From positions 620,001 to 684,000 of the forward strand of contig NZ_CP021032.1 of assembly GCF_002117485.1 (NCBI RefSeq): a stretch of DNA of 64,000 nucleotides, given 5' to 3'. Positions 1 through 64,000 of this stretch are shown piece after piece. Origin of the DNA: Rhizobium sp. NXC14. Lineage in GTDB: Bacteria; Pseudomonadota; Alphaproteobacteria; Rhizobiales; Rhizobiaceae. Under the pieces are notes generated by a model, which was not told the origin of the DNA, made no database searches, and saw only the letters and a list, made by a program, of their open reading frames with translations. Position 1 is the first letter of the stretch; each line of letters opens with the position of its first letter. A program made the position numbers and the translations under genes.

Positions 1-1
1 T

Positions 2-682
2 GTCATCAGTTTCTATGACGAGGCCGTGCATCACCCCGTATCGGAGGCTGGCACGGACTCCCATTCGAAAGCGGATCAACGATGGATCGAATGCCGCCGT
101 CCGGTGATCAAGACGGGCGGGGAATTGACCCTCGATCAGCTCGATCTCACCTTCAACGCCGGGCCAAATGTCTATGAAGCACCCATACACTTGAAAGCGT
201 CCGGCGGCGTGTTCATCATCGACGACTTCGGGCGTCAGCAAGTGGCGCCACAGGCGCTCATCAATCGCTGGATTGTGCCGCTCGAGCGCGGATATGACTT
301 TCTGACGCTGCACACCGGCAAGAAGTTCAAGGTTCCCTTTGACGAGCTGGTCGTATTTTCGACGAATATCGCACCGAAGGACCTCTCCGACGAGGCGGGC
401 TTGCGGCGCCTCAAATACAAGATTTTTGTCAACACTCCGTCGCGCGACGAATATCTCAGAATTTTCAAATCCTACGCCAGCGGCACTGGATTGGTTGTCG
501 CTGACCCAGAGCTGAACTTGTTCTACGATCGCAAGTACAACGGTGATGTGCTAGCGTCTTGCTACCATCCGAAATATCTTCTCGATTTCGTCAGTTCCTA
601 CTGCGAGTTTAATGGCTTAGCGCGAATCGCGTCGCTTGATATGCTCGAACGCGCGTGGGAAGGTGTATTTACGTCGGAATGA
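2..682 (+). CDS. AAA+ family ATPase, C-terminal part (cut by left edge)
   Basis: The reading frame is open from the first bases of the window, so the start and the Walker A loop lie outside it; 226 residues are visible. A Walker B-like segment (GGVFIIDDFGRQ, around visible residue 70) is followed by a sensor-1-like segment (VVFSTNI) and an arginine-rich LRRLKYKI segment, the order expected in an AAA+ ATPase module. After these comes a small helical C-terminal lid region. The next gene starts 77 bp downstream on the same strand. A TadD-like lipoprotein gene lies nearby, which suggests but does not prove a link with a secretion or pilus locus upstream. The ATPase call is fairly firm; the role is unknown. 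Confidence 0.75.
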   Translation, partial: VISFYDEAVHHPVSEAGTDSHSKADQRWIECRRPVIKTGGELTLDQLDLTFNAGPNVYEAPIHLKASGGVFIIDDFGRQQVAPQALINRWIVPLERGYDFLTLHTGKKFKVPFDELVVFSTNIAPKDLSDEAGLRRLKYKIFVNTPSRDEYLRIFKSYASGTGLVVADPELNLFYDRKYNGDVLASCYHPKYLLDFVSSYCEFNGLARIASLDMLERAWEGVFTSE

Positions 683-759
683 TTGCGTGCTTGGCGCTGA
701 TCACGGCCTGTTCCTGGACAATGCCAACGCAGATTTGATCACTTACGGGGAGTAAGCGA

Positions 760-1329
760 ATGACCGGCATCCCGAATATCGACGTCGAAGTCGACGGCGC
801 AAAACCAAGCCATATGCGAAAACCAGAGCCGAGAGTTTCAAGAAACCCGCTGCTCGTCGGTTTGATCCTCATGCTCCTGCCTGTGAATGCCGGCGTTCTC
901 ATTTATACGGCCAAGAACTCGGCCGATGTTCGCGAGAGCCGCGAGACCATCGCTGCGCTTAAAAGGTCCATCGATGGCCTGAGAGGACAAATGGAAAAGC
1001 AGTCGCGCAACATCGCCGAGAATGCCAAGGCCGACGAAGTCGACCTGATCCGCCAGGAGATGGATAGCCTGCAAAAGTCCATTCTGTCGATCAACGAAGG
1101 AATGCGCAACGACATGAGCGGTGCACGCATGGGTTCAGCTTTGGTCCTCAGTGCACCCGGCAAGGAACCGGCACAGTTTTTCGCACCCCGTGGCGTATCA
1201 GCGGAAACGCAAACTGCAGATAGCACCCTTGCGTCGATCGAAGCCAGCGGCATTTCCGTCAGTAACCTGCCGCGTTACGAACGCACACTCTCGCCGGAAG
1301 GCAAACTCATTCTTCGGAAGGCTCGGTAA
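760..1329 (+). CDS. membrane-anchored coiled-coil protein of unknown function
   Basis: This is a 189-residue protein. Residues 1-28 are cytoplasmic and charged. One transmembrane helix follows at about 29-50 (PLLVGLILMLLPVNAGVLIY), then a long heptad-like coiled coil at about 55-120 and a low-complexity tail. The ATG is preceded by a GGGGAG ribosome binding site at the usual distance. It follows the ATPase gene on the same strand and may be co-transcribed with it. The layout (single N-terminal anchor plus coiled coil) resembles accessory proteins of envelope-spanning machines, but I do not recognise the family. Confidence 0.6.
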   Translation: MTGIPNIDVEVDGAKPSHMRKPEPRVSRNPLLVGLILMLLPVNAGVLIYTAKNSADVRESRETIAALKRSIDGLRGQMEKQSRNIAENAKADEVDLIRQEMDSLQKSILSINEGMRNDMSGARMGSALVLSAPGKEPAQFFAPRGVSAETQTADSTLASIEASGISVSNLPRYERTLSPEGKLILRKAR

Positions 1330-1446
1330 ACACCGACTCGCCGAAATATCCAAAGTAATCGGTGGACGCCGCCAGGGGCGCCGTGCCGCTCCTCATATCT
1401 AGGGCGTTCTCATCTCGACGCAGATTGCCGATCGCTGAAGGATCGA

Positions 1447-1986
1447 TTACCGCTGAGCATACTTCACGCTGTTCTTCATCAGTTCGAGATTACGGGCAGT
1501 GACTTCGTTTCCGGGATCAAGCTCATAGGCTTTCAGGAAATAGCGCCGGGCGGTACGCAGGTCACCGCGTAACAGGTGAGAATAGCCGATATTGTTGTAG
1601 TAGACCGGGGTGTTGCCGATCATCCGCGAGAGTTGCTGATAAGCGCGGTCGGAGGTATCGAAGCGGGCAACCATATCGGCGGAGGCCGCCAAGCCTAACC
1701 AGGCGGCCGGGTCTTCCGGAAAAACGTCAACCGCTCGCTTGTAGATGGCGTAGGATTTTCCGTAATTCTTTTCCTGAAACTGCAGTTTGCCGTTGGTTAT
1801 CAGCTCGTCGTTCTTATAGAAGGCGACGGCCGAGTCATCCTGGAGAGTTTTTGCGCTGTCGCCGTAAGCAGCCAGACCATCAACGCCGGATGACTGGCAA
1901 CCAGCCAAAATCGCTCCGGTCGCCAGCAAAAAGGCAATGCATTTAGTCCCAGCACTGATCTGCAGCATTGGCAATTTGATCCCCAT
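1447..1986 (-). CDS. TPR-repeat lipoprotein, TadD-like
   Basis: The 179-residue product has an N-terminal hydrophobic signal ending in a lipobox (ATGAILAGC), so it should be lipidated at that Cys and held in the envelope. The rest holds at least three tetratricopeptide repeats at about residues 60-175, including segments such as YYNNIGYSHLLRGDLRTARRYF and AYELDPGN. This size and layout match TadD, the TPR lipoprotein of Tad/Flp pilus loci, where it assists secretin assembly. No other tad gene is visible here, so the pilus link is inference. A second in-frame ATG seven codons in is an alternative start. It converges with the preceding plus-strand gene. Confidence 0.7.
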   Translation of the reverse strand: MGIKLPMLQISAGTKCIAFLLATGAILAGCQSSGVDGLAAYGDSAKTLQDDSAVAFYKNDELITNGKLQFQEKNYGKSYAIYKRAVDVFPEDPAAWLGLAASADMVARFDTSDRAYQQLSRMIGNTPVYYNNIGYSHLLRGDLRTARRYFLKAYELDPGNEVTARNLELMKNSVKYAQR

Positions 1987-2206
1987 CAGACATTCTTACC
2001 CAAGACTCGGATGCGTTCACCGGCATCATCGTGAAAAAAAGCTAACAACTCAAGAATTTAAGCAGATACTCACAAAAAAGGCGACAGAGGCGGTCTTCGC
2101 TGGCTTGCGCCTTGGGCAATAAACGCCAACTACTCGGGGTAGGCAACATGTGCGCCCCAAAATCTCGGCCTGATAGAAAAACTTGGCGGCGCATGTCGCT
2201 CCGCTT

Positions 2207-2330
2207 AGAGCAATTCCAGGAAAAGTGTGAAACGGTTTTCCCGGGCAAAGCGCGAAGCGCCTTTGCCTGGAATTGCGTAAAAACAAAAACTTGGAGCGGT
2301 GCTGCGCTTCCGTGAAAAGCTGAACCGCTC
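2207..2330. repeat. Rhizobium-type palindromic intergenic repeat, copy A
   Basis: This ~124-bp element begins TAGAGC on one strand and ends GCTCTA, so its ends are inverted. Inside it has a perfect AAAGCGCGAAGCGCTTT-type hairpin core. A second copy lies at 47237-47359, and the two agree closely throughout. Size and architecture recall the RIME-type mosaic elements of Rhizobium, though I could not compare sequences. The right end contributes most of the stop codon of the neighbouring DUF1810 gene. The DNA between 1987 and 2207 shows no gene. Confidence 0.8.
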
Positions 2331-2767
2331 TAGTCCTTGGCGCTGAGGATCTCGATCGTCCGCTCGTCGAATTTTCCTTGATAAAAACGGTCGATCGCCC
2401 GGTGGAAGGGCGACCCGTGATCGCTGATCGCTGCAAACAAGGTCATCGATGAGCGCAGCTTGAGATCATCAGGCGAGCCGAGGATGTCATGGGCCGATCG
2501 GCCGTCGATCGATAAAAGAGCCTCGACGCAGCGCAGCAGCCGGCTTGAGAGCGTGGGATCGGCGAGATAGGCGGCCGCTTCCCCGGCCGAGCGTATGGCA
2601 TATTTTTCCGCCATTGCAGAAGTGCCGAGCCCAGCGATCTGCGGGAAGATGAACCACATCCAATGAGACGTTTTCCGTCCGGTCTTCAGCTCGGAAAGCG
2701 CCTGCTCGTAGACGCCGTTTTGAGCATTGACGAAACGTTCGAGATTGTAATCGATCTTGCCGGCCAT
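2330..2767 (-). CDS. DUF1810 family protein
   Basis: The 145-residue product starts with the motif YNLERFVNAQ and continues with HWMWFIFPQIAGLG, both hallmarks of the DUF1810 family (about 140-150 residues, so this one is full length). The family is soluble, mostly helical and without an established biochemical role. The stop codon TAG overlaps the end of the palindromic repeat at 2207-2330, so the last codons may have been reshaped by insertion of that element. It reads toward the TPR lipoprotein on the same strand but is separated from it by about 340 bp, so it is probably a single transcription unit. Confidence 0.85.
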   Translation of the reverse strand: MAGKIDYNLERFVNAQNGVYEQALSELKTGRKTSHWMWFIFPQIAGLGTSAMAEKYAIRSAGEAAAYLADPTLSSRLLRCVEALLSIDGRSAHDILGSPDDLKLRSSMTLFAAISDHGSPFHRAIDRFYQGKFDERTIEILSAKD

Positions 2768-2878
2768 GGTTCTTTCCCTTTTGCTGTCAACGCAGCTTGA
2801 GCCAGAGGGGCTCCATGCCCGGCGAAGAAACTTCTCCCTGGGCGAACAACAATGTCGCCCGGGGTAGTCGGCTTGCTG

Positions 2879-3190
2879 TCAGCAGACCCGTTCAGCATAA
2901 GGACTGCTGTCACGGCAATGGCCGTAAGGCTGATGATGCGGCGTATCGCCAGGGGTGGCGGCAATGGCCGATGTCGTCACCGGATCCGTCACACTGGAAG
3001 AATATGCGGCAAAACCAATAAAGCTCAAGACAACCAACGCTGCGACCACCACGATGCGCTCGAAACCGGAAAGTTTCTGCGCGCTGACATGTTCCACATA
3101 GTCACGCTCGCCTGGACCGAGAGATTCGTCCTCTTTCACGTGGAGGGTCACCATGTCCTGGCGACGGCTTAAAGTTTCACAATCTGTCAT
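2879..3190 (-). CDS. small single-pass membrane protein, hypothetical
   Basis: I start this gene at ATG 3190 because a GCAGGAG ribosome binding site sits at ideal spacing; the frame is open further upstream but without such a signal. The 103-residue product has a charged, acidic N-terminal half (about 1-43), one strong transmembrane helix at about 44-65 (IVVVAALVVLSFIGFAAY) and a short tail. No family is recognised. The C-terminal 20 residues look non-conserved in character, and an overlapping frame with a signal-peptide-like stretch lies just downstream, so the 3' end could be affected by a frameshift. Confidence 0.5.
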   Translation of the reverse strand: MTDCETLSRRQDMVTLHVKEDESLGPGERDYVEHVSAQKLSGFERIVVVAALVVLSFIGFAAYSSSVTDPVTTSAIAATPGDTPHHQPYGHCRDSSPYAERVC

Positions 3191-3422
3191 TTTATTACTC
3201 CTGCAACACATGCGGCCGGTCAAAGAGTAAACTCTCACCCTCGCGTCGAACCGGCTCGGCATGCGTGCATGCATGTGTGTCTTCAATCGTGGCAATTGAA
3301 GGGGCAATTTTCAAACTCAGTGTTCAAAAATTCGTACCAATAAATGCAAAATATCGTGAAGCTCTGGCTCGCCGGAATGATCCGGGTTAGTCATTGACCG
3401 CATCTCTCATAAGGTCCACCCC

Positions 3423-4793
3423 ATGAGCAAATCCTTCGGCGCGATGTCGGTCGCCCAGCTTTCCGCCCTCATTCAAGGCGGCGCCGCCGATCCGGTCGAT
3501 GTGGCCGAGACGGTTTTCGAATCCATAGCGAACTATGCCGACAAGGCGGTCTTCACCACACTGCTCGAAGGTCGGGCGATGGAAGAGGCGCGCGCCTGCT
3601 CCAAACGTTTGCGGGAAGGGCGCTCGCTCGGTTTGTTGGACGGCATTCCGATCGCCTGGAAGGATCTTTTCGACATTGAAGGCCTGTCGACGACGGCGGG
3701 GTCAATCGTCCTGGCTTCCGACGCACCCGCCGGCCGTGATGCGGCGGTCGTCGGTCTTCTCAGGCAGGCTGGCATGGTCGCCATAGGCCGAACCAATATG
3801 AGCGAATTTGCCTTTTCCGGTCTGGGCATCAATCCGCATTACGGCACGCCGGTCAATCCGCGCGGCACCGATCTCCCGCGCGTCCCCGGCGGCTCCTCCT
3901 CTGGCGCCGGTGTTGCCGTCGCAGCCGGGTTGGTGCCTGTCGCGATGGGCACGGATACCGGCGGCTCGGTGCGCATTCCCGCTGCGTTCAACGGAATCGT
4001 CGGCTACAAGGCGACACGTGGCCGTTATACGATCGATGGAGTTTACCCGCTGGCAAAAAGCCTCGATTCGCTGGGGCCGCTCTGCCGCAGCGTCAGGGAT
4101 GCCGTGTGGATCGATGCGGCGATGCGTGGCCTGACCGCGCCCGATGTCGTCGAGCGTCCGCTGCGGGGGCTGGAATTGCTCGTGCCCGAAAATATCGTTT
4201 TCGATGCGGCGGAACCAGGCGTTGTCGAGGCTTTCGAGGCAGCTTTGGAACGCCTTCAAAGCGCGGGCGCCGCTGTTTCCCGCACGGTCATTCCCGCCTT
4301 CAACGAAATTTTCGATCTTATGACAAGATACGGTCCGCTGGTGACGGCGGAGGCTTTCGCCCTTCACCGGGAGCGTTTGGCGGGACCGGACGCAGAGCGT
4401 ATGGACCATCGCGTCGTCATGCGCACTCGCTTGGGAAGCAGGACGACGGCGCCCGATTACATCGCGATGCTGCAGGCGCGCAGCCGCCTGATCGCCGATA
4501 CCGACCGTCTCATTGGCAATCGTCTGATCGCCTTTCCCACGGTCGCCCATGTCGCTCCGCCGATCGCGCCGCTGGAAGAGGATGATGAACTCTTCTTCGC
4601 TGCGAATAACAAGACGCTGCGCAACACCGCGCTCGGCAATTTCCTCGACTGGTGCGGCGTTTCCATCCCCTGCGGGACGGGTGTAGCAGGCATGCCGGTC
4701 GGTTTGCTTCTTTCGGCGACCGCAAATCGCGATGAGGCGCTGCTGGGGGCGGCACTTGCCGCCGAGGCGGTGGTCCGCGGCGATTTCGTCTGA
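3423..4793 (+). CDS. amidase (amidase signature family)
   Basis: The 456-residue enzyme belongs to the amidase signature hydrolases, which use a Ser-cisSer-Lys triad to hydrolyse amide bonds. The triad is visible: Lys80 in GIPIAWKDLFD, cis-Ser158 in the glycine/serine-rich PGGSSSGAG loop and nucleophile Ser182 in MGTDTGGSVRIPAA. Spacing between the two serines (24) matches characterised members. The length is normal for a stand-alone amidase such as those acting on small amides, urea derivatives or ureido compounds, and the substrate cannot be read from sequence. A sugar isomerase/epimerase-like gene follows 65 bp later on the same strand and is probably co-transcribed. Confidence 0.9.
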   Translation: MSKSFGAMSVAQLSALIQGGAADPVDVAETVFESIANYADKAVFTTLLEGRAMEEARACSKRLREGRSLGLLDGIPIAWKDLFDIEGLSTTAGSIVLASDAPAGRDAAVVGLLRQAGMVAIGRTNMSEFAFSGLGINPHYGTPVNPRGTDLPRVPGGSSSGAGVAVAAGLVPVAMGTDTGGSVRIPAAFNGIVGYKATRGRYTIDGVYPLAKSLDSLGPLCRSVRDAVWIDAAMRGLTAPDVVERPLRGLELLVPENIVFDAAEPGVVEAFEAALERLQSAGAAVSRTVIPAFNEIFDLMTRYGPLVTAEAFALHRERLAGPDAERMDHRVVMRTRLGSRTTAPDYIAMLQARSRLIADTDRLIGNRLIAFPTVAHVAPPIAPLEEDDELFFAANNKTLRNTALGNFLDWCGVSIPCGTGVAGMPVGLLLSATANRDEALLGAALAAEAVVRGDFV

Positions 4794-4858
4794 ATTGGCA
4801 ATTGAAGCACCGGGTTTTTATTGCCATTGATGGATGAGGAGATCCTGGAGGAACGCAC

Positions 4859-5719
4859 GTGCAGGTTTTGCAGAACGGACGCTTGGCGGTTTCGACCTGG
4901 TCGTTGCATCGGCTGCTCGGCGCCGTTTATGGCTATAGCCCCGATCCCGATAAAAGTGCGGCGCCCAAAGAGCCCTACGGCCCCGGCGGTGCGGCGCTGA
5001 TCGACATGCCGGCGGCGCTCGCTGCGCGTGGTATCCACCGGCTGGAAGTCTGCTCCTTCCATCTGCCGAGCCTTGATGCCGCTTATCTAACTGAACTCAG
5101 CGACGCGATGGCGGCCTCGAACGTGCTGTTCCAGACCCTGCTGATCGAGGACGGCGATCCAAGCCATCCCGAAACGGCCGAACGCGATGTCAGATGGATG
5201 GTAGAATGGATCGATATCGCGGCGGCGCTCGGGGCGCAAAGGATGCGCGTCATTGCCGGCAAGCAGAAGCCGACGGAGGAAAACCTTGCTCGCGCTGCCC
5301 GCCATCTGAACTGGTTGGCCGACAAGGCCAAAGGCAGTGGGGTGCGCGTCGTTGTCGAGAACTGGTTCAACCTGCTGCCGTCGCCGGTGGAGATGAACTG
5401 GCTGCTGGAGCGGCTGGACGGCAATGTCGGCCTTAACGGCGACCTCGGCAATTGGTCGGCACCCGCCAAGTACGAAGGTCTTGCCGATATCATGCGCCGG
5501 GCGGAAATCTGCCACGCCAAGGCCGATTACGGCCCTGCAGGTCTCGATGCTGACGATTACCGCAAGTGCCTGGAGATGTGCGAGAAGGCGGGTTACGCCG
5601 GGCCTTTCACGCTCATCTATGACTCGCCGTTCTTCGCCGATGAATGGGACGGGATCCTGCTTCAAAAACAATTCATCGAGGATTTTCTGCGCGAGGCGCC
5701 AGAGCGCAGGACGGCTTAA
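4859..5719 (+). CDS. sugar phosphate isomerase/epimerase family TIM-barrel protein
   Basis: This 286-residue protein has the xylose-isomerase-like TIM-barrel pattern. There is a conserved VVVENWFNLL strand carrying a metal-ligand Glu, then LNGDLGNW (Asp) and EICHAKADY (His), the usual order of divalent-metal ligands in this superfamily. Such enzymes isomerise or epimerise sugars, inositols or hydroxy acids; the substrate is unknown. The start is a GTG, supported by a GGAGGA ribosome binding site 6 bp upstream. It follows the amidase gene and converges with choline sulfatase, whose stop is only about 18 bp away. Confidence 0.8.
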   Translation: MQVLQNGRLAVSTWSLHRLLGAVYGYSPDPDKSAAPKEPYGPGGAALIDMPAALAARGIHRLEVCSFHLPSLDAAYLTELSDAMAASNVLFQTLLIEDGDPSHPETAERDVRWMVEWIDIAAALGAQRMRVIAGKQKPTEENLARAARHLNWLADKAKGSGVRVVVENWFNLLPSPVEMNWLLERLDGNVGLNGDLGNWSAPAKYEGLADIMRRAEICHAKADYGPAGLDADDYRKCLEMCEKAGYAGPFTLIYDSPFFADEWDGILLQKQFIEDFLREAPERRTA

Positions 5720-5737
5720 AGTCCAAGGACTTCGCGC

Positions 5738-7255
5738 TTATTCCTGACGCGGGAACCTTTGGCTCTCCTCCAGCACATTCAGATCCATGTGATTGCGCAT
5801 GTAGCGCTCCGAGGCTTTCTGCAGCGGCTGGTAGTCCCAGGGATAGTAGGCGCCGTTGCGCAACGCTGCATAGACCACCCAGCGTCGCGCCTGGCTTTCG
5901 CGCACGGCTGCGTCGAAATCGCCAAGGTTCCAGCGCTGCCCGGCCTGTTCGACAAGCCGCGCCAAAGTGTCGGCATGCGCCGGGTCGGCTGCCAGATTGT
6001 CGAGTTCTTGCGGGTCGGCCTCGAGGTCGAACAGCATCGGCGGGTCCTTCTCGCAGAGCGACAGCTTGTATCGCCCATCCCTCAGGCAGACGAGCGGCGC
6101 TTCGGAACCTTCAGCGGCATATTCGATCGGCACGAGGCCGCGGCTGCCGGTGCCCTGGGCAAGCGGGGCGAGATCCCAGCCCTCGGTCCACGGCTTCAGC
6201 GAGGCGATGTCGATGCCGATGAGGCCGGCGAGCGTCGGCGTCACGTCGAGGGTGGAAACCGGCTGGTCGATGCGCTTCGGCGCCCAGCCGGGCGCTGCGA
6301 TCATCAATGGAACACGTGCCGATCCTTCGAAGAAGTTCATCTTGAACCAGAGGCCGCGATCGCCGAGCATGTCGCCATGGTCGGACACGAAGAGGATGAT
6401 CGTGTTGTCGTCGGCCATGCGGCTGCGTTCGAGCACGTCGAGGATTTCGCCGATCTTTTCATCGACATAGGAGATATTGGCGAAGTAGCCGCGTCTTGCC
6501 CGCCTGATCTGTTCGCGGCTGATGTCGAAAGCATCATGGTCGCAGGCTTTCATCAGGCGCTGCGAGTGCGGGTCCTGTCGATCATAGGCGATCGGCGCGA
6601 CCGCAGGGTCGAGAGCCGGGCAATCCTCATAGAGATCCCAAAATTTGCGGCGCGCGACATAGGGGTCGTGCGGATGGGTGAAGCTGACGGTCAGGCACCA
6701 GGGGCGCTCGTCATGGCCACGGGAGAGATCGTAGAGTTTTCGCGTAGCGTGATAGGCGACCTCGTCGTCATATTCCATCTGGTTGGTGATTTCGGCCACA
6801 CCGGCGCCGGTGACCGAGCCGAGATTGTGGTACCACCAGTCGATGCGCTCGCCGGGCTTGGTGTAGTCGGGCGTCCAGCCGAAATCGGCGGGGTAAATGT
6901 CCGTCGTCAGGCGCTCTTCGAAACCGTGCAGCTGATCGGGGCCGACGAAATGCATCTTGCCTGACAGTGCGGTCTGGTAACCGGCGGCGCGCAGATGATG
7001 GGCATAGGTCGGAATGTCGGAGGCGAATTCGGCGGCATTGTCGTAGACGCGCGTCCGGCTCGGCAACTGTCCGGACATGAAGGACGCCCGCGCCGGCGCG
7101 CAGAGCGGGCTTGCCGTATAGGTATTGGCGAAGCGCACCGAGCGCTCGGCCAGGGATTTCAGATGCGGCGCATGAAGGAAATCGGCCGGACCATCGGGAA
7201 ACAAGGTCCCATTCAACTGGTCCACCATGAGAATGAGGATATTCGGGCGCGCCAT
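5738..7255 (-). CDS. betC: choline-sulfatase
   Basis: The 505-residue enzyme hydrolyses choline-O-sulfate to choline and sulfate, feeding glycine betaine synthesis or sulfur supply. It is a type I sulfatase. The first Asp pair (MVDQLNG) binds calcium, and the formylglycine motif SPLCAPARA places the modified Cys at residue 52, close to Cys54 of Sinorhizobium BetC. A later SDHGDMLGDRGLWFK block is also typical. The C-terminal WDYQP...YMRNHMDLN segment matches the choline-sulfatase-specific tail. No signal peptide is seen, so the enzyme is cytoplasmic. It is divergent from a LysR gene 95 bp away, the usual regulator partner. The betIBA genes are not in the window. Confidence 0.93.
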   Translation of the reverse strand: MARPNILILMVDQLNGTLFPDGPADFLHAPHLKSLAERSVRFANTYTASPLCAPARASFMSGQLPSRTRVYDNAAEFASDIPTYAHHLRAAGYQTALSGKMHFVGPDQLHGFEERLTTDIYPADFGWTPDYTKPGERIDWWYHNLGSVTGAGVAEITNQMEYDDEVAYHATRKLYDLSRGHDERPWCLTVSFTHPHDPYVARRKFWDLYEDCPALDPAVAPIAYDRQDPHSQRLMKACDHDAFDISREQIRRARRGYFANISYVDEKIGEILDVLERSRMADDNTIILFVSDHGDMLGDRGLWFKMNFFEGSARVPLMIAAPGWAPKRIDQPVSTLDVTPTLAGLIGIDIASLKPWTEGWDLAPLAQGTGSRGLVPIEYAAEGSEAPLVCLRDGRYKLSLCEKDPPMLFDLEADPQELDNLAADPAHADTLARLVEQAGQRWNLGDFDAAVRESQARRWVVYAALRNGAYYPWDYQPLQKASERYMRNHMDLNVLEESQRFPRQE

Positions 7256-7350
7256 ATAATTTGCCTTTTGCTATTTGAAGATTTTATTGAAGCGCCTATC
7301 ATTGCGCCTGTAAAGGCAGCTTTTTTCGATAGCTGCCTAAAGGGATTTTT

Positions 7351-8256
7351 ATGGCAGAACACCCGCCTGAGCTTGGATGGATGCGCCTTTTCGTTGAAGT
7401 CGCGCGACTGGGAAGCTTTTCGGCGGCTGCAACGCTTCTCGGGCTGACCCAGCCGGCGGTCAGCTACCAGATCCGCCGGCTGGAAGAACAGTTCGGTGTC
7501 AGCCTGCTGCGCCGCCAGCATCGTGGCGTTGAGCTGACCGCGGAAGGCGAGCGCCTTCTCGCGGTGACCGCCAAGGCAGTCGGCGACATCGATGCACTCG
7601 CCCGCAGTTTTCAGATCGAGGCGCAAAGACCGGTCGTCAGGCTCAGGACAGACTATGCCTTCTCGGCACTTTGGCTGATACCACGGATGGAGAGGTTTCG
7701 CCTTCTGCATCCAGAAACGGACATACAGATCATTGCGACGCAGAGGCTTGCGGCCGGATTCCGCGATGAAGCCGATTTCGCGGTGGTTTTCGGTACCCGT
7801 AAGGAATTTGCAGCCGTCGGTACGCTCCTGCTGCCGGAGAGGGTCGTGCCCGTCTGCACGCGCGGATTTCTCGATCGCAACGGCCCCCTCGACGATCCAA
7901 GAGAGCTCGCAAAGGCGCGTCTGATCCATCTTGACGGGCCTCTGCCATCGCCCTGGTTCGACTGGCGCAGCTACTTTGCCGAATTCTCGGTCCTGCGCGA
8001 CATCAACGCCGGGCGCGGCGATATCAGCTTCAATACCTATTCCTTGGTCATCCAGGCCGCCCTCAGCGAGCAGGGCGTGGCGATCGGCTGGAAGGGCCTC
8101 GTCGATACGCTTCTTTCGGCACGCATGCTCGTCGAAGCCGGTCCACCGCTGGAGGCGCCCGACCGCGGTTACTGGCTGGTGCCGCCGCGGTCTCCAAACG
8201 TTCACAGCGAGAGGCTCAGCGCCTGGCTGGCGGATGCGGTGAAGAGAAATGATTAG
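7351..8256 (+). CDS. LysR-type regulator of choline sulfate use
   Basis: The 301-residue protein has an N-terminal winged helix-turn-helix (about residues 8-65, including LGSFSAAATLLGLTQPAVSYQI) and a C-terminal effector-binding domain. Its position, divergent from choline sulfatase with a 95-bp shared promoter region, matches the known family of choline-sulfate-utilisation LysR regulators. The likely role is to switch on betC when choline-O-sulfate is present. LysR proteins usually repress their own gene from the same divergent region. I did not find an unambiguous T-N11-A box by eye. The assignment of target is contextual; the family is certain. Confidence 0.88.
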   Translation: MAEHPPELGWMRLFVEVARLGSFSAAATLLGLTQPAVSYQIRRLEEQFGVSLLRRQHRGVELTAEGERLLAVTAKAVGDIDALARSFQIEAQRPVVRLRTDYAFSALWLIPRMERFRLLHPETDIQIIATQRLAAGFRDEADFAVVFGTRKEFAAVGTLLLPERVVPVCTRGFLDRNGPLDDPRELAKARLIHLDGPLPSPWFDWRSYFAEFSVLRDINAGRGDISFNTYSLVIQAALSEQGVAIGWKGLVDTLLSARMLVEAGPPLEAPDRGYWLVPPRSPNVHSERLSAWLADAVKRND

Positions 8257-8347
8257 CGGCGGTTGCAGTTCTGTCCAGGAGAAGCCTTGTCATCGGCGAT
8301 CGCGATCGACATTGTGGGGCCGAATCGATGGCGAAGGTGGCTGAAGC

Positions 8348-8548
8348 ATGCGAACGATCGGATATGTCATAGGTCTGCTCATGGTCTTGCTCGGCCTGAT
8401 CTGGATCGGGCAGGGAAGCGGCTATTTTCCCTATCCGGCGTCCAGTTTCATGATCGCTCAAAAGATCTGGATGCTCTGGGGAGCCATTCTGGCCGCAGCG
8501 GGTATCGTGGTGATCGTCATCCTCTCGCGGCTGCGTCGCAGAGGATGA
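8348..8548 (+). CDS. small two-helix membrane protein, hypothetical
   Basis: The 66-residue product is almost entirely two transmembrane helices: about residues 4-24 (IGYVIGLLMVLLGLIWIG) and about 42-60 (LWGAILAAAGIVVIVIL), followed by a positively charged RLRRRG tail that would stay in the cytoplasm. The pattern of hydrophobic and charged residues is hard to explain by chance in GC-rich DNA, so I take it as a real gene. It sits between the LysR gene and the HpcH/HpaI aldolase gene on the same strand. Function unknown. Confidence 0.6.
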   Translation: MRTIGYVIGLLMVLLGLIWIGQGSGYFPYPASSFMIAQKIWMLWGAILAAAGIVVIVILSRLRRRG

Positions 8549-8611
8549 ATTGCTGCTGCCGTCTGGCGGCAAATCCGGCCGCTGACGGCCTGTCGAAATG
8601 AGGAGAATGGC

Positions 8612-9406
8612 ATGAGCGCAGCTGAAATCGACGGTTTTGCCGACCGTATCAGAAAGCACCAGGGCGGCATGATCTCCGCCTGGGTCGGCATCCCCGATGC
8701 CATGCTCGTCAACCATTTGGCGCAAGAGGCTTTCGATGCCGTCGTGCTCGATATGCAGCACGGGATGTGGGATATGCAATCGGCGGCAAACGCCGTCGCT
8801 CAGGTTCGTCTCGCCGGAAAGCCGGCCATCGCCCGCATACCCGTCGGCGATTTCGCTTCCGCCTCGCGCCTGCTCGATGCCGGCGCCTCCGGCATCATCG
8901 CGCCGATGATCAATTCGGCCGAAGATGCGCGAGCGCTGGTCAGGACCACGAAATATCCGCCCCTCGGCGAGCGAAGCTGGGGGCCGTCATTGGCGCTGAA
9001 CCATACCGGCCTGTCGGCCGATGCCTATCTCAGGAGCGCCAACGAGCTCACGGTCGCCATCGCCATGGTTGAGACCCGCGCCGCGCTCGACGCTATCGAC
9101 GGCATTCTTGGCGTCACCGGCATCGACGGCATTTTCGTCGGCCCTGCCGATCTTTCGATAGCTCTGTCGAACGGCGATCAGGTGGCGCCGAACGCCGCCG
9201 AGATCGACAGCGCCATGCAGCATGCCGTCGCGCGCTGCCGCGCCCACGGCAAATTCGCCTGCGCCTATGCCGGCGATGGCGAGCGGGCCGGGGAACTGCT
9301 GAAGTACGGATTCGATCTGGTCATCGCCGGTGCGGAGACCGTGCAACTGCGCGCCGGCGCTCGCCGGGCGATCAACGCTGCGCGCAGAATCGCTTCCGGC
9401 GGCTGA
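8612..9406 (+). CDS. HpcH/HpaI family aldolase
   Basis: The 264-residue protein belongs to the class II pyruvate aldolases of the HpcH/HpaI family, which cleave 4-hydroxy-2-oxo acids to pyruvate and an aldehyde using a divalent metal. Family landmarks are the opening AWVGIPDAMLVNHLAQEAFDAVVLDMQHG, an AIAMVETRAALD metal-ligand Glu strand and GIDGIFVGPADLSIAL with its ligand Asp. The length is normal (about 250-270). The start ATG follows a GAGGAGAA ribosome binding site. It converges with the methyltransferase gene, whose stop lies 7 bp beyond. The natural substrate is unknown. Confidence 0.9.
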   Translation: MSAAEIDGFADRIRKHQGGMISAWVGIPDAMLVNHLAQEAFDAVVLDMQHGMWDMQSAANAVAQVRLAGKPAIARIPVGDFASASRLLDAGASGIIAPMINSAEDARALVRTTKYPPLGERSWGPSLALNHTGLSADAYLRSANELTVAIAMVETRAALDAIDGILGVTGIDGIFVGPADLSIALSNGDQVAPNAAEIDSAMQHAVARCRAHGKFACAYAGDGERAGELLKYGFDLVIAGAETVQLRAGARRAINAARRIASGG

Positions 9407-9413
9407 GCTCGTC

Positions 9414-10091
9414 TCAGCGAGCCGGTTTGGCCGCCAGCCAGATCACGTGGCGGGCGCCGCGCTTGCGGTTGGCGCGGGTATTGACCACGTCGACGGAGAA
9501 GCCGCTGTCCTTGAGACGGCGTGTGAAATCGGGATCAGGGCCGGACGACCAGACGGCGAGCACGCCGCCGGGGCGAAGCGCGTCGCGGGTGGCGCGAAGG
9601 GCGGCGAAATCGTAGAGCCGATCATTGGATTTGCGGGTCAACCCGTCCGGGCCGTTGTCGACATCGAGCAGGATCGCGTCATAGGCAGCCTTGCCTGCAT
9701 GGATCGCCTCGCCGACATCGCCCTGGTGAAGGTGGACGCGCGGGTCGTCTAGACAGCCCTTGAAGACTTCGGCCATTGGTCCGCGCGCCCAGGCGACGAC
9801 AGCGGGCACCAGTTCGGCGACGGTGACGCCGGCATCCTCGGGCAGCACTGCGAGAGCGGCGCGCAGGGTAAAGCCCATGCCAAGCCCGCCGATCAAGATC
9901 CTCGGTTTCTGATGCGTCCTGATCCGTTCCCAGGAAAGGGTCGCCAGCGCTTCTTCCGAGCCGCTGAGGCGGCTGTTCATCAGTTCGTTGGCGCCGAGCA
10001 TGATCGAGAATTCGCTGCCGCGCCGCTTCAGCCTGAGTTCGCCGTCTTCGCCGGGAATGGTCGCGGAATCGAGCTGGATCCAGGGCAGCAT
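9414..10091 (-). CDS. spermidine-synthase-like methyltransferase-fold protein
   Basis: This 225-residue protein has a Rossmann-like SAM-binding core: ILIGGLGMGFTLRAAL (motif I), VTVAELVPAVVAWA (acidic end of strand 2), DDPRVHLHQGDV and YDAILLDVDNG, the order seen in spermidine synthase and its relatives. It is shorter than true spermidine synthases (about 280 residues) and lacks the N-terminal beta domain, so polyamine synthesis is doubtful. Such short proteins are common in rhizobia and uncharacterised. It lies 69 bp downstream of the ABC operon on the same strand and could be its distal member or have its own promoter. Confidence 0.75.
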   Translation of the reverse strand: MLPWIQLDSATIPGEDGELRLKRRGSEFSIMLGANELMNSRLSGSEEALATLSWERIRTHQKPRILIGGLGMGFTLRAALAVLPEDAGVTVAELVPAVVAWARGPMAEVFKGCLDDPRVHLHQGDVGEAIHAGKAAYDAILLDVDNGPDGLTRKSNDRLYDFAALRATRDALRPGGVLAVWSSGPDPDFTRRLKDSGFSVDVVNTRANRKRGARHVIWLAAKPAR

Positions 10092-10160
10092 GATGGTTTC
10101 GCCTCACATGAAAGGGACCGTCCCTAGCATAGCGCAAAGAGCGAGGCCAGCGAGCCGATC

Positions 10161-11060
10161 TTAGACCATCCGGATGAAGTGACCCTGCTCCACTTCGACG
10201 ATATCATCCCGTGGCGCGGCAGAACGGCGGCGGATATCCTCGACTTCATCGGGCCTCAGCCGGGCTTTCGGGTCTTCGAAGCGGACATCGGGATCGGGCA
10301 CGGCCGAGAGCAGCAGTCTTGTGTAGGGATGCAGCGGATTGTCGATCACTCGGGCGGTGCTGCCCCATTCGACGATCTGGCCGGCATACATGACGGCGAT
10401 ATCCTCGGCGACATAGCGGGCGGTGGCGATGTCATGGGTGATGTAGAGCAGGCCGAGATTCATATCCTGCTTCATTTCGTTCAACAGGTTGAGCACCCCC
10501 AGGCGCACCGAGACGTCGAGCATCGAGGTCGGCTCGTCCGCAACGATCACCTCCGGCTTGACGGCAAGGGCGCGGGCGATATTGACGCGCTGGCGCTGAC
10601 CGCCGGAGAGTTCGTGCGGATATTTCGGCGCGACGAGATCGGGATCGAGCCTGACGCGCTGTAGCAGTCTGCGGACCGTGATGTCGATCTCAGCTCCGTT
10701 GATCTCCGGCCGGTGCAGCTTCAATGGCCGCCTCAGATGATGGGCGATGGTATGCGCCGGGTTGAGCGAAGCAAAAGGGTCCTGGAATATCATCTGTACC
10801 GAGCGGCGATAGCGAGCGATCTCATCTGCTCTCGCCCCTTCCACCGGGCGGCCTTTAAAGAGGATCTGCCCCGATGTCGGCTGATATTCGCGCATCGCCA
10901 TCCGGGCGCAGGTGGTCTTGCCGCTGCCGGATTCGCCGACGAGCGCCAGCGCCCGGCCGGCATGCAGCGAAATGGAGATCGAGCGGGCGGCATGAACGGC
11001 GGAGGCGCCGTGGCCGAAGGTCTTCGTCACCTTGTCGAGGGCAAGGATGGCATCGCTCAC
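10161..11060 (-). CDS. ABC transporter ATP-binding protein, DppF-like
   Basis: This is the second ATPase subunit of a peptide/oligosaccharide-type importer. It has Walker A (GESGSGKTT), the signature (LSGGQRQRV) and Walker B (VIVADEPTSMLD). The C-terminal extension (HPYTRLLLSAVPDPD) is typical of the Dpp/Opp group. I start it at GTG 11060, because that codon overlaps the stop of the upstream ATPase gene in a GTGA arrangement, giving a 299-residue protein. A longer frame to 11099 would overlap the previous gene by 40 bp. The subunit should pair with the product of 11057-11860 and drive the permeases encoded upstream. Confidence 0.9.
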   Translation of the reverse strand: MSDAILALDKVTKTFGHGASAVHAARSISISLHAGRALALVGESGSGKTTCARMAMREYQPTSGQILFKGRPVEGARADEIARYRRSVQMIFQDPFASLNPAHTIAHHLRRPLKLHRPEINGAEIDITVRRLLQRVRLDPDLVAPKYPHELSGGQRQRVNIARALAVKPEVIVADEPTSMLDVSVRLGVLNLLNEMKQDMNLGLLYITHDIATARYVAEDIAVMYAGQIVEWGSTARVIDNPLHPYTRLLLSAVPDPDVRFEDPKARLRPDEVEDIRRRSAAPRDDIVEVEQGHFIRMV

Positions 11061-11860
11061 AGCAGCACGCCTCCATGAAGCGAGGGAAAGGAGGCCCACA
11101 GCTTTTTCGTATAGGCGTGTTTCGGCGTCCTGTAGATCGCCTTGGCGCCGTTCTGTTCGACAAGCTTGCCCGCAAGCATGATGCCGATTCGGTCGCAGAA
11201 CTGCACCATCAGCCCGAGATCATGGGTGATGAACAGCACGGAGAAGCCAAAGCTGCGGCGTAGCTCGTTGATCCGCTGCAGGATTTCGCGTTGAACGACG
11301 ACGTCGAGCGCCGTCGTCGGCTCGTCCATGACGACCAGCTTCGGATCGAGCGCCATGCAGATGGCAATGACGATGCGCTGGCGCATGCCGCCGGAAAACT
11401 GGTGCGGGTAGTCGCGCATTCGGTCCGGCGCGATGTCGACCAGCTTCAGCATCTCGGCGGTGCGCTCGCGGGCTTGCGCTCGGCTCATGCCCTTATGGGT
11501 ATGCAGCACGTCGTAAAACTGGGCCTCGATGCGCAGCACCGGGTTCAGCGAATTCATGGCGCTCTGGAAGACCATCGCCACCTCGCGCCAGCGGAAGGCG
11601 GCAAGCGCCTGCCGGTCGAGACCGAGCACGTCTCGGCCGTCGAGCAGGATCCGGCTCTCCTTGCGGATCAGCGCCGGCGGCCTGTGCAGGCGGCTGATGG
11701 CGAAGGCGATGGTGCTCTTGCCGCAGCCGGATTCGCCGGCAAGGCCGAAAACTTCGCCGGGCGCGACATCGAAGCTGACGTCGTCGACGGCGCGAAAATC
11801 CTTCTCCTCGCCAATATAATCGATGGTGAGGTTCCTCACCGAAAGCAGCGGCTGCGTCAA
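11057..11860 (-). CDS. ABC transporter ATP-binding protein, DppD-like
   Basis: First ATPase subunit of the importer. Walker A is GESGCGKST, the signature FSGGMRQRI and Walker [14 protein letters not shown] choose the TTG at 11860 because it overlaps the stop of the upstream permease gene (TTGA) and because the conserved start of the domain ([13 protein letters not shown]) follows directly. The frame continues upstream inside the permease gene but there resembles no protein. The resulting 267-residue length is shorter than classic DppD (about 320), mainly because the C-terminal tail after [12 protein letters not shown] is short, so the usual iron-sulfur-type tail is missing. Confidence 0.88.
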
Positions 11861-12735
11861 AGGCGGCCCTCCCCGGAACGGATGAGCAGCGACCAGCGCT
11901 TCAGATGATTGCCGGTGCGCAAACGCGGGTTGGCGATCTCGTCGACGGCGAAGTTCAGCAGCGACATGCCGATGCCGAGGAAAGCAAGCGCGAAGCAGGG
12001 GGTAAGGATATCCCACCAGGCGCCTACCGAAAGGGCGGAGGCCTTCTGGGCATTGTAGAGCATCGTTCCCCAGGAGATCGCTTTGGGATCGCCGAGGCCC
12101 AAGAATTCAAGCGTCGCCTCGGTGATGATGGCGAAGATGACGCTGCCGATGAAATTGATGCCGACGATCGAGATCACGTTGGGGAAGATCTCGAATGTCA
12201 TGATGCGCCATTGCGGCTCGCCCATCATCTCGGCCGATTTGACGAAATCCTTCTGCTTGACGGAAAGCGTCTCGGCGCGGGTGACGCGCGCGCCCCAGGC
12301 CCACGAAGTGGCGCCGAGGATGAGGGCGATGACGACGGGGCTTGCCTGACCGATGAAGGCGGCGAGCACGAGCAGCAGCGGCAGGTTGGGAACGACGAGC
12401 TCCATATTGGTGAAGAAGCTGATGACTTCGTCGGTCTTGCCGCCGCGATAACCGGAAATGATGCCGAGCGCGGTGCCGGCGAGGGTAATCAGCAGCCCGG
12501 CGCCGAAGCCGACGGCAAGAGAGGTGCGGGCGCCGTAGAGCAGCCGGGCGAAAACATCCTGGCCGATGCGGGTGGTGCCGAGCAGATGGTCGAGCGACGG
12601 CGGCTGGTGCGGCCTGCCGGTGCGGGCGGCGGGATCGTATTGCGTCAGCAGCGGCGCTGCGATCGCGACGACGACGATGAAAGCGATGATGATGAGGCCG
12701 ACAAGGGCCTTGCGGTTTCGAAGCAGGCTTTTCAT
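11857..12735 (-). CDS. ABC transporter permease, DppC-like
   Basis: The 292-residue membrane subunit has the usual N-terminal helix (KALVGLIIIAFIVVVAIAAPLL), a short periplasmic stretch containing HLLGTTRIGQDVFARLLYGARTSL, and five further helices. The coupling loop EAA-like motif (SAEMMGEPQWRIMTFEIFPNV) contacts the ATPases. The HLLGTDxxGRDVxSR-like signature is diagnostic of the DppC/OppC family. It starts only 1 bp after the stop of the partner permease, and its own stop overlaps the DppD-like gene, showing tight translational coupling through the operon. Confidence 0.92.
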   Translation of the reverse strand: MKSLLRNRKALVGLIIIAFIVVVAIAAPLLTQYDPAARTGRPHQPPSLDHLLGTTRIGQDVFARLLYGARTSLAVGFGAGLLITLAGTALGIISGYRGGKTDEVISFFTNMELVVPNLPLLLVLAAFIGQASPVVIALILGATSWAWGARVTRAETLSVKQKDFVKSAEMMGEPQWRIMTFEIFPNVISIVGINFIGSVIFAIITEATLEFLGLGDPKAISWGTMLYNAQKASALSVGAWWDILTPCFALAFLGIGMSLLNFAVDEIANPRLRTGNHLKRWSLLIRSGEGRL

Positions 12736-12736
12736 C

Positions 12737-13714
12737 TCAAGCTCCCTTCAGCCGCGGGTCGAGCAAGATATAGCTGACGTCGACGATGAAATTGGCGATC
12801 AGCATGGTCGCGGTCATGATGAGGAGCTGGCCCTGGATGACTGGATAATCGCGGGCGAGGATCGCCTGGTACAGAATATTGCCGAGGCCGGGATAGTTAT
12901 AGACGACTTCGGTCACCAGCGAACCGCTGAGGATGGTGCCGATGGCGATCGCCAGGCTGGAAACGGTCGGCAGCAGGGCGTTGCGCGCCGCATACCACAG
13001 CATCACGTGCCGGTCGGAAAGGCCCTTGGCGCGTGCCATGACGATATAGTCCTCGCCGAGCAGATTGATCATGTTGTTGCGCATGGTGACGGTGAAGCCG
13101 CCGATCAGCACTGTGCAGAGCGTCACCATCGGCAGGATGCCGTGATAGGCCACACTGCCGATATAATGCAGGCTGAAGGCCGGATCGAGCGACGGGTCGG
13201 CGGCATAGCCGTTCGGAAACCAGCCGAGCGTGAAGCCGAAGATGAAGAGCACGATCAGCGAGGTGACGACGGCTGGCACCGAGGTCGCGAAGATCGCGCC
13301 GACGGAGACGATGACGTCGAACCGGCTGCCGCGCCGCCAGGCGGCGACGATGCCGAGAAAGGTGCCGAGCGCGAAGCTGACGACCGTCGCTGTTCCCATC
13401 AGGCCGACGGTCCAGACGAGAGCGTGGCCGAGCACCGAGGTGACGGGCAGCGGGAAATATTTGATCGAGCGACCGAGATCGCCGGTGAAGATGCTGCCGA
13501 GATAGGTGAGATATTGCCGCCAGAGCGGGCCGTCGACGAAGCCGAAGGTGAGCTTCAGCGCCTGCAGGCTTTCCGGCGGCAATTCGGTGCCGGCGCTTGA
13601 GAACATGATCTGCACGGGATCGCCCGGCATCAGCCGGGGCAGAAAGAAATTGATCGTCGCTGCCGCAATGAAGGCTGCAATATAGAAGACGAGGCGGCGA
13701 AGCAGGAAAGCCAT
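12737..13714 (-). CDS. ABC transporter permease, DppB-like
   Basis: The membrane subunit, 325 residues from ATG 13714, has an N-terminal helix followed by the family motif FFLPRLMPGDPVQ. It ends with the conserved VVYNYPGLGNILYQAILARDYPVIQG segment and a final helix reading toward DVSYILLDPRLKGA, all typical of DppB/OppB permeases. The ATG is chosen over an upstream in-frame start at 13765 because a GGAG site lies just before it and because the longer frame would leave only 6 bp after the binding-protein stop. It forms a heterodimeric channel with the next gene product. Confidence 0.92.
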   Translation of the reverse strand: MAFLLRRLVFYIAAFIAAATINFFLPRLMPGDPVQIMFSSAGTELPPESLQALKLTFGFVDGPLWRQYLTYLGSIFTGDLGRSIKYFPLPVTSVLGHALVWTVGLMGTATVVSFALGTFLGIVAAWRRGSRFDVIVSVGAIFATSVPAVVTSLIVLFIFGFTLGWFPNGYAADPSLDPAFSLHYIGSVAYHGILPMVTLCTVLIGGFTVTMRNNMINLLGEDYIVMARAKGLSDRHVMLWYAARNALLPTVSSLAIAIGTILSGSLVTEVVYNYPGLGNILYQAILARDYPVIQGQLLIMTATMLIANFIVDVSYILLDPRLKGA

Positions 13715-13771
13715 GGGAACTCCGTCGTGACGAGAGCGGCGTTTCAAGACCGCTCCCGAGACCATGATGCT

Positions 13772-15418
13772 TTACTTCACAGGTTCCAGGGCGAGCAGGT
13801 TCAGCAGACGTGCCGGATTGGTGCGCGAGATCGACGGATTGACGAAGGGGTTTTCCTTGGTCGACCAGCCGGTGAAGCGCTTGGTGTTGTACTGATACCA
13901 GTTCGGATTGTTGAAGACTGGAATCATCGGCATGTTTTCGGCGACGATGCGCTGTGCCTTGTTCATCGCCTCCTTCTGCGTGGCAAGGTCTGCTGTCTGG
14001 GTGAATTCGGTGACGAGTTTCTCGACCTCCGGGTTGAACCAGCGCTGCGCGGTGAAGCGGGTCTTGCCCTTGTCCGAAGCGCTGAAGGCGCGCTTGTAGG
14101 GATAATAAGGTGAGGCCGAAGCCGGCAGGCTGTTGATCGCCGCATCGAACTTGCCGGCGATGAGGTTGCCGGTCCAGACGGCTTCCTCCGGTGTTTCGAT
14201 CTTGGCGTCGATGCCGACCGCCTGCATGCCTTCGACGGCGATGTTGACCGTGTCGACCCAGTCCGTCCAGGAGTTCGGGACGATGATCGAGAAGGAGATC
14301 TTGCTGCCGTCGGGATTGTCACGGAAGCCGTCGCCGTCCTTGTCCTTGTAGCCCGCCTCGTCGAGCAGGGCCTTGGCGGCGTCGGCGTCATAGGTCGCGA
14401 ACTTGCCGAAGTCGGCCTTGACGGACGGATCCGCCCAGCTCTTGTAGAGCTCGCCCATCAGGCCGGGGTCTTCGTTCAGCGTCGGATAGCCGTAGCCGGC
14501 GACGTCGATCATCGTCTTGCGATCGAGCGCCATGCCGATAGCACGGCGGAATTTCACATCGTTGAAGGCCTTTCTATTGTTCTCGTTCGCCGTTTCCAGA
14601 TTGAACAGGAAGGCGACCATGCTGCTCGGCGAATACCAGTAATGGAAATGCGCCGGGTCCTTCGCGACATAGACGTTGTCGATATCGGGAATGAAGGAGA
14701 CACCCCAGTCGAGCGTGCCGTCGGCGGTCGCCGTCAGGATCTGGTTGTTGTCGGCAAGCTGCGGGAAGCGAATGCAGTCGACCTTCAGATGCGCGTTGTC
14801 CCAGTAATTCGGGTTGCGGCACTGGTCGTAGGTCTGGCCGGTGAAGCGCGGCACCTCGGTCAACGGCCCGCTGCCGACCGGGTTCTCGTTGGCGAAGGTG
14901 ACAGGATCGGCGACATCCTTCCAGACATGTTCGGGAACGATCGGCAGCTGCGAGATCTGCTCGGCAGCAAGCGAGCTCGGATTGGCGAGCGCGAAGCGCA
15001 CCGTCTGGCCGTCGACGGCCTGCACGTCGGTGACGAAGGTCCAGATGCTGACGAAGTCGAGCGCCGGGAACTTTTTCAGATAATCATAGGTGAACTTGAC
15101 GTCGGCTGCCGTCAGCGGTTTGCCATCAGACCATTTCAGGTTCGGGCGCAGCTTGAAGTCGATGCTCTTCAGGTCGTCGGAGAGCTTGAAGCTTTCGGCC
15201 AGGCGATAGACCGGCTTGTTGCTGTCGAAGCGATTGAAAATAACCAGCGGCTCATAGATGAAATCGAGCGTCGATTGGCGCGCCGAGGTCTGGTTGAACG
15301 GGTTGAAGTTGCGAACCCAGGTCGTGGCCGGTTCGATATTCGCCGTCAGGATCGCCTGCGCCATGGCGGATCCCGAAAGCAGCGTCAGTGCGGCGGCTGC
15401 AAATAGATATTTTTTCAT
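13772..15418 (-). CDS. ABC transporter substrate-binding protein, family 5
   Basis: The 548-residue periplasmic binding protein starts with a clear Sec signal (MKKYLFAAAALTLLSGSAMAQA, cleavage after AMA). It has family-5 landmarks such as LKWSDGKPLTAADVKFTYDYL and GSGPLTEV. An insert reading DKDGDGFRDNPDGS looks like a calcium-binding loop. The family includes binding proteins for peptides but also for cellobiose, chitobiose and other beta-linked oligosaccharides. The gene for a NagZ-like glycosidase lies directly upstream, which favours an amino-sugar saccharide or muropeptide as the substrate; that is inference. A GGGGAA site precedes the ATG. Confidence 0.92.
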   Translation of the reverse strand: MKKYLFAAAALTLLSGSAMAQAILTANIEPATTWVRNFNPFNQTSARQSTLDFIYEPLVIFNRFDSNKPVYRLAESFKLSDDLKSIDFKLRPNLKWSDGKPLTAADVKFTYDYLKKFPALDFVSIWTFVTDVQAVDGQTVRFALANPSSLAAEQISQLPIVPEHVWKDVADPVTFANENPVGSGPLTEVPRFTGQTYDQCRNPNYWDNAHLKVDCIRFPQLADNNQILTATADGTLDWGVSFIPDIDNVYVAKDPAHFHYWYSPSSMVAFLFNLETANENNRKAFNDVKFRRAIGMALDRKTMIDVAGYGYPTLNEDPGLMGELYKSWADPSVKADFGKFATYDADAAKALLDEAGYKDKDGDGFRDNPDGSKISFSIIVPNSWTDWVDTVNIAVEGMQAVGIDAKIETPEEAVWTGNLIAGKFDAAINSLPASASPYYPYKRAFSASDKGKTRFTAQRWFNPEVEKLVTEFTQTADLATQKEAMNKAQRIVAENMPMIPVFNNPNWYQYNTKRFTGWSTKENPFVNPSISRTNPARLLNLLALEPVK

Positions 15419-15460
15419 GTTCCATTCCCCTTTTCTTATGCGTGAAAAATGATCTGCCGG

Positions 15461-16483
15461 TCAGGCGGCCGGCACGCTGGCAAACATATCTTCCACCTCG
15501 GCATGGGCGGCGCGGACGTCGATCTTGAGATTGCCGAGGCGGGCTTTGCCGGCGGCGATACGCTTCAGCGCGGCGTCCGTCAGCGGGCGGGCGGCCTTGG
15601 CGGCGGCTTCGCTTTCCCTGACGTCTCCGTGGCTGTGGAGGGCGATATCGAAGCCCGCATCGAGGACTTGGGCAACGCGTTCCGGCAAGGTGGCCGTGAG
15701 CGACTGCATGAAGATGCAGTCGGAGATCAGCACGCCCTCGTAACCCATCTCTTTGCGGATCACGTCGTGCATGACAGGCGAGACGGATGCCGGCAATTCG
15801 GCATCGTAGGTCGAGTAGACGACATGGGCGACCATGGCCCAGGGCGTATCCTTCAGTGCGACGAAAGGCTTGAAATCGGTGGCGGTGAGCGTCTCACGGC
15901 TGGCATCCACGACCGGACGCTCCTTGTGGGAGTCGAGCGTGGCGCGGCCGTGGCCGGGAATATGCTTCATGACCGGCATGTTGCCGGTCTCTAGCAGCCC
16001 GTCGACCACCTCGCGGCCGAGGGCAGCGATGAAGTCGGGATCGGGGCCGAAGGAGCGGGCGCCGATGACCGCACTCGTCGTCTCAAAGACGAGGTCGAGA
16101 ACGGGCGAGCAGCCGCTGGAAAGGCCGAGTTCCGTCATCATCGCGCCCATGGCCTGGGAGGAAAGGCGCAGTGCTTTTTGGCCGAGATCGAAATCGCGGC
16201 GGGCCAGTTCGGCGAACTGGCCGAAGCTGCGGAAGAGCGGCCAGGGACCGGCGTCGAGATGCTGGACGCGGCCGCCTTCCTGGTCGGTGAAGACGGGCGC
16301 ATCCTCTCGGCCGACGGCTTCGCGGAAGCGTTCGATCAGCCGCTTTGTCTGCTCCGGCTCGCGCTGATTGCGCCGGCCGACGAACAGGCCGAGCGGATTG
16401 GTCTCGCGAAACAGGGCGAATTCGTCGTCCGAAATCGCAGGGTTCGGGAGACCGACAAAAAGGGCGAGCGGGGTCGAGGACAC
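15461..16483 (-). CDS. beta-N-acetylhexosaminidase, NagZ-like (GH3)
   Basis: The 340-residue protein is a short single-domain GH3 enzyme. The hallmarks are FTDQEGGRVQ, the catalytic His-containing loop KHIPGHGRATLDSHKERPVVD and the nucleophile Asp in VLISDCIFMQSL. NagZ enzymes remove terminal N-acetylglucosamine from GlcNAc-anhydroMurNAc peptides during cell-wall recycling or from chito-oligosaccharides. No signal peptide is present, so it acts in the cytoplasm on imported substrate. It lies 42 bp upstream of the binding-protein gene on the same strand, in what looks like one operon. It may be a catabolic NagZ rather than the housekeeping one. Confidence 0.85.
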   Translation of the reverse strand: MSSTPLALFVGLPNPAISDDEFALFRETNPLGLFVGRRNQREPEQTKRLIERFREAVGREDAPVFTDQEGGRVQHLDAGPWPLFRSFGQFAELARRDFDLGQKALRLSSQAMGAMMTELGLSSGCSPVLDLVFETTSAVIGARSFGPDPDFIAALGREVVDGLLETGNMPVMKHIPGHGRATLDSHKERPVVDASRETLTATDFKPFVALKDTPWAMVAHVVYSTYDAELPASVSPVMHDVIRKEMGYEGVLISDCIFMQSLTATLPERVAQVLDAGFDIALHSHGDVRESEAAAKAARPLTDAALKRIAAGKARLGNLKIDVRAAHAEVEDMFASVPAA

Positions 16484-16507
16484 TTCTGGAACTCCGGTAT
16501 CAGCTGG

Positions 16508-16987
16508 TCATTTCGGCGCGCTTCGCAGCATGCCTTCGTAAATGCCCTTGTCGGGGGCAGGGATGGCGATCGCACCCGCGGTGCTGGCGTAGAAATCGAC
16601 AGGCCCGGCATCGCCGATGAAGGCATAGGCATGGCCGAGCGTCTTCATCGTCTGAAGGCAGGCGGAAAACAGCGCGAGACCGATGCCCTTGCCACGCGCC
16701 TCGGGATCGACGCCGGTTGGGCCGAAGAAGCCGCGGGCCGTCGTGTCATAGCAGGCAAAGCCGAGCAGCTTGCCGCCGTCGATGGCAATCTGGCAGGCGA
16801 CGGGTTGGCGGGAAAAAGCAACCGAAACCTCGCTTGCCCATTTCTCGCTGAATCGTTCGCGAACCCAGTTGACGACTAGGTGCAATTCTGGAGGAAGAGC
16901 CGGACGAATGGAGGCGCGGACATTGTCGGCCCGCTCTTTCAGGTCGGCGAGCCTGTTGGAATATAAGCTCACAAGCAGGTCTGGCAC
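16508..16987 (-). CDS. GNAT family N-acetyltransferase
   Basis: The 159-residue product has the acetyl-CoA binding motif A of GNAT enzymes (VDPEARGKGIGLALFSACL, pyrophosphate loop RGKGIG) at about residues 91-112. Motif B-like residues (FYASTAGAIAIPA) follow at about 130-145. It is the first gene of the operon that continues with the NagZ-like enzyme and the ABC transporter. The substrate could be an amino sugar, an amino acid or a peptide; a role in modifying glucosamine or muropeptide products would fit the neighbours but is not shown by the sequence. The 90 bp upstream probably hold the operon promoter. Confidence 0.85.
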   Translation of the reverse strand: MPDLLVSLYSNRLADLKERADNVRASIRPALPPELHLVVNWVRERFSEKWASEVSVAFSRQPVACQIAIDGGKLLGFACYDTTARGFFGPTGVDPEARGKGIGLALFSACLQTMKTLGHAYAFIGDAGPVDFYASTAGAIAIPAPDKGIYEGMLRSAPK

Positions 16988-17132
16988 CTGTCTCTCCTCC
17001 AGGTATTCCTTTATAGCGGAATATATATCCGTTTAATGTCATAGACTTGGCTATCTAACTGGCCTTGTCAACGGGGATTTTTCAAACGGAGCGGTGCGCC
17101 CAGCTTCGGATCAGCGCCGGCTGGCGCGAATG

Positions 17133-17164
17133 AAAACGGCCCGGGGGAGGCCGGGCCGTTTTTC
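17133..17164 (-). terminator. rho-independent terminator of the thi operon
   Basis: A perfect 10-bp GC-rich stem (17135-17144 with 17151-17160, AACGGCCCGG / CCGGGCCGTT) encloses a 6-base loop. Read on the minus strand it is followed by TTTTC and lies 39 bp past the thiD stop. The plus-strand side has a T-run as well, so it could work in both directions. Confidence 0.8.
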
Positions 17165-17202
17165 TCTCGTAATCCTGAGCCTGCGCGTTTCGGCGGGATC
17201 GG

Positions 17203-18012
17203 TTATTCGCCGTGCTTCCAAAGCGCATGAAAATGCTGCACCGGGCCATGTCCGGAGCCGACAGTGAGACTGCCGGCGGCGGCGACTGCATCGGCAAGGT
17301 AATCCTTCGCAATGGCGACGGCTTGCTCGGCCGATGCGCCCTTGGCAAGCTCGGCGGCCAGTGCGCTGGAGAGCGTGCAGCCAGTGCCGTGCGTATTTTT
17401 CGTCGGCACTCGCCTGGCCTCGAACCAGTGCAGGCCGTCGGCCGTGGCAAGCACGTCTGGGCTCTCGTCGCTGCCGAGATGGCCACCCTTGACCAATACG
17501 GCGGCGGGGCCAAGCGCGCGCAGCCGCTCGGCCTGCGCCGCCATCTCATCGCGATTGGTCGCGACCGGCTGGTGCAACAGGGCCGCGGCCTCGGGCAGGT
17601 TCGGGGTCAGGAGGGTTGCTAGCGGCAGCAGCCGCCGGGTCAGCACGTCGACCGCTTCGGGTGCGAGCAGGGCGACCCCACCCTTGGCGATCATCACCGG
17701 GTCGAGAACGATGGGGATTCCCCGTCGATCGGCAAGGGCTGCGGCGACAGCCTCGGCTATGCCGGCATTGGCGATCATGCCGATCTTGACGGCGTCGACT
17801 CGCACGTCGGCGAAGACGGCATCGATCTGGTCGGCGACGAATTGCGGCGGCACCAGATGCACGCCGCTGACGCCTTGGGTATTCTGCGCCGTCAGCGCCG
17901 TCAGCACCGCCATGCCGTAGACGCCGCGGGCGGAAAACGCCTTGAGATCGGCCTGGATGCCGGCGCCGCCCGAGGGGTCGGAGCCGGCGATGGAGAGAAC
18001 GTTGCGGATCAT
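17203..18012 (-). CDS. thiD: hydroxymethylpyrimidine / phosphomethylpyrimidine kinase
   Basis: The 269-residue ribokinase-fold enzyme phosphorylates HMP and HMP-phosphate to HMP-pyrophosphate for thiamine synthesis. The diagnostic start (VLSIAGSDPSGGAGIQADLKAF) binds the pyrimidine, and the C-terminal anion-hole motif NTHGTGCTLSSALA is intact. The length is normal for bacterial ThiD. It is the last gene of thiM-thiE-thiD; its ATG overlaps the thiE stop by 4 bp (ATGA). A strong hairpin terminator lies 39 bp downstream. Expression should follow the TPP riboswitch ahead of thiM. Confidence 0.95.
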   Translation of the reverse strand: MIRNVLSIAGSDPSGGAGIQADLKAFSARGVYGMAVLTALTAQNTQGVSGVHLVPPQFVADQIDAVFADVRVDAVKIGMIANAGIAEAVAAALADRRGIPIVLDPVMIAKGGVALLAPEAVDVLTRRLLPLATLLTPNLPEAAALLHQPVATNRDEMAAQAERLRALGPAAVLVKGGHLGSDESPDVLATADGLHWFEARRVPTKNTHGTGCTLSSALAAELAKGASAEQAVAIAKDYLADAVAAAGSLTVGSGHGPVQHFHALWKHGE

Positions 18013-18644
18013 GGGCGGACCTTTCGGATTTCTGCGGCGATGCGGCGGGCGGCCGCTTCGGGGTCCGACGTGCCCGCAATGGCGGAGACAACGGCTAACC
18101 CTTCGGCGCCGGCTGCAAACACTTCGGCCACATGCTCCGCCTTGAGGCCGCCGATGGCGACGGACGGCACCGGCGAGGCCGTCACCAGCCTAGCAAGCCC
18201 ATCAAAGCCGATCGGCTGCTTGTGATCGGCCTTGGTCGGCGTCGCAAACACCGGTCCGACGCCGGCATAATCGACGAGACCGGGATCGACGGCAGCGGCA
18301 AGTGTCTCGGTCTCGACCGAGAGGCCGAGGATCATCCCGGGTCCGATCATCCCGCGCGCCGTGCGCGCATCCATATCCTCCTGGCCGATATGCAGGCCAT
18401 CGGCGCCGATGGCGATGGCCGCCTCGACATCGTCGTTGACGATGAGCAGGGCGTCGGTTCCAACGAGCGCCTCTCTCAAGGCGCGGCCGGTCTCGATCAT
18501 CCTGGCCGTGCCGGCCTGTTTGTCGCGCAGTTGCACCATCGTCGCGCCGCCGGCAACGGCAAGGCGCGCGGTCTCGACCATCCCGATCCCGACGCAGAGA
18601 TCAGGATCGAGAACGAGGTAGAGCGAAAGGTCGAAGCGCTTCAT
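18009..18644 (-). CDS. thiE: thiamine-phosphate synthase
   Basis: The 211-residue TIM-barrel enzyme joins HMP-pyrophosphate and hydroxyethylthiazole phosphate to give thiamine phosphate. Landmarks are the pyrophosphate/Mg motif MVQLRDKQAG near residue 35, IVNDDVEAAIAIGADGLHIGQEDM and the C-terminal phosphate-binding SVAIGGLKAEHV. I start it at ATG 18644, which overlaps the thiM stop (ATGA) and gives the normal ThiE length; the open frame further upstream is a shadow of thiM. It sits between the two kinases that supply its substrates. Confidence 0.94.
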   Translation of the reverse strand: MKRFDLSLYLVLDPDLCVGIGMVETARLAVAGGATMVQLRDKQAGTARMIETGRALREALVGTDALLIVNDDVEAAIAIGADGLHIGQEDMDARTARGMIGPGMILGLSVETETLAAAVDPGLVDYAGVGPVFATPTKADHKQPIGFDGLARLVTASPVPSVAIGGLKAEHVAEVFAAGAEGLAVVSAIAGTSDPEAAARRIAAEIRKVRP

Positions 18645-19444
18645 GCGACCGATACCCTTGCCCTGGCATCGAGCGTTTCGGCGTCGATCGCAGCCAGCGC
18701 ATCGAGGAAGCGCCAGGAAAAGGAGCCCGGGCCGGCGGCGCCGAGCGCTGCATCTTCGCCGGCGACGGCGAAGGTCGCAAGCGCGGCGACAGTCGCGCCG
18801 AAGAGATCTTCGGGCGCGGTCGCGGCAAAGGCGCCGACGAGGCAGGTGAGCGAGCAGCCGAGCGCGGTGACCTGCGGCATCAGGGCCGATCCGCCCGCAA
18901 TACGGACTGCCCTTGCGCCATCGGTGACGAAATCGACAGCACCGGTGACGGCGACGATGGCCCGCTGCCTCTCCGCCAGCCGCCGTGCCGAACCCTCCGC
19001 CTGTTCGACTGGATCGCGGCTGTCGACGCCCTGAGCACGGCTCTCGCCGCCGGCAAGCGCGATGATCTCGGAGGCGTTGCCGCGGATAATCGTCGGGCGA
19101 AGCTCCAGAAGGTCGGCCAACGCGGCACGGCGGAAGCCCGTGGCGTAATGGGCCACCGGATCGAGCACCCAGGGTTTGCCCGCCGCATTGGCGGCCTTGG
19201 CAGCCCCCTGCATGCCTTCGAGCCATTGCGTCGAGAGCGTGCCGATGTTGATGGTCAAAGCATTGGCGATGCCGGCGAATTCGCCGGCTTCTTCGGCGGC
19301 ATGCACCATGGCGGGCGAAGCGCCCGCGGCCAGCAGGACGTTGGCCGCGATATTCATCGCGACATAATTGGTGATGCACTGAACGAGCGGCGGCTTTTCG
19401 CGCATCGCCTTCAGCATGGCTCCCGACGTGATCTTGCTCTGCAT
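18641..19444 (-). CDS. thiM: hydroxyethylthiazole kinase
   Basis: The 267-residue enzyme phosphorylates salvaged 4-methyl-5-(2-hydroxyethyl)thiazole. It has the family opening PPLVQCITNYVAMNIAANVLLAAGASPAM, an ATP-binding VAVTGAVDFVTDG segment and the catalytic anion-hole region ALGCSLTCLVGAFAA (with Gly-Cys-Ser in place of the common Gly-Thr-Gly). It heads the thiMED operon and lies directly after the TPP riboswitch. With thiC and thiG absent here, the operon looks designed for salvage of precursors. Confidence 0.94.
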   Translation of the reverse strand: MQSKITSGAMLKAMREKPPLVQCITNYVAMNIAANVLLAAGASPAMVHAAEEAGEFAGIANALTINIGTLSTQWLEGMQGAAKAANAAGKPWVLDPVAHYATGFRRAALADLLELRPTIIRGNASEIIALAGGESRAQGVDSRDPVEQAEGSARRLAERQRAIVAVTGAVDFVTDGARAVRIAGGSALMPQVTALGCSLTCLVGAFAATAPEDLFGATVAALATFAVAGEDAALGAAGPGSFSWRFLDALAAIDAETLDARARVSVA

Positions 19445-19494
19445 GGTGCCCCTTTCAGGCGGGGGCGGGCGCGGGGCGCTGCTCTTACGGCGAT

Positions 19495-19585
19495 GCCCCG
19501 AGCGACTCCCTCCGCCGGCATTATCCGGTTCAGGTTCGAAGGGTTCTTCTCAGCCCGTCTGTCGACGAACGCCCCTGTCTCTCAT
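19495..19585 (-). promoter_or_regulatory. TPP riboswitch (THI element)
   Basis: On the minus strand this region reads AGGGGCGTTCG, then GGGCTGAGAAGAACCCTTCG, then AACCTGAACCGGATAATGCC and GGCGGAGGGAGTCGC. These are the conserved CUGAGA pyrimidine-binding and GAACCUGA...GGAUAAUGCCGGCG pyrophosphate-binding parts of the thiamine pyrophosphate aptamer. It ends about 50 bp before the thiM start, so it probably represses translation initiation or causes early termination when TPP is plentiful. Confidence 0.95.
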
Positions 19586-19719
19586 CACGCTCTTTTTCGC
19601 AGAGAATGGCGCGGCTGTCACTCCGAAAGTGAGTATTCCGGTATTTCGGAGCGGCTGCCCTTGGGCGTGGACATTGCTGGAGGCCTTCCCAGCGCAATCC
19701 TGACGGCATCCAATTTTGC

Positions 19720-20304
19720 CTAACTCAAATCATGCAGCCCCGTCGTAATCGCCGGGCTGATTGAAAACTCCGAAAATCGAACCCTCAAACCACTTCGCTC
19801 CGGCGTACAGGCTGTCGGCCCGACCTCATAGCGATCGGCAGCCGGGAAGGGTGCTAACCGCAGCAACGGCCAGCGGCTACCGTCGCGGGAGCCCTGGATG
19901 CGCACGGCGCCGTTTGCGACCGTCACACGGATGCGGAAATCCTCCAATTCCTTGAAGGGCTGCGACACCGACCAGTCTGACTTTCCGTCGGTGACGACGG
20001 TGCTGAGGAAGGCTTCTCCGTCGGTGAATTCGACGCCCGTTTTCACCCAGCGGCTCTCGTCGATGCGTACCATCAGGCCTGCCTGATCGTAGAGGGTGCG
20101 GAATTCGCCCTGGGCGCGGATCTGTGCGGTGAAGCTGTCGCCGGTGGGAAAGGCGAGGAAGTGGCCGGTGTCGCGGGTGAAGCCGTAATAGGTCTCGCGC
20201 CAGAAATCGGTCTTTTCGCCTGTCGTCATCGTCAGGCCGGTTTCGTCGGCGTGCCAGCTGCCCGGCTCGTTCAGCCATTTCCCGTCATTGAAGTCGATGC
20301 TCAT
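19720..20304 (-). CDS. DUF1349 domain protein
   Basis: The 194-residue protein opens with NDGKWLNEPGSWHADETGLTMTTGEKTDFWRETYYGF and contains FRTLYDQAGLMVRIDESRWVKTGVEF. This is the beta-sandwich pattern of DUF1349, a concanavalin-like fold related to the YwqG/regulation-of-enolase-type proteins found across bacteria and fungi. It has no signal peptide and would be cytoplasmic. ATG 20304 is chosen because a GGGAGAAG site precedes it. It is divergent from the transporter operon starting at 20529. Ligand and function are not known. Confidence 0.8.
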   Translation of the reverse strand: MSIDFNDGKWLNEPGSWHADETGLTMTTGEKTDFWRETYYGFTRDTGHFLAFPTGDSFTAQIRAQGEFRTLYDQAGLMVRIDESRWVKTGVEFTDGEAFLSTVVTDGKSDWSVSQPFKELEDFRIRVTVANGAVRIQGSRDGSRWPLLRLAPFPAADRYEVGPTACTPERSGLRVRFSEFSISPAITTGLHDLS

Positions 20305-20449
20305 TCGCTTCTCCCTTCCTTTAATCTTGCCGCAGGGCAGTCGTCTCACTTGGCGTACCACGCAGGCCCCGTGCGGAGAACTAGCGCAGCTGAAGATGGT
20401 GCTTTTCCGGCAACGCGCTATCCGCGGCTGCATAATCGACCACTCATGC

Positions 20450-20503
20450 TTGACACGATAGCTCCAGCTTCTATTCTGTTACAAAAAGATGAATTACATA
20501 ATT
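20450..20503 (+). promoter_or_regulatory. sigma-70-like promoter with downstream palindrome
   Basis: TTGACA (20450-20455) and TATTCT (20472-20477) are separated by 16 bp, a good vegetative promoter for the transporter operon whose ATG is at 20529. A 12-bp palindrome, AATTACATAATT (20492-20503), lies where transcription would begin and could be an operator. The rest of 20305-20528 shows no gene. Confidence 0.55.
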
Positions 20504-20528
20504 GTGGAACTAAATCGGGAGCTCTCAT

Positions 20529-22055
20529 ATGAAAACATTCGTCGCATTCCTTCTCGGAACCGCGTTCGTCGCCCTGCCTTCGACCCTGCTTGCCCAGGAA
20601 AAGGGCGGCGTCATCAATGTCGCGACGATCGGCGAGCCGCCGACGCTCGATCCGATGTCGTCGACGGCCGATCTCGTCGGCATCGTCACCCAGCATATTT
20701 TCGAGACGCTCTACACTTTCGACAAGAGCTGGAACGTCACGCCGCTTCTCGCCGAAAGCCTGCCCGAGATCAGCGCCGACGGCAAAACCTATACGATCAA
20801 GCTCAGGACTGGCGTCAAGTTCCACGACAATACCGATATGACGTCCGAGGATGTGGTCGCTTCGCTTACCCGCTGGATGAAGATCGCCTCGCGGGGCAAG
20901 CAGGTGGCCGGCTTTATCGACAAGATCGCGGCTACCGATCCTTCGACGGTTACGATCACGCTGAAGCAGCCCTATGCGCCGTTGACCTCGCTGCTTGCCT
21001 TCAACAATTCGGCGGCCATCATCATCCCGTCCGAAAAGCAGGACGAGCCGATGAAGGAGTTCATCGGCACCGGTCCCTATATGCTGAAGGAACGGAAAGC
21101 CGACCAGTATATCCAGCTTGTCCGCTTCGATGGGTACAAGCCACGCAGCGGCGAGAGCGATGGCTATGGCGGCGCGCGTCATCAATATCTTGATGAAATC
21201 CGCTTTGTGCCGGTGCCGGACCCGAACACCCGCGTCGAGGCCGCCGTTTCCGGCCAGTATGATTATGTCGACTCGATTCCTGTCGAATCCTACGACAAGC
21301 TGAAAGCCTCGACCGCCTCGCAACCGGTAATGCTGAAGCCCTTCGGTTATCCTGTCTTCGTCTTCAACACCAAGGAAGGTGCTGCTGCCAACGTCGAGGT
21401 GCGCAAGGCGATCCGGCAGGCGCTCAGCATGGAAGACATGCTGGCGGCGGCCTTCGGCAGCAGGGATTTTTATGCGCTCGACGGGGCCATCTACCCGAAG
21501 TCCTTTGCCTGGTCGACCGATGCCGGCGCCGAGGGCGCCTATAATGTCGCCGATCCGGAAGGGGCGTCCGCTGCCGCCAAGAAAGCCGGCTACAATGGCG
21601 AGCCGATCCGCATCCTGACCAGCCGCCAATACGAGTTCCATTACAAGATGGCGCAGGTCGCCGCCGAATATCTGAAACTTGCAGGCTTCACCGTCGATAT
21701 GCAGGTCGTGGACTGGGCGACGCTAACCCAGCGTCGCACCGATCCGAAGCTTTGGGATATCTACATTACCCACAGCCCCTTCTTGCCGGAGCCGGCGCTC
21801 ATCGGCTCGCTGTCGACGAGTTCGCCCGGCTGGTGGGACACGCCGGCCCGCAAGGCCGCGGTCGATGCCTTCACCTCCGAAGTCGATCCGAAGAAGCGCG
21901 TGGCGCTCTGGGCCGATGTCCAGAAGGCCGTTTATACAGACGCACCCTTCATGAAGATCGGCGATTTCAACGCCGTCTCGGCGAAGTCGATCAAGCTCGA
22001 AGGCGTCGATCCGGCTCCGTGGCCATATTTCTGGAACGCCTCGATCAAGAAGTAA
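20529..22055 (+). CDS. ABC transporter substrate-binding protein, family 5
   Basis: The 508-residue periplasmic protein has a Sec signal (MKTFVAFLLGTAFVALPSTLLA, cleaved before QEKGG) and family-5 landmarks (PPTLDPMSSTADLVGIVTQH, GKTYTIKLRTGVKFHDNTDM, FIGTGPYMLKE). It is the first gene of a plus-strand operon with two permeases, a RidA-family protein, a SelA-like PLP enzyme, a fused double ATPase and a bicupin. The linked enzymes suggest an amino-acid-like or ureido-like nitrogen compound rather than a plain peptide, which is inference from context. The spacer after it (22056-22137) has an imperfect GC-rich hairpin. Confidence 0.92.
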   Translation: MKTFVAFLLGTAFVALPSTLLAQEKGGVINVATIGEPPTLDPMSSTADLVGIVTQHIFETLYTFDKSWNVTPLLAESLPEISADGKTYTIKLRTGVKFHDNTDMTSEDVVASLTRWMKIASRGKQVAGFIDKIAATDPSTVTITLKQPYAPLTSLLAFNNSAAIIIPSEKQDEPMKEFIGTGPYMLKERKADQYIQLVRFDGYKPRSGESDGYGGARHQYLDEIRFVPVPDPNTRVEAAVSGQYDYVDSIPVESYDKLKASTASQPVMLKPFGYPVFVFNTKEGAAANVEVRKAIRQALSMEDMLAAAFGSRDFYALDGAIYPKSFAWSTDAGAEGAYNVADPEGASAAAKKAGYNGEPIRILTSRQYEFHYKMAQVAAEYLKLAGFTVDMQVVDWATLTQRRTDPKLWDIYITHSPFLPEPALIGSLSTSSPGWWDTPARKAAVDAFTSEVDPKKRVALWADVQKAVYTDAPFMKIGDFNAVSAKSIKLEGVDPAPWPYFWNASIKK

Positions 22056-22137
22056 GCAACACCGCCGGTGCCGCCCTTCGGGACCGGTACCGGTCATCTT
22101 TTCTGCCGCATCTGCAAGGGATTGAAGGCCGGCATTC

Positions 22138-23079
22138 ATGATACGCTACATCCTCCAACGCCTGTTCGGCATGATCGTCGTGATGTTCCTGGTCGTCACG
22201 ATCGTCTTCGTCATCGTGCGCGTGACGCCGGGTGATCCAGCCGCCGTCATGCTCGGCCCCGATGCGACGCCGCAGGATATTGCCGATCTGAGAGCTCGGC
22301 TCGGCCTCGATCAGTCGCTCGGGCTGCAATATGTCTATTATATCGGCCAGTTGCTGAAGGGGGATCTCGGCCAGTCGATCTTCCTCAACATGCCGGTCAC
22401 TGTAGCACTCGTCGACCGGGCCGAACCGACCTTCTTCCTGACGCTGTTTTCGCTTGCCATCGCCAGCATCATCGCCCTGCCGATCGGCATCTATGCCGCC
22501 TATCGGCGTGGTTCCTTCATTGATCAGGCGGCAACGACCCTCGCCATGTTCGCCGCCAGTATTCCAAGCTTCTGGCTCGGTCTCATCCTGATGCAGTTCT
22601 TCGCTGTCCGATTCAATCTCTTCCCGGTCTCCGGCTATGGCGGCCCGGGCTCGACTTTCATCGACCGGATGTATCATCTGACGCTGCCGGCCTTTGCGCT
22701 CGGCATCGTCTCTTCGGCGCTGATCCTGCGCTTCACCCGTGCCTCGATGCTCGATGTGCTCGGCGACGATTATATCCGCACGGCGCGCGCCAAGGGGCTA
22801 ATCGAGCGTAAGGTCATCCTCAAGCACGCTCTGAAGAATGCGCTGATCCCGATCCTGACGGTGCTCGGCCTGACCGCCGCCGTGCTGATCTCGGGCGCTG
22901 TCGTCACCGAAACCGTCTTCGGCTTGCCCGGGGTTGGCAATCTCGTGGTCTCGGCGGTGCTGCGCCGCGACTATCCCGTCATCCAGGGGGCGCTGCTCGT
23001 CATCGCCGCCCTCTACGTGCTGATCAATTTTGCGATCGACATGCTCTACCTGCTGGTCGATCCGAGGGTGCGCTACTGA
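22138..23079 (+). CDS. ABC transporter permease, DppB-like
   Basis: The 313-residue subunit shows the DppB pattern: N-terminal helix (LFGMIVVMFLVVTIVFVIVRVTPGDPA), EAA-like loop around YIRTARAKGLIERKVILKHALKNALIPIL, and the terminal FGLPGVGNLVVSAVLRRDYPVIQGALLV followed by the last helix. Six helices are expected. Its TGA overlaps the ATG of the next permease (TGATG), so the two are translated together. It should form the channel with that partner. Confidence 0.93.
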   Translation: MIRYILQRLFGMIVVMFLVVTIVFVIVRVTPGDPAAVMLGPDATPQDIADLRARLGLDQSLGLQYVYYIGQLLKGDLGQSIFLNMPVTVALVDRAEPTFFLTLFSLAIASIIALPIGIYAAYRRGSFIDQAATTLAMFAASIPSFWLGLILMQFFAVRFNLFPVSGYGGPGSTFIDRMYHLTLPAFALGIVSSALILRFTRASMLDVLGDDYIRTARAKGLIERKVILKHALKNALIPILTVLGLTAAVLISGAVVTETVFGLPGVGNLVVSAVLRRDYPVIQGALLVIAALYVLINFAIDMLYLLVDPRVRY

Positions 23080-23948
23080 TGGCGGATGTCGCAATCAAAC
23101 CTGTCGAAAGCGAAGGCAGCAAGTTCGTCCGCCGCCTCATGAAGCGCAGGACAGTGGCCTTCGGCCTGCTGATCCTGGTGGTCTTCGTGCTGCTCGCAGT
23201 CTTCGCGCCGCTCGTCGCGCCCTATTCGCCGTCGAAGCTTTCCATCGTCAACCGGCTGAAGCCGCCGAGCGAGATCTTCTTTTTCGGTACTGACGAGTTC
23301 GGCCGCGACGTCTTCTCGCGCACGATTTTCGCCGGCCGCCTGTCGCTGCTCGTCGGTGCGGCTGTTGTGGCCTTGTCGGCCGCCATCGGCGTGACGCTCG
23401 GCCTGCTTGCCGGCTTCTTTCAAAAGCTCGATACGCCGATCGCCCGGCTGATCGACGCGATGATGGCCTTTCCGGATATCCTGCTCGCCATCGCCCTCGT
23501 CGCCGCTCTCGGCCCGTCCTTGACGACGGTCATCATTGCGCTGTCGATCGTCTACTCGCCGCGCCTTGCCCGTATCGTCCGTGCCTCGACGCTTGTCATC
23601 CGCGAGCTGCCCTATGTCGAGGTGGCGAGGGCGCTTGGCATCTCGACCTTCCATATCATGACCCGACACGTGTTGCGCAATCTGCTGTCGCCGATCCTGG
23701 TACAGGCCACCTTCCTCTTTGCCAGCGCTATGCTTGCCGAAGCCGGCCTCTCCTTCCTCGGCCTCGGCGTCAGCCCCGAAGTGCCGACCTGGGGAACGAT
23801 GATCGCTGCCGGTCGGCAATATATCGGGCAGGCCGATTGGATGACGGCTTTCCCCGGCGTGGCGATCGTCCTCTCGGTGCTGTCGCTGCAGATGGTCGGC
23901 GACGGCCTGAGAGACATGCTCGATCCAAGACTTCGCAAGGACCTTTAA
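23079..23948 (+). CDS. ABC transporter permease, DppC-like
   Basis: The 289-residue subunit has an N-terminal cytoplasmic segment, a first helix (TVAFGLLILVVFVLLAVFAPLVAPY) and the DppC signature FFFGTDEFGRDVFSRTIFAGRLSLLVG. The EAA-like loop is VEVARALGISTFHIMTRHVLRNL, and the C-terminal FPGVAIVLSVLSLQMVGDGLRDMLDPRLR is classic for the family. Coupled to the preceding gene by a 1-bp overlap. The next gene follows after 48 bp. Confidence 0.93.
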   Translation: MADVAIKPVESEGSKFVRRLMKRRTVAFGLLILVVFVLLAVFAPLVAPYSPSKLSIVNRLKPPSEIFFFGTDEFGRDVFSRTIFAGRLSLLVGAAVVALSAAIGVTLGLLAGFFQKLDTPIARLIDAMMAFPDILLAIALVAALGPSLTTVIIALSIVYSPRLARIVRASTLVIRELPYVEVARALGISTFHIMTRHVLRNLLSPILVQATFLFASAMLAEAGLSFLGLGVSPEVPTWGTMIAAGRQYIGQADWMTAFPGVAIVLSVLSLQMVGDGLRDMLDPRLRKDL

Positions 23949-23996
23949 TCCGCCGACCAGAGGTCGCCCAATCCAAATCCGCCAATCGAAATTCGC

Positions 23997-24509
23997 ATGA
24001 CAGGAGTTCGCGTGAATCAGTTCCCCGCCGCCGCCGGCAAGGTCGAGAACTCGCCTTACCAACGGTTAGCCGCGCTCGGCATAACGCTGCCGCCGCCACC
24101 GCCGCCGATCGCCAATTTCGTGACGCATGTGATAGAAGGCAACATGCTCTATCTGTCAGGCCAGGGGCCGCGCGAGGCCGATGGCTTCCTGCATGCCGGC
24201 AAGGTCGGCGGCAGCGTTGGTGTCGAGGAAGCTTACCGGCATGCGCGGCTGACCGGCATCAACCTGCTTTCCGTCATGCATGAGGCGCTTGGCGATCTCT
24301 CCCGCGTCAGGCGGGTGGTCAAGCTGCTCGGCATGGTCAATGCCGTGCCCGAGTTCGAGGATCATCCGAGCGTCATCAACGGCTGCTCGGATCTGTTGAT
24401 CGCCGTGTTCGGCGCAGCCGGCGAACATGCCCGCTCGGCCGTCGGCTTCGGCTCGCTGCCCGGCAATATCACCGTTGAGATCGAGGCCATCGTCGCCCTG
24501 CATTGCTGA
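23997..24509 (+). CDS. RidA family (YjgF/YER057c/UK114) protein
   Basis: The 170-residue protein matches the longer RidA subgroup that begins with a [22 protein letters not shown] segment. The core runs from [10 protein letters not shown] through [26 protein letters not shown] to [29 protein letters not shown] C-terminal strands. RidA proteins hydrolyse reactive enamines and imines released by PLP enzymes. That the neighbouring gene encodes a PLP enzyme fits this role. The canonical catalytic Arg near the C-terminus of RidA is replaced in this subgroup, so deaminase activity is uncertain. Confidence 0.87.
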
Positions 24510-24642
24510 ACGTGTTTTCGTGTTTAGAGTGGTCTTCGGATGACTTTTTTCTATTTAAGCACGCATCCTTCCCCCGGCTGCTCGACACTGCCACATGGCA
24601 GCGCCATGTTCTGCCCTTCCTCCCAGACTTCCGGAGATCTTC

Positions 24643-25839
24643 ATGCCCGATGATATCAGACCTTCGCTCGGCCTTCGTCCCGTCATCAATGTGTCCGGCA
24701 CGATGACCAGCCTCGGCGCCTCGATCGTCGTTCCGCAGGCGATCGAGGCGATGACAGCGATCCTGCCGCACTTCGTCGAAATTAACGACTTGCAGCGCAA
24801 GGCAAGCAGCGTCATCGCCCGGCTGACCGGCGGCGAGGCGGGTTTCGTCACCGCCTCCTGCTCGGCCGGAATTTCGCTTGCCGTCGCCGGCGCAATCACC
24901 GGCGACAATCTGTTGGCGATCGAGAAACTGCCGGACGCCGTGCCGGAGAGGAACGAGGTGCTGGTGCAGATGGGCCATATGGTAAGCTACGGCGCGCCGG
25001 TCGACCAGGCGATCCGGCTTGCCGGCGGCAAGGTGGTGCTTGTGGGACAGGCGACCTCGACGCATCGTTTCCACATGGAAAGGGCGATCACCGACAAGAC
25101 GGCTGCTGCCGTCTATGTCGTTTCCCACCATGTCGTCGATTATGGCCTGCTGAACCTCAAGGAATTTATCGAGATCGCCCATGCCAGGGGCATTCCCGTC
25201 ATCGTCGATGCGGCCTCGGAATATGACCTGAGGACCTTCCTGGAGCAGGGGGCCGATATCGCGCTCTATTCCGGCCACAAGTTTCTCGGCGGCCCGACCT
25301 CGGGCATCGTCGCCGGCAGCAAGGAACTGGTGCGGCACGCCTTCCTGCAGAATATGGGGATCGGCCGCGGCATGAAGGTCGGCAAGGAAAGTATCTTCGG
25401 CGTCATGGCGGCGCTGGAGGCGTGGGAAAGGCGCGATCATGCCGGCATCCGCGAGCGCGAGACCGGCTATCTCAATCTCTGGAAGAAGACGCTCGACGGC
25501 CGTCGGGGCGTCACCGCCCTGATCGAGCCCGACCCGACCAACAATCCGCTCGATCGGCTGCGCCTCATCGTCGATCCCGAAGAGGCGCATATCACCGCCT
25601 GGGATCTGGCCGATGCGCTCGCCAAGGGCAGTCCGCCGATCATCGTGCGCGATCATGAGGTGGAGCACCGCTATTTCTATCTCGACCCCTGCAACCTGCA
25701 TCCGGGCGAGGAGGTCATCGTCGCAAACCGCCTCGCTGAGGAACTCGACAAGGCGCGCGCCTCCAACGAGATCATCGCCACACCGATCGAAAACCGCAGC
25801 CGGCACCGTTTCGACGGATTGCTGCGCTGGCCGGATTGA
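24643..25839 (+). CDS. SelA-like PLP-dependent enzyme
   Basis: The 398-residue fold-type I PLP enzyme resembles selenocysteine synthase and the D-glucosaminate-6-phosphate ammonia-lyase group. The opening [18 protein letters not shown] is typical of these, VIVDAASE supplies the Asp that contacts the pyridine nitrogen, and the Schiff-base lysine is Lys213 in [11 protein letters not shown]. The absence of other selenoprotein genes makes a catabolic lyase or aminotransferase role more likely than selenocysteine synthesis. I start at ATG 24643, behind a GGAG site. The enzyme probably releases an enamine/imine intermediate, which would explain the RidA gene just upstream. Confidence 0.83.
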
Positions 25840-25873
25840 TCGGCCGTTCTCATCCGCCGCAAGAGGAGCCGAT

Positions 25874-27730
25874 ATGGCCAACGCCCAAGCCCTGCCGATC
25901 GAGACATTGAGCCCCGTTCTTTCCGTCGACCGGCTGACCACGTCCTTCCTGGTCGACGGCGCCTGGAAACCGGTCGTGCGCGACGTTTCCTTCACCGTCG
26001 CGCCCGGTGAAACTGTGGCGATCGTCGGCGAATCCGGCTCGGGCAAGAGCGTCACCTCGCTTTCGATCATGCGGCTGCTGCAGGCGGAGACGAGCCGCAT
26101 CGAGGGCCGCGTCATGCTCGGCGGCCGCGACCTGCTGGCCCTGCCGGAACATGCGATGCGGCAGGTGCGCGGCAATGAGGTGGCGATGATCTTCCAGGAG
26201 CCGATGACCTCGCTCAATCCGCTCTTCACCATCGGCGATCAGATCTCCGAAGCGCTGCTCTGCCATTCCGCAATGAGCAAGGCCGATGCCAGGGCCGAGA
26301 CGATCAGGCTGCTGGAAAAGGTCCGTATCCCCTCGGCCGCCTCGCGCTTCGACGAATATCCGCATCGTTTTTCCGGCGGCATGCGCCAGCGGGTGATGAT
26401 CGCCATGGCGCTCGCCAGTCGGCCGAAGCTCTTGATCGCCGACGAGCCGACGACCGCACTCGACGTGACGATCCAGGGGCAGATCCTCGATCTCATCAAG
26501 CTGCTGCAGGAAGAGGAGGGGACTTCTGTTCTCTTCATCACCCATGACATGGGCGTCGTCGCCGAGATCGCCGACAGGACCGTGGTGATGTATCGCGGCG
26601 AACAGGTGGAAAGCGGCGCCACTGCCGATATCTTTCACCGCGGCAAACATCCCTACACAAGGGCGCTGTTGTCCGCCGTGCCGGTGCTCGGCTCGATGCA
26701 GGGCCGGCAGAGGCCGCTGCGCTTTCCCGTGGTTAACACCGCGACGGGCGAATCGGACATTCCCGCCGAGGCTGCCGATACGGTCGCGGCAAGGCCCGTC
26801 CTGCAGGTGAAGAACCTCACCAAGCGCTTCGACATCCATTCCGGCCTTTTCGGCCGGCTGACCAGCCGCGTGCACGCGGTCGAAAACGTCTCCTTCGATC
26901 TTCATGCCGGCGAGACGTTGTCGCTCGTCGGCGAATCCGGCTGTGGCAAATCGACGACGGGGCGAGCCATCATGCGCCTGATCGAGCCGCAGGCGGGTTC
27001 CGTTCTCGTCGAGGGCAGGCAGGTGCTCGGCCTCGACAGGAAGGAGCTGCGCGAGATGCGCAAATCCGTGCAGATGATCTTCCAGGATCCCTTCGCCAGC
27101 CTCAATCCGCGCATGACGGTGGGGGCTGCGATCGCCGAACCCTATCTCGAACACCGGATGGGCAATGCGAAACAGGCAAGGGAGGTCGTCGCCGACCTGC
27201 TGGTGAAGGTTGGCCTGTCCGCGGATATGGCGGCGCGCTACCCACATGAATTTTCCGGTGGCCAACGCCAGCGCATCTGCATCGCCCGCGCGCTTGCCTT
27301 GCAGCCGAAGGTGATCGTAGCGGACGAAAGCGTCTCGGCGCTCGACGTCTCGATCAAGGCGCAGGTCATCAACCTGATGCTGGATCTGCAGCAGAGTCTC
27401 AACCTCGCCTTCCTGTTCATCTCGCATGACATGGCGGTGGTCGAGCGCGTCAGCCACCGCGTGGCGGTGATGTATCTCGGCGAGATCGTCGAGATCGGCC
27501 CGCGCGCCGCCGTCTTCGAAAATCCGCAGCATCCCTATACCAAGAAGCTTATCGCCGCCGTGCCGGTGCCAGATCCCGACCGCCGCCACGAGAAGCGGAT
27601 GGCGGCGAACGACGAGATCAAGAGCCCGATGCGCCCGGTCGACTACGCCCCTCCGATAGCCTCCTATCGCGAGGTCGGGCCGGGCCATCTGGTCATGGCC
27701 GAGCGCTCGTCCGGGCTGGGAGTTGCCTAA
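25874..27730 (+). CDS. ABC transporter, two fused ATPase domains (DppDF-type)
   Basis: The 618-residue protein joins both ATPase subunits of a Dpp-type importer. Domain 1 (about 15-270) has [17 protein letters not shown] and [12 protein letters not shown]. Domain 2 (about 305-590) has [18 protein letters not shown] and [12 protein letters not shown], in which the usual Pro after Glu is Ser. Each domain ends with the HPYT(R/K)xL oligopeptide-type tail. Start ATG 25874 is preceded by AGAGGAG and comes 34 bp after the PLP-enzyme stop. Fusions of this kind are common in rhizobial importers. It should energise the permeases at 22138-23948. Confidence 0.93.
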
Positions 27731-27785
27731 CGGATCAGCGGCGCATAAAGCAGATGCGGAGACAAATGCTTGGAAAGCCGCACCG

Positions 27786-28607
27786 ATGAACAAGACAGAG
27801 TATTTTTCGACGCTCGGCGGCCTGCCGCCGCAGACCCAACTGCTTTCCGGTAAGGCCGTTTTCACCACGGCTTACGCGGTCATCCCCCGCGGCGTCATGA
27901 GCGATATTGTCACGAGCCTCCTTCCGCATTGGACGGGAACGCGGGCATGGGTGCTCTCACGGCCGCTTTCCGGTTTCTCCGAAACCTTCTCGCAGTATGT
28001 GATGGAAGTTCAGCCGGGCGGCGGAAGCGACCGGCCGGAGCCCGACAAACGAGCCGAAGCGGTGCTCTTCGTCGTCGAAGGCGGCATGACGGTTGAGCTC
28101 GAGGGCGTCAGCCATGCGCTGCGCGCCGGTTCCTTCGCCTATCTTCCGGCCGGCTCGGCTTGGCGCCTCAAAAATGATGGTTCGACCGCGGCGATCTTCC
28201 ATTGGGTCCGGAAGGCATTCCAGGAAGTCGAGGGGCTGGAGCCGCCGCCGGCAATTTTTACGCATGAGGATGACCATCCGATCCAGGCCATGCCCGACAC
28301 CGACGGCCGCTGGGGCACGACCCGCTTCATCGATCCGGCCGATGTGCGCTACGACATGCATGTCAATATCGTGACGCTGGAGCCGGGTGCGGTGATCCCC
28401 TTCATGGAAACGCACGTCATGGAGCACGGCCTCTATGTGCTGGAAGGCAAGGCGGTTTATCGCCTGAACCAGGATTGGGTCGAGGTCGAAGCCGGCGATT
28501 TCATGTGGCTGCGCGCCTTCTGCCCGCAGGCCTGCTACGCCGGCGGTCCCGGCCGCTTCCGCTACCTGCTCTACAAAGATGTCAATCGGCATATGAAGCT
28601 CTGGTAG
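27786..28607 (+). CDS. (S)-ureidoglycine aminohydrolase-like bicupin
   Basis: The 273-residue protein contains two cupin domains and is similar throughout to UGHY/AllE, the manganese enzyme that releases ammonia from (S)-ureidoglycine in purine breakdown. Landmarks are the start LLSGKAVFTTAYAVIPRGVMSDI, the mid-protein EAVLFVVEGGMTVELEGVSH and the C-terminal metal-site cupin with ETHVMEHGLYVLEGKAVYRLNQDWVEVEAGDFMWLRAFCPQACYAGGPG. ATG 27786 gives the normal length. The rest of the allantoin pathway is not seen here, so the substrate may be a relative of ureidoglycine delivered by the linked transporter. Confidence 0.85.
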   Translation: MNKTEYFSTLGGLPPQTQLLSGKAVFTTAYAVIPRGVMSDIVTSLLPHWTGTRAWVLSRPLSGFSETFSQYVMEVQPGGGSDRPEPDKRAEAVLFVVEGGMTVELEGVSHALRAGSFAYLPAGSAWRLKNDGSTAAIFHWVRKAFQEVEGLEPPPAIFTHEDDHPIQAMPDTDGRWGTTRFIDPADVRYDMHVNIVTLEPGAVIPFMETHVMEHGLYVLEGKAVYRLNQDWVEVEAGDFMWLRAFCPQACYAGGPGRFRYLLYKDVNRHMKLW

Positions 28608-28691
28608 GCGGCTCGCATAGGCCGCACACGAGGCAGGCTCGCACCTGTCCGGTTGCTTGACAGCTCTCTGGTTAACACGCATCGTCGTTCG

Positions 28692-29411
28692 ATGCGGGAT
28701 ATGGATTCAGGGCTGTCGGAGAAGAACGAAATCAACCGAAGAAACGCTGCCGAAGCGGTCTTCGAAGATATCCGCACGGCCATTGTGGATCAGAAACTGC
28801 CGCTCGGAAGCCGTCTTCCCTCGGAGGTGCAACTGGCCGAACGCTACGGCATCAGCCGGGCGATCGTGCGTGAAGCGCTTCGCTCCCTGCAGACGCTGGG
28901 CTTCACGCAAACCCGAACCGGCCGGGGCACCTTCATCGTTTCGGACAGCCCCGCGCGGCAGCTCGGCGGCGGCGCCTATTCCGCCCGCGACCTGATGGAA
29001 GCGCGGCCCTGCATTGAAATCCCGGCAGCCGGCTGGGCGGCATTGCGTCGTTCGGGCGAGCAGCTGGCCCGGCTGACATCCTTGTGCGACCGAATGGATG
29101 AGGAGGAGGATGTCCAGAAATGGGTGCGGATGGACGCGGCCTTTCATGGAGAAATCGCGGAGGCTTCAGGCAATGCGATCTTCCGGAAAGTCGTCGCCGA
29201 TGTTCGCGGCGCGCTCTCGACGCAGTCGGAACTGGTCGAGCATGTTCGCGGGCGGCGCCAAAGGTCCAATGCGGAGCACCGCCGAATTCTGGAGGCAGTT
29301 GCTGCAGGCAGCGAGCAGGATGCGCGGGCGGCAATGGCAGAGCACCTGCTGGAGGTCAAGCGCTCCATCATCGGGATTACCGATGAAAGGCGAACTGCCC
29401 AGAAGGCATGA
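28692..29411 (+). CDS. GntR/FadR-family transcriptional regulator (first of two paralogues)
   Basis: The protein (about 239 residues from ATG 28692) has an N-terminal winged helix ([49 protein letters not shown]) and a C-terminal all-helical FCD effector domain with the metal-ligand pattern (D..FH....A and H..I). The frame is open to a TTG at 28653, but no ribosome site supports that start. It lies 84 bp after the bicupin gene and 48 bp before a clear paralogue. It could control the transporter operon upstream, the ans operon downstream, or both. Confidence 0.87.
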   Translation: MRDMDSGLSEKNEINRRNAAEAVFEDIRTAIVDQKLPLGSRLPSEVQLAERYGISRAIVREALRSLQTLGFTQTRTGRGTFIVSDSPARQLGGGAYSARDLMEARPCIEIPAAGWAALRRSGEQLARLTSLCDRMDEEEDVQKWVRMDAAFHGEIAEASGNAIFRKVVADVRGALSTQSELVEHVRGRRQRSNAEHRRILEAVAAGSEQDARAAMAEHLLEVKRSIIGITDERRTAQKA

Positions 29412-29459
29412 TTTCAAATTTACGCCCGGATGTCCCGTGCGGCCGATCGAATGCAAGCG

Positions 29460-30167
29460 ATGAACGATCTAGAAAACTGGCTGTCCGATTCCGCGACCCT
29501 CAGTCGCAAAAGCGCCTCGGAACTTGTGTTCGAGGAATTGCGCAGCCTGATCCTTTCCGGCCGTTTCGCCGCCGGTTCGAAACTTCCGTCAGAAGCCAAG
29601 CTCGCTGCAAAATATGGCGTCAGCCGCCCGATCGTCCGGGAGGCGCTGCGCTCGCTGCAGATTTTGCGGCTGACGGAGACACGAACGGGCAGCGGCACAT
29701 ATGTGCTTGCGGCTGCCGGCGACGGAGACATCAGTTACGGCGATTATTCGGCGCGTGATCTCATGGAGGCGCGGCCTCACGTCGAGGTGACGGCCGCCGG
29801 CTGGGCGGCGCTGCGTCGAAACGATGACGAACTGTGCGGATTGCTTGGCCTTTGCGACGAGATGGAGCAGGAGGACAATACCGAGGCCTGGGTGCAGCTG
29901 GATTCGGAGTTTCATGGACTGATTGCTGCGGCATCGAAGAATGCCGTCTTCCGCGATATCGTCGATGAGGTTCGGGAGGCGATGGCGCAGCAATCCGGCC
30001 TTCTAACGGTGTTGGGGCCGCGGCGGCAGGAGTCGAACGACGAGCATCGCGCAATCGTCGAGGCCATCCGCGCAGGCTCGGACATCGAAGCCCGGGCCGC
30101 CATGGAAACCCATCTCCAAAAGGTGGAGGCGGCGGTCAATCGCATCATCGGCGCCGAACCGCGCTAA
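29460..30167 (+). CDS. ansR: GntR/FadR-family regulator, likely of the ans operon
   Basis: The 235-residue protein (ATG 29460; an upstream in-frame ATG at 29430 is possible) is a GntR winged-helix plus FCD-domain regulator. It is plainly related to its upstream neighbour: both share [11 protein letters not shown] and AAGWAALRR, and the same HTH core. It lies 230 bp before ansP, the position of ansR in the described R. etli ansRPAB locus, where AnsR represses the operon until asparagine is present. The symbol is assigned by position and family, not by direct comparison. Confidence 0.75.
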
Positions 30168-30240
30168 GCGGCGCCAACGTATCGGAGCCTTCTACACACC
30201 GTTGCGTCCGCATCGGTAGCTGCCCGATGGGCGAACCGAA

Positions 30241-30299
30241 TTCCATTTATACACATCCTCGAACGAAGGAGCTTGACGGAGGTGTACGTTTCCATTTAT
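30241..30299 (+). promoter_or_regulatory. repeat-containing region upstream of ansP, possible AnsR operator
   Basis: TTCCATTTAT occurs twice (30241-30250 and 30290-30299). Between the copies lies an inverted repeat, TACACATCC (30250-30258) and GGAGGTGTA (30278-30286), matching at 8 of 9 positions. The block is 99 bp before the ansP ATG. I saw no gene in 30168-30397. Confidence 0.4.
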
Positions 30300-30397
30300 T
30301 CGCTGAACCTGTCAGACCGCATAGCAGATTGACATGTTGTCGAAGCTGCGCGGAGGGGCGGCCGGGGAGGCTGCCGAACCCAGGAGAGGGAGGAGAA

Positions 30398-31870
30398 ATG
30401 ACAGTGATGGAATCCACCAGAACCGAGGCCGATGGCCAGATTTTCGCAGAGGAGGATCTCGGTTACAAAAAGGCGCTGAAGCCGCGGCAGATCCAGATGA
30501 TCGCCATCGGCGGAGCGATCGGCACCGGGCTGTTTCTGGGCGCGGGCGGACGGCTTGCCGCTGCCGGTCCGGCGCTTGTGCTGGTCTATGCCTTGTGCGG
30601 CTTTTTCGCGTTCCTCGTTCTCCGGGCGCTCGGCGAACTGATCGTGCACCGCCCGACCTCCGGTTCGTTCGTTTCCTATGCCCGTGAATTCTACGGTGAA
30701 AAGCTCGCCTTCGCGGTAGGCTGGCTCTACTGGTTGACCTGGGCGATGACGGCGGTCGCCGATGTCACCGCCGTGGCTCTCTACATGAATTTCTTCAAGG
30801 CCTACGTTCCATGGATCGCCATGATCGATCAGTGGGTCTTTGCGCTGGCGGCGCTGGTCCTCGTTCTCGCCATGAACCTTCTGTCCGTAAAGGTTTTCGG
30901 CGAACTGGAATTCTGGTTCAGCCTCGTCAAGGTTCTCGCTTTGGTCGTCTTCCTGCTTGTCGGGGTCTACTTCGTTGTGACCGGCACGCCGATCGACGGC
31001 CACGCTCCGGGGCTCAATACGATTGTCGACTTCGGCGGCATGTTCCCGAACGGAATCCTGCCCGCGCTTGTCGTGATCCAGGGCGTGGTTTTCGCCTATG
31101 CCTCGATCGAGCTGATCGGCACCGCCGCGGGCGAAACCGAAAATGCGCGCAAGGTCATGCCCCGAGCAATCCGGACGGTCGTGTTGCGTCTTGTGGTCTT
31201 TTATGTGGGCTCGGTTCTGCTGCTGTCGCTGCTGCTGCCCTATACCGCCTATAAGGGCGGCGAGAGCCCGTTCGTCACCTTCTTCGGCAAGATCGGCGTT
31301 GAAGGCGCCGATGTCGTCATGAACCTCGTCGTGTTGACCGCCGTCCTGTCGTCGCTCAATGCCGGCCTTTATTCGACCGGCCGCATCCTGCATTCCATGG
31401 CGATTTCGGGCTCGGCGCCGGCCGCCCTGGCCAAGATGAACAGATCCGGCGTGCCCTATGGCGGCATTGCAGTGACGGCTGTCGTGACCGCCTTCGGCGT
31501 CGTGCTCAACGCCGTCGTTCCGGCAGAAGCGTTCGAGATCGGCTTGAATGTCGCTGCGCTCGGCATCATCGCGGCATGGGGCGTCATTGTTCTGTGCCAG
31601 CTCAAGCTGTGGCACCTGTCGCGTCAGGGCAAGCTGGCGCGGCCCGAATTCCGGATGTTCGGCGCGCCCTACACCGGCGTGCTGACGCTCGGCTTCCTGG
31701 TGGTCGTCGTGATCCTGATGGCGCTGGATTATCCGGTCGGCACCTACACGGTCGCGTCGCTGCTGCTGATCATTCCGGCGCTGGTGGTCGGCTGGCTTCT
31801 GATGCGGGAGCGCATCCACATGATCGCGGCCGAACAAGGCGACGATCGCGGCGGTTTCGATCTGGCCTGA
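30398..31870 (+). CDS. ansP: amino acid permease, L-asparagine permease
   Basis: The 490-residue protein is a 12-helix APC/AAT-family permease. The conserved first helix ([37 protein letters not shown]) carries the GAIGTGLF substrate-binding break, and [39 protein letters not shown] follows. It is followed directly by asparaginase and aspartase genes, which identifies the substrate as L-asparagine by context; the closest general family members are AnsP, GabP and CycA. ATG 30398 follows a GGGAGGAG site. Known R. etli order is ansP-ansA-ansB. Confidence 0.88.
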
Positions 31871-31935
31871 CCGGCGCGACAGCAAGGCTTGCCTCGGCGC
31901 CGAATGCCGCCGGGGCCGCTTCAATGGAGAGAGAA

Positions 31936-33039
31936 ATGATCCCGAGTGAGGATTTCGTCGTCACCGACCGTGGCGGCATCGTCGAGAACCGTCACCGCGT
32001 CCATGCGGCGGTCGTCGATGCAGAAGGCCGGCTGCTTTATGCGCTGGGAAACCCGACGCGCCTGACGCTTGCCCGGTCTGCCGCCAAGCCGGCCCAGGCG
32101 CTCGCCATCCTGGAAACGAGCGGGATCGAGCGTTACGGCTTCGATGATGCCGATCTGGCGCTGATGTGTGCTTCCCACAGCGGCGAAGAGCGGCACATCG
32201 CGCAGACGCGGACCATGCTGGCGAAGATCCAGGCCGACGAGGCCGATCTTCGTTGCGGCGGCCATCCTTCCTTGTCCGAAACCGTGAACCGCGCCTGGAT
32301 CAGGCAGGATTATACGCCGACGGCGGTCTGCAGCAACTGTTCGGGAAAACACGTTGGAATGATTGCAGGCGCCCGGGCCATCGGCGCGGACGCCGACGAC
32401 TATCACCTGCCGGATCATCCGATGCAGGTGATCGTGAAGCGTACGGTCGCCGAGATCTGCGATCTGGACCTGCAGGATGTCGAGTGGGGGATCGACGGAT
32501 GCAATCTGCCGACGCCCGCCTTTCCGTTGGACCGTCTGGCGCGCCTCTATGCCAAGCTTGCTTCGGCCGCGGATCGGGGCGAGGTGCAGGAGGGTTTGTC
32601 GAGGCGAGACGCAGCGCTGGCGCGCATTTTCCGGGCGATGGCGCGATACCCTGAACTGGTCGCGGGCGAGGGGCGCTATTGCACGGTGTTGATGCGCGCG
32701 TTCAAGGGCGCGCTGATCGGCAAGCTCGGCGCCGATGCCAGTTACGCAATCGGTGTGCGCGCCTCGGAGGACACCAGGCGATTGGGAACCGATGGGGCGC
32801 TCGGCATCTCGGTCAAGATCGAGGATGGCAACATCGAAATCCTCTACGCTGTCGTGACGGAAATCCTCGACCAGCTGGGCATCGGTTCGCCGGAACTGCG
32901 CGAGCAGCTTGCGACCTTCCATCACCCCAAGCGCGTGAACACGATGGGTGTCGCGACCGGCGGTGTCTCCTTTCCGTTCACGCTGCGCGGATCGAAGCCG
33001 GACGGAGAGGATTCCCGTCCTGGGGCTTCGGCCCGATGA
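31936..33039 (+). CDS. ansA: L-asparaginase, rhizobial (class 3, ReAV/AnsA) type
   Basis: The 367-residue enzyme hydrolyses L-asparagine to aspartate and ammonia. With ATG 31936 as start, every residue known to matter in the R. etli enzyme is in place at the same number: Ser48 and Lys51 (RSAAK), Ser80 (ASHSGE), Lys263 and the metal ligands Cys135, Lys138 (CSNCSGK) and Cys189 (DGC). The length also equals that of the R. etli proteins (367). This agreement confirms the start over ATG 31924. The gene sits 65 bp after ansP and 98 bp before ansB. Confidence 0.96.
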   Translation: MIPSEDFVVTDRGGIVENRHRVHAAVVDAEGRLLYALGNPTRLTLARSAAKPAQALAILETSGIERYGFDDADLALMCASHSGEERHIAQTRTMLAKIQADEADLRCGGHPSLSETVNRAWIRQDYTPTAVCSNCSGKHVGMIAGARAIGADADDYHLPDHPMQVIVKRTVAEICDLDLQDVEWGIDGCNLPTPAFPLDRLARLYAKLASAADRGEVQEGLSRRDAALARIFRAMARYPELVAGEGRYCTVLMRAFKGALIGKLGADASYAIGVRASEDTRRLGTDGALGISVKIEDGNIEILYAVVTEILDQLGIGSPELREQLATFHHPKRVNTMGVATGGVSFPFTLRGSKPDGEDSRPGASAR

Positions 33040-33137
33040 CACATCCGTGATACGACATTCCGCCGCGTCTCCACCCATCATCTTCTCCGGCCTGCCGCCG
33101 CAGCTCAGGGCGCATGCCACTTCTTGAAAGTCCAGCC

Positions 33138-34565
33138 ATGACTATCTCCGATATTGCGAAAATCCGCGTCGAGCATGACCTGATAGGCGATCGCGACGTG
33201 CCGGCCTCGGCCTATTATGGCGTACATACGCTGCGTGCGGTGGAGAATTTCCCGATTACCGGTCAGACCCTGCGTGAATCGGCGGATCTGATTGCGTCGC
33301 TCGCCGCGATCAAGCAGGCAGCGGCTCAGGCCAATGCAAGCCTCGGCCTTCTCGATCGGGCACGCGCCGACGCCATCATCGCCGCCTGTGTCGAGATTCG
33401 CGACGGCGCGCTGCACGAGCACTTTGTCGTCGATCTCATTCAGGGCGGCGCCGGCACCTCGACCAACATGAATGCCAACGAGGTGATTGCGAACCGGGCG
33501 CTTGAAATCATGGGTTATGACAGGGGCGATTACCAGCACCTGCATCCGAACGAGCATGTCAATCTCTCGCAATCCACCAACGACGTCTATCCGACGGCGC
33601 TGAAGCTCGCCGCCTGGATCGGCGTTCACCGTCTGGTCGATGCCATGGCCGTCCTGCGCCGGTCGTTCGAGGCCAAGGCGGTCGAGTTCGCCGACGTCCT
33701 CAAGATGGGCCGCACCCAATTGCAGGACGCTGTGCCGATGACGCTCGGACAGGAATTCGGGACCTACGCGCTGATGCTCGCGGAGGACGAGGCGCGCCTT
33801 GCCGAAGCCGTCTCGCTGATCCGCGAGATCAACCTCGGCGCCACGGCTATCGGCACCGGCATCACCGCCCATCCCCAATATGCGGCGCTGGTGCGCGAGC
33901 GCCTGTCCGATATCGTCGGCGTCGATCTGGTGACCTCACCGGATCTGGTGGAGGCGACGCAGGATTGCGGATCCTTCGTGCAGCTGTCGGGCGTGCTCAA
34001 ACGCGTGGCGGTCAAGCTGTCCAAAACCTGCAACGACCTGCGGCTTTTGTCTTCGGGGCCGCGTGCGGGCCTGAACGAGATCAATCTGCCGGCGCGCCAG
34101 GCCGGCTCGTCGATCATGCCGGGCAAGGTCAACCCGGTCATCCCGGAAGTCGTCAACCAGGTCGCTTTCGAGGTGATCGGCAACGACGTGACGATCACCA
34201 TGGCCGCGGAAGCCGGCCAGCTTCAGCTGAACGCCTTCGAGCCGGTGATCTTCTACAGTCTCTACCGCAGTCTTAGCCACCTGACCAATGCCTGCCTGAC
34301 GCTCGAAGCCAATTGCATTCAAGGCATAACCGCCAACCGTGACCGGCTGCGCCAGACAGTCGAGCAGTCGATCGGCATCGTGACGGCGTTGAACCCCTAT
34401 ATCGGCTATCGCAATGCCACGGAGGTCGCGCTGGAGGCGCATCATTCGGGCCGTGGGGTCTACGAAATCATTCTCGAGCGCGGCCTGATGCAGAAGGAGC
34501 ATCTCGATGCGGTCTTGCGCCCGGAAACGCTGACCCGGCCGAGCGAGAGGCTTTCCTTCTCGTAG
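33138..34565 (+). CDS. ansB: aspartate ammonia-lyase (aspartase)
   Basis: The 475-residue enzyme converts L-aspartate to fumarate and ammonia, completing asparagine catabolism to a TCA intermediate. The signature loop GSSIMPGKVNPVIPEVVNQV, the Thr/Ser-rich substrate pocket AGTSTNMNANEVIANRALE and the HLHPNEHVNLSQSTNDVYPTALK segment are classical for the aspartase/fumarase superfamily. The GSSIMPGKVNP motif alone does not separate aspartase from fumarase C, but the ans context does. Start ATG 33138 is preferred over an ATG at 33114 because the family begins with the RVEHDLIGDRDVPASAYYG block shortly after. Confidence 0.93.
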   Translation: MTISDIAKIRVEHDLIGDRDVPASAYYGVHTLRAVENFPITGQTLRESADLIASLAAIKQAAAQANASLGLLDRARADAIIAACVEIRDGALHEHFVVDLIQGGAGTSTNMNANEVIANRALEIMGYDRGDYQHLHPNEHVNLSQSTNDVYPTALKLAAWIGVHRLVDAMAVLRRSFEAKAVEFADVLKMGRTQLQDAVPMTLGQEFGTYALMLAEDEARLAEAVSLIREINLGATAIGTGITAHPQYAALVRERLSDIVGVDLVTSPDLVEATQDCGSFVQLSGVLKRVAVKLSKTCNDLRLLSSGPRAGLNEINLPARQAGSSIMPGKVNPVIPEVVNQVAFEVIGNDVTITMAAEAGQLQLNAFEPVIFYSLYRSLSHLTNACLTLEANCIQGITANRDRLRQTVEQSIGIVTALNPYIGYRNATEVALEAHHSGRGVYEIILERGLMQKEHLDAVLRPETLTRPSERLSFS

Positions 34566-34650
34566 GGCATGCGGCTCATTTCCCCTTGCGAAGGCCGGCC
34601 CATAAAGCTCTTGTCGCATCATGGGCCGGGCAACACTCCTATGTGTGCGA

Positions 34651-35580
34651 TCACGCCGCCTTGGCTTGCGGCTTGGCCGCCTTGACGTGGGTTGTGCTGC
34701 GGCGGCCATCGATGCTGACGGGAACATCGCCGTCAACCGTGGCGCGGCGGACGACCCGGTGCTGGTCGCCATAATCGTTGACGGCATAGTGCTGGGTGGC
34801 GCGATTATCCCAGATCGCGACGTCGCCGGCTCTCCAGCGCCAGCGCACGGTATTTTCCGGGGCAGTGACGTAGGACTGGAACACCTCGTAGAGTTTTACG
34901 GAGTCGCTCTTCGACAGGCCGACAAGGCGCTGAACGAAGTTGCCGAGCAGCAGCGATCTTTCGCCGGTTTCCGGATGGACACGCACGACCGGATGCTCGG
35001 TCTCGTAGATGGTGGAGGTGAAAACTTCCTCGAAATGCTTCTTCTCTTCGGCGGTGGCGCGCGGGCGAACGGCGGCATAATCATAGGCATTGCTGTGAAT
35101 GGCCCACAAATTGTCCGCCAGCAGTTTGAGCGGCGCCGGCAGGCTTTCATAGGCGGCATGGGTATTGGACCAGATCGTGTCGCCGCCGGCCGCCGGGATG
35201 ACGACGCCGCGCAGGACGGAGAATTTGGGATAGGCGTCGACGAAGGTAACGTCGGTATGCCACTGGTCCGCTCTGCCGCCGCCGCGGCTGGAATCGAGAT
35301 TGAGGATGGACGCCGTGCCGGCGACCGGTCCCTGGGTCGGATGCGGCACAAGATCGCCGAGGCGGCGTGCGAAGGCTTCCTGGGCGGAATCGTCAAGATG
35401 TCCCTGATCGCGGAAAAAGATGACCTTGTGTTTCAAGAGAAGCTGATTGATGGCCGTCACCGTTGCATCCGAAAGATCTCCACCAAGGCGGATACCCTTG
35501 ATTTCGGCTCCGACACGGCCGGTCAGCGGCACGACGTCGGACTCGGGAATGATCTGATTGACGAGAACCGGATTGCTCAT
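34651..35580 (-). CDS. TauD/TfdA family alpha-ketoglutarate-dependent dioxygenase
   Basis: The 309-residue enzyme has the HxD iron site in QWHTDVTF, the distal His in NRATQHYAVNDYGDQHRVVRR with the co-substrate Arg, and the conserved GAEIKGIRLGGDLSD start. Members oxidise taurine, alkyl sulfates, 2,4-D or related compounds; substrate preference cannot be assigned. ATG 35580 is preceded by CAGGAG at a good distance. It stands alone, with the plus-strand aspartase gene converging. A role in sulfonate or sulfate-ester use would match the choline sulfatase elsewhere in this window, but that is speculative. Confidence 0.87.
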   Translation of the reverse strand: MSNPVLVNQIIPESDVVPLTGRVGAEIKGIRLGGDLSDATVTAINQLLLKHKVIFFRDQGHLDDSAQEAFARRLGDLVPHPTQGPVAGTASILNLDSSRGGGRADQWHTDVTFVDAYPKFSVLRGVVIPAAGGDTIWSNTHAAYESLPAPLKLLADNLWAIHSNAYDYAAVRPRATAEEKKHFEEVFTSTIYETEHPVVRVHPETGERSLLLGNFVQRLVGLSKSDSVKLYEVFQSYVTAPENTVRWRWRAGDVAIWDNRATQHYAVNDYGDQHRVVRRATVDGDVPVSIDGRRSTTHVKAAKPQAKAA

Positions 35581-35882
35581 GGAAATCTCCTGTTGATATT
35601 GGAAGAAGTCGGAAGGTCGCTTGAGCCAGATGAAGGATTCATCGGGCGTTCGAAATCTCATCGTTGAAAGTCGACAGGGCTATGGAACCTTACAATCTAC
35701 AAAATCTGTAGACAATAATTTCTAATTTTGACTGTTTTCCTGAAACGGCCATCTTCGATTTTCCTCGCCGGGAGGCGAGGCTGGCGGGCGTTGTCATTTC
35801 TTCGTATGTTCCGCCGTCAGCGTGGGATTGCCGAGCAAGTGATGCTTGAGGCCGTAGACCGGCGCGCGGAAAGGAACTTTCG

Positions 35883-36290
35883 ATGGCAACAGTTAAACTC
35901 CTGTCGGACCAAGAGGCGGCAGCCATTCCGGCCGTGCAAGCCGTGTTTGATGACATCAGGGCGACACGCAAGACCGATTTCATCAACAATTTCTGGCGTG
36001 CTCTCGCAAACGATCCCGCAAATCTCAAGCGGGTGTGGGAGACGCTCAAATCGGTCATGACTGTCGAAGGCGCCATCGATCCGTTGACGCGGGAGATGAT
36101 CTACATCGCCGTGTCGACGGCCAATGCCTGCCAGTACTGCATTCAATCCCATACCGCAGCCGCCCGGGCGCGCGGAATGACCGATGCCCAACATGGCGAA
36201 CTCCTGACGATCATCGGCCTTGCCGCACAGACAAATCATCTCGCTCTCGCCATGCAGATTCCCACAGATCCGGAATTCGAGGTGCGATAG
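35883..36290 (+). CDS. carboxymuconolactone decarboxylase / AhpD-like protein
   Basis: The 135-residue helical protein has the AhpD-like redox motif CQYCIQSH (Cys-x-x-Cys with the conserved His) and the preceding REMIYIAVSTANA helix. In this family the two cysteines form a disulfide that reduces a partner such as a peroxiredoxin, or the protein acts as a general thiol peroxidase. The size is typical of stand-alone domains. It lies just before the repeat that bounds the fructan locus and reads toward the GH32 gene. Confidence 0.87.
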   Translation: MATVKLLSDQEAAAIPAVQAVFDDIRATRKTDFINNFWRALANDPANLKRVWETLKSVMTVEGAIDPLTREMIYIAVSTANACQYCIQSHTAAARARGMTDAQHGELLTIIGLAAQTNHLALAMQIPTDPEFEVR

Positions 36291-36323
36291 GAAACGATGT
36301 CTCAGATCAAGCACATGCAACCA

Positions 36324-36382
36324 GTCCCGTCCGCAATCTCCCGCATCATCAAATGCGGAGAGTGTTGCATTCCAACTTTGCT
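36324..36382 (+). repeat. direct repeat, left boundary of the fructan locus
   Basis: About 59 bp beginning AGTCCCGTCCGCAATCTCCC and ending CATTCCAACTTTGC. A similar stretch in the same orientation occurs at 45091-45148, close to 80 percent alike by eye. The region between is exactly the GH32-to-LacI locus. The CATTCCAACTTTGC tail resembles ends of IS21-type elements, from memory only. Confidence 0.65.
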
Positions 36383-36421
36383 TAACTTTGCGGCTACCTC
36401 AACGACTTCAGCATGATGCGA

Positions 36422-38083
36422 TTACTCCCCGCTGAAAGCGCTCACATGTGCCTTTGACAGAATAACAAGCTTGTCCGGTCTGACGTTGAGATAGTTGCGT
36501 CGCGTGCCGCAGACAGCTCCTCCGTCAGCAAAAATCTCTAAGATGCCCTTATCGTGGATGACTCTCAGATCCGTCGCATCGGCAATCATCGCGGCGTAAC
36601 GGATCGATCCGTCATCTTGTGGCAGCTGCACGGAGATACTTTGATCTTCCACCACGATGGAAAATGACAATCGTCCGGCCTCGGTCGCGGTGATCCTTGT
36701 TCCGTCGAGCATTCCGTTCAGTCGGATATCGACGGGCGCTTCGTCAAGAACATATCTGCCGGGTTCAGCGGAAGGCAGAGGCGCATGTGTGAGGGCCTCC
36801 TCCACTTCGTCAGCGGGTCTCATACATATCCTGTTGCGCGCATCCAGCGATAGCTGGCGGGGTAAGGACAACTCGCCGGAATACGGCGATCCGGCAGGCT
36901 TGCGGAACTGCCAATTGAAGAGCCACGCAAAGGAAAGCTGCCTGCCACCCGTCGCGAAGCTCTGCATCGCATAAAAGTCGCTGCCGAAATCGAGGAGTTG
37001 CAGCGCATCGGAGTCCGGAATGAAGCGGTCATCGACGAAACTTCCGACGAGCCCATAGAGCAGGTTGTGTCGCCCGCTGTCAGGATCACAGTGTCCGACA
37101 AGTCCCATGATCAGCACCCATTTGCCGTCGATGGGGAAAAAGTCGGGGCATTCAACTGCTCTGGCGCCCTGCTCGCGGAAGAAGGGCGGTGCACGGTAGA
37201 GCGGTCCCAGGTATTTCCACTCCAGCAGATTCTCCGAACCGTAAAGCAAGACTGCCGGGTCGCCATGAATAGAGGCGCCGAGCACCATGCGATAAGCGCC
37301 GGAGGCTTCATCCCACCACACCTTTGGATCGCGGAAGTCGTGCTCAACTCCTTCGGGGCGCTGCTCGAGCACGGTCGAGATGCTTTCCGCCTTGATCATC
37401 CGCCGGTCCGGCCGGGCGATCTTCTGTATCTCTCGATAACCTTTGAAAAGGTCATAGGCGGGCAGGCGTTCCGTATAGAAGAACATCAGGCTGCCGTCCC
37501 TGTCCTGAAATGCATTGCCGGAGAATGCGCCTCCGGTCGCACCGAGACGCCAGAGGTTCTGCTCCGGATGGAGAAAAACCGGCATGTGTGTCCAGCTGAA
37601 CAGGTCAGGGCTGGTAGCATGCCCCCAGTGCATTGGCCCCCACTCGCCGCCGCATGGATGGAATTGATAAAACAGGTGCCAGCAGTCGGCGATCCTGCAG
37701 AGACCCACAGGATCGTTCATCCAGTTGCGACAAGGAGAAAAATGAAGTCGAGGCCGCTGAGGATCGCTTCGCAGCCATGAGCCAATTTCCTTTCCTGCGC
37801 GAATTAGAATTTCATCCGTGCTGAATTCCCATAGCTTTATGCCGGCCTCCGCAACGGTTGCCGGATCGTAGGTGTAGGCCCAGAGGAATGCTTCCGGCTG
37901 ATCCCATTCAACGACAACGCTGCCGGCCTCGCGGTGGTGATAGGCATAGTATGATGGATGAGCTTCGAAAGCGGGCACATGCCAGAGGGTCTCACCATCT
38001 TGCGAAATACTGACGGCCCCGGGGCCAACGGCCCAGAATTCCAAACGCTCGCCCGAAACAAAAGAGACAGTCGCTTTAGCCAT
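36422..38083 (-). CDS. GH32 fructosidase (inulinase/invertase family), cytoplasmic
   Basis: The 553-residue enzyme cleaves beta-fructosidic bonds. It has the GH32 triad: nucleophile Asp124 in NWMNDPVG, transition-state Asp in FRDPK (251-254) and acid/base Glu311 in ECPDFF. The N-terminal 110 residues before the catalytic propeller form an unusual extension (FWAVGPGAVSISQDGETLWHV, YAYHHREAGSVVVEW) that could be a beta-sandwich. There is no signal peptide. ATG 38083 is used; a TTG at 38095 is the alternative. It ends the operon downstream of the GH91 gene and most likely hydrolyses the disaccharide that enzyme makes, giving fructose. Confidence 0.9.
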   Translation of the reverse strand: MAKATVSFVSGERLEFWAVGPGAVSISQDGETLWHVPAFEAHPSYYAYHHREAGSVVVEWDQPEAFLWAYTYDPATVAEAGIKLWEFSTDEILIRAGKEIGSWLRSDPQRPRLHFSPCRNWMNDPVGLCRIADCWHLFYQFHPCGGEWGPMHWGHATSPDLFSWTHMPVFLHPEQNLWRLGATGGAFSGNAFQDRDGSLMFFYTERLPAYDLFKGYREIQKIARPDRRMIKAESISTVLEQRPEGVEHDFRDPKVWWDEASGAYRMVLGASIHGDPAVLLYGSENLLEWKYLGPLYRAPPFFREQGARAVECPDFFPIDGKWVLIMGLVGHCDPDSGRHNLLYGLVGSFVDDRFIPDSDALQLLDFGSDFYAMQSFATGGRQLSFAWLFNWQFRKPAGSPYSGELSLPRQLSLDARNRICMRPADEVEEALTHAPLPSAEPGRYVLDEAPVDIRLNGMLDGTRITATEAGRLSFSIVVEDQSISVQLPQDDGSIRYAAMIADATDLRVIHDKGILEIFADGGAVCGTRRNYLNVRPDKLVILSKAHVSAFSGE

Positions 38084-38193
38084 TTGGAGACGCAATCTGA
38101 GTGAAGAACGGCCGGTCCGAAGACTGGCCCAGGTTTTTCTTGGAAGAGGACTTGTGGTCCCACGACCGGCGGGAGAGGCCTGGCGGCTGCGGT

Positions 38194-39555
38194 CTATTGC
38201 CCAGGAGCCGGAGTGCCCCTGAATGCATTTACCGTTCGGTCCATCACCACTTGTTCGACGTTTCCGCAGTCCAGGACCGTATTCCCCACTGAGTTCCTTT
38301 GCACCAGCACGGTCGTTACGTCGCGCGAAGTCGAATTCCCGATTGAAAGCAATGCGCTCACTTGTGTTGAAAAACAGGCGCTGTTTGGCGCATCGCTCCC
38401 GGCTTCTTGAGGTATTTCGGTGGTGGCCACAATGTGGTTGTTGGCTATGTAGTTTCCACTGCCGGAAACTACATTGATCATGACAGGTTTTGCTGCGGGA
38501 GGCTTGATATATTGGGTGTCAATGGTGTGCGAAATATGGTTCGCGATCAGCGAATTGTTGCTGCCGTCAATCTGCAGAAGCCCAAACAGATCATCCAAGC
38601 CATTGTCGTACTTCTGCATCGGCGCCCATGGCTCGCGATCTCGCAGAAAGTGATTTGAGGAGACCAAATTCTCGCAGCAGTTAGCAGCAAACACCAACAT
38701 TCCGGGATAGAAGGAATGGAACCTATTTCCCGTGACCGAGGAACGCACCACGCCGGAGAAATGGAGACTGCTTGCTCCTCGCGGAAATACGTTGTTCGAG
38801 GATACCAGAATGCCCGCGTAATTCTCGGCGTAAATTGAGTGTCCCCTATATCCGGCGCCGACAAAATTATTTGCTATTCTTGAGGCCTGCCCCATACCTT
38901 TCAGCTCGATACAGTTGCCGCACTCTGCGATGAAATTATTATCTATCGCGAGCGCATCTGCATCATGAACAGTGACTCCATGCTCCAGGTAGATAAGGCC
39001 CATACCGGTTATTCGAAATGAGTCATTGGCGCTGCCTACATAGATTCCCGTTTTGCCATTCCTGTATGTGTTTTCTGCGTCGTCTTGCCCCGAACCATCA
39101 TCGATGAAGTGCAAGCCATCGATGCAAAAGTCAGCAAACTCCACAGAGCTTATACGAGGATTTCCATTGCGCTTGACATAAAACGCGGCACCAGCAGCCT
39201 CAACGTCTGTGGCCTCTGGAGAAATGTCCACAAGGATTCGACTTCCGCCCGGCCACACCTCGTGCCAGTGGGTCAACTCGCCTGCTGGTGTGTTGAAGCG
39301 GATGCTCGACGACGTAAAACCATGCCCAGAGCCAACGATCTTCAGATAGCTCACGTCTATAACGACTTGAGTGACAAGACGATAATCGCCTGGCGGTATA
39401 TAGATAACTGATCCAGGTTTTCCGCCGTCATTTGCATCGACTACCGCTTGCCTGTTCTTGATATCCGCAATGATGTTATTGATGACGGCGCCAATATCCT
39501 CACGGGGATTGCCTGATGGATACTTCGTAACGTCGTAACAGTTTTCGCTAATCAT
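38194..39555 (-). CDS. GH91 family enzyme: difructose-anhydride hydrolase or inulin fructotransferase
   Basis: The 453-residue parallel beta-helix protein matches inulin fructotransferases and DFA hydrolases (GH91) along its length: SVIYIPPGDYRLVTQVVIDVSYL, GKTGIYVGSANDSFRITGMG and IAECGNCIELKGMGQA. The Asp/Glu pair that lies 11 residues apart in studied enzymes is present (Asp200 in ADAL, Glu211 in AECGNC). IFTases are usually secreted with a signal peptide; none is seen here, so the protein should be cytoplasmic, as expected for a DFA hydrolase. ATG 39555 is chosen because GGAG stands 6 bp before it, and an ATG at 39561 touches that site. The DNA is visibly more AT-rich than its surroundings. 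Confidence 0.88.
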   Translation of the reverse strand: MISENCYDVTKYPSGNPREDIGAVINNIIADIKNRQAVVDANDGGKPGSVIYIPPGDYRLVTQVVIDVSYLKIVGSGHGFTSSSIRFNTPAGELTHWHEVWPGGSRILVDISPEATDVEAAGAAFYVKRNGNPRISSVEFADFCIDGLHFIDDGSGQDDAENTYRNGKTGIYVGSANDSFRITGMGLIYLEHGVTVHDADALAIDNNFIAECGNCIELKGMGQASRIANNFVGAGYRGHSIYAENYAGILVSSNNVFPRGASSLHFSGVVRSSVTGNRFHSFYPGMLVFAANCCENLVSSNHFLRDREPWAPMQKYDNGLDDLFGLLQIDGSNNSLIANHISHTIDTQYIKPPAAKPVMINVVSGSGNYIANNHIVATTEIPQEAGSDAPNSACFSTQVSALLSIGNSTSRDVTTVLVQRNSVGNTVLDCGNVEQVVMDRTVNAFRGTPAPGQ

Positions 39556-39604
39556 TATCATCTCCGCGGACAGCGAGGGTTAATCTTGTCTTTTGGCTGT
39601 GCCA

Positions 39605-40747
39605 TCACCAGATGCTGGTACGGGTGCCCGGGTCAAAGAAGTGAAGTTCTTCGGCATCGACAGCGATGCGCGCGATGTCACCTGCTCGCACTGTGCTCTT
39701 AGGGGAAAAACGGGCTACAGCAGCTTTTTCGTCGCCGATGTCGGCGATGGCGTCCGGGTCGCCAGCATCCACCCAGGGTGCATCGATATTCAGATGCACC
39801 ATGGATTCAGAACCCAGCGCCTCAACAAGAGTGACCGGGGCCGAGATCTCGGCCGAAGAAGGCCGGATTGAAGCGTCATTCATGTGCTCCGGCCGGATGC
39901 CGAGAAGGATTTGACGGTGAGACGCACCGTTGAGCGAGGGACGGCATTCGAAAACCCGGTCAGGAATTTCGAAACTGTTGCTGCCCAGGATCACCGTCCT
40001 TCCATTCAGGACGGCCTCGTACAAGTTCATCGAGGGCGATCCGATAAAGGCCGCAACAAAGACGTTGTCGGGGCGACTGTACAGGTTCTGCGGTGTGTCG
40101 ACTTGCTGCAACACGCCGCCCTTCATGACAGCGACACGGTCGCCCATCGTCATTGCCTCGACCTGATCGTGAGTGACGTAGATCGTGGTGACGTTGAGTT
40201 TTCTCTGGAGGCTGGCAATCTCGGCGCGCATCTGCACACGCAGTTTTGCATCGAGATTGGACAGAGGTTCATCCATCAGGAAGGCGGACGGCTGGCGGAC
40301 GATCGCCCGACCCATGGCGACGCGCTGCCGCTGGCCGCCCGAGAGCAGCGCCGGTTTGCGGTCGAGCAGAGCCGTCAGTTCGAGGATGCGCGCGGCCTCG
40401 TCCACGCGGCTGGCAATGTCGGATTTTGGCAACCCCGCCATCAGCAATGGAAAGGCGATGTTTTCGCGCACGGTCTTGTGCGGGTACAGCGCGTAAGACT
40501 GAAAGACCATGGCGATGTCGCGATCCTTCGGATCGACATGGTTGACGATCCTGTCCCCGATCCTGAGTTCGCCGCTCGAAATGCTCTCAAGGCCGGCGAT
40601 CATCCGAAGCGCCGTCGATTTCCCGCATCCCGAGGGACCGACAAACACCATGAACTCACCATCCCTGATGTTGAAACTCAGGTCGTGTAGCGCATGAAAG
40701 CTGTTGCCGTAGATCTTGTTGACGTTGCGCAGTTCTATACCGGCCAT
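39605..40747 (-). CDS. ABC sugar transporter ATP-binding protein, MalK/UgpC type
   Basis: The 380-residue protein has the ATPase domain (Walker A GPSGCGKST near residue 38, Q-loop FQSYALYPHKTV, signature LSGGQRQRV, Walker B FLMDEPLSNLD) and a C-terminal OB-fold regulatory domain (about 240-380) typical of the MalK/UgpC group. It should power the permease pair encoded just upstream. The GH91 gene begins 49 bp after its stop, on the same strand. The other MalK-type ATPase of the window (58807-59940) is a close relative, but each belongs to its own operon. Confidence 0.94.
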   Translation of the reverse strand: MAGIELRNVNKIYGNSFHALHDLSFNIRDGEFMVFVGPSGCGKSTALRMIAGLESISSGELRIGDRIVNHVDPKDRDIAMVFQSYALYPHKTVRENIAFPLLMAGLPKSDIASRVDEAARILELTALLDRKPALLSGGQRQRVAMGRAIVRQPSAFLMDEPLSNLDAKLRVQMRAEIASLQRKLNVTTIYVTHDQVEAMTMGDRVAVMKGGVLQQVDTPQNLYSRPDNVFVAAFIGSPSMNLYEAVLNGRTVILGSNSFEIPDRVFECRPSLNGASHRQILLGIRPEHMNDASIRPSSAEISAPVTLVEALGSESMVHLNIDAPWVDAGDPDAIADIGDEKAAVARFSPKSTVRAGDIARIAVDAEELHFFDPGTRTSIW

Positions 40748-40760
40748 GTCTTAGCCTCCC

Positions 40761-41597
40761 TCATCCTTTTACAGCGCCGAAAGTCAGGCCACCGACGATC
40801 TGCTTTTGAAGTGCGAGCGTTACGATGATGACGGGCAGTGAATAGAGCACGGCTGCCGCCGTCATCGCTCCCCAGGCCAGGCCATAGACCGAGTTGTATT
40901 CAGCAATGACGATCGGTGCCGTTTTGGTCGACTCTGACGTCAGCAGCAGTGCATAGAGGAACTCGTTCCAGCTCGTGATGAAGGTAAAGAGCGCGGTAAC
41001 GGCGATTCCGCCCGTCATGATCGGAAGAATAACCTTCAGAAAGGCCTGGAAACGGGTGCAGCCGTCCATGCGCGCCGCCTCTTCCAGATCCTTCGGAACG
41101 CCTTCGAAGAAGGCTGCCATGAGAAGAAGCGCAAGAGGTACCGCGGCTGATGTGTGGGCGAGCACCAGACCGGGAACGGTATCCAGCAGACCGAGCGACT
41201 TCAGAAGCTGAAACAATGGCACGCCGAGCGACACCGAGGGCACCATGCGCGTGACCAGCGCGAAAAGCAGGAACAGGGTGGTGATCCGGCGCCTATAGTG
41301 GGTCGCGACATAGGCGGCCGGAACCGCCACAGCGAGGGAAAGGATGGTTGTCAGCACCGCCACTATCAGCGAGCTTGCGAAGGCCCGCGGCAGGGTCGAC
41401 GATTGCAGGACATCGCGAAAATTCTCGAAAGAGATCACGACGGGAAAGAAGCTCGGCGGAATCTGCTGGACATCCGCTGCCGGCTTGATCGACGTCATGA
41501 GCAGATAGACGTAAGGCAGCGCATAGGACAGGACGAGGACGAACGCGGCGGCATTGATCACGATGCCGTTGAAATTGAGGCGGCGCGCACTACGCAT
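40761..41597 (-). CDS. ABC sugar transporter permease, MalG-like
   Basis: The 278-residue membrane subunit has six predicted helices, beginning with NAAAFVLVLSYALPYVYLLMTSI. The EAA loop is EEAARMDGCTRFQAFLKVILPIMTGGIAV, and the protein ends QKQIVGGLTFGAVKG, a common MalG-type end. Its start overlaps the end of the partner permease gene by 8 bp. The pair should form the channel for the sugar recognised by the binding protein encoded at 42532-43791. Confidence 0.93.
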   Translation of the reverse strand: MRSARRLNFNGIVINAAAFVLVLSYALPYVYLLMTSIKPAADVQQIPPSFFPVVISFENFRDVLQSSTLPRAFASSLIVAVLTTILSLAVAVPAAYVATHYRRRITTLFLLFALVTRMVPSVSLGVPLFQLLKSLGLLDTVPGLVLAHTSAAVPLALLLMAAFFEGVPKDLEEAARMDGCTRFQAFLKVILPIMTGGIAVTALFTFITSWNEFLYALLLTSESTKTAPIVIAEYNSVYGLAWGAMTAAAVLYSLPVIIVTLALQKQIVGGLTFGAVKG

Positions 41598-42471
41598 GGA
41601 CCGGCCTCCATATCTTCCAATAGGCAGCAGCAGCCAGAGCCATCATGACGATCAGAAACAGCGTGCCGGAGGCCGAGGCCTCGCCGAGATCGCCGAAGCG
41701 CACCATGCGCTGATAGATGTTCATCGAAAACACTTCAGAAGCGTGGTTGGGGCCACCCTGCGTCTGAATCCAGATGAGGTCGAAGGTCTTGGCCGCATCC
41801 ACCCCACGCACGATGACGACGACGGCGATCACCGGGCGCATCAGTGGCAGCGTGACATGCCAGAAGCGCTTGAACGCGTTCGCGCCGTCGATCCGCGCGG
41901 CCTCGAGCAGGTCTTTGGGAATGTTTGTCAATCCGGCATAGGAGACGAGGGCGACAAAGGATGTCGTCAGCCAGATATCGGCGAAAGAGACGGAATAGAT
42001 GACGATATCTTCGTCGGACAACCAGGCAATCGCATCGGGATCGCTGATGACGCCCAGATGGAGGAGCCCGTAGTTCAAGATGCCGATGTTCCCGACCAGG
42101 AGAAAGCGCCACAAGAGGCCGGCGACAATGGGCGGCACCATTAATGGCAGCGTGAAGATCGTGCGGTGCCAGCGCGATTGACCGGGGAGCGCCGTGAACA
42201 GCAGCGCGGCGCAGAAACCGAAGGTAAATTCGAAGAACAGCGCAAAGATCGAATACTGGATTGTTCTGAATGCGCTTTCCGCGACACGCTTCGAGGTTAG
42301 CGCGTCGATATAGTTCTTGAGCCCGATCCATTCTCGTATGTGGGGAGTAATGGTGTCGACCTTAAAAAAGGAATCGAACACCAAAAGCCCTACCGGGTAT
42401 GCGACTAGCAAGCCAAGGATGGCGAGGGCTGGCGCAAGCATGCACAGCACGAATCGGTCTTCACCCGACAT
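41590..42471 (-). CDS. ABC sugar transporter permease, MalF-like
   Basis: The 293-residue subunit has an N-terminal helix (FVLCMLAPALAILGLLVAYPVGLLVFDSFF) and the EAA loop LEAARIDGANAFKRFWHVTLPLMRPVIAVV, followed by helices ending near LFLIVMMALAAAAYWKIW. It is the first of two permease genes of the fructan operon and lies 60 bp after the binding-protein gene. Order binding protein, MalF-like, MalG-like, MalK-like is standard for carbohydrate CUT1 transporters. Confidence 0.93.
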   Translation of the reverse strand: MSGEDRFVLCMLAPALAILGLLVAYPVGLLVFDSFFKVDTITPHIREWIGLKNYIDALTSKRVAESAFRTIQYSIFALFFEFTFGFCAALLFTALPGQSRWHRTIFTLPLMVPPIVAGLLWRFLLVGNIGILNYGLLHLGVISDPDAIAWLSDEDIVIYSVSFADIWLTTSFVALVSYAGLTNIPKDLLEAARIDGANAFKRFWHVTLPLMRPVIAVVVIVRGVDAAKTFDLIWIQTQGGPNHASEVFSMNIYQRMVRFGDLGEASASGTLFLIVMMALAAAAYWKIWRPVHA

Positions 42472-42531
42472 GGCGCTCTCCGAAAGCTGATGATGCGAGG
42501 AGGACCACCCGTCCTCCTCGCCGCCGAGGGA

Positions 42532-43791
42532 CTAGTCGAGGATGTCTTGGATCGTTTCCTTGGCGTCCGTCAGGACCTTGCCAACATCCGCTTTGCATGT
42601 CAGGGCCTGCTGCACCGCTGGCAGAACCGCTTCGTCGACAATTTCCTGATATTTTTCGTTCATCGGACGGCCTTGCGTCGCAGGAGCGCCTAACGTCTCA
42701 AGCAGCGGCGTGAAATGCTCATAACCGGGCTTGCTGGCATAGCCATTATAGGCCGAATTCGTCGCAGCCAATCCAAGCGGCGCTTCGATACCAAGAGCAT
42801 TGTTGGCGATCGCGAAGGCTATGAACTTCTTGGCCGCGTCCTTGTGCTGGGAGGTCGACGGAACGACATTGTACCAAGGACCCGGAATTGCCGCGATTCC
42901 TGCATCGCCAGCCAGCATCGGGGCGACGCCGACCTTTCCGCTGACCTTGGAATCGGCGGGCGTCATCTTGTAGGCGTGCGCCCAGAATTTCATCATCGCC
43001 GTCTTGCCTTGATAGAACAGGTTCTGAGCTTCGCCCCAGCCAATCTCGTTGACGTTTTCGGGCACGGAATGATCGATGCAGTGAGGCGCGATGTAGAATT
43101 CGAGCGCCTTCCTATGCGCTTCGTTGTCGATGATCACCTTCCCATCCTTGTCGAGGATCACACCTGGCGAGCCCGCCTGAAGCACATGTGCCATCCACTC
43201 TTCGGAGAAGCTGCCGATGGTGTCGGTGCCCCAAAAGTCAGTCTTGCCGTCACCATCGGTGTCTCGGGTGAAGAATGTTGCGATGTCGCGCCATTGCTGC
43301 CAAGTCTTCGGCGGGGCGAGGGGATAACCATATTTTGCCTGGAATGCTTTCTGTTCTTCCGGCTTGTCGAAGAGGTCCTTGCGATAAAAAACAATTTCGG
43401 CATTGGCCCAAGCAGGCATGCCGATCAGTTTGTCGCCGATCTTCGCGTCGGCAAGCAAGGCAGGCGGCAGGTCCTTGCGAACCGCGTCGGTGAAGAGCGG
43501 CGCGAGGTCTTCGACATGGCTTGCGAATTTCGCGTTCCACACGACGTCGATCGTTACCACATCGAACGCCGATGAGCCGGAGGCGATTTCGGCGGAAAAT
43601 TTGTCGAAGACGCCCTGATAGGGAACGACGGTGAAGTCCACCTTGATACCGGTCTCGGCGGTAAACTTCTCCGCGGCTGCCTTCTGCAGCATTTCGCCGC
43701 CGCCTTCCACGAGGACATTGATGGTTTCGGCCTTGACGGAGGCCGCAATGCAAACGAACGCGAGCGCGCTGGCGCCAAGCAGTTTTTTCAT
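42532..43791 (-). CDS. ABC sugar transporter substrate-binding protein, family 1
   Basis: The 419-residue protein has a Sec signal (MKKLLGASALAFVCIAASVKA, cleaved before ETINV) and the opening AAAEKFTAETGIKVDFTVVPYQGVFDKFSAEIASG characteristic of CUT1 binding proteins. ATG 43791, behind GAGGAATT, is used; the frame is open to 43851 but would place the signal internally. Being first in the operon with GH91 and GH32 genes, it probably binds a fructose-containing di- or oligosaccharide such as a difructose anhydride, which is inference from context. Its promoter region carries the triple operator at 43862-43919. Confidence 0.92.
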   Translation of the reverse strand: MKKLLGASALAFVCIAASVKAETINVLVEGGGEMLQKAAAEKFTAETGIKVDFTVVPYQGVFDKFSAEIASGSSAFDVVTIDVVWNAKFASHVEDLAPLFTDAVRKDLPPALLADAKIGDKLIGMPAWANAEIVFYRKDLFDKPEEQKAFQAKYGYPLAPPKTWQQWRDIATFFTRDTDGDGKTDFWGTDTIGSFSEEWMAHVLQAGSPGVILDKDGKVIIDNEAHRKALEFYIAPHCIDHSVPENVNEIGWGEAQNLFYQGKTAMMKFWAHAYKMTPADSKVSGKVGVAPMLAGDAGIAAIPGPWYNVVPSTSQHKDAAKKFIAFAIANNALGIEAPLGLAATNSAYNGYASKPGYEHFTPLLETLGAPATQGRPMNEKYQEIVDEAVLPAVQQALTCKADVGKVLTDAKETIQDILD

Positions 43792-43861
43792 GAATTCCTC
43801 CCTTGTTCCGCCGGAAGCACTTGCCTCGGGCTGTTCCATCGTTGGGACCATAGGCGCGCTA

Positions 43862-43919
43862 TGACGACGTTGTCAATTGCAATTGTCGACGTTGTCAGAA
43901 AAATATGTCGACGTTGTCA
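43862..43919 (+). promoter_or_regulatory. three tandem LacI-type operator-like sites, 22-bp spacing
   Basis: The 14-bp sequence TGWCGACGTTGTCA occurs three times, at 43862-43875, 43884-43897 and 43906-43919, always 22 bp apart, which is about two helical turns. The first copy is a near-perfect palindrome and the other two are identical to each other. A further palindrome CAATTGCAATTG lies between copies one and two. The sites lie between the divergent binding-protein and LacI genes. Confidence 0.75.
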
Positions 43920-43963
43920 TGCGTGTAGTTTACAACAGACCCGCATCAGGAGAATTAGCGGAC

Positions 43964-44989
43964 ATGGTGAGCATCGTCAGCGTCGCGAAAGCGGCCGGGG
44001 TTTCGAATAAAACAGTCTCTCGCGTCATCAATGGCGAGCCCTACGTGACTGAGGAAACCCGGGAGAGGGTGGAAAAAGCCATTCGGGACCTCGGCTATAT
44101 CCCGAATATGGCGGCGCGCCTCATACGATCCAGCCGTTCCAACACCTTTGGGATTATCACCGATTATGTTTCCACGACGCCTTATTCGGTGGATATTGTC
44201 CGCGGAATTCAAGACTGGGCCAATGCGAATGGGAAAACCATCCTGATAGCCAACACCGGTGGTTCTTCCGAGCGAGAGGTGGAAATCTGGAAAATGTTCC
44301 AGTCCCATCGCATTGATGGAGTCTTGTATGTAACCATGTACCGCCGCATTGTGGATCCGGAGACCGGCGATGTCAGCATTCCGACAGTGATGATAAACTG
44401 TCGGCCGCAAACAAGGGAGCTCCTGCCGTCCATCGAGCCCGATGATTATCAGGGCGCGCGAGACCTTACCCGGTACCTCCTTGAACGGGGTCATCGCAGA
44501 ATCGGCTACATCCGGCTCAATCCGATCCTATTGGGAGCCGAACTGCGCCTGGAGGCATTTCGCCGAACGACAAGCGAATTCGGTCTCACAGAGAACGACC
44601 TCTCTATCAGCCTTGGCATGGATGGACCTGTGGGGGCAGAAAACAACTACGTCTTTGCGGCAGCGACCGAAATGCTCAAACAAGACGACCGTCCGACCGC
44701 GATCATGAGCGGCAACGACGAAATGGCGATTCAAATCTACATTGCCGCCATGGCACTGGGCTTGCGAATTCCACAAGACGTCAGCATCGTCGGCTTTGAC
44801 GATTTTCGAACAGTCACCATGGCGCTAAAGCCAGAGCTGACCACAGCGGCGTTGCCATACTACGATCTCGGCCGAGAGGGTGCGAAGTGGCTGAACGATT
44901 TGATAGCGGGCGAGAAGATTTATCCGGGCAGTCGGGTTGTCTCTTGCAAACTGGTTGAACGTAGCTCTGCCGCCTTTGGCCCTCATTAG
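43964..44989 (+). CDS. LacI family transcriptional regulator of the fructan locus
   Basis: The 341-residue protein has the LacI helix-turn-helix and hinge at residues 1-60 (VSIVSVAKAAGVSNKTVSRVINGEPYVTEETRERVEKAI, then NMAARLIRSSRSNTFG), and a periplasmic-binding-protein-like effector domain (GIITDYVSTTPYSVDIVRGI and onward to PQDVSIVGFDDF). ATG 43964 is chosen since the HTH begins right after it and AGGAG lies upstream. It is divergent from the sugar operon and should bind the three sites in the shared promoter, releasing them when the imported sugar or its product binds. Confidence 0.93.
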   Translation: MVSIVSVAKAAGVSNKTVSRVINGEPYVTEETRERVEKAIRDLGYIPNMAARLIRSSRSNTFGIITDYVSTTPYSVDIVRGIQDWANANGKTILIANTGGSSEREVEIWKMFQSHRIDGVLYVTMYRRIVDPETGDVSIPTVMINCRPQTRELLPSIEPDDYQGARDLTRYLLERGHRRIGYIRLNPILLGAELRLEAFRRTTSEFGLTENDLSISLGMDGPVGAENNYVFAAATEMLKQDDRPTAIMSGNDEMAIQIYIAAMALGLRIPQDVSIVGFDDFRTVTMALKPELTTAALPYYDLGREGAKWLNDLIAGEKIYPGSRVVSCKLVERSSAAFGPH

Positions 44990-45090
44990 GCGTCGAGAAT
45001 CTCTACTGCCTGCCTCGAATGATCATGTCTGGTTTGAGCGTTGCCTTCGACAAAACGATCCGCTGCAGATCTCGCTCGTTCATTGCAATT

Positions 45091-45148
45091 AGTCCCATTC
45101 GCAATCTCCCACGTCATCAATGCGGGGCGAGTGACATTCCAACTTTGC
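45091..45148 (+). repeat. direct repeat, right boundary of the fructan locus
   Basis: This copy reads AGTCCCATTCGCAATCTCCC through CATTCCAACTTTGC and matches 36324-36382 in the same orientation. Directly after it comes a partial echo, GGGACACTTCAACTTTG (45156-45172), resembling the repeated ends of IS21-family elements. No gene is seen in 44990-45294. Confidence 0.65.
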
Positions 45149-45294
45149 AGAAACGGGACACTTCAACTTTGAACCCACCCCCGGCTACAATCGAATCTGG
45201 CGTAATCGATCTTATGGAACTTGAAAGCGTTGAGTAAAGGCCGCTGCGTAATTGCTTGAAAAGTAGCAGCAATGCGGCTTTTATTCCTTCCACA

Positions 45295-46437
45295 TCAACG
45301 TGCGAGCGTCAGCCAGTCGCCGATCGTTGTCCCGACACGTCGCATGGAACGTGTTGCTGGGATGGCCGGGTGCTCGGTTGCTATGGTCTTTCGGACTTCA
45401 CGCGGGCTGAGCCCGAATTCATGGCTGAACGCGCGCGTGAAATTGGCTGCAACGTCGAAGCCGGCGGCCTCGGCAATCTCCGAGATCGGTCTGTTGTCGG
45501 TCGGATTGGTAAGATCCGCATAGGCCTGCAGCAAGCGACGTTTGCGAATGTAAGTGAAGACGCCCCCGCTCGTTTCGAACAATCGGTAGAGCCGGGTCCG
45601 CGAGATCCCCAGCGCTCGGCACATGACCTCAGGCGTCAAGCTATCTGAATGAAGATTGAGGTGAATATAGCGATGCGCCCGCTCCATCAGCCCCATATTG
45701 GTCTGTTCCTGGCCGCGGTCCGAACTTGTGGAGGATGCAGCGCATGCAACGACCATATCGCCGATCGTCCGTATGATCCGCGGCACCTCCTCCACCGTCA
45801 AGCTGCTCAGGTTCGTTTCCAGGCCGTTAATATAGCTGACCAGCAATTCAGCCAGGCTACCGGAGAAGGCGGTGTTGTTGGCGCTCTGCAGAAGAGTCGC
45901 ATCACCGGTCAACAGTTCATAGGGCAGGAAGACGAGCACAGCGACTGAATCGGTCATCCGCCCGCGGTACGGATAACCAAGAGACCTGAAAAATATCTCA
46001 CCCGGGCCCGTTTCGGTTACATGCCGATCGGCTTCGGTCCAGGCCCGGCCGCTGCGCAGTATGCCGACGTTCCAGTGATCGATCGGGCTCGATCGCAGCA
46101 TCGCCTGATCGCGAATATAGCTGCACGCCTGCGCGCGCTGCTGAACGATAAGGATATCGCCGAGGTGCCAACCGGTCTGTTCCGCAAGGAAACCATCGCC
46201 CTCTGATTTTCCATCCGGCAGATGTACATCCATAAGGGGCGCCACATGTGATCGCCAAGCCTGGAACTGATCTTTCTGTGGCAGTTCGTGCGTCGAAAAT
46301 CGCAGGGGCAGCAGTGCCGGTGGAACGTCCACCCGATGTTCTTTCTGGGAAGAAGGTTCGCGCGGCCAGCGCCGCCGCTCCAGGTGCGCCGGCCACTCCC
46401 GTCCGGCAGCCGGGTCATCTCCAGACTCCGCAACCAT
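45295..46437 (-). CDS. AraC family transcriptional regulator
   Basis: The 380-residue protein has a C-terminal AraC/XylS DNA-binding domain of two helix-turn-helix units (about 280-370, including LTPEVMCRALGISRTRLYRLFETSGG and ISEIAEAAGFDVAANFTRAFSHEFGLSPREVRK). The N-terminal half is an AraC-binding-like domain of the OxyR/feruloyl type. ATG 46437 is chosen because GGAGGA sits 6 bp before it; ATGs at 46455 and 46497 lack such a site. Targets are unknown. It lies just outside the fructan locus, with the repeat at 45091-45148 on its 3' side. Confidence 0.85.
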   Translation of the reverse strand: MVAESGDDPAAGREWPAHLERRRWPREPSSQKEHRVDVPPALLPLRFSTHELPQKDQFQAWRSHVAPLMDVHLPDGKSEGDGFLAEQTGWHLGDILIVQQRAQACSYIRDQAMLRSSPIDHWNVGILRSGRAWTEADRHVTETGPGEIFFRSLGYPYRGRMTDSVAVLVFLPYELLTGDATLLQSANNTAFSGSLAELLVSYINGLETNLSSLTVEEVPRIIRTIGDMVVACAASSTSSDRGQEQTNMGLMERAHRYIHLNLHSDSLTPEVMCRALGISRTRLYRLFETSGGVFTYIRKRRLLQAYADLTNPTDNRPISEIAEAAGFDVAANFTRAFSHEFGLSPREVRKTIATEHPAIPATRSMRRVGTTIGDWLTLAR

Positions 46438-46755
46438 CCAATTCCTCCAGCGCATTAGCCGATCCGGGCTGTTGAAACTGAAGCAAACAACCGCCATCCG
46501 ATAGCCGAAGTGGCTAAAGCTCTACGTGCATAAGCTACTTATCATATTCCTCTGCGAGCAGAAATGGACGGACCGATAATTTTCTGGATGCTGCGATAAC
46601 GACAAGCGCATCCCGTTCATATATCTAAATAAGCAATGGTTAATTCCGAAGGAAAGTTCGGAAATTCCAAATACTTAGCTGCCGGTGCGATAGCCCCGAC
46701 AACGCAAAACGACACTTGTTCAAAACAAAAACACGCAAACATGGGAGGATAGGTC

Positions 46756-46899
46756 GTGAACTATCGAAGAAGTAGTCGTGCTCGCCTTGCGCAAGCAATG
46801 GCTTTCAACAGGAATCAATCCAAGGGTGAGCCAGGAAAATTGTATCGCCAGTCGTTCAGACTAATACGAGGCGCTCCTGAGGCCGATATTGGCCAATAG
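46756..46899 (+). CDS. possible small basic protein (47 residues)
   Basis: A GTG start preceded by GGGAGG at 7 bp opens a 47-residue frame beginning MNYRRSSRARLAQAMAF. It is basic (many Arg, Lys) and has no hydrophobic segment. Nothing similar is recalled, and a short frame like this can occur by chance. It is reported because the ribosome binding site is strong and because 46498-47037 otherwise shows no gene, only an AT-rich leader for the AraC gene on the other strand. Confidence 0.3.
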   Translation: MNYRRSSRARLAQAMAFNRNQSKGEPGKLYRQSFRLIRGAPEADIGQ

Positions 46900-47037
46900 T
46901 GGCGCGCGAGGGGTTGCGCGCAGCCGAGGCCATACATGTCGATGCGTAATGGCTCGAGGTCTGTACGCAACCCCTATCATATCCAACCACTGTCGAATTT
47001 CTTTGACGCTGCCCTTCATGTGGCAGAGGAGGCTAAG

Positions 47038-47238
47038 ATGACTACCGCATGTGATGAGAACGTTATCCAATTCAAGCCAATTTCGACCTGCAGACGAGAA
47101 GTCGAAGTCGCAATGGTGGAAATGCTCGTCAGTTTGCAGAAACGTGGATGGTCGGCCGCGGAATTGGCATTGACGCTCGCCGATGCCTCGGAAGATCTCG
47201 TCATGCTGATCGCGACCAAAGAACTTCGGCCGCATTAG
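47038..47238 (+). CDS. small hypothetical protein (66 residues)
   Basis: From ATG 47038, preceded by GAGGAGG, the frame encodes a 66-residue soluble protein with an acidic N-terminus (MTTACDENVIQFKPI) and a helical C-terminal part (VAMVEMLVSLQKRGWSAAELALTLADASEDLVMLIATKEL). The helices look amphipathic and could form a small dimer. The stop codon TAG is the first three bases of the palindromic repeat that follows (TAGAGC). Function unknown; no family recognised. Confidence 0.55.
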   Translation: MTTACDENVIQFKPISTCRREVEVAMVEMLVSLQKRGWSAAELALTLADASEDLVMLIATKELRPH

Positions 47239-47359
47239 AGCCGTTCCGGGCAAGGTGAGAAGCGGTTTCCCCAATAAAGCGCGAAGCGCTTTTGCCGGGA
47301 ACTGCGTAGATAAAAAAGTTGGAGCGGTTCTGCGCTTTCGTGAAAAGCCAAACCGCTCC
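47237..47359. repeat. Rhizobium-type palindromic intergenic repeat, copy B
   Basis: This copy resembles 2207-2330 over its whole length: shared AAAGCGCGAAGCGC core, TTGGAGCGGT, TGCGCTT and CGTGAAAAGC blocks in the same order, and AACCGCTC at the right end. By eye three quarters of the positions agree. The left end supplies the stop codon of the 66-residue protein gene. The following 300 bp up to 47657 show no gene and probably hold the bgsBA promoter. Confidence 0.8.
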
Positions 47360-47657
47360 GCTATTTCTGTCTCAATGAGATGGCGGCCTCACCGGGCGCG
47401 GTAATTTCCATCATCCCCTATCCCTACGTTCTACCCATTACCCCCCAGTTCAGTCGCCGCGCCGGGCTTGACCACAGGCCGGCGCCACGCCTGCGTCGGT
47501 GGCATTTCGTTCAGAGCCGAACTGTTTCTGTCGCAGGTTTACGACCATCACTTGTCTATAAATTTCCATGCGCTAAAGTATGCAAGAATGAGTTGCATCC
47601 ATCCGTGTCAGCGCGAGAGCGACGAATGGCTGCAGAGCGATACCTTCGGATGCCAAC

Positions 47658-48890
47658 ATGATCTGGAACCATCGCATCACACGCATCGTCGTCGGCCTAT
47701 TGCTGCTGGCACTGGTGACCGTCGTCTCGTTGCCGACGATTACCGGCTTTACCAGCCTTGATGGCACGGTCAATGCCCGGTTTGCTGTCGTTAATGCCCC
47801 AATCGACGGCACGATTGCGGAAGAACCCCTCAAGGTCGGCAGCCCGGTCAAAGCGGGACAATCCCTCGCAGAAATCAGAAATACACGCGTCAGTCGCGCA
47901 ATTCTCGCCTCGCTCGAGGCAGATCGGAACACGGCGCTCGACCGCGTCGCGGCACTTAAAAAGGAACGGGAGGAGCTCTCCGCCCTTCGCGAGGAATTGT
48001 CTGCAAGATTGGAGGTCTACAGGCAGACAACTATTGCCAATCTCGAACGCGAAGTCGAAATCCTGCGGAAAAAGGTCGAAGTGTCGCAGGCCCAGGATCT
48101 TGTCGCACAGGTCGACCTGAACCGCCGGATGGAGCTCGAGTCAAAAGGTATTCTTACGCAGAAGCTGGTCGAAGTCGCGCGAGCCGCCGGAGCTGCGACC
48201 GGCGGCGAGGTCGAAATCAGCAATCTGACTGTCGATCAACTGGAACAAAGGCTCAATGCGGTCCGCCAGGGTATCTTTGTTTTCGGCGACGGGCAGAATG
48301 ACGTGCCTTATTCGCGGCAGCGCGAGGACGAGGTTGTCGTTCGCATCAACGACTTGAATTCGCGCATAGCGGAGAATGAGACACGAGCGACAGAAGTTCA
48401 AAAACAGCTCGTCAAAGAGGCAAACCGCGTTAGCAGCCTTGAATCCGCAACGGCAATAGCGCCGTTCGACGGCGTTGTTTGGACCAGAAGTATCGTCAAC
48501 GGTTCCAACGTCGTGCTGAATGACGAGCTGATGCGCCTTCTCGACTGTCGGGAGCTGTTTGTGGATATTCTTGTTCCCGAGGTCAACTATGACGAAATCT
48601 ATCCCGGACTTGTCGCTCAGGTGCGCTTGTTCGGCCGCAGCGATGTCTTCAATGGAACGGTCATCTCCGTCAGAGGCAGTTCGGCTTCGGTTGAGGCCGA
48701 TTCCTTTGCCGCCAGCTTGCCGCCGTCGACACAGCGCAATGCCCGCATTCGGGTTCGCCTCGATCCATCCTTCATGAATGATGACTTTGCGAACTCCTGC
48801 CAGGTGGGGCGCACAGTCCAGGTACGGTTTTCCAAGCACGGCATCGACCTGTCCAACTGGGTAAAAAGCCTGTGGTTCAGTATCTTGTAG
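47658..48890 (+). CDS. bgsB: membrane fusion (HlyD-type) protein, BgsB-like
   Basis: The 410-residue inner-membrane protein has an N-terminal anchor (about 7-29, ITRIVVGLLLLALVTVVSLPTITGF), then a lipoyl-like half (VNAPIDGTIAEEPLKVGSPVKAGQSLAEI), a long coiled coil at about 80-225, and the second lipoyl half with the beta-barrel (IAPFDGVVWTRSIVNGSNVVLNDELMRLLDCRELFVDILVPE). It is a periplasmic adaptor. Its 3' end overlaps the glucan synthase gene by 19 bp. The pair has the arrangement of bgsBA of Sinorhizobium meliloti, which makes a mixed-linkage beta-glucan activated by c-di-GMP. The symbol follows from this pairing. Confidence 0.82.
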   Translation: MIWNHRITRIVVGLLLLALVTVVSLPTITGFTSLDGTVNARFAVVNAPIDGTIAEEPLKVGSPVKAGQSLAEIRNTRVSRAILASLEADRNTALDRVAALKKEREELSALREELSARLEVYRQTTIANLEREVEILRKKVEVSQAQDLVAQVDLNRRMELESKGILTQKLVEVARAAGAATGGEVEISNLTVDQLEQRLNAVRQGIFVFGDGQNDVPYSRQREDEVVVRINDLNSRIAENETRATEVQKQLVKEANRVSSLESATAIAPFDGVVWTRSIVNGSNVVLNDELMRLLDCRELFVDILVPEVNYDEIYPGLVAQVRLFGRSDVFNGTVISVRGSSASVEADSFAASLPPSTQRNARIRVRLDPSFMNDDFANSCQVGRTVQVRFSKHGIDLSNWVKSLWFSIL

Positions 48891-50866
48891 CGCTGGTTCC
48901 GACCTTTCTCGTTTCGGCCTTCTTTTTCCTCGGGCCGTTCAATTGGTCGCGGCATCACACCTGGACACGAGCGGTGACCTGCGCGTTTGTCGCAGCATTC
49001 GCATTGCGATACATGTTCTGGCGCTTGACCGAGACGGTGCTTCCCTATCCCAGCGACGGTGCGAGTTTCTACTGGGTGTGGATCCTCTTCTTCGTCGAGA
49101 TTCTGGCGTGCGTCGAAGTTATCCTTTTTCTTGTATTGATGAGCCGCTATGTCGACCGGAGCGCGGAAGCGGACAGGCTGGGTCGTGTTTTCTTCGCGCG
49201 CGATAAGCGTGAGCTGCCTACTGTCGACGTTTTCATTCCGACCTATAACGAGCCGCTCGACGTGCTCGAGCGAACCATCATCGGCGCCCGCGCGCTGGAT
49301 TATCCTGCCGACAAATTGACGGTTTATGTGCTTGACGATCAACGCCGGGATTGGCTGAAGGCCTATTGCGAGGAGAAGAACGTCATCCACGTCACGCGCG
49401 GCGACAACGCGCACGCCAAAGCCGGCAATATGAACAATGGGCTGAAGGTCAGCTCGGGCGAATTCATTGCGATCTTCGACGCCGATTTTGTCCCCTATCG
49501 ACATTTCCTTCGCCGGACGCTGCCGTTCTTTTCCGATGAAAGCATCGGCATCGTCCAGACACCCCAACATTTCTTCAATGTCGATCCGGTCCAATCGAAC
49601 TTGGGCCTGGAGAATATCTGGCCGGACGAGCAGCGCTTGTTTTTCGACGAGATCGCGCCCAGCCGAGACGCCTGGGACGTCAGTTTCTGCTGCGGGTCAT
49701 GCTCGATTGCCCGCCGCAAGGCCGTCGACGCAATAGGCGGTTTTCCGACGGAGTCGATCACAGAAGACCTGCTGACCACTCTTTCGATGCTCAACAAAGG
49801 CTACAAGACCCGCTACCTGAACGAGCGGCTGTCGATGGGACTGGCCGCCGAGAACCTGACCGGTTATTTTGTCCAGCGCGAACGCTGGTGTCAGGGGGGT
49901 ATTCAAACCCTTTACCTGTATAATGGCCCGCTGCGCGGCCCGGGATTGACGCTCTTTCAACGGATCATGTTCCTGCCGGCGTCATGGCTGGTGCAGTATC
50001 TGGTCCGCTTCACGATATTGCTCGTCCCCATCGTCTATCTCTGGTTTGGCCTGGTCCCGCTCTATTTCACTGATATAGCCGCGTATGTGTCTCATCAGGT
50101 GCCGCTGCTGGCGGCTTATTTTCTGCTCATGCTGTGGATCACGCCGACGCGCTATCTGCCTGTGGTTTCCAGCGCCGTCGGGACCTTTGCGACATTCCGC
50201 ATGCTGCCGACCGTGGTCTCCAGCCTGGTGAGACCATTCGGCAAGCCTTTCAGGGTGACGCCAAAGGGCAGTGGCAACGAGGCGAACCAGTTCGACCGCT
50301 ACAGCTTCGCCTGGATCGCAAGCATGATCACGATCACCGTGGTTGGCCTGCTGGTCAACGTCGTACCGGAAACATCGCATGTACAAGGCCAGTTTTCGCC
50401 GGTCGCGGCCTGGTGGTCAGGGATCAATATCGTCGTCCTGCTCATCGCGTCACTTATCTGCTTTGAGAAACCTCGGCGCCTGTTCCATGCGTTCAAGCTC
50501 GATGAACCCGCTATCGTCGACGATGTCCCCGGTCAAGTCGTCAGTCTGGCACTGGACAAGGCGGTCGTTGCAGTCCCCACCATGGCCCGGTTGCAGTCCA
50601 AGTCGGTGATGCTGAAACTCTCCGGCTTCGCCCCGATCAAAGCCGAGCTCGGTCAGGTCACTCAACGGCGAAGAAGCGTAAGTCGCGGCGGCGACAAGCA
50701 AGCCTATTACCTGCACCTTTATTTCGAACTCAGCGGCTCTGCCCGCGACAGCATGATTGTAAAACTCTACACCGGCCGATATTCGCGGGACATTCGCGAC
50801 ATCGACAAGGTTGCCGTCTCTCTCAATCTGCTGTTGCGCTCATTCGGGCGGACGCGCACGTTATAG
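48872..50866 (+). CDS. bgsA: mixed-linkage beta-glucan synthase, GT2, BgsA-like
   Basis: The 664-residue membrane glycosyltransferase has two N-terminal helix groups, then the GT2 core with Asp155-156 (VLDDQRR), DAD203-205 (IFDADFVP), TED297-299 and QRERW335-339, the processive-synthase signature. More helices follow at about 355-520. The C-terminal cytoplasmic tail of about 140 residues (530-664) has no PilZ motif, which matches the c-di-GMP-responsive tail of S. meliloti BgsA. The start is a GTG that overlaps bgsB. The usual cellulose-synthase DDG is DDQ here, in line with a curdlan/MLG synthase rather than BcsA. Confidence 0.85.
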   Translation: MVQYLVALVPTFLVSAFFFLGPFNWSRHHTWTRAVTCAFVAAFALRYMFWRLTETVLPYPSDGASFYWVWILFFVEILACVEVILFLVLMSRYVDRSAEADRLGRVFFARDKRELPTVDVFIPTYNEPLDVLERTIIGARALDYPADKLTVYVLDDQRRDWLKAYCEEKNVIHVTRGDNAHAKAGNMNNGLKVSSGEFIAIFDADFVPYRHFLRRTLPFFSDESIGIVQTPQHFFNVDPVQSNLGLENIWPDEQRLFFDEIAPSRDAWDVSFCCGSCSIARRKAVDAIGGFPTESITEDLLTTLSMLNKGYKTRYLNERLSMGLAAENLTGYFVQRERWCQGGIQTLYLYNGPLRGPGLTLFQRIMFLPASWLVQYLVRFTILLVPIVYLWFGLVPLYFTDIAAYVSHQVPLLAAYFLLMLWITPTRYLPVVSSAVGTFATFRMLPTVVSSLVRPFGKPFRVTPKGSGNEANQFDRYSFAWIASMITITVVGLLVNVVPETSHVQGQFSPVAAWWSGINIVVLLIASLICFEKPRRLFHAFKLDEPAIVDDVPGQVVSLALDKAVVAVPTMARLQSKSVMLKLSGFAPIKAELGQVTQRRRSVSRGGDKQAYYLHLYFELSGSARDSMIVKLYTGRYSRDIRDIDKVAVSLNLLLRSFGRTRTL

Positions 50867-50941
50867 CCCGGCTCGGGAGCGAAGTTGTCGCGTCTTCGAC
50901 GAAGTTGTCCCGCCATGGCCGGAGTCGTCACTCTTCGCCAA

Positions 50942-51166
50942 CTACTGGCCAGATCGTTCGTCGAGGATGGACAGCGCGTCCTGCAGTCTGAGCGCCGCCA
51001 GCGCTTCCGTTGCCTCGTCCGGAGACCATCCTGCTTCGAGCGCCGCAGAGAGAACCAGCGATTCCGTTTGCAGTTCGAGCTTCTCATACAGCGGCTCGAT
51101 GGCTTCGCGTGCGGTGACGACGTGCTGATCGGGCGGAGTGATGGGCGTCGCAGCAACCGTAGGCAT
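50942..51166 (-). CDS. small hypothetical protein (74 residues)
   Basis: ATG 51166 follows a strong AGGAGGAG site, so I prefer it to the open frame extending to 51229. The 74-residue protein is soluble, begins MPTVAATPITPPDQHVV and has a helical remainder with EAIEPLYEKLELQTESLVLSAALEAGWSPDEATEALAALRLQDALSILDE. The GWSPDEATEAL pattern resembles the GW(S/T)xxE helix of the 66-residue protein at 47038. It converges with bgsA. No function is recognised. Confidence 0.55.
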   Translation of the reverse strand: MPTVAATPITPPDQHVVTAREAIEPLYEKLELQTESLVLSAALEAGWSPDEATEALAALRLQDALSILDERSGQ

Positions 51167-51402
51167 AATGCTCCTCCTTTTAAACGCTAAGGTTCGAAAC
51201 CCAATTGCAGGCATGCTTGTTCCGTTCACATGGCATTTTTAGCCGCATCACGGCTGACGGAAACTGTTCCGAAACTCTGGACGATCGCAACATCGCCCGT
51301 CCTCGGCATCTCTGGGTGCGCAGCGAAATATCTTCGCTGGATGTGAACGAACGGACAGGCTACCGCACAATTGCCGAAAGCGGAAGCGACTTGCGGTAAT
51401 CA

Positions 51403-52236
51403 CTATTGCCGCAGAAGCGCGCCTAGTGAAGACCGTCGCCACCTCTGCCGAAATTTCCTCCATTTCAGAAGCGCCCTGATGACAAGGGCCGACGGTATGT
51501 CCTTATGGTCGCCGACGGTCCCCTGCTTGGCGACCGGTGCGTTTGCATAGATGAGAAACGCGATCAGCGTGGCTGGATCCTTGGCTTCAAGGTCGAGCCA
51601 GTCATCTGACAGATGCAGTCCTTGCTGGCCTTCCATGAAGGTTTGACCATCAACGGTGATTGAGCCACGGAAGATATAGAAGTAGAGATCCCGGCCCTGC
51701 TTCCGCGGGAATTCCGCCCGCGCGCCTGCTTCCAACCGGATGTCGAAGATGTCGACGGCGCTACGGACATAAAACGGCGTGCCTTCCCCTTCTGGGCCGA
51801 CCAGGTGTCGCCAGACATTCGCCGCGACCATAGGGATCGCGCCGTATTGAATTTTCGGCACCAGATCGGCCGCACGCGGACGAATGACGATCTGTAGCAT
51901 TCGCAGCGGCGGATCGGTCACCATCGTCTCCTCCGAGTGCCAGAAGCCTTTCCCGGCATTCATCACCATCAGATGATGGCGGTCGATCAGCAGCCAGCCT
52001 GTGGCCCGATCCTGGTGACGCATCACGCCGTCAGGCACCCAGGAGACGATCTCGTCGTTTCTGTGCTCGTGCATCGCGATCAGCCGGCCAGGGACCAGGA
52101 TGGATTCGACGATCATAGCGAGAGGGCCGTGGCCATGGTCCGTCGGCTTCGGCTTCAACCATCCCGGCATATTGATGTGCGCGACAAAACCGCCAGCATC
52201 CCGCACCAGGAATGTCCGTTCGCCTTTGAGCAGCAT
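51403..52236 (-). CDS. pirin-like bicupin protein
   Basis: The 277-residue protein has the pirin/quercetinase bicupin layout. The N-terminal cupin has the metal-binding pattern AMHEHRNDEIVSWVPDGVMRHQD with three His and a Glu. The C-terminal cupin (about 180-245) lacks clear metal ligands. Such proteins act as quercetin dioxygenases or as regulators, and the substrate is unknown. ATG 52236 is used since GGAGG lies 5 bp before it. It is divergent from the DMT transporter pair. Confidence 0.82.
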   Translation of the reverse strand: MLLKGERTFLVRDAGGFVAHINMPGWLKPKPTDHGHGPLAMIVESILVPGRLIAMHEHRNDEIVSWVPDGVMRHQDRATGWLLIDRHHLMVMNAGKGFWHSEETMVTDPPLRMLQIVIRPRAADLVPKIQYGAIPMVAANVWRHLVGPEGEGTPFYVRSAVDIFDIRLEAGARAEFPRKQGRDLYFYIFRGSITVDGQTFMEGQQGLHLSDDWLDLEAKDPATLIAFLIYANAPVAKQGTVGDHKDIPSALVIRALLKWRKFRQRWRRSSLGALLRQ

Positions 52237-52352
52237 CGCGTCCTCCATGCCTGTCAGGCTATGACGACACGTCTTGCTGAGGATGCCGATGAATGGCCTT
52301 AGTGGCAATTTGAAAAACATCCGCCGCAATCGATTCGCTGACGGGATCTCCA

Positions 52353-52838
52353 ATGACCATCGAAGCCGCACGAAATCCGCATCCGATCTACTTTGCTGGC
52401 GCTTTCGCCACGGGTGGGCTCCTGACTTTCATGGTGCACCTCAATGGCGAGCTGGCACGCTACGGAAATCCGCTGTTTTCTTCCTGGACCGCTCACGGCA
52501 CAGGCATCATCGCCGCGGTCATTCTTCTCCTGCTCATCCACCGGCGACGCAGGCCAAAGCCGGAACAGAGCTTGCGCGCGCCTCTATGGGCTTATTTCGG
52601 CGGTATCTCCGGCGCGGCAACGGTGATGCTGACCTCGACCGCGGTCAACTCACCGCTCGGGCTCTCCGGCACCCTGGCTCTGGGCCTGGCAGGCCAGGTC
52701 GTCTTCAGCGTCGCGGCGGACAGTTGGGGACTGTTCGGCATGCGCAAGCGGCATCCCGATGCACGAGACATCACTGCGCTCGGCCTCGTCGTTGCGGGGG
52801 CGGCGCTCATCATATTGTTCGGGCGAGGTGCGGCGTGA
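52353..52838 (+). CDS. small DMT-family transporter subunit (DUF606), first gene
   Basis: The 161-residue membrane protein has five predicted helices, including FAGAFATGGLLTFMVHLNGELARYG (with the conserved Asn-Gly), GIIAAVILLLLI, GISGAATVMLTSTAVNSPLGLSGTLALGLAGQVVFSV and ALGLVVAGAALIILF. This is the DUF606/YdcZ half of the drug/metabolite transporter superfamily, in which two small genes form a heterodimer. Its stop overlaps the GTG of the partner gene (GTGA), so the two are translationally coupled. Confidence 0.83.
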   Translation: MTIEAARNPHPIYFAGAFATGGLLTFMVHLNGELARYGNPLFSSWTAHGTGIIAAVILLLLIHRRRRPKPEQSLRAPLWAYFGGISGAATVMLTSTAVNSPLGLSGTLALGLAGQVVFSVAADSWGLFGMRKRHPDARDITALGLVVAGAALIILFGRGAA

Positions 52839-53275
52839 CGCTCTTCATTCTGCTTGCTTGCCTCGGCGGCGTGCTCGTCGGCCTCAGCCGTCAGCTCAAT
52901 GGGCGGTTGAGAATCTCGACGACGCCGCTGATCGCATCCTTTTGGAATCACGCCGTCGGATTTGCCGTCCTAACCTGCCTCGGGCTCTTCGTCGGGGGCC
53001 TGCTTCCCGCGGGCGCCGCCGAGGCGCCCTGGTACGCCTATCTAGGCGGTCCGATCGGCGTTGTCTTCGTGGCGGCCGGCAGTTGGGCGATTGCGCGGAT
53101 CGGCGCCGTCAATTCGGCTCTGCTGATCATCGGCGGGCAGATGGTAACGGGGGTGGCATTTGATTATGTCAGCGGGGTCCCGGGATCATTCTGGGCGAAC
53201 GCCGGCGGGATTGTTCTCATCGTCGGCGGAATGATGCTCAGTCGGGGACGGCGCAAGGTCGACCGTTCGCAATAG
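52835..53275 (+). CDS. small DMT-family transporter subunit (DUF606), second gene
   Basis: The 146-residue partner has the same fold: LFILLACLGGVLVGLSRQLNGRLRISTTPLIASFWNHAVGFAVL, then GGPIGVVFVAAGSWAIARIGAVNSALLIIGGQMVTGVAFDY and GGIVLIVGGMMLS. The start is GTG 52835, in a GTGA overlap with the previous gene; an open frame that reaches back to 52274 inside the other gene is a shadow. The charged residues lie in opposite places to those of the partner, consistent with the inverted topology of paired subunits. Substrate unknown. Confidence 0.83.
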   Translation: MTLFILLACLGGVLVGLSRQLNGRLRISTTPLIASFWNHAVGFAVLTCLGLFVGGLLPAGAAEAPWYAYLGGPIGVVFVAAGSWAIARIGAVNSALLIIGGQMVTGVAFDYVSGVPGSFWANAGGIVLIVGGMMLSRGRRKVDRSQ

Positions 53276-53332
53276 CGGGACACGAGGCCATGCGGCGGGG
53301 ATGGCTCCCCGCAGCCTCACGCCACTGCATTT

Positions 53333-54220
53333 TCAGGCAAGGTATTTCGTAAACCAGTCGATCGTTCGCTGCCAGGCGAGCTTGGCTGCCGCCTCGTCGT
53401 AGCGAGGCGTGGTGTCATTGTGAAAGCCGTGATTGACGTCGGGGTAGATATAGGCCTCATAGGTTTTTCCCGCCGCTTTCAGCGCGGCTTCGTAGGCCGG
53501 CCAGCCTTCGTTGATCCCCTTGTCCAGCCCGGCATAGTGGAGAAGCAATGGCGCCTTGATCTTCGGCACGTCCTCGGCGCGCGGCTGCCGGCCATAGAAG
53601 GGCACGGCTGCGGCCAGCTCGGGATAGGCGACCGCCGCAGCGTTGGCGACGCCGCCGCCGTAGCAGAAGCCTGTTATGCCGACCTTTCCGGTGGTGAGAT
53701 CACCCTTCATCAGGAATTCGACCGCCGCGAAAAAGTCGTTCATCAGCTTTTCCGGATCGACTTTCTGCTGGAGCTCCCGCCCCTTCTCGTCATCGCCGGG
53801 ATAACCGCCGACCGACGTCAGCCCATCCGGGGCCAGGGCGATGAAGCCGGCCTTTGCCACGCGCCGCGCCACATCCTCGATATAGGGGTTCAGGCCTCTA
53901 TTCTCGTGAACGACGACCACGCCCGCAACCTTGCCGTCGGCCTTTGCGGGCCGCACGAGATAGCCGCGGACGTCGCCGTTTCCTTTTGGAGAGGGATAGG
54001 TGATGTATTCGGCCGATATATCGGGATCGGTGGACTCGACCTGGGTCGCCAGCGCATAATTGGGGCTGAGCGACGCAAGAATGGCGGCTGCCGTCACTCC
54101 ACCCACCGCAAACTTGGCGGCCCGGTCGAGAAACTCGCGCTTGGTGATTTTTCCATGCGCATAATAATCGTAAAGTTCGAGCAGTTCCTGCGGAAAGTCC
54201 TTGGCTGTCATGCGGGTCAT
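53333..54220 (-). CDS. dienelactone hydrolase family protein with a Tat-like leader
   Basis: The 295-residue alpha/beta hydrolase has the nucleophile elbow GFCYGG (Cys), an Asp at HYAGLDKG and the His of VNHGFHND, the Cys-Asp-His triad of dienelactone hydrolases. Before it lies a [35 protein letters not shown] stretch (residues 24-58), which looks like a twin-arginine-type signal with Lys-Arg in place of Arg-Arg. A 25-residue segment precedes this signal, as in YghX-like proteins. ATG 54220 follows GGAGGAG. A periplasmic or membrane-anchored location is possible. Substrate unknown. Confidence 0.82.
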
Positions 54221-54523
54221 GATGGCTCCTCCTTCGGGTATCGCCCATCCTACACACCCGGGCTAGCTACTCTTTTCAACATTTCGCGATTTTTGCGTGA
54301 GCTTGCCGGGTTCGCAACAATGACGTCAGCATTCCTGCTTTGAAGATGGCTCTTCCACCGGTTGCCTCCGCATTTTGGCGGTGGCAGCGCTTTAACGATC
54401 CTCGCCCGCGAATTATGAAAATCAATTTCATACTCGCGTCTTGCGCCCCGTTTTCTATTGACGCCCTTTGTTTTTTGTCCCAACTTAAAGAAAATAAATT
54501 ACTTAATCGGGAACTTGATCGGC

Positions 54524-55681
54524 ATGAAAGTGGGCATCATCGGGCTCGGATTCCGGCTCGGCTATCTCGGCTACGTCTTCAAAGCGATCGATAGCAGTTT
54601 CGATATCGTCGGCTACGTCGACCCCGATCCTGCCGGCCTTCCCGGTTTGACGGAAAAGGGCATTTCCGCCGGCAAGGCCTACGGCTCGCCGGAGGAGCTC
54701 CTCGCCTCCGAAAAGCTTGATCTGCTGATGATCGGCTCGCCCAATCACATGCATCTCGACCATATCAAACTCGGGCTGCAAGCCGGTCTCAAGGTCTTCT
54801 GCGAAAAGCCGATCGTCACGACCATCGCAGAAAGCATCGAGCTTGCCCATCTGATGGCGAAGTTCGGCCATGAGCGGCTGATGGTCGGTCTGGTGCTGCG
54901 TTACTCCCCTCTCTACAAGGATCTGCGCGCCATCCAGGCCGAGGGCAAACTCGGTCAGATCGTGTCGATCGAGGCCTCCGAACATATCGAGCCTTATCAC
55001 GGCGCCTTCTTCATGCGCGACTGGCGCCGCTACGAGCGCTATTCCGGCAGCTTTATGCTGGAGAAATGCTGCCACGACCTCGACCTCTACAATGGTGTCG
55101 TCGGCGCGCGGCCGGAGCGCGTCGCCAGTTTCGGCGGCCGCAAGAGCTTCATTCCGGCCAACGACCCGGCGCGCGAAGGCATCAACGATCTCGAGCTTTT
55201 CCACCGCAAGCCGAGCGGCTGGATGGGATCGGACAAGGTTTTCGACAGCGACGCCGATATCATCGACTATCAGGTGGCGATCGTCGAATATGCCAATGGC
55301 GTCGGCATGAACTTCCATACCAATCTGAACGTACCCGACCAGTTCCGCCGCTTCGCCATCATGGGCTCGCGCGGCATGGCCGAGGGCGATTTCGTTCGCG
55401 GCTATCTCAACGTGCACGAACAGCTGACCGGCAACAAGGTGGTCGCAAACGCTTATGCTGCAACCGAACTGTCCCAGCATTACGGCGCCGACGAACAGAT
55501 GGCGAGCGACCTGCTGGAAAGCGTGCGCACAGGGCTCGAACTTCCCGTCTCCACGCTGAATGCGCTCGAAGCCGGCATTCTGGCCCTTGCCATGGACGAA
55601 GCGAGAATGAAGAAATCAGTCGTCGACCTGCGTCCCGTCTGGGACCGCTTCGACGAGGCCCTTCACGCCAGAGCGGCTTGA
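54524..55681 (+). CDS. Gfo/Idh/MocA family oxidoreductase
   Basis: The 385-residue protein has an N-terminal Rossmann domain (VGIIGLGFRLGYLG; the usual second Gly is shifted), then CEKPIVTTIAES with the catalytic-site EKP lysine, and a C-terminal alpha/beta domain with FSGSFM-like and EKCCHDLDLYN (His-Asp). These enzymes oxidise sugars or inositols using NAD(P). ATG 54524 is preferred; the longer open frame upstream covers AT-rich promoter DNA. It is the first gene of a five-gene sugar operon and probably acts on the sugar that the transporter brings in. Confidence 0.88.
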   Translation: MKVGIIGLGFRLGYLGYVFKAIDSSFDIVGYVDPDPAGLPGLTEKGISAGKAYGSPEELLASEKLDLLMIGSPNHMHLDHIKLGLQAGLKVFCEKPIVTTIAESIELAHLMAKFGHERLMVGLVLRYSPLYKDLRAIQAEGKLGQIVSIEASEHIEPYHGAFFMRDWRRYERYSGSFMLEKCCHDLDLYNGVVGARPERVASFGGRKSFIPANDPAREGINDLELFHRKPSGWMGSDKVFDSDADIIDYQVAIVEYANGVGMNFHTNLNVPDQFRRFAIMGSRGMAEGDFVRGYLNVHEQLTGNKVVANAYAATELSQHYGADEQMASDLLESVRTGLELPVSTLNALEAGILALAMDEARMKKSVVDLRPVWDRFDEALHARAA

Positions 55682-55694
55682 GGAAGGCGGCAAG

Positions 55695-56579
55695 ATGAGT
55701 GTTCAAAGAAGCGCCTTCATCTTCGCCTGGATCCTCCTTCTTCCGGCCGTTCTCTATGTTCTCGCCATCGTCGCCTATCCCCTCGTCGATACGTTCATTC
55801 TCTCCTTCACCGATGCGTCGCTGAAGAAGACCACCAATTGGGTCGGCTGGATCAACTACGAGAAGATCTTCAACGCCACATTCGCGGAGGTCATCCTCCG
55901 CACCTTCGTCTGGACCTTCTTCTCCGTCGCCTTGAAAATGGTGATCGGCACCTTCGGCGCTTGCATGCTGAATGCCGCCGTTCCCGGACGCTCCCTGTTC
56001 CGGCTTTTAACCATGCCGCCATGGATCGTGCCGATGGCGATCGGCATCTTCATGTGGGGCTGGATGTATAATGGCCAGTTCGGGATGATCTCGGGTCTGT
56101 TGCAGCGCTTCGGCCTCGTCGACGGCCCGGTCGCCTTCCTCGCCTATGGAAGCACCGCCTTCTGGGCGACCATCGTCACCGACGTGTGGATCGGCGTGCC
56201 GCTGGTGACGATCTATTTCCTGGCGGCGATCCAGTCGATCCCGAAGGATCTCTACGAAGCCGCCTGGACCGACGGCGCCGGCCGCTGGTACCGTTTCCGC
56301 CGCATCACCCTGCCGCTGATGGTGCCCGCCATCATCACCATGTCGATGCTGTCGCTGATCGCCACCTTCAACTCGTTCGACATCATCTGGATCCTGACGC
56401 AGGGCGGCCCGAGCGGCGAGACGACGACGATGATCATCGATACCTATCAGACCGCGATCGGTTCGAAGAAATACGGTGAAGGTGCGGCGCGCGCCGTGCT
56501 GATCTGCATCTTCCTGTCGCTCTTCTGCTTCGCCTATTTCCGTGTCACCCGCCGCCTCAATCCGGAGAAGCGCGCATGA
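55695..56579 (+). CDS. ABC sugar transporter permease, MalF-like
   Basis: The 294-residue subunit begins with a helix (AFIFAWILLLPAVLYVLAIVAYPLVDTFILSF) and has the EAA loop YEAAWTDGAGRWYRFRRITLPLMVPAIITM, followed by the typical NSFDIIWILTQGGPSGETTTMIIDTYQ segment. It starts 13 bp after the dehydrogenase gene and ends with ATGA, sharing 4 bp with the next permease start. Confidence 0.93.
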   Translation: MSVQRSAFIFAWILLLPAVLYVLAIVAYPLVDTFILSFTDASLKKTTNWVGWINYEKIFNATFAEVILRTFVWTFFSVALKMVIGTFGACMLNAAVPGRSLFRLLTMPPWIVPMAIGIFMWGWMYNGQFGMISGLLQRFGLVDGPVAFLAYGSTAFWATIVTDVWIGVPLVTIYFLAAIQSIPKDLYEAAWTDGAGRWYRFRRITLPLMVPAIITMSMLSLIATFNSFDIIWILTQGGPSGETTTMIIDTYQTAIGSKKYGEGAARAVLICIFLSLFCFAYFRVTRRLNPEKRA

Positions 56580-57433
56580 GCAGCCCGGCCATGATCGACC
56601 GCTACCGCTGGTGGGAAATCGTCCTGATCTATTGCGGAATCGCGGTGTTCCTGTTCTTCGTGCTGGCGCCCTTCGTCGAGGGCTTTTTGGTGTCGCTGAA
56701 GCCGCTCGCCCAGCTTTTCTCCTCGCCCTACCGCTTCTGGCCTGAGAACGGCTCCTTCGAGGCCTACCGGACGATGTGGATCAGCGTGCCGGGCTTCGGG
56801 CGCTATATCTTCAACTCCTTCTTCATCTCGATCATCGTCACGCTGATCGTGCTCTGCCTGGTCATTCCGGCCGCTTACGCCTTCGCCAAGTTCGAATTCA
56901 AGGGCATGGGCATCCTGCTCGGCGCCTTCCTGACGGTGAACATGTTCTCCGGCGCCGTGCTGCTCATCCCGCTCTTCCGGCTGATGCGCAGCATGGGCGT
57001 GCTCAACACCTATCTCGCCATGATCGTGCCGGGCGTCGCCTTCCTGATCCCCTCGGCGATCTGGCTGCTGCGCACTTATATGATCCGTATTCCCCAGGAG
57101 CTCAACGAAGCCGCCTTCATGGATGGCGCCAGCCATTTCTACACGCTTCGCCGCGTCATCCTGCCCATCGCGATGCCGGGCATTATCGTCGTCGCCATTA
57201 CCACCTTCATCGGCGCTTACGCCCAGCAATTCATCTTCGCGCTGACGTTCAACTCGAAGACCGAATACATGCCCTTGCCGGTGGGGCTCTTTGCTTACTT
57301 CGGCAAGCAGGAGGTCATCTGGAACGAACTGATGGCGGCTTCCTTCGTCGGCATTGCGCCGGCGATGGTCGTCATCTTCTTCCTTCAGCGTTACCTCGTC
57401 GGCGGTCTGACCGCCGGTGCGGTGAAACAATAA
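56576..57433 (+). CDS. ABC sugar transporter permease, MalG-like
   Basis: The 285-residue subunit has six predicted helices, with EIVLIYCGIAVFLFFVLAPFVEGFLVSL at the N-terminus. The EAA loop is LNEAAFMDGASHFYTLRRVILPIAMPGIIVV and the end is RYLVGGLTAGAVKQ, typical of MalG. Its ATG overlaps the preceding stop codon. The binding-protein gene follows 46 bp later, so the order in this operon is dehydrogenase, permease, permease, binding protein, ATPase. Confidence 0.93.
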   Translation: MSSPAMIDRYRWWEIVLIYCGIAVFLFFVLAPFVEGFLVSLKPLAQLFSSPYRFWPENGSFEAYRTMWISVPGFGRYIFNSFFISIIVTLIVLCLVIPAAYAFAKFEFKGMGILLGAFLTVNMFSGAVLLIPLFRLMRSMGVLNTYLAMIVPGVAFLIPSAIWLLRTYMIRIPQELNEAAFMDGASHFYTLRRVILPIAMPGIIVVAITTFIGAYAQQFIFALTFNSKTEYMPLPVGLFAYFGKQEVIWNELMAASFVGIAPAMVVIFFLQRYLVGGLTAGAVKQ

Positions 57434-57479
57434 GAGCAATAATCAGTGAACAGCTAACAACCACATTGGGAGTCACAAC

Positions 57480-58712
57480 GTGAGCATAGCAATCAAGACA
57501 GGCCTTATGGCGCTCGCCCTGCTCGGTTCGACGGCATTGACCGCGGTCACTGCCCATGCGGCCGACAAGGAAATCAGCTGGATCTATTGCGGCGACACGA
57601 TCGATCCGGTCCACACCAAATACATCAAGCAGTGGGAAGAAAAGAACGCGGGCTGGAAGGTCACGCCTGAGGTCGTCGGCTGGGCGCAGTGCCAGGACAA
57701 GGCAACGACGCTTGCCGCTGCCGGCACCCCTGTTGCGATGGCCTATGTCGGCTCGCGCACGCTGAAGGAATTCGCCCAGAACGATCTCATCGTTCCGGTG
57801 CCGATGACCGACGACGAAAAGAAGGCTTACTATCCGCACATCGTCGACACGGTGACCTTCGAGGGCAATCAGTGGGGCGTTCCGATCGCCTTCTCCACCA
57901 AGGCGCTCTACTGGAACAAGGATCTCTTCAAGCAGGCCGGCCTCGATCCCGAGAAGCCGCCGAAGACCTGGGCCGAAGAAATCGAGATGGCCAAGACCAT
58001 CAAGGAAAAGACCGGCATTCCGGGCTTCGGTCTTTCCGCCAAGACCTTCGACAACACCATGCACCAGTTCATGCATTGGGTTTACACCAATAACGGTGCG
58101 GTGACCGATGCCGAAGGCAAGATCACGCTCGACAGCCCGCAGATCCTCGCTGCGCTGAAGGCCTACAAGGATATCGTGCCCTACTCCGAGGAAGGCCCGA
58201 CGGCCTATGAGCAGAACGAAGTCCGCGCCATCTTCCTCGACGGCAAGGTTGCGATGATCCAGGCAGGATCGGGCGCCGCCTCCCGCCTGAAGGAAACCAA
58301 GATCAACTGGGGCATCACGACGCTGCCGCTCGGTCCCGACGCCAAGGGCCCCGGCACGCTGCTGATCACCGACAGCCTGGCGATCTTCAAGGGCTCCGGC
58401 GTCGAGGACAAGGCGACTGAATTCGCCAAGTTCATCACCTCGCCGGATGTTCAGTCGGAATACGAACTGCAGGGCGGCGCCGGCCTCACGCCGCTGCGGC
58501 CCTCCGCAAAGGTCGATGAGTTCGTCGCCAAGGATCCCTATTGGAAGCCGCTCATCGAGGGCATCAGCTATGGTGGTCCCGAGCCGCTGTTCACCGATTA
58601 TAAGGGCTTCCAGAACTCGATGATCGAGATGATCCAGTCCGTCGTGACGGGCAAGGCCGAACCGGAGGCCGCGCTCAAGAAGGCGGCTGGCGAAATCGAA
58701 GCCTTCAAATAA
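57480..58712 (+). CDS. ABC sugar transporter substrate-binding protein, family 1
   Basis: The 410-residue protein starts at a GTG and carries a Sec signal (MSIAIKTGLMALALLGSTALTAVTAHA, cleaved before ADKE). Family-1 landmarks include WGVPIAFSTKALYWNKDLFKQAGLDPEKPPKTWAEE and the C-terminal GLTPLRPSAKVDEF. It is the periplasmic receptor of this CUT1 system. The sugar is not identifiable from sequence; the dehydrogenase gene suggests a sugar or polyol that needs oxidation. A strong hairpin follows (58730-58759) and probably stabilises this part of the message, as binding proteins are needed in excess. Confidence 0.92.
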   Translation: MSIAIKTGLMALALLGSTALTAVTAHAADKEISWIYCGDTIDPVHTKYIKQWEEKNAGWKVTPEVVGWAQCQDKATTLAAAGTPVAMAYVGSRTLKEFAQNDLIVPVPMTDDEKKAYYPHIVDTVTFEGNQWGVPIAFSTKALYWNKDLFKQAGLDPEKPPKTWAEEIEMAKTIKEKTGIPGFGLSAKTFDNTMHQFMHWVYTNNGAVTDAEGKITLDSPQILAALKAYKDIVPYSEEGPTAYEQNEVRAIFLDGKVAMIQAGSGAASRLKETKINWGITTLPLGPDAKGPGTLLITDSLAIFKGSGVEDKATEFAKFITSPDVQSEYELQGGAGLTPLRPSAKVDEFVAKDPYWKPLIEGISYGGPEPLFTDYKGFQNSMIEMIQSVVTGKAEPEAALKKAAGEIEAFK

Positions 58713-58729
58713 GCTTGCTTCAACGCCTT

Positions 58730-58759
58730 GGGATCGCGGAGGCGACAATCCGCGATCCC
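58730..58759 (+). terminator. intra-operon hairpin after the binding-protein gene
   Basis: A perfect 11-bp stem (GGGATCGCGGA at 58730-58740 with TCCGCGATCCC at 58749-58759) encloses an 8-base loop and is followed by only a weak T-run (TCTCCTTA). It is therefore likely a message-stabilising or partial termination structure between the binding-protein and ATPase genes. Confidence 0.65.
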
Positions 58760-58806
58760 TCTCCTTATGATGATATGCGACGAAGGCCGCCGGCGGAGAC
58801 AGATTT

Positions 58807-59940
58807 TTGGGACAGCTTCTTCTCAACAAAGTCCAGAAGTTCTATGGCGACTACGAGGTTCTGAAGGGCGTGCAGCTCGAAGTGAGGAATGGCGAGTTCG
58901 TCGTCTTCGTCGGCCCGTCCGGCTGCGGCAAGTCCACGCTCCTGCGCATGATCGCCGGCCTCGACGCGACGACCGCGGGCGACATCGTCATCGACGGCGT
59001 CAGGGTCAACGACCTGCCGCCGGTCAAGCGCGGCATCGCCATGGTGTTCCAGTCCTACGCGCTCTACCCGCATATGTCGGTCTTCGAGAACATCGCCTTC
59101 CCGCTTCGCGTCGAAAAGATGGAAGAGTCAAAACTCAAGGCCAAGGTCGAGAATGCCGCGCGCATCCTGCATCTCGATCAGCGGCTGCAGCAGAAACCCG
59201 GCATGTTGTCCGGCGGCCAGCGCCAGCGCGTCGCGATCGGCCGCGCCATCGTGCGCGAACCGAAGATATTCCTGTTCGACGAGCCGCTCTCCAACCTCGA
59301 CGCGGCGCTGCGCGCAGACATGCGCATCGAGCTTGCCAAGCTGCACCGGGCGTTGAAGGCGACGATGATCTATGTAACGCACGACCAGGTCGAAGCCATG
59401 ACCATGGCCGACCGCATCGTCGTCCTCGACGCCGGCAACATTTCCCAGACGGGCGCGCCGCTGGAGCTCTATCACAAACCCGCCAACCAGTTCGTCGCCG
59501 GCTTCATCGGCAATCCCAAAATGAATTTCCTGCCGGTGACCTGCAAAAGCGTCAGCGCCGCTGGCGTCGAAGTCGATTATCAAGGCCAGACCGCCGTTCT
59601 GCCGGTGACCCCGCGCGATGGCATGGCCGGCAAGACGCTGACGCTCGGCATCCGGCCGGAGCACATCCAGCTGAACGGCGGCGATATCGTCTTCACCGTG
59701 ACCCCGACGGTCATCGAACGCCTCGGCGCCAATACGGTCGCTTATGCCTCACTCAACGGCGAGGCCGAAAATTTCTGCGCCATGCTCCCCGGCAGCGTCG
59801 GCATCCGCCCCGACGCACCTGTGACAACGGGCATCAATGCCGTTGACTGCCACCTCTTCGACGAAGCGGGCATTGCATTCGAGCGTCGCGTGGAACTGAC
59901 CGAAATCGATACGAACGTGATCAATCCGACGGCGGCTTGA
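58807..59940 (+). CDS. ABC sugar transporter ATP-binding protein, MalK/UgpC type
   Basis: The 377-residue protein has Walker A (GPSGCGKST), Q-loop (FQSYALYPHMSV), signature (LSGGQRQRV), Walker B (IFLFDEPLSNLD) and the C-terminal regulatory OB-fold (about 235-377). The start is a TTG at 58807 that places the conserved LLLNKVQKFYGDYEVLKGV at residue 4, with a GGCGGAG site upstream. It completes the operon begun at 54524. A 123-bp decayed copy of part of this gene (59314-59436) is present at 62919-63041. Confidence 0.93.
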   Translation: MGQLLLNKVQKFYGDYEVLKGVQLEVRNGEFVVFVGPSGCGKSTLLRMIAGLDATTAGDIVIDGVRVNDLPPVKRGIAMVFQSYALYPHMSVFENIAFPLRVEKMEESKLKAKVENAARILHLDQRLQQKPGMLSGGQRQRVAIGRAIVREPKIFLFDEPLSNLDAALRADMRIELAKLHRALKATMIYVTHDQVEAMTMADRIVVLDAGNISQTGAPLELYHKPANQFVAGFIGNPKMNFLPVTCKSVSAAGVEVDYQGQTAVLPVTPRDGMAGKTLTLGIRPEHIQLNGGDIVFTVTPTVIERLGANTVAYASLNGEAENFCAMLPGSVGIRPDAPVTTGINAVDCHLFDEAGIAFERRVELTEIDTNVINPTAA

Positions 59941-59980
59941 GCCGACGGGCTTGGTTCGTTCCACCAGGAGTCCCGTCGGC
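59941..59980 (+). terminator. hairpin after the sugar operon
   Basis: GCCGACGGG (59941-59949) pairs perfectly with CCCGTCGGC (59972-59980) around a 22-base loop immediately after the ATPase stop. There is no T-run, so it may protect the message end rather than terminate by itself. Confidence 0.4.
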
Positions 59981-60107
59981 GGCGAGATGACACCCTCTTC
60001 CGTCAATCATCGCCGCCAAGAGTATCGCCAATGGGATGGGAAGCGCTCGGACAATGGGGTGAAGACGCGGTCCGCATCAACGGCTGACGGGCGGAGTTGC
60101 CAATGAC

Positions 60108-60350
60108 GTGTGGAGCGTTCGCATCCACGGGCAGGTCGCGGTCGGTCGTCTCGGCTACAGAACCGACGCCGGTCTCGCATGGGAAACCGAGCTCATCCCA
60201 GTAAAAGGCATGCACGTTTCAGCGCTGATCCCGACGACCGACGGCCGGCTGTTCGCGAACGGTCGGGTGGTGATGAAATACATGGAGCCGCCCGAGACAG
60301 AGTCCGACTGGTGTCGTGTGGCCGACACGCTCCGCGAATGCATTGGTTGA
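60108..60350 (+). CDS. possible small hypothetical protein
   Basis: An 80-residue frame opens with GTG at 60108 and continues with RIHGQVAVGRLGYRTDAGLAWETELIPVKGMHVSALIPTTDGRLF. The amino-acid makeup is protein-like, but no good ribosome site precedes the GTG and no family is recognised. A different frame just upstream (from ATG 60031, MGWEALGQWGEDAVRING) ends at a stop before it, so the region may be a broken gene. 59981-60107 holds nothing else that I can name. Confidence 0.25.
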   Translation: MWSVRIHGQVAVGRLGYRTDAGLAWETELIPVKGMHVSALIPTTDGRLFANGRVVMKYMEPPETESDWCRVADTLRECIG

Positions 60351-60367
60351 CACAGGGCAGCGGCCGC

Positions 60368-60952
60368 CTAGGGAGAAATCACAACAAGAGCCGTCGAGAT
60401 TCCCTCGCCTTCCCGGCGGTAACTGTGCGGAACGCTTGAGTCAAAATACATAGCGTCGCCCGCATCCAGCGCTGTCTCCTTGCCGTCCACAATGACGACA
60501 AGCCGACCGTTGAGCACGTAGATGAATTCGGCGCTGCCATGTTGATGCGGCTCCGAGGGCGGCGAATCGAGCGGGAACTCGGCGTAATACGCCTCCATGC
60601 GGCGGTCGGGAGCGGGATAATCGAGGCTTTCGAAGAGGAAGGCTGGGTTCTTTTCGCCCGGCGGGCTGGGAAGTTTGAGCCGCTCGTGCTTTCGGACGAC
60701 CGCGATGAGCGGCTCCTCCTTGTCGGATTTGAAGAAGTGATCGAGGCCGACCCCGAAAACCATGGCGATCCGAAGCAGCGTGGGCAGCGTCGGAAACATC
60801 TGCCCGCGCTCGATCTTCGAAAGCATCGCAGGCGAGAGCCCTGTATGCCCCGCCAACTGCACCAGCCCCAGCTTCTTTCTCAGTCGCAGTGTCTTGATAC
60901 GCGGGCCGATCGCGTAGCGCTGAAGCTCATTGGACAGCGTGTCGGAGAGCAC
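60368..60952 (-). CDS. XRE-family regulator with C-terminal cupin
   Basis: The 194-residue protein has an N-terminal lambda-repressor-like helix-turn-helix at about 15-70 (IGPRIKTLRLRKKLGLVQLAGHTGLSPAMLSKIERGQMFPTLPTLLRIAMVFGVGLDHFF). A cupin domain at about 120-190 (PHQHGSAEFIYVLNGRLVVIVDGKETALDAGDAMYFDSSVPHSYRREGEG) may sense a small ligand. Regulators of this architecture often control polyamine, amino-acid or sugar genes. The upstream region shared with the fasciclin gene holds two inverted repeats, so autoregulation and control of the divergent genes are likely. Targets unknown. Confidence 0.87.
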   Translation of the reverse strand: MLSDTLSNELQRYAIGPRIKTLRLRKKLGLVQLAGHTGLSPAMLSKIERGQMFPTLPTLLRIAMVFGVGLDHFFKSDKEEPLIAVVRKHERLKLPSPPGEKNPAFLFESLDYPAPDRRMEAYYAEFPLDSPPSEPHQHGSAEFIYVLNGRLVVIVDGKETALDAGDAMYFDSSVPHSYRREGEGISTALVVISP

Positions 60953-60992
60953 TCGTAAACTCCTTTTCGTTTCGGGAAACTATCACAACGAC

Positions 60993-61041
60993 AATTTTCT
61001 GTACAAGAAAATTCTGTTTCCACTCACGAAAATTTGAGTGG
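60993..61041. promoter_or_regulatory. two inverted repeats in the XRE/fasciclin divergent region
   Basis: AATTTTC (60993-60999) and GAAAATT (61007-61013) surround a 7-bp spacer. CCACTC (61020-61025) and GAGTGG (61036-61041) surround a 10-bp spacer. Both lie upstream of the XRE gene and about 100 bp before the fasciclin start, so they are candidate operators or promoter-overlapping sites. Confidence 0.45.
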
Positions 61042-61112
61042 TAATAAAATCAATGTTCTCCAAATGAAAGGTTCGAGGTGCATGGCGCACCTGTCATCGA
61101 GAGGAGACTGAC

Positions 61113-61598
61113 ATGAAGTTGAGAAGCCTTTTAGTCGCTGCAGCAATCACGCTCGGCAGCAGTTTCAGCGGGGTCGCCGCGGAGAAGGATGTCGTCGAGA
61201 CTGCCGTGGAGGCGGGTAAATTCAAGACGCTGGTGACCGCGCTCGAAGCAGCAGGCCTGGTCGCCACTCTCAAGGGAACGGGTCCGTTCACGGTCTTTGC
61301 TCCGACAGATGAAGCCTTCGCCAAGTTGCCGGCCGGCACCGTCGAAAACCTTCTGAAGCCGGAAAACAAGCAAAAGCTCACCGCGATCCTCACCTACCAT
61401 GTGGTCGCGGGCAAGCTCATGGCTAAGGACGTGGCGGGTATCGATGAGGCGAAGTCGGTCAACGGCAAAATGATCGACGTCAACGTCGAGGGCTCCACCG
61501 TCAAGGTCAACGACGCCGCCGTCACTGCCGCCGACATTGCTGCCTCCAATGGTGTCATCCATGTCATCGACAAAGTGATCATACCGCCGGAAGGCTGA
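61113..61598 (+). CDS. fasciclin (FAS1) domain protein, exported
   Basis: The 161-residue protein has a Sec signal ([23 protein letters not shown], cleaved before EKDVV) and one FAS1 domain at about 25-160. Landmarks are [46 protein letters not shown] (H1 box), [16 protein letters not shown] and [15 protein letters not shown] (H2 box). FAS1 proteins mediate surface adhesion or interact with hosts; in rhizobia related proteins have been linked to symbiosis and nodulation. GAGAGGAGA precedes the start. DUF378 and TspO genes follow on the same strand. Confidence 0.92.
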
Positions 61599-61625
61599 CC
61601 CCCATCGCTCGACTGGAGAAGAACC

Positions 61626-61850
61626 ATGAAGTTTATCAACATACTAACGCTCATCCTCGTCATCGTAGGCGGGCTGAACTGGGGGCTGGTCGGGCTATTC
61701 GGCTTTGACCTCGTGGCCGCCATATTCGGGGCCGGCTCGGGGCTCGCCCAGATCGTTTACGTCCTAGTGGGGCTGTCGGCCGCCTGGCAGGTCATCCCGC
61801 TGTTGTCTGCAATGAGTTCCGGCGAGTTCGCTGCTCGCCAGAACCAATAG
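61626..61850 (+). CDS. DUF378 small membrane protein
   Basis: The 74-residue protein has two transmembrane helices (INILTLILVIVGGLNWGLVGLFGFDLVA and IVYVLVGLSAAWQVIPL) and the DUF378 hallmark GGLNWGLVG. The family (about 70 residues) occurs in many bacteria as an integral membrane protein of unknown role. It lies 27 bp after the fasciclin gene, likely in the same operon. Confidence 0.9.
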   Translation: MKFINILTLILVIVGGLNWGLVGLFGFDLVAAIFGAGSGLAQIVYVLVGLSAAWQVIPLLSAMSSGEFAARQNQ

Positions 61851-61904
61851 GGCCTTTGGAGGGACCCGCTTGCCGTGTCGGCGGCTCCCTCCGCTTTTTG
61901 TCGG

Positions 61905-62399
61905 ATGGACATGCATTCCCTTCTTGTGCTGGTCGCCTTTCAGGCCGCGAGCTTTGCTGCGGCGGCTACCGGCGTGATTTTTCGGCCAGGCGACTGGTAC
62001 AAGCAGCTCGACAAGCCAGGATGGCGCCCGCCCGATTGGCTGTTCGCCCCGGTCTGGACGGTACTCTATGCCTCGATCGGACTGTCGGGCTGGCTCCTGT
62101 GGCTGCAGGCAGGCATTGCCAACGCAGCATTCCCGCTCACTGTCTATGCAGTCCAGCTTTTGCTCAATGCTGCGTGGTCGCCGATCTTTTTTGCACTTCA
62201 CCGACCCGGGCTGGCCGCGGTGGAGATCATGCTGCTTTGGGCTGCGATCCTGGCGACGATCATCCTGTTTTATCCCGCGAATTCGGCTGCTGCCCTGCTC
62301 CTTGTTCCTTACCTCGCGTGGGTGAGTTTCGCGGCGGCCCTCAACGTGTCCATCTGGCGACGCAACCGCCCGAAACCGCTGTCGCAGGGCGCCCGATGA
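61905..62399 (+). CDS. tspO: TspO/MBR family membrane protein
   Basis: The protein (164 residues from ATG 61905; an alternative ATG lies at 61875) has five helices and the TspO landmarks WYKQLDKPGWRPPDWLFAPVWTVLYASIG, ALNVSIWRRN and LLLNAAWSPIFF. In alphaproteobacteria TspO binds porphyrins and affects pigment and stress gene expression; in rhizobia it is tied to nutrient-stress responses. The tryptophan-rich first helix-loop is intact. Its stop codon overlaps the ATG of the next gene (ATGA), so the two are translated together. Confidence 0.9.
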   Translation: MDMHSLLVLVAFQAASFAAAATGVIFRPGDWYKQLDKPGWRPPDWLFAPVWTVLYASIGLSGWLLWLQAGIANAAFPLTVYAVQLLLNAAWSPIFFALHRPGLAAVEIMLLWAAILATIILFYPANSAAALLLVPYLAWVSFAAALNVSIWRRNRPKPLSQGAR

Positions 62400-62905
62400 A
62401 AGCCCGGTGGATCGTCGTGAATGATCGGATGCAGCAAGGCTACCGATACGTTCTCGCTGCACCAAGTGGTCGCAACTTCCATCCCGACTTCCGGCCAGAG
62501 CTGACCCCCGCCGAGATGCTTGCGCGCGGCGTGTTCGGTGGCAAATACATGACAGATTGTCGTGGCGAATTCCCGGAAAGCTGGTTTGCAGAGGCCCGTC
62601 TGTCGCCGCTGCGAAAGGATCCGTCACTGAATTGCTTCGGTGTCGACGCCAGCCAACCCCTTAGCGTCTGGCGAGCCAAGGGATGGATACATCCCGACGA
62701 TCCGCGTGGCTGGTTCCAGTGGTACTGCCGTTATTATCAAGGTCGCCGCATGCCCGGCGAGGACGAGCGACAGATCGCCCGCTGGAAAGCCATTCGCCGC
62801 CATGTCGCTCAGCTGCGCCGAGCCTGCGAGCCCGGAGATTGCTGGTGCCGGCCCCGCCAACGCCAGGCTCTGTTGCATTGGGCATATGACGGCCGTTCGA
62901 TCTAA
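62396..62905 (+). CDS. TspO-coupled hypothetical protein (169 residues)
   Basis: The gene begins inside the tspO stop (ATGA overlap). The soluble 169-residue product has a Tyr/Trp/Arg-rich makeup (QQGYRYVLAAPSGRNFHPDFRPELTPAEMLARGVFGGKYMTDCRGEFPESWF, RGWFQWYCRYYQGRRMPGEDERQIARWKAIRRHVAQLRRACEPGDCWCRPRQRQALLHWAYD). Two Cys in EPGDCWCRPRQ and one in MTDC could bind a metal or heme. I do not recognise the family. Translational coupling to tspO suggests a shared task. It ends the operon, before gene-poor DNA. Confidence 0.7.
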   Translation: MKARWIVVNDRMQQGYRYVLAAPSGRNFHPDFRPELTPAEMLARGVFGGKYMTDCRGEFPESWFAEARLSPLRKDPSLNCFGVDASQPLSVWRAKGWIHPDDPRGWFQWYCRYYQGRRMPGEDERQIARWKAIRRHVAQLRRACEPGDCWCRPRQRQALLHWAYDGRSI

Positions 62906-62918
62906 TTCCCGCTGCTTC

Positions 62919-63041
62919 GCCGATGTGCGTATCGAGCTTGCCAAGCTGTGCAGGGCGTTGAAGGAAACGATGATCTATGTAACGCACGACTAGGTCGAGG
63001 CCATGACGATGGCAGACTGCATCGTCGTGCTCGACGCCGAA
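62919..63041 (+). pseudogene. fragment of a MalK/UgpC-type ATPase gene
   Basis: This 123-bp stretch is a degraded copy of 59314-59436 of the intact ATPase gene. It encodes VRIELAKLCRALKETMIYVTHD, and the next codon is TAG where the parent has CAG (Gln of HDQ). After that the frame resumes VEAMTMADCIVVLDAE. Roughly nine in ten bases match the parent by eye. No Walker motifs or start are present, so it cannot be functional. Confidence 0.85.
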
Positions 63042-63596
63042 AGTACATGAAGAAGGCAGTCGACATCTACTACGACGCGGCGGTCGATACGTATGATCGA
63101 GATGAGCATGGTTCATTCAAGAGCGCGCTTCTGTCAACAAAGTTCCTTCAAAAAATGGATGGGAAAATCAGGTCGTTAAAATCAACGCCAAGTCGTCTCC
63201 CGATCTGGTCGCCGTAGGCAAGTCTATCAAGGTCTGAACCGGATAGGCACGCTCGGGAGTGTCTGCTGCCGCGGACCAATGGCACGGGTCCGGGCGACCT
63301 ATATATGGGCAAAGGAGGTTACTGGTCTGATCCTGTCTAGTTAAGCCATTATTTCAGCAAACGCGGAACGACCTGCAGCTTTGACAATCGATTGTGTAAC
63401 AGTCGCTGGTTCGCTGTCGACCCAAGTCGAGAATCGCGCTTAGAGCCTATGTTCGCAATTGATGCGACGAAGTCATCCTCCGCGCGCACGCTTGCAACAA
63501 CCAGCGACTGCTGTCTTGCTGATACGCAGATTGCGAGCACCCCATCAATAGCCCAGGCCCGCTGCGTTCAGGGCCATTTCTCCGCGAAACCGGCTC
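63042..63596. other. gene-poor stretch after the ATPase relic
   Basis: No convincing gene is visible. A 56-residue frame from ATG 63047 (MKKAVDIYYDAAVDTYDRDE...) follows the relic directly and might be another decayed fragment, but I do not recognise it. No tRNA, terminator or insertion-sequence end is clear to the eye. Confidence 0.4.
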
Positions 63597-64000
63597 CTAC
63601 CAGACAAGCCCGCGAGCCGCGACCTCTTCGACGCGGGTGACGACGCCGCCGCGGTGGAAGACCATCGTGTCGAACAGGTTGGAGACCACACAGGTGTGGT
63701 TCGGGATGATGAAGAGTTTCTCGCCGATCTGCGGCCGGGGGCCGGTGCAGTTCGAAAGATCGATCACGCCGTGTTCTTCCGACAGGCTGGTGATGCGCGC
63801 CTGGGGATAGCCGACGATCAGGCCGTAGTCGCTGAAGCCCTGGAGATCCGAGGTCAGCGCCTTTGAGCCGGAATCGATGACGGCGCGGTCGGCGGTGGGG
63901 CGGGAGACGACAGTCGCCAGCACATGCATGGCGCAATCGTCTTCGGTGCAATGGCCCATGCGCACCATCTGGCGGTCGTTATAGATATAGGTGCCGGCGC
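63597..64000 (-). CDS. D-threonine aldolase / D-serine dehydratase-like protein, C-terminal part (cut by right edge)
   Basis: The frame runs off the right edge, so the N-terminal PLP barrel is missing; 133 residues are visible. They begin AGTYIYNDRQM and continue with RMGHCTEDDCAMHVLATVVSRPTADRAVIDSGSKALTSD. The metal-site segment is IPNHTCVVSNLFD, with His and Cys (His-x-Cys) as expected for the D-serine-dehydratase-like domain of this alanine-racemase-fold group. The members cleave D-threonine or dehydrate D-serine. The His-x-Cys pair points to the zinc-type dehydratase branch, but the missing part prevents certainty. Confidence 0.8.
   Translation of the reverse strand, partial: AGTYIYNDRQMVRMGHCTEDDCAMHVLATVVSRPTADRAVIDSGSKALTSDLQGFSDYGLIVGYPQARITSLSEEHGVIDLSNCTGPRPQIGEKLFIIPNHTCVVSNLFDTMVFHRGGVVTRVEEVAARGLVW

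Follow-up and report, generated by a model that had tools for sequence, protein, structure and literature searches.

The question raised by this locus of Rhizobium sp. NXC14, a root-nodule bacterium, is which sugar is served by an operon that combines an ABC importer with a GH91 and a GH32 protein. A sequence-only reading of the window, the whole 64,000-nucleotide stretch of DNA analyzed, had proposed the uptake and catabolism of a "difructose anhydride or short fructan". The uptake and catabolism reading is supported by our analysis, and the choice of substrate is narrowed to DFA-III as the most likely one. DFA-III (difructose anhydride III) is a cyclic sugar made by other microbes from plant inulin; most of what is known of it comes from its industrial use as a prebiotic, from caramel and from a small number of bacteria that degrade inulin.

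Gene content and related loci

The proposed gene set at positions 36422-44989, a minus-strand CUT1 importer, GH91 and GH32 run with a divergent LacI gene, is borne out by sequence and Pfam, with all seven genes present at the position and on the strand assigned to them (Table 1). By Pfam, the importer comprises a binding protein, two permeases and one MalK-type ATPase with OB/TOBE domains, and the regulator combines an HTH with a sugar-binding domain, as expected for the CUT1 and LacI families. Read from the sequence, translation probably begins at ATG 43791 in the binding protein, at ATG 43964 in LacI and at ATG 38083 in GH32. No sugar kinase was detected among the nine window proteins scanned with Pfam, and the region contains 5 terminator-like sites (7.0 expected), which were disregarded.

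Table 1. Features of the locus, in window coordinates
Feature	Position	Strand	Basis or remark
LacI-family regulator, 341 aa	43964..44989	+	Pfam LacI and Peripla_BP_3; ATG 43964
CUT1 substrate-binding protein, 419 aa	42532..43791	-	SBP_bac_1; signal peptide by eye (MKKLLGASALAFVCIAASVKAE)
Permease 1	41590..42471	-	BPD_transp_1
Permease 2	40761..41597	-	BPD_transp_1
MalK/UgpC-type ATPase	39605..40747	-	ABC_tran, OB_MalK, TOBE_2; PRK11650 UgpC above cut-off
GH91 protein, DFA-IIIase type, 455 aa	38194..39561	-	structure-sequence bit scores and tree
GH32 beta-fructosidase, 553 aa	36422..38083	-	PF00251 (GH32N) 1.2e-67; catalytic motifs; predicted structure
Lid of the GH91 protein	38323..38418	-	residues 382-413 (32 residues); C396 matches C387 of Arthrobacter DFA-IIIase
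Catalytic pair D202 and E213	38923..38958	-	corresponds to D207/E218 in A. aurescens DFA-IIIase
Sigma-70-like promoter match TTGACA-18-TATGGT, importer/enzyme operon	43847..43876	-	10/12 consensus matches
Putative operator 1, TGACGACGTTGTCA	43862..43875		overlaps the promoter match of the binding protein at its -35 box
Putative operator 2, TGTCGACGTTGTCA	43884..43897		22 bp from operator 1
Putative operator 3, TGTCGACGTTGTCA	43906..43919		22 bp from operator 2

Of 41 related stretches, 32 carry all seven genes. These are adjacent in 29 of the 32, while in the other three (L015, L018 and L031) the GH32 gene lies about 7-9 kb off, behind a second ABC system. This recurrence, together with the match of the GH91 protein to the Arthrobacter DFA-IIIase of known structure (E 4.7e-181), argues that the gene set is not due to chance. 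At the thresholds used, the set is incomplete in nine stretches, and some stretches stop at contig ends; the ATPase is among the missing genes in four (L033, L035, L044, L049), and a Martelella stretch (L029), as fetched, contains a different ABC system in place of the orthologous importer. Three of the loci (L011-L013) derive from one S. terangae assembly. The flanks are common only to small groups of relatives. Across the Rhizobium and Sinorhizobium loci, GH32 (48-94% identity) is more variable than GH91 (84-96%), and may therefore have been exchanged. Some relatives, R. mongolense among them, carry extended cassettes with a second, lidless GH91, in some cases with a PfkB kinase; this second protein is fast-evolved and mostly devoid of an N-terminal extension. 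In the record of R. etli CFN 42, where the locus spans RHE_RS25870-RS25900, the function is hidden by the annotations "NosD", named for a copper protein, and "UgpC", which refers to glycerol phosphate.

The LacI regulator and its putative operators

Three 14-bp palindromes, spaced 22 bp apart upstream of the LacI gene and newly described here, are probably the target of the LacI regulator, as judged from their conservation. A LacI orthologue (at least 55% identity) is present in 36 of the 41 loci, and all 36 have the operator array; the array is absent at four of the 41 stretches (L019, L034, L042 and L047), and one of the array scans covered loci of 6 kb or more. In an alignment of the LacI-SBP gap made without any motif, comprising the window and 31 other distinct gaps, agreement with the window reaches 95.2% in the operator columns, against 56.0% in the spacers and 51.6% in the rest. 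A promoter scan returned 5 sites in the region where 3.6 were expected, so that the importer/enzyme promoter match is weak when taken alone.

Among 394 Rhizobiaceae and 397 Hyphomicrobiales genomes, operator pairs were found in 9 and 4, respectively; these are exactly the genomes with a full-length GH91 (G251 and G644, at 18.5 and 19.9 bits, are not full length and were excluded from the GH91 counts), and the backwards control gave 0. This co-occurrence owes partly to linked inheritance of one cassette. Within the Rhizobium sp. NXC14 genome, the paired-site pattern was found only at the window array. Single one-mismatch sites were rejected as a regulon marker, being too common (75 forward and 85 reverse, vs 35 and 36 in the control); one such operator-like site lies at 49222 in the window.

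Subfamily of the GH91 protein and features of the GH32 protein

Its sequence places the GH91 protein among the DFA-III hydrolases (DFA-IIIases). Pfam assigns it a NosD beta-helix above the cut-off, with the inulin-fructotransferase repeat PF18835 below it. In comparison with solved structures, the bit score is 605 to the DFA-IIIase 5zks of A. chlorophenolicus, vs 360, 350 and 259 to three fructotransferase structures, with 61.3% identity to 5zks vs 47.5 and 48.8% to two fructotransferases. In a tree built with the lid columns left out, the lid-bearing proteins (61 of 120 rows), including the window protein and 5zks, form one side of a branch with an SH-aLRT of 98, and the inulin fructotransferases against which the grouping was checked fall on the opposite side. 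Of the 298 GH91 proteins aligned, 207 have 24-34 residues at the lid position and the remaining 91 have 4-5, with no intermediates; the lid cysteine column holds C in 205 of the 207. The lid, D/E pair and lid cysteine were checked on 5zks, which differs from the window protein in that only 61% of residues are identical. The fructotransferases 2inu and 9j4i are homologous across most of the length and share the catalytic pair; however, they have no lid and produce DFA from inulin instead of opening a ring.

The catalytic columns hold D and E in all 298 aligned proteins, and the equivalent D207/E218 pair of the A. aurescens enzyme is supported by mutagenesis (PMC4640833). The pair had been reported earlier as Asp200/Glu211; the residues are indeed present, with that numbering counted from the second methionine, and become D202/E213 from the first ATG. 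As had also been claimed, no signal peptide is seen at the N-terminus (MIMISENCYDVTKYP), nor is there sign of a missed one. An N-terminal extension of at least 25 aa is present in a single lid-bearing protein out of 164 (not signal-like by eye) and in 30 of the 87 lidless proteins; an Arg-Arg pair lies near the start in 28 of these 30, and 47 rows with a shortened N-terminus are left out of these counts. For GH91 proteins in general, a missing signal peptide does not settle location: 57 of the 87 lidless proteins have no long N-terminus either, and a DFA-I-forming fructotransferase that lacks a signal peptide has been reported as extracellular (PMC5448860).

The GH32 protein carries the catalytic motifs NDP, RDP and EC, and its predicted structure matches GH32 folds. 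The matches span mainly residues 114-553 of a model that was built from 16 sequences and is of low confidence over parts of residues 111-215 and 390-403. The preceding beta-rich N-terminal domain (about residues 1-105) yields no Pfam hit even when E values up to 1 are admitted, and nothing better than E 0.2 among PDB sequences. No signal peptide is seen, nor is one visible by eye in either of the two GH32 proteins of the genome.

Substrate of the operon and its place among known systems

The window most probably contains a LacI-regulated DFA-III scavenging operon, in which import is followed by ring opening by GH91 and release of fructose by GH32. Without an inducer, LacI would sit on the three phased palindromes and shut down the operon promoter, whose -35 box overlaps operator 1; the incoming difructose sugar or its product would then release it. 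DFA-III would enter the cytoplasm through the CUT1 importer and be opened to inulobiose by the lid-bearing GH91 enzyme, and GH32 would split inulobiose into two fructoses, thereby drawing the reversible GH91 step forward. The fructose would be handled by a fructokinase encoded elsewhere.

Pathways of this type have already been described from gut and soil bacteria, and the operon is therefore not a new kind of system. As the sequence-only reading had stated, the literature search returned no characterized rhizobial locus of this composition, but the same composition has been characterized in Blautia (B. parvula NBRC 113351 and others), where a published cluster for DFA-III joins a GH91 DFA-IIIase, GH32 and ABC importer genes (PMC11538131), an adjacency also found in the window. 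There, the DFA-IIIase together with GH32 converts DFA-III to fructose, by a proposed route through inulobiose as here (PMC11538131). Blautia differs in phylum, some of its clusters add a sugar kinase or GH39 gene, and the main text mentions neither a regulator, LacI, an operator nor an operon, whereas the window locus has LacI and putative operators. The lid, the tandem operators and this published cluster were absent from the earlier reading. PMC4835578, considered as related work, was set aside because it concerns a six-unit cyclic fructan, not DFA-III.

We infer DFA-III to be the cargo of the importer. The binding protein is 31% identical to its nearest paralogue in the genome and 48% identical to one beside the DFA-IIIase gene on an Arthrobacter plasmid; binding proteins of solved structure are at best remotely similar, and where a ligand is named for them it is some other sugar. 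The transporter beside the GH91 and GH32 pair varies, from ABC systems in rhizobia and on the Arthrobacter plasmid to an MFS transporter on a Citrobacter plasmid and a mannose-type PTS on a Latilactobacillus plasmid. No MalK-type ATPase gene was seen beside the importer on one Arthrobacter plasmid (L071).

A different difructose anhydride, either DFA-I or a mixture of several that includes DFA-III, is an unlikely substrate. A Bifidobacterium dentium cluster for DFA-I does pair LacI, GH32 and an ABC importer with an intracellular anhydride hydrolase, although this hydrolase is a GH172 enzyme (PMC8605356); PF11175 (GH172) has no match in the Rhizobium sp. NXC14 genome, nor in any control genome. 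The second lidless GH91 of extended cassettes could widen the range of anhydrides, but this genome has no GH91 besides the window gene, and DFA-I was not hydrolyzed by the Blautia DFA-IIIase (data not shown in PMC11538131).

Import of short inulin-type oligosaccharides (GF3-GF5, inulobiose), with GH91 acting on them as a side activity, appears quite improbable. The Blautia DFA-IIIase, whose Km for DFA-III is 7.5 mM and whose equilibrium favors DFA-III at 59:41, is also active on GF3, GF4 and inulin (PMC11538131), so that a short inulin oligosaccharide is a possible co-substrate by analogy, and the operon GH32 would use such chains. GH32 alone would suffice for them, however, which would leave GH91 superfluous; only an anhydride would make GH91 necessary, which favors DFA-III. 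The near-invariant D/E pair, lid and lid cysteine of the lid-bearing GH91s, and an operator pair immediately 5' of GH91 in the Martelella locus, also argue against this reading.

That GH91 is an exported inulin fructotransferase making DFA-III outside the cell, as suggested by sources that name close relatives "inulin fructotransferase (DFA-I-forming)" and by the signal-less extracellular enzyme cited above, is rejected as highly implausible on the basis of the lid, the tree and the rarity of N-terminal extensions among lid-bearing proteins.

On the preferred DFA-III reading, the sugar would come from inulin-degrading neighbors. According to PMC8605356, Arthrobacter strains produce DFA-III themselves by means of an extracellular fructotransferase, which has no counterpart in the Rhizobium sp. 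NXC14 genome. With no second GH91 and no signal peptide on either GH32, this strain probably scavenges DFA-III made by others, and an operon of this kind in a genome seemingly unable to make DFA-III suggests cross-feeding on soil inulin breakdown. Many nodule bacteria would carry a dedicated import and hydrolysis operon on plasmids and chromids. The paired operator motif serves as a DNA tag for it, since in both genome surveys the motif singled out the genomes with GH91 and no others. More tentatively, DFA-III may be a sugar regularly present in soil and on root surfaces, for which alphaproteobacteria possess a transferable single-purpose regulon with a dedicated LacI and a three-site phased array, and the lidless second GH91 recruited by agrobacteria, by some Rhizobium and by a further family of Hyphomicrobiales may represent a new intracellular GH91 activity. 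If so, this second enzyme would open another anhydride isomer or cyclize imported fructans.

Gene organization and spread of the cassette

The genome of Rhizobium sp. NXC14 comprises 6.69 Mb in four contigs, with the window on contig C3, and by GH91 match it stands close to Rhizobium aethiopicum (96% and 94%). The spacing of the minus-strand genes resembles that within one operon, the two permease genes overlapping by 8 bp and the remaining gaps measuring 60, 13, 43 and 110 bp (the last computed with the GH32 start at 38083). Past GH32, the first gene is oriented opposite to it; farther on lie TauD-family and aspartate ammonia-lyase-like genes, which no loci but those of the closest relatives (L009, L010, L040 and R. 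etli) have next to the cassette and which are therefore placed outside the operon.

Features of the cassette and related loci (window coordinates unless a locus is named)
Feature	Position	Strand	Remark
Candidate operators 1-3 (14-bp near-palindromes)	starts 43862, 43884, 43906		gap between binding-protein and LacI genes
LacI gene	start ATG 43964	+	divergent from minus-strand run
Binding protein	start ATG 43791	-	first gene of minus-strand run
Two permeases, then MalK/UgpC-type ATPase, then GH91		-	between binding protein and GH32
GH32	start 38083, run ends 36422	-	last gene of minus-strand run
GH32 extra N-terminal domain	37740-38083		residues 1-114, beta-rich
Gene past GH32	35883-36290	+	carboxymuconolactone decarboxylase, judging from the gene of matching position and length in the R. 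etli record
TauD-family dioxygenase	34651-35661	-	past GH32
Aspartate ammonia-lyase-like gene	33114-34565	+	past GH32
Second, lidless GH91	L069:13520-14725; L073:13368-14663; L022:1820-3040; L095:8439-9641		in or beside cassette

Searching genome contigs with the window GH91 protein recovered 41 loci, and gene presence was scored within each fetched stretch. All seven genes occur in 32 of the 41 and are adjacent in 29 of those 32, GH32 being displaced in the other three (L015, L018, L031); individually, the binding protein is present in 37 loci, LacI and GH32 in 36 each, and the ATPase in 33. Only small groups of relatives have flanking genes in common, so the cassette has sharp ends. Its spread is patchy: full-length GH91 occurs in 9/394 Rhizobiaceae and 4/397 Hyphomicrobiales genomes, two draws that overlap by 20 genomes. 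A GH91 match was found in 84 of 72,556 plasmid records; of these 84, 30 are typed as conjugative and 78 belong to Rhizobium, Agrobacterium, Sinorhizobium or Pararhizobium.

Several loci depart from this layout. In L015, L018 and L031 (Sinorhizobium) and in L097, GH32 sits on the far side of an adjacent second LacI and ABC system, beside which stand two near-matching palindromes 19 bp apart (~11650-20300 in L015 and L018). One Sinorhizobium terangae assembly carries near-identical whole-cassette copies on three contigs (L011, L012, L013), possibly an assembly artefact, since the S. terangae plasmid record shows one place only. A Citrobacter plasmid (L070, ~7500-14300) holds a version of the pathway with MFS, GH91, kinase, GH32 and LacI genes, a few kb from resistance genes.

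GH91 and GH32 proteins

The window GH91 protein is, by sequence comparison, of the type that hydrolyses difructose anhydride III (DFA-III). In phmmer it scores 605 bits against 5zks, the Arthrobacter chlorophenolicus DFA-IIIase structure, versus 360, 350 and 259 bits against three fructotransferase structures, and BLAST identity is 61.3% to 5zks versus 47.5 and 48.8% to two fructotransferases. The Blautia study PMC11538131 describes a lid that enables DFA-III hydrolysis by DFA-IIIase and without which the enzyme becomes a fructotransferase. Among 298 aligned GH91 proteins (the best 120 of 2727 and best 120 of 2591 from two protein searches, plus loci), the lid region has 24-34 residues in 207, 32 in the window protein (residues 382-413), and 4 or 5 in 91. 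Window C396 aligns with C387 of 5zks, this cysteine being kept in 205/207 lid-bearing proteins, and Asp and Glu occupy the catalytic positions D202/E213, equated with D207/E218 of the A. aurescens enzyme (PMC4640833), in 298/298. A tree was computed from 120 non-redundant rows of the same set, by quick search with lid columns removed and SH-aLRT support without bootstrap; in it the 61 lid-bearing rows form one side of a branch (SH-aLRT 98). When 47 rows with a shortened N-terminus are excluded, an N-terminal extension of at least 25 residues occurs in 1/164 lid-bearing versus 30/87 lidless proteins of the set, and 28 of these 30 have an Arg-Arg pair within the first 35 residues.

The window GH32 has an extra N-terminal domain, for which no Pfam match was found at E up to 1; the second GH32 of the genome (L099:1138-2859) has a similarly long N-terminus. 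Across Rhizobium and Sinorhizobium cassettes (window; L009-L048), identity spans 48-94% for GH32 versus 84-96% for GH91, as if GH32 were exchanged or faster-evolving.

Some cassettes are extended by a second, lidless GH91, a gene that the window does not contain. Agrobacterium pAt plasmids (Ach5 and a yarrow isolate) carry lid-bearing GH91, lidless GH91 and GH32 in that order, the yarrow-isolate plasmid with a carbohydrate kinase in addition. G628, a Hyphomicrobiales genome of a different family, combines LacI and importer genes with lidless GH91, GH32, a PfkB kinase and lid-bearing GH91. In R. mongolense and R. multihospitium (L022, L023) the lidless gene is under its own predicted operator pair, and in L022 it adjoins a PfkB kinase. 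These proteins (identity of L022 to L069 85.5%, to L095 86.8%) form a long branch of their own (1.42 changes per column) and retain the D/E pair, with ten otherwise conserved positions changed. No signal peptide was seen in those of L022, L069 and L095, and that of L073 starts ~30 residues earlier with no obvious signal; a fructotransferase without signal peptide is reported as extracellular in PMC5448860, so these proteins may lie inside or outside the cell.

Two Agrobacterium isolates come from Achillea, whose plant family contains inulin-type fructans, an origin that is no more than suggestive.

Predicted operator array

At least two predicted operator sites, 19-23 bp apart, are present in 36/36 loci with a LacI orthologue, and 39/47 sequences (the window, the 41 loci and five more loci) have three consecutive sites at a spacing of 20-22 bp. 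When 35 gaps with divergent LacI (32 distinct) were aligned without motif-based site picking, match to the window was 95.2% in the 42 operator columns, 56.0% in 16 spacer columns and 51.6% in the other 114. Where the layout changes, the predicted sites follow the genes: in L015 and L018, LacI is co-directional with the binding protein and each gene has its own site pair, in Martelella (L029) a pair immediately precedes GH91, and in L022 and L023 an additional pair precedes the second GH91.

A strict pair pattern occurs in the NXC14 genome at this array only, and in 9/394 Rhizobiaceae and 4/397 Hyphomicrobiales genomes. In both draws, the genomes with the pattern coincide with those carrying full-length GH91; the pattern read backwards gave 0 in every row of these 394 and 397 genomes. 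This co-occurrence is due in part to linked inheritance, and the contrast between sites and spacers is the better evidence for function. A promoter match at 10 of 12 positions has its -35 box overlapped by operator 1, which is consistent with repression.

Proposed pathway and published clusters

Analysis of the sequence established the gene set, the enzyme subfamily and the candidate operator array, together with a single GH91 gene in the genome and two GH32 proteins, neither with a visible signal peptide. According to PMC11538131, DFA-IIIase and GH32 jointly convert DFA-III to fructose, the first step being reversible. In NXC14, DFA-III, presumably supplied by neighbours, would be the sugar carried by the importer; GH32 would pull the reversible GH91 step forward, and LacI would act as a repressor released by DFA-III or a product of it. 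Contig C1 encodes a protein homologous (38%) to the PfkB kinase found in extended cassettes.

The literature searched by titles and abstracts, with few subscription journals covered, contained no rhizobial or agrobacterial DFA locus. The same GH91, GH32 and ABC composition is already published in Blautia (PMC11538131), as is a parallel Bifidobacterium cluster with LacI for DFA-I (PMC8605356). The composition itself is thus known, and what is new lies in the details: the predicted operator array, the lidless partner and the distribution of the cassette across alphaproteobacteria.
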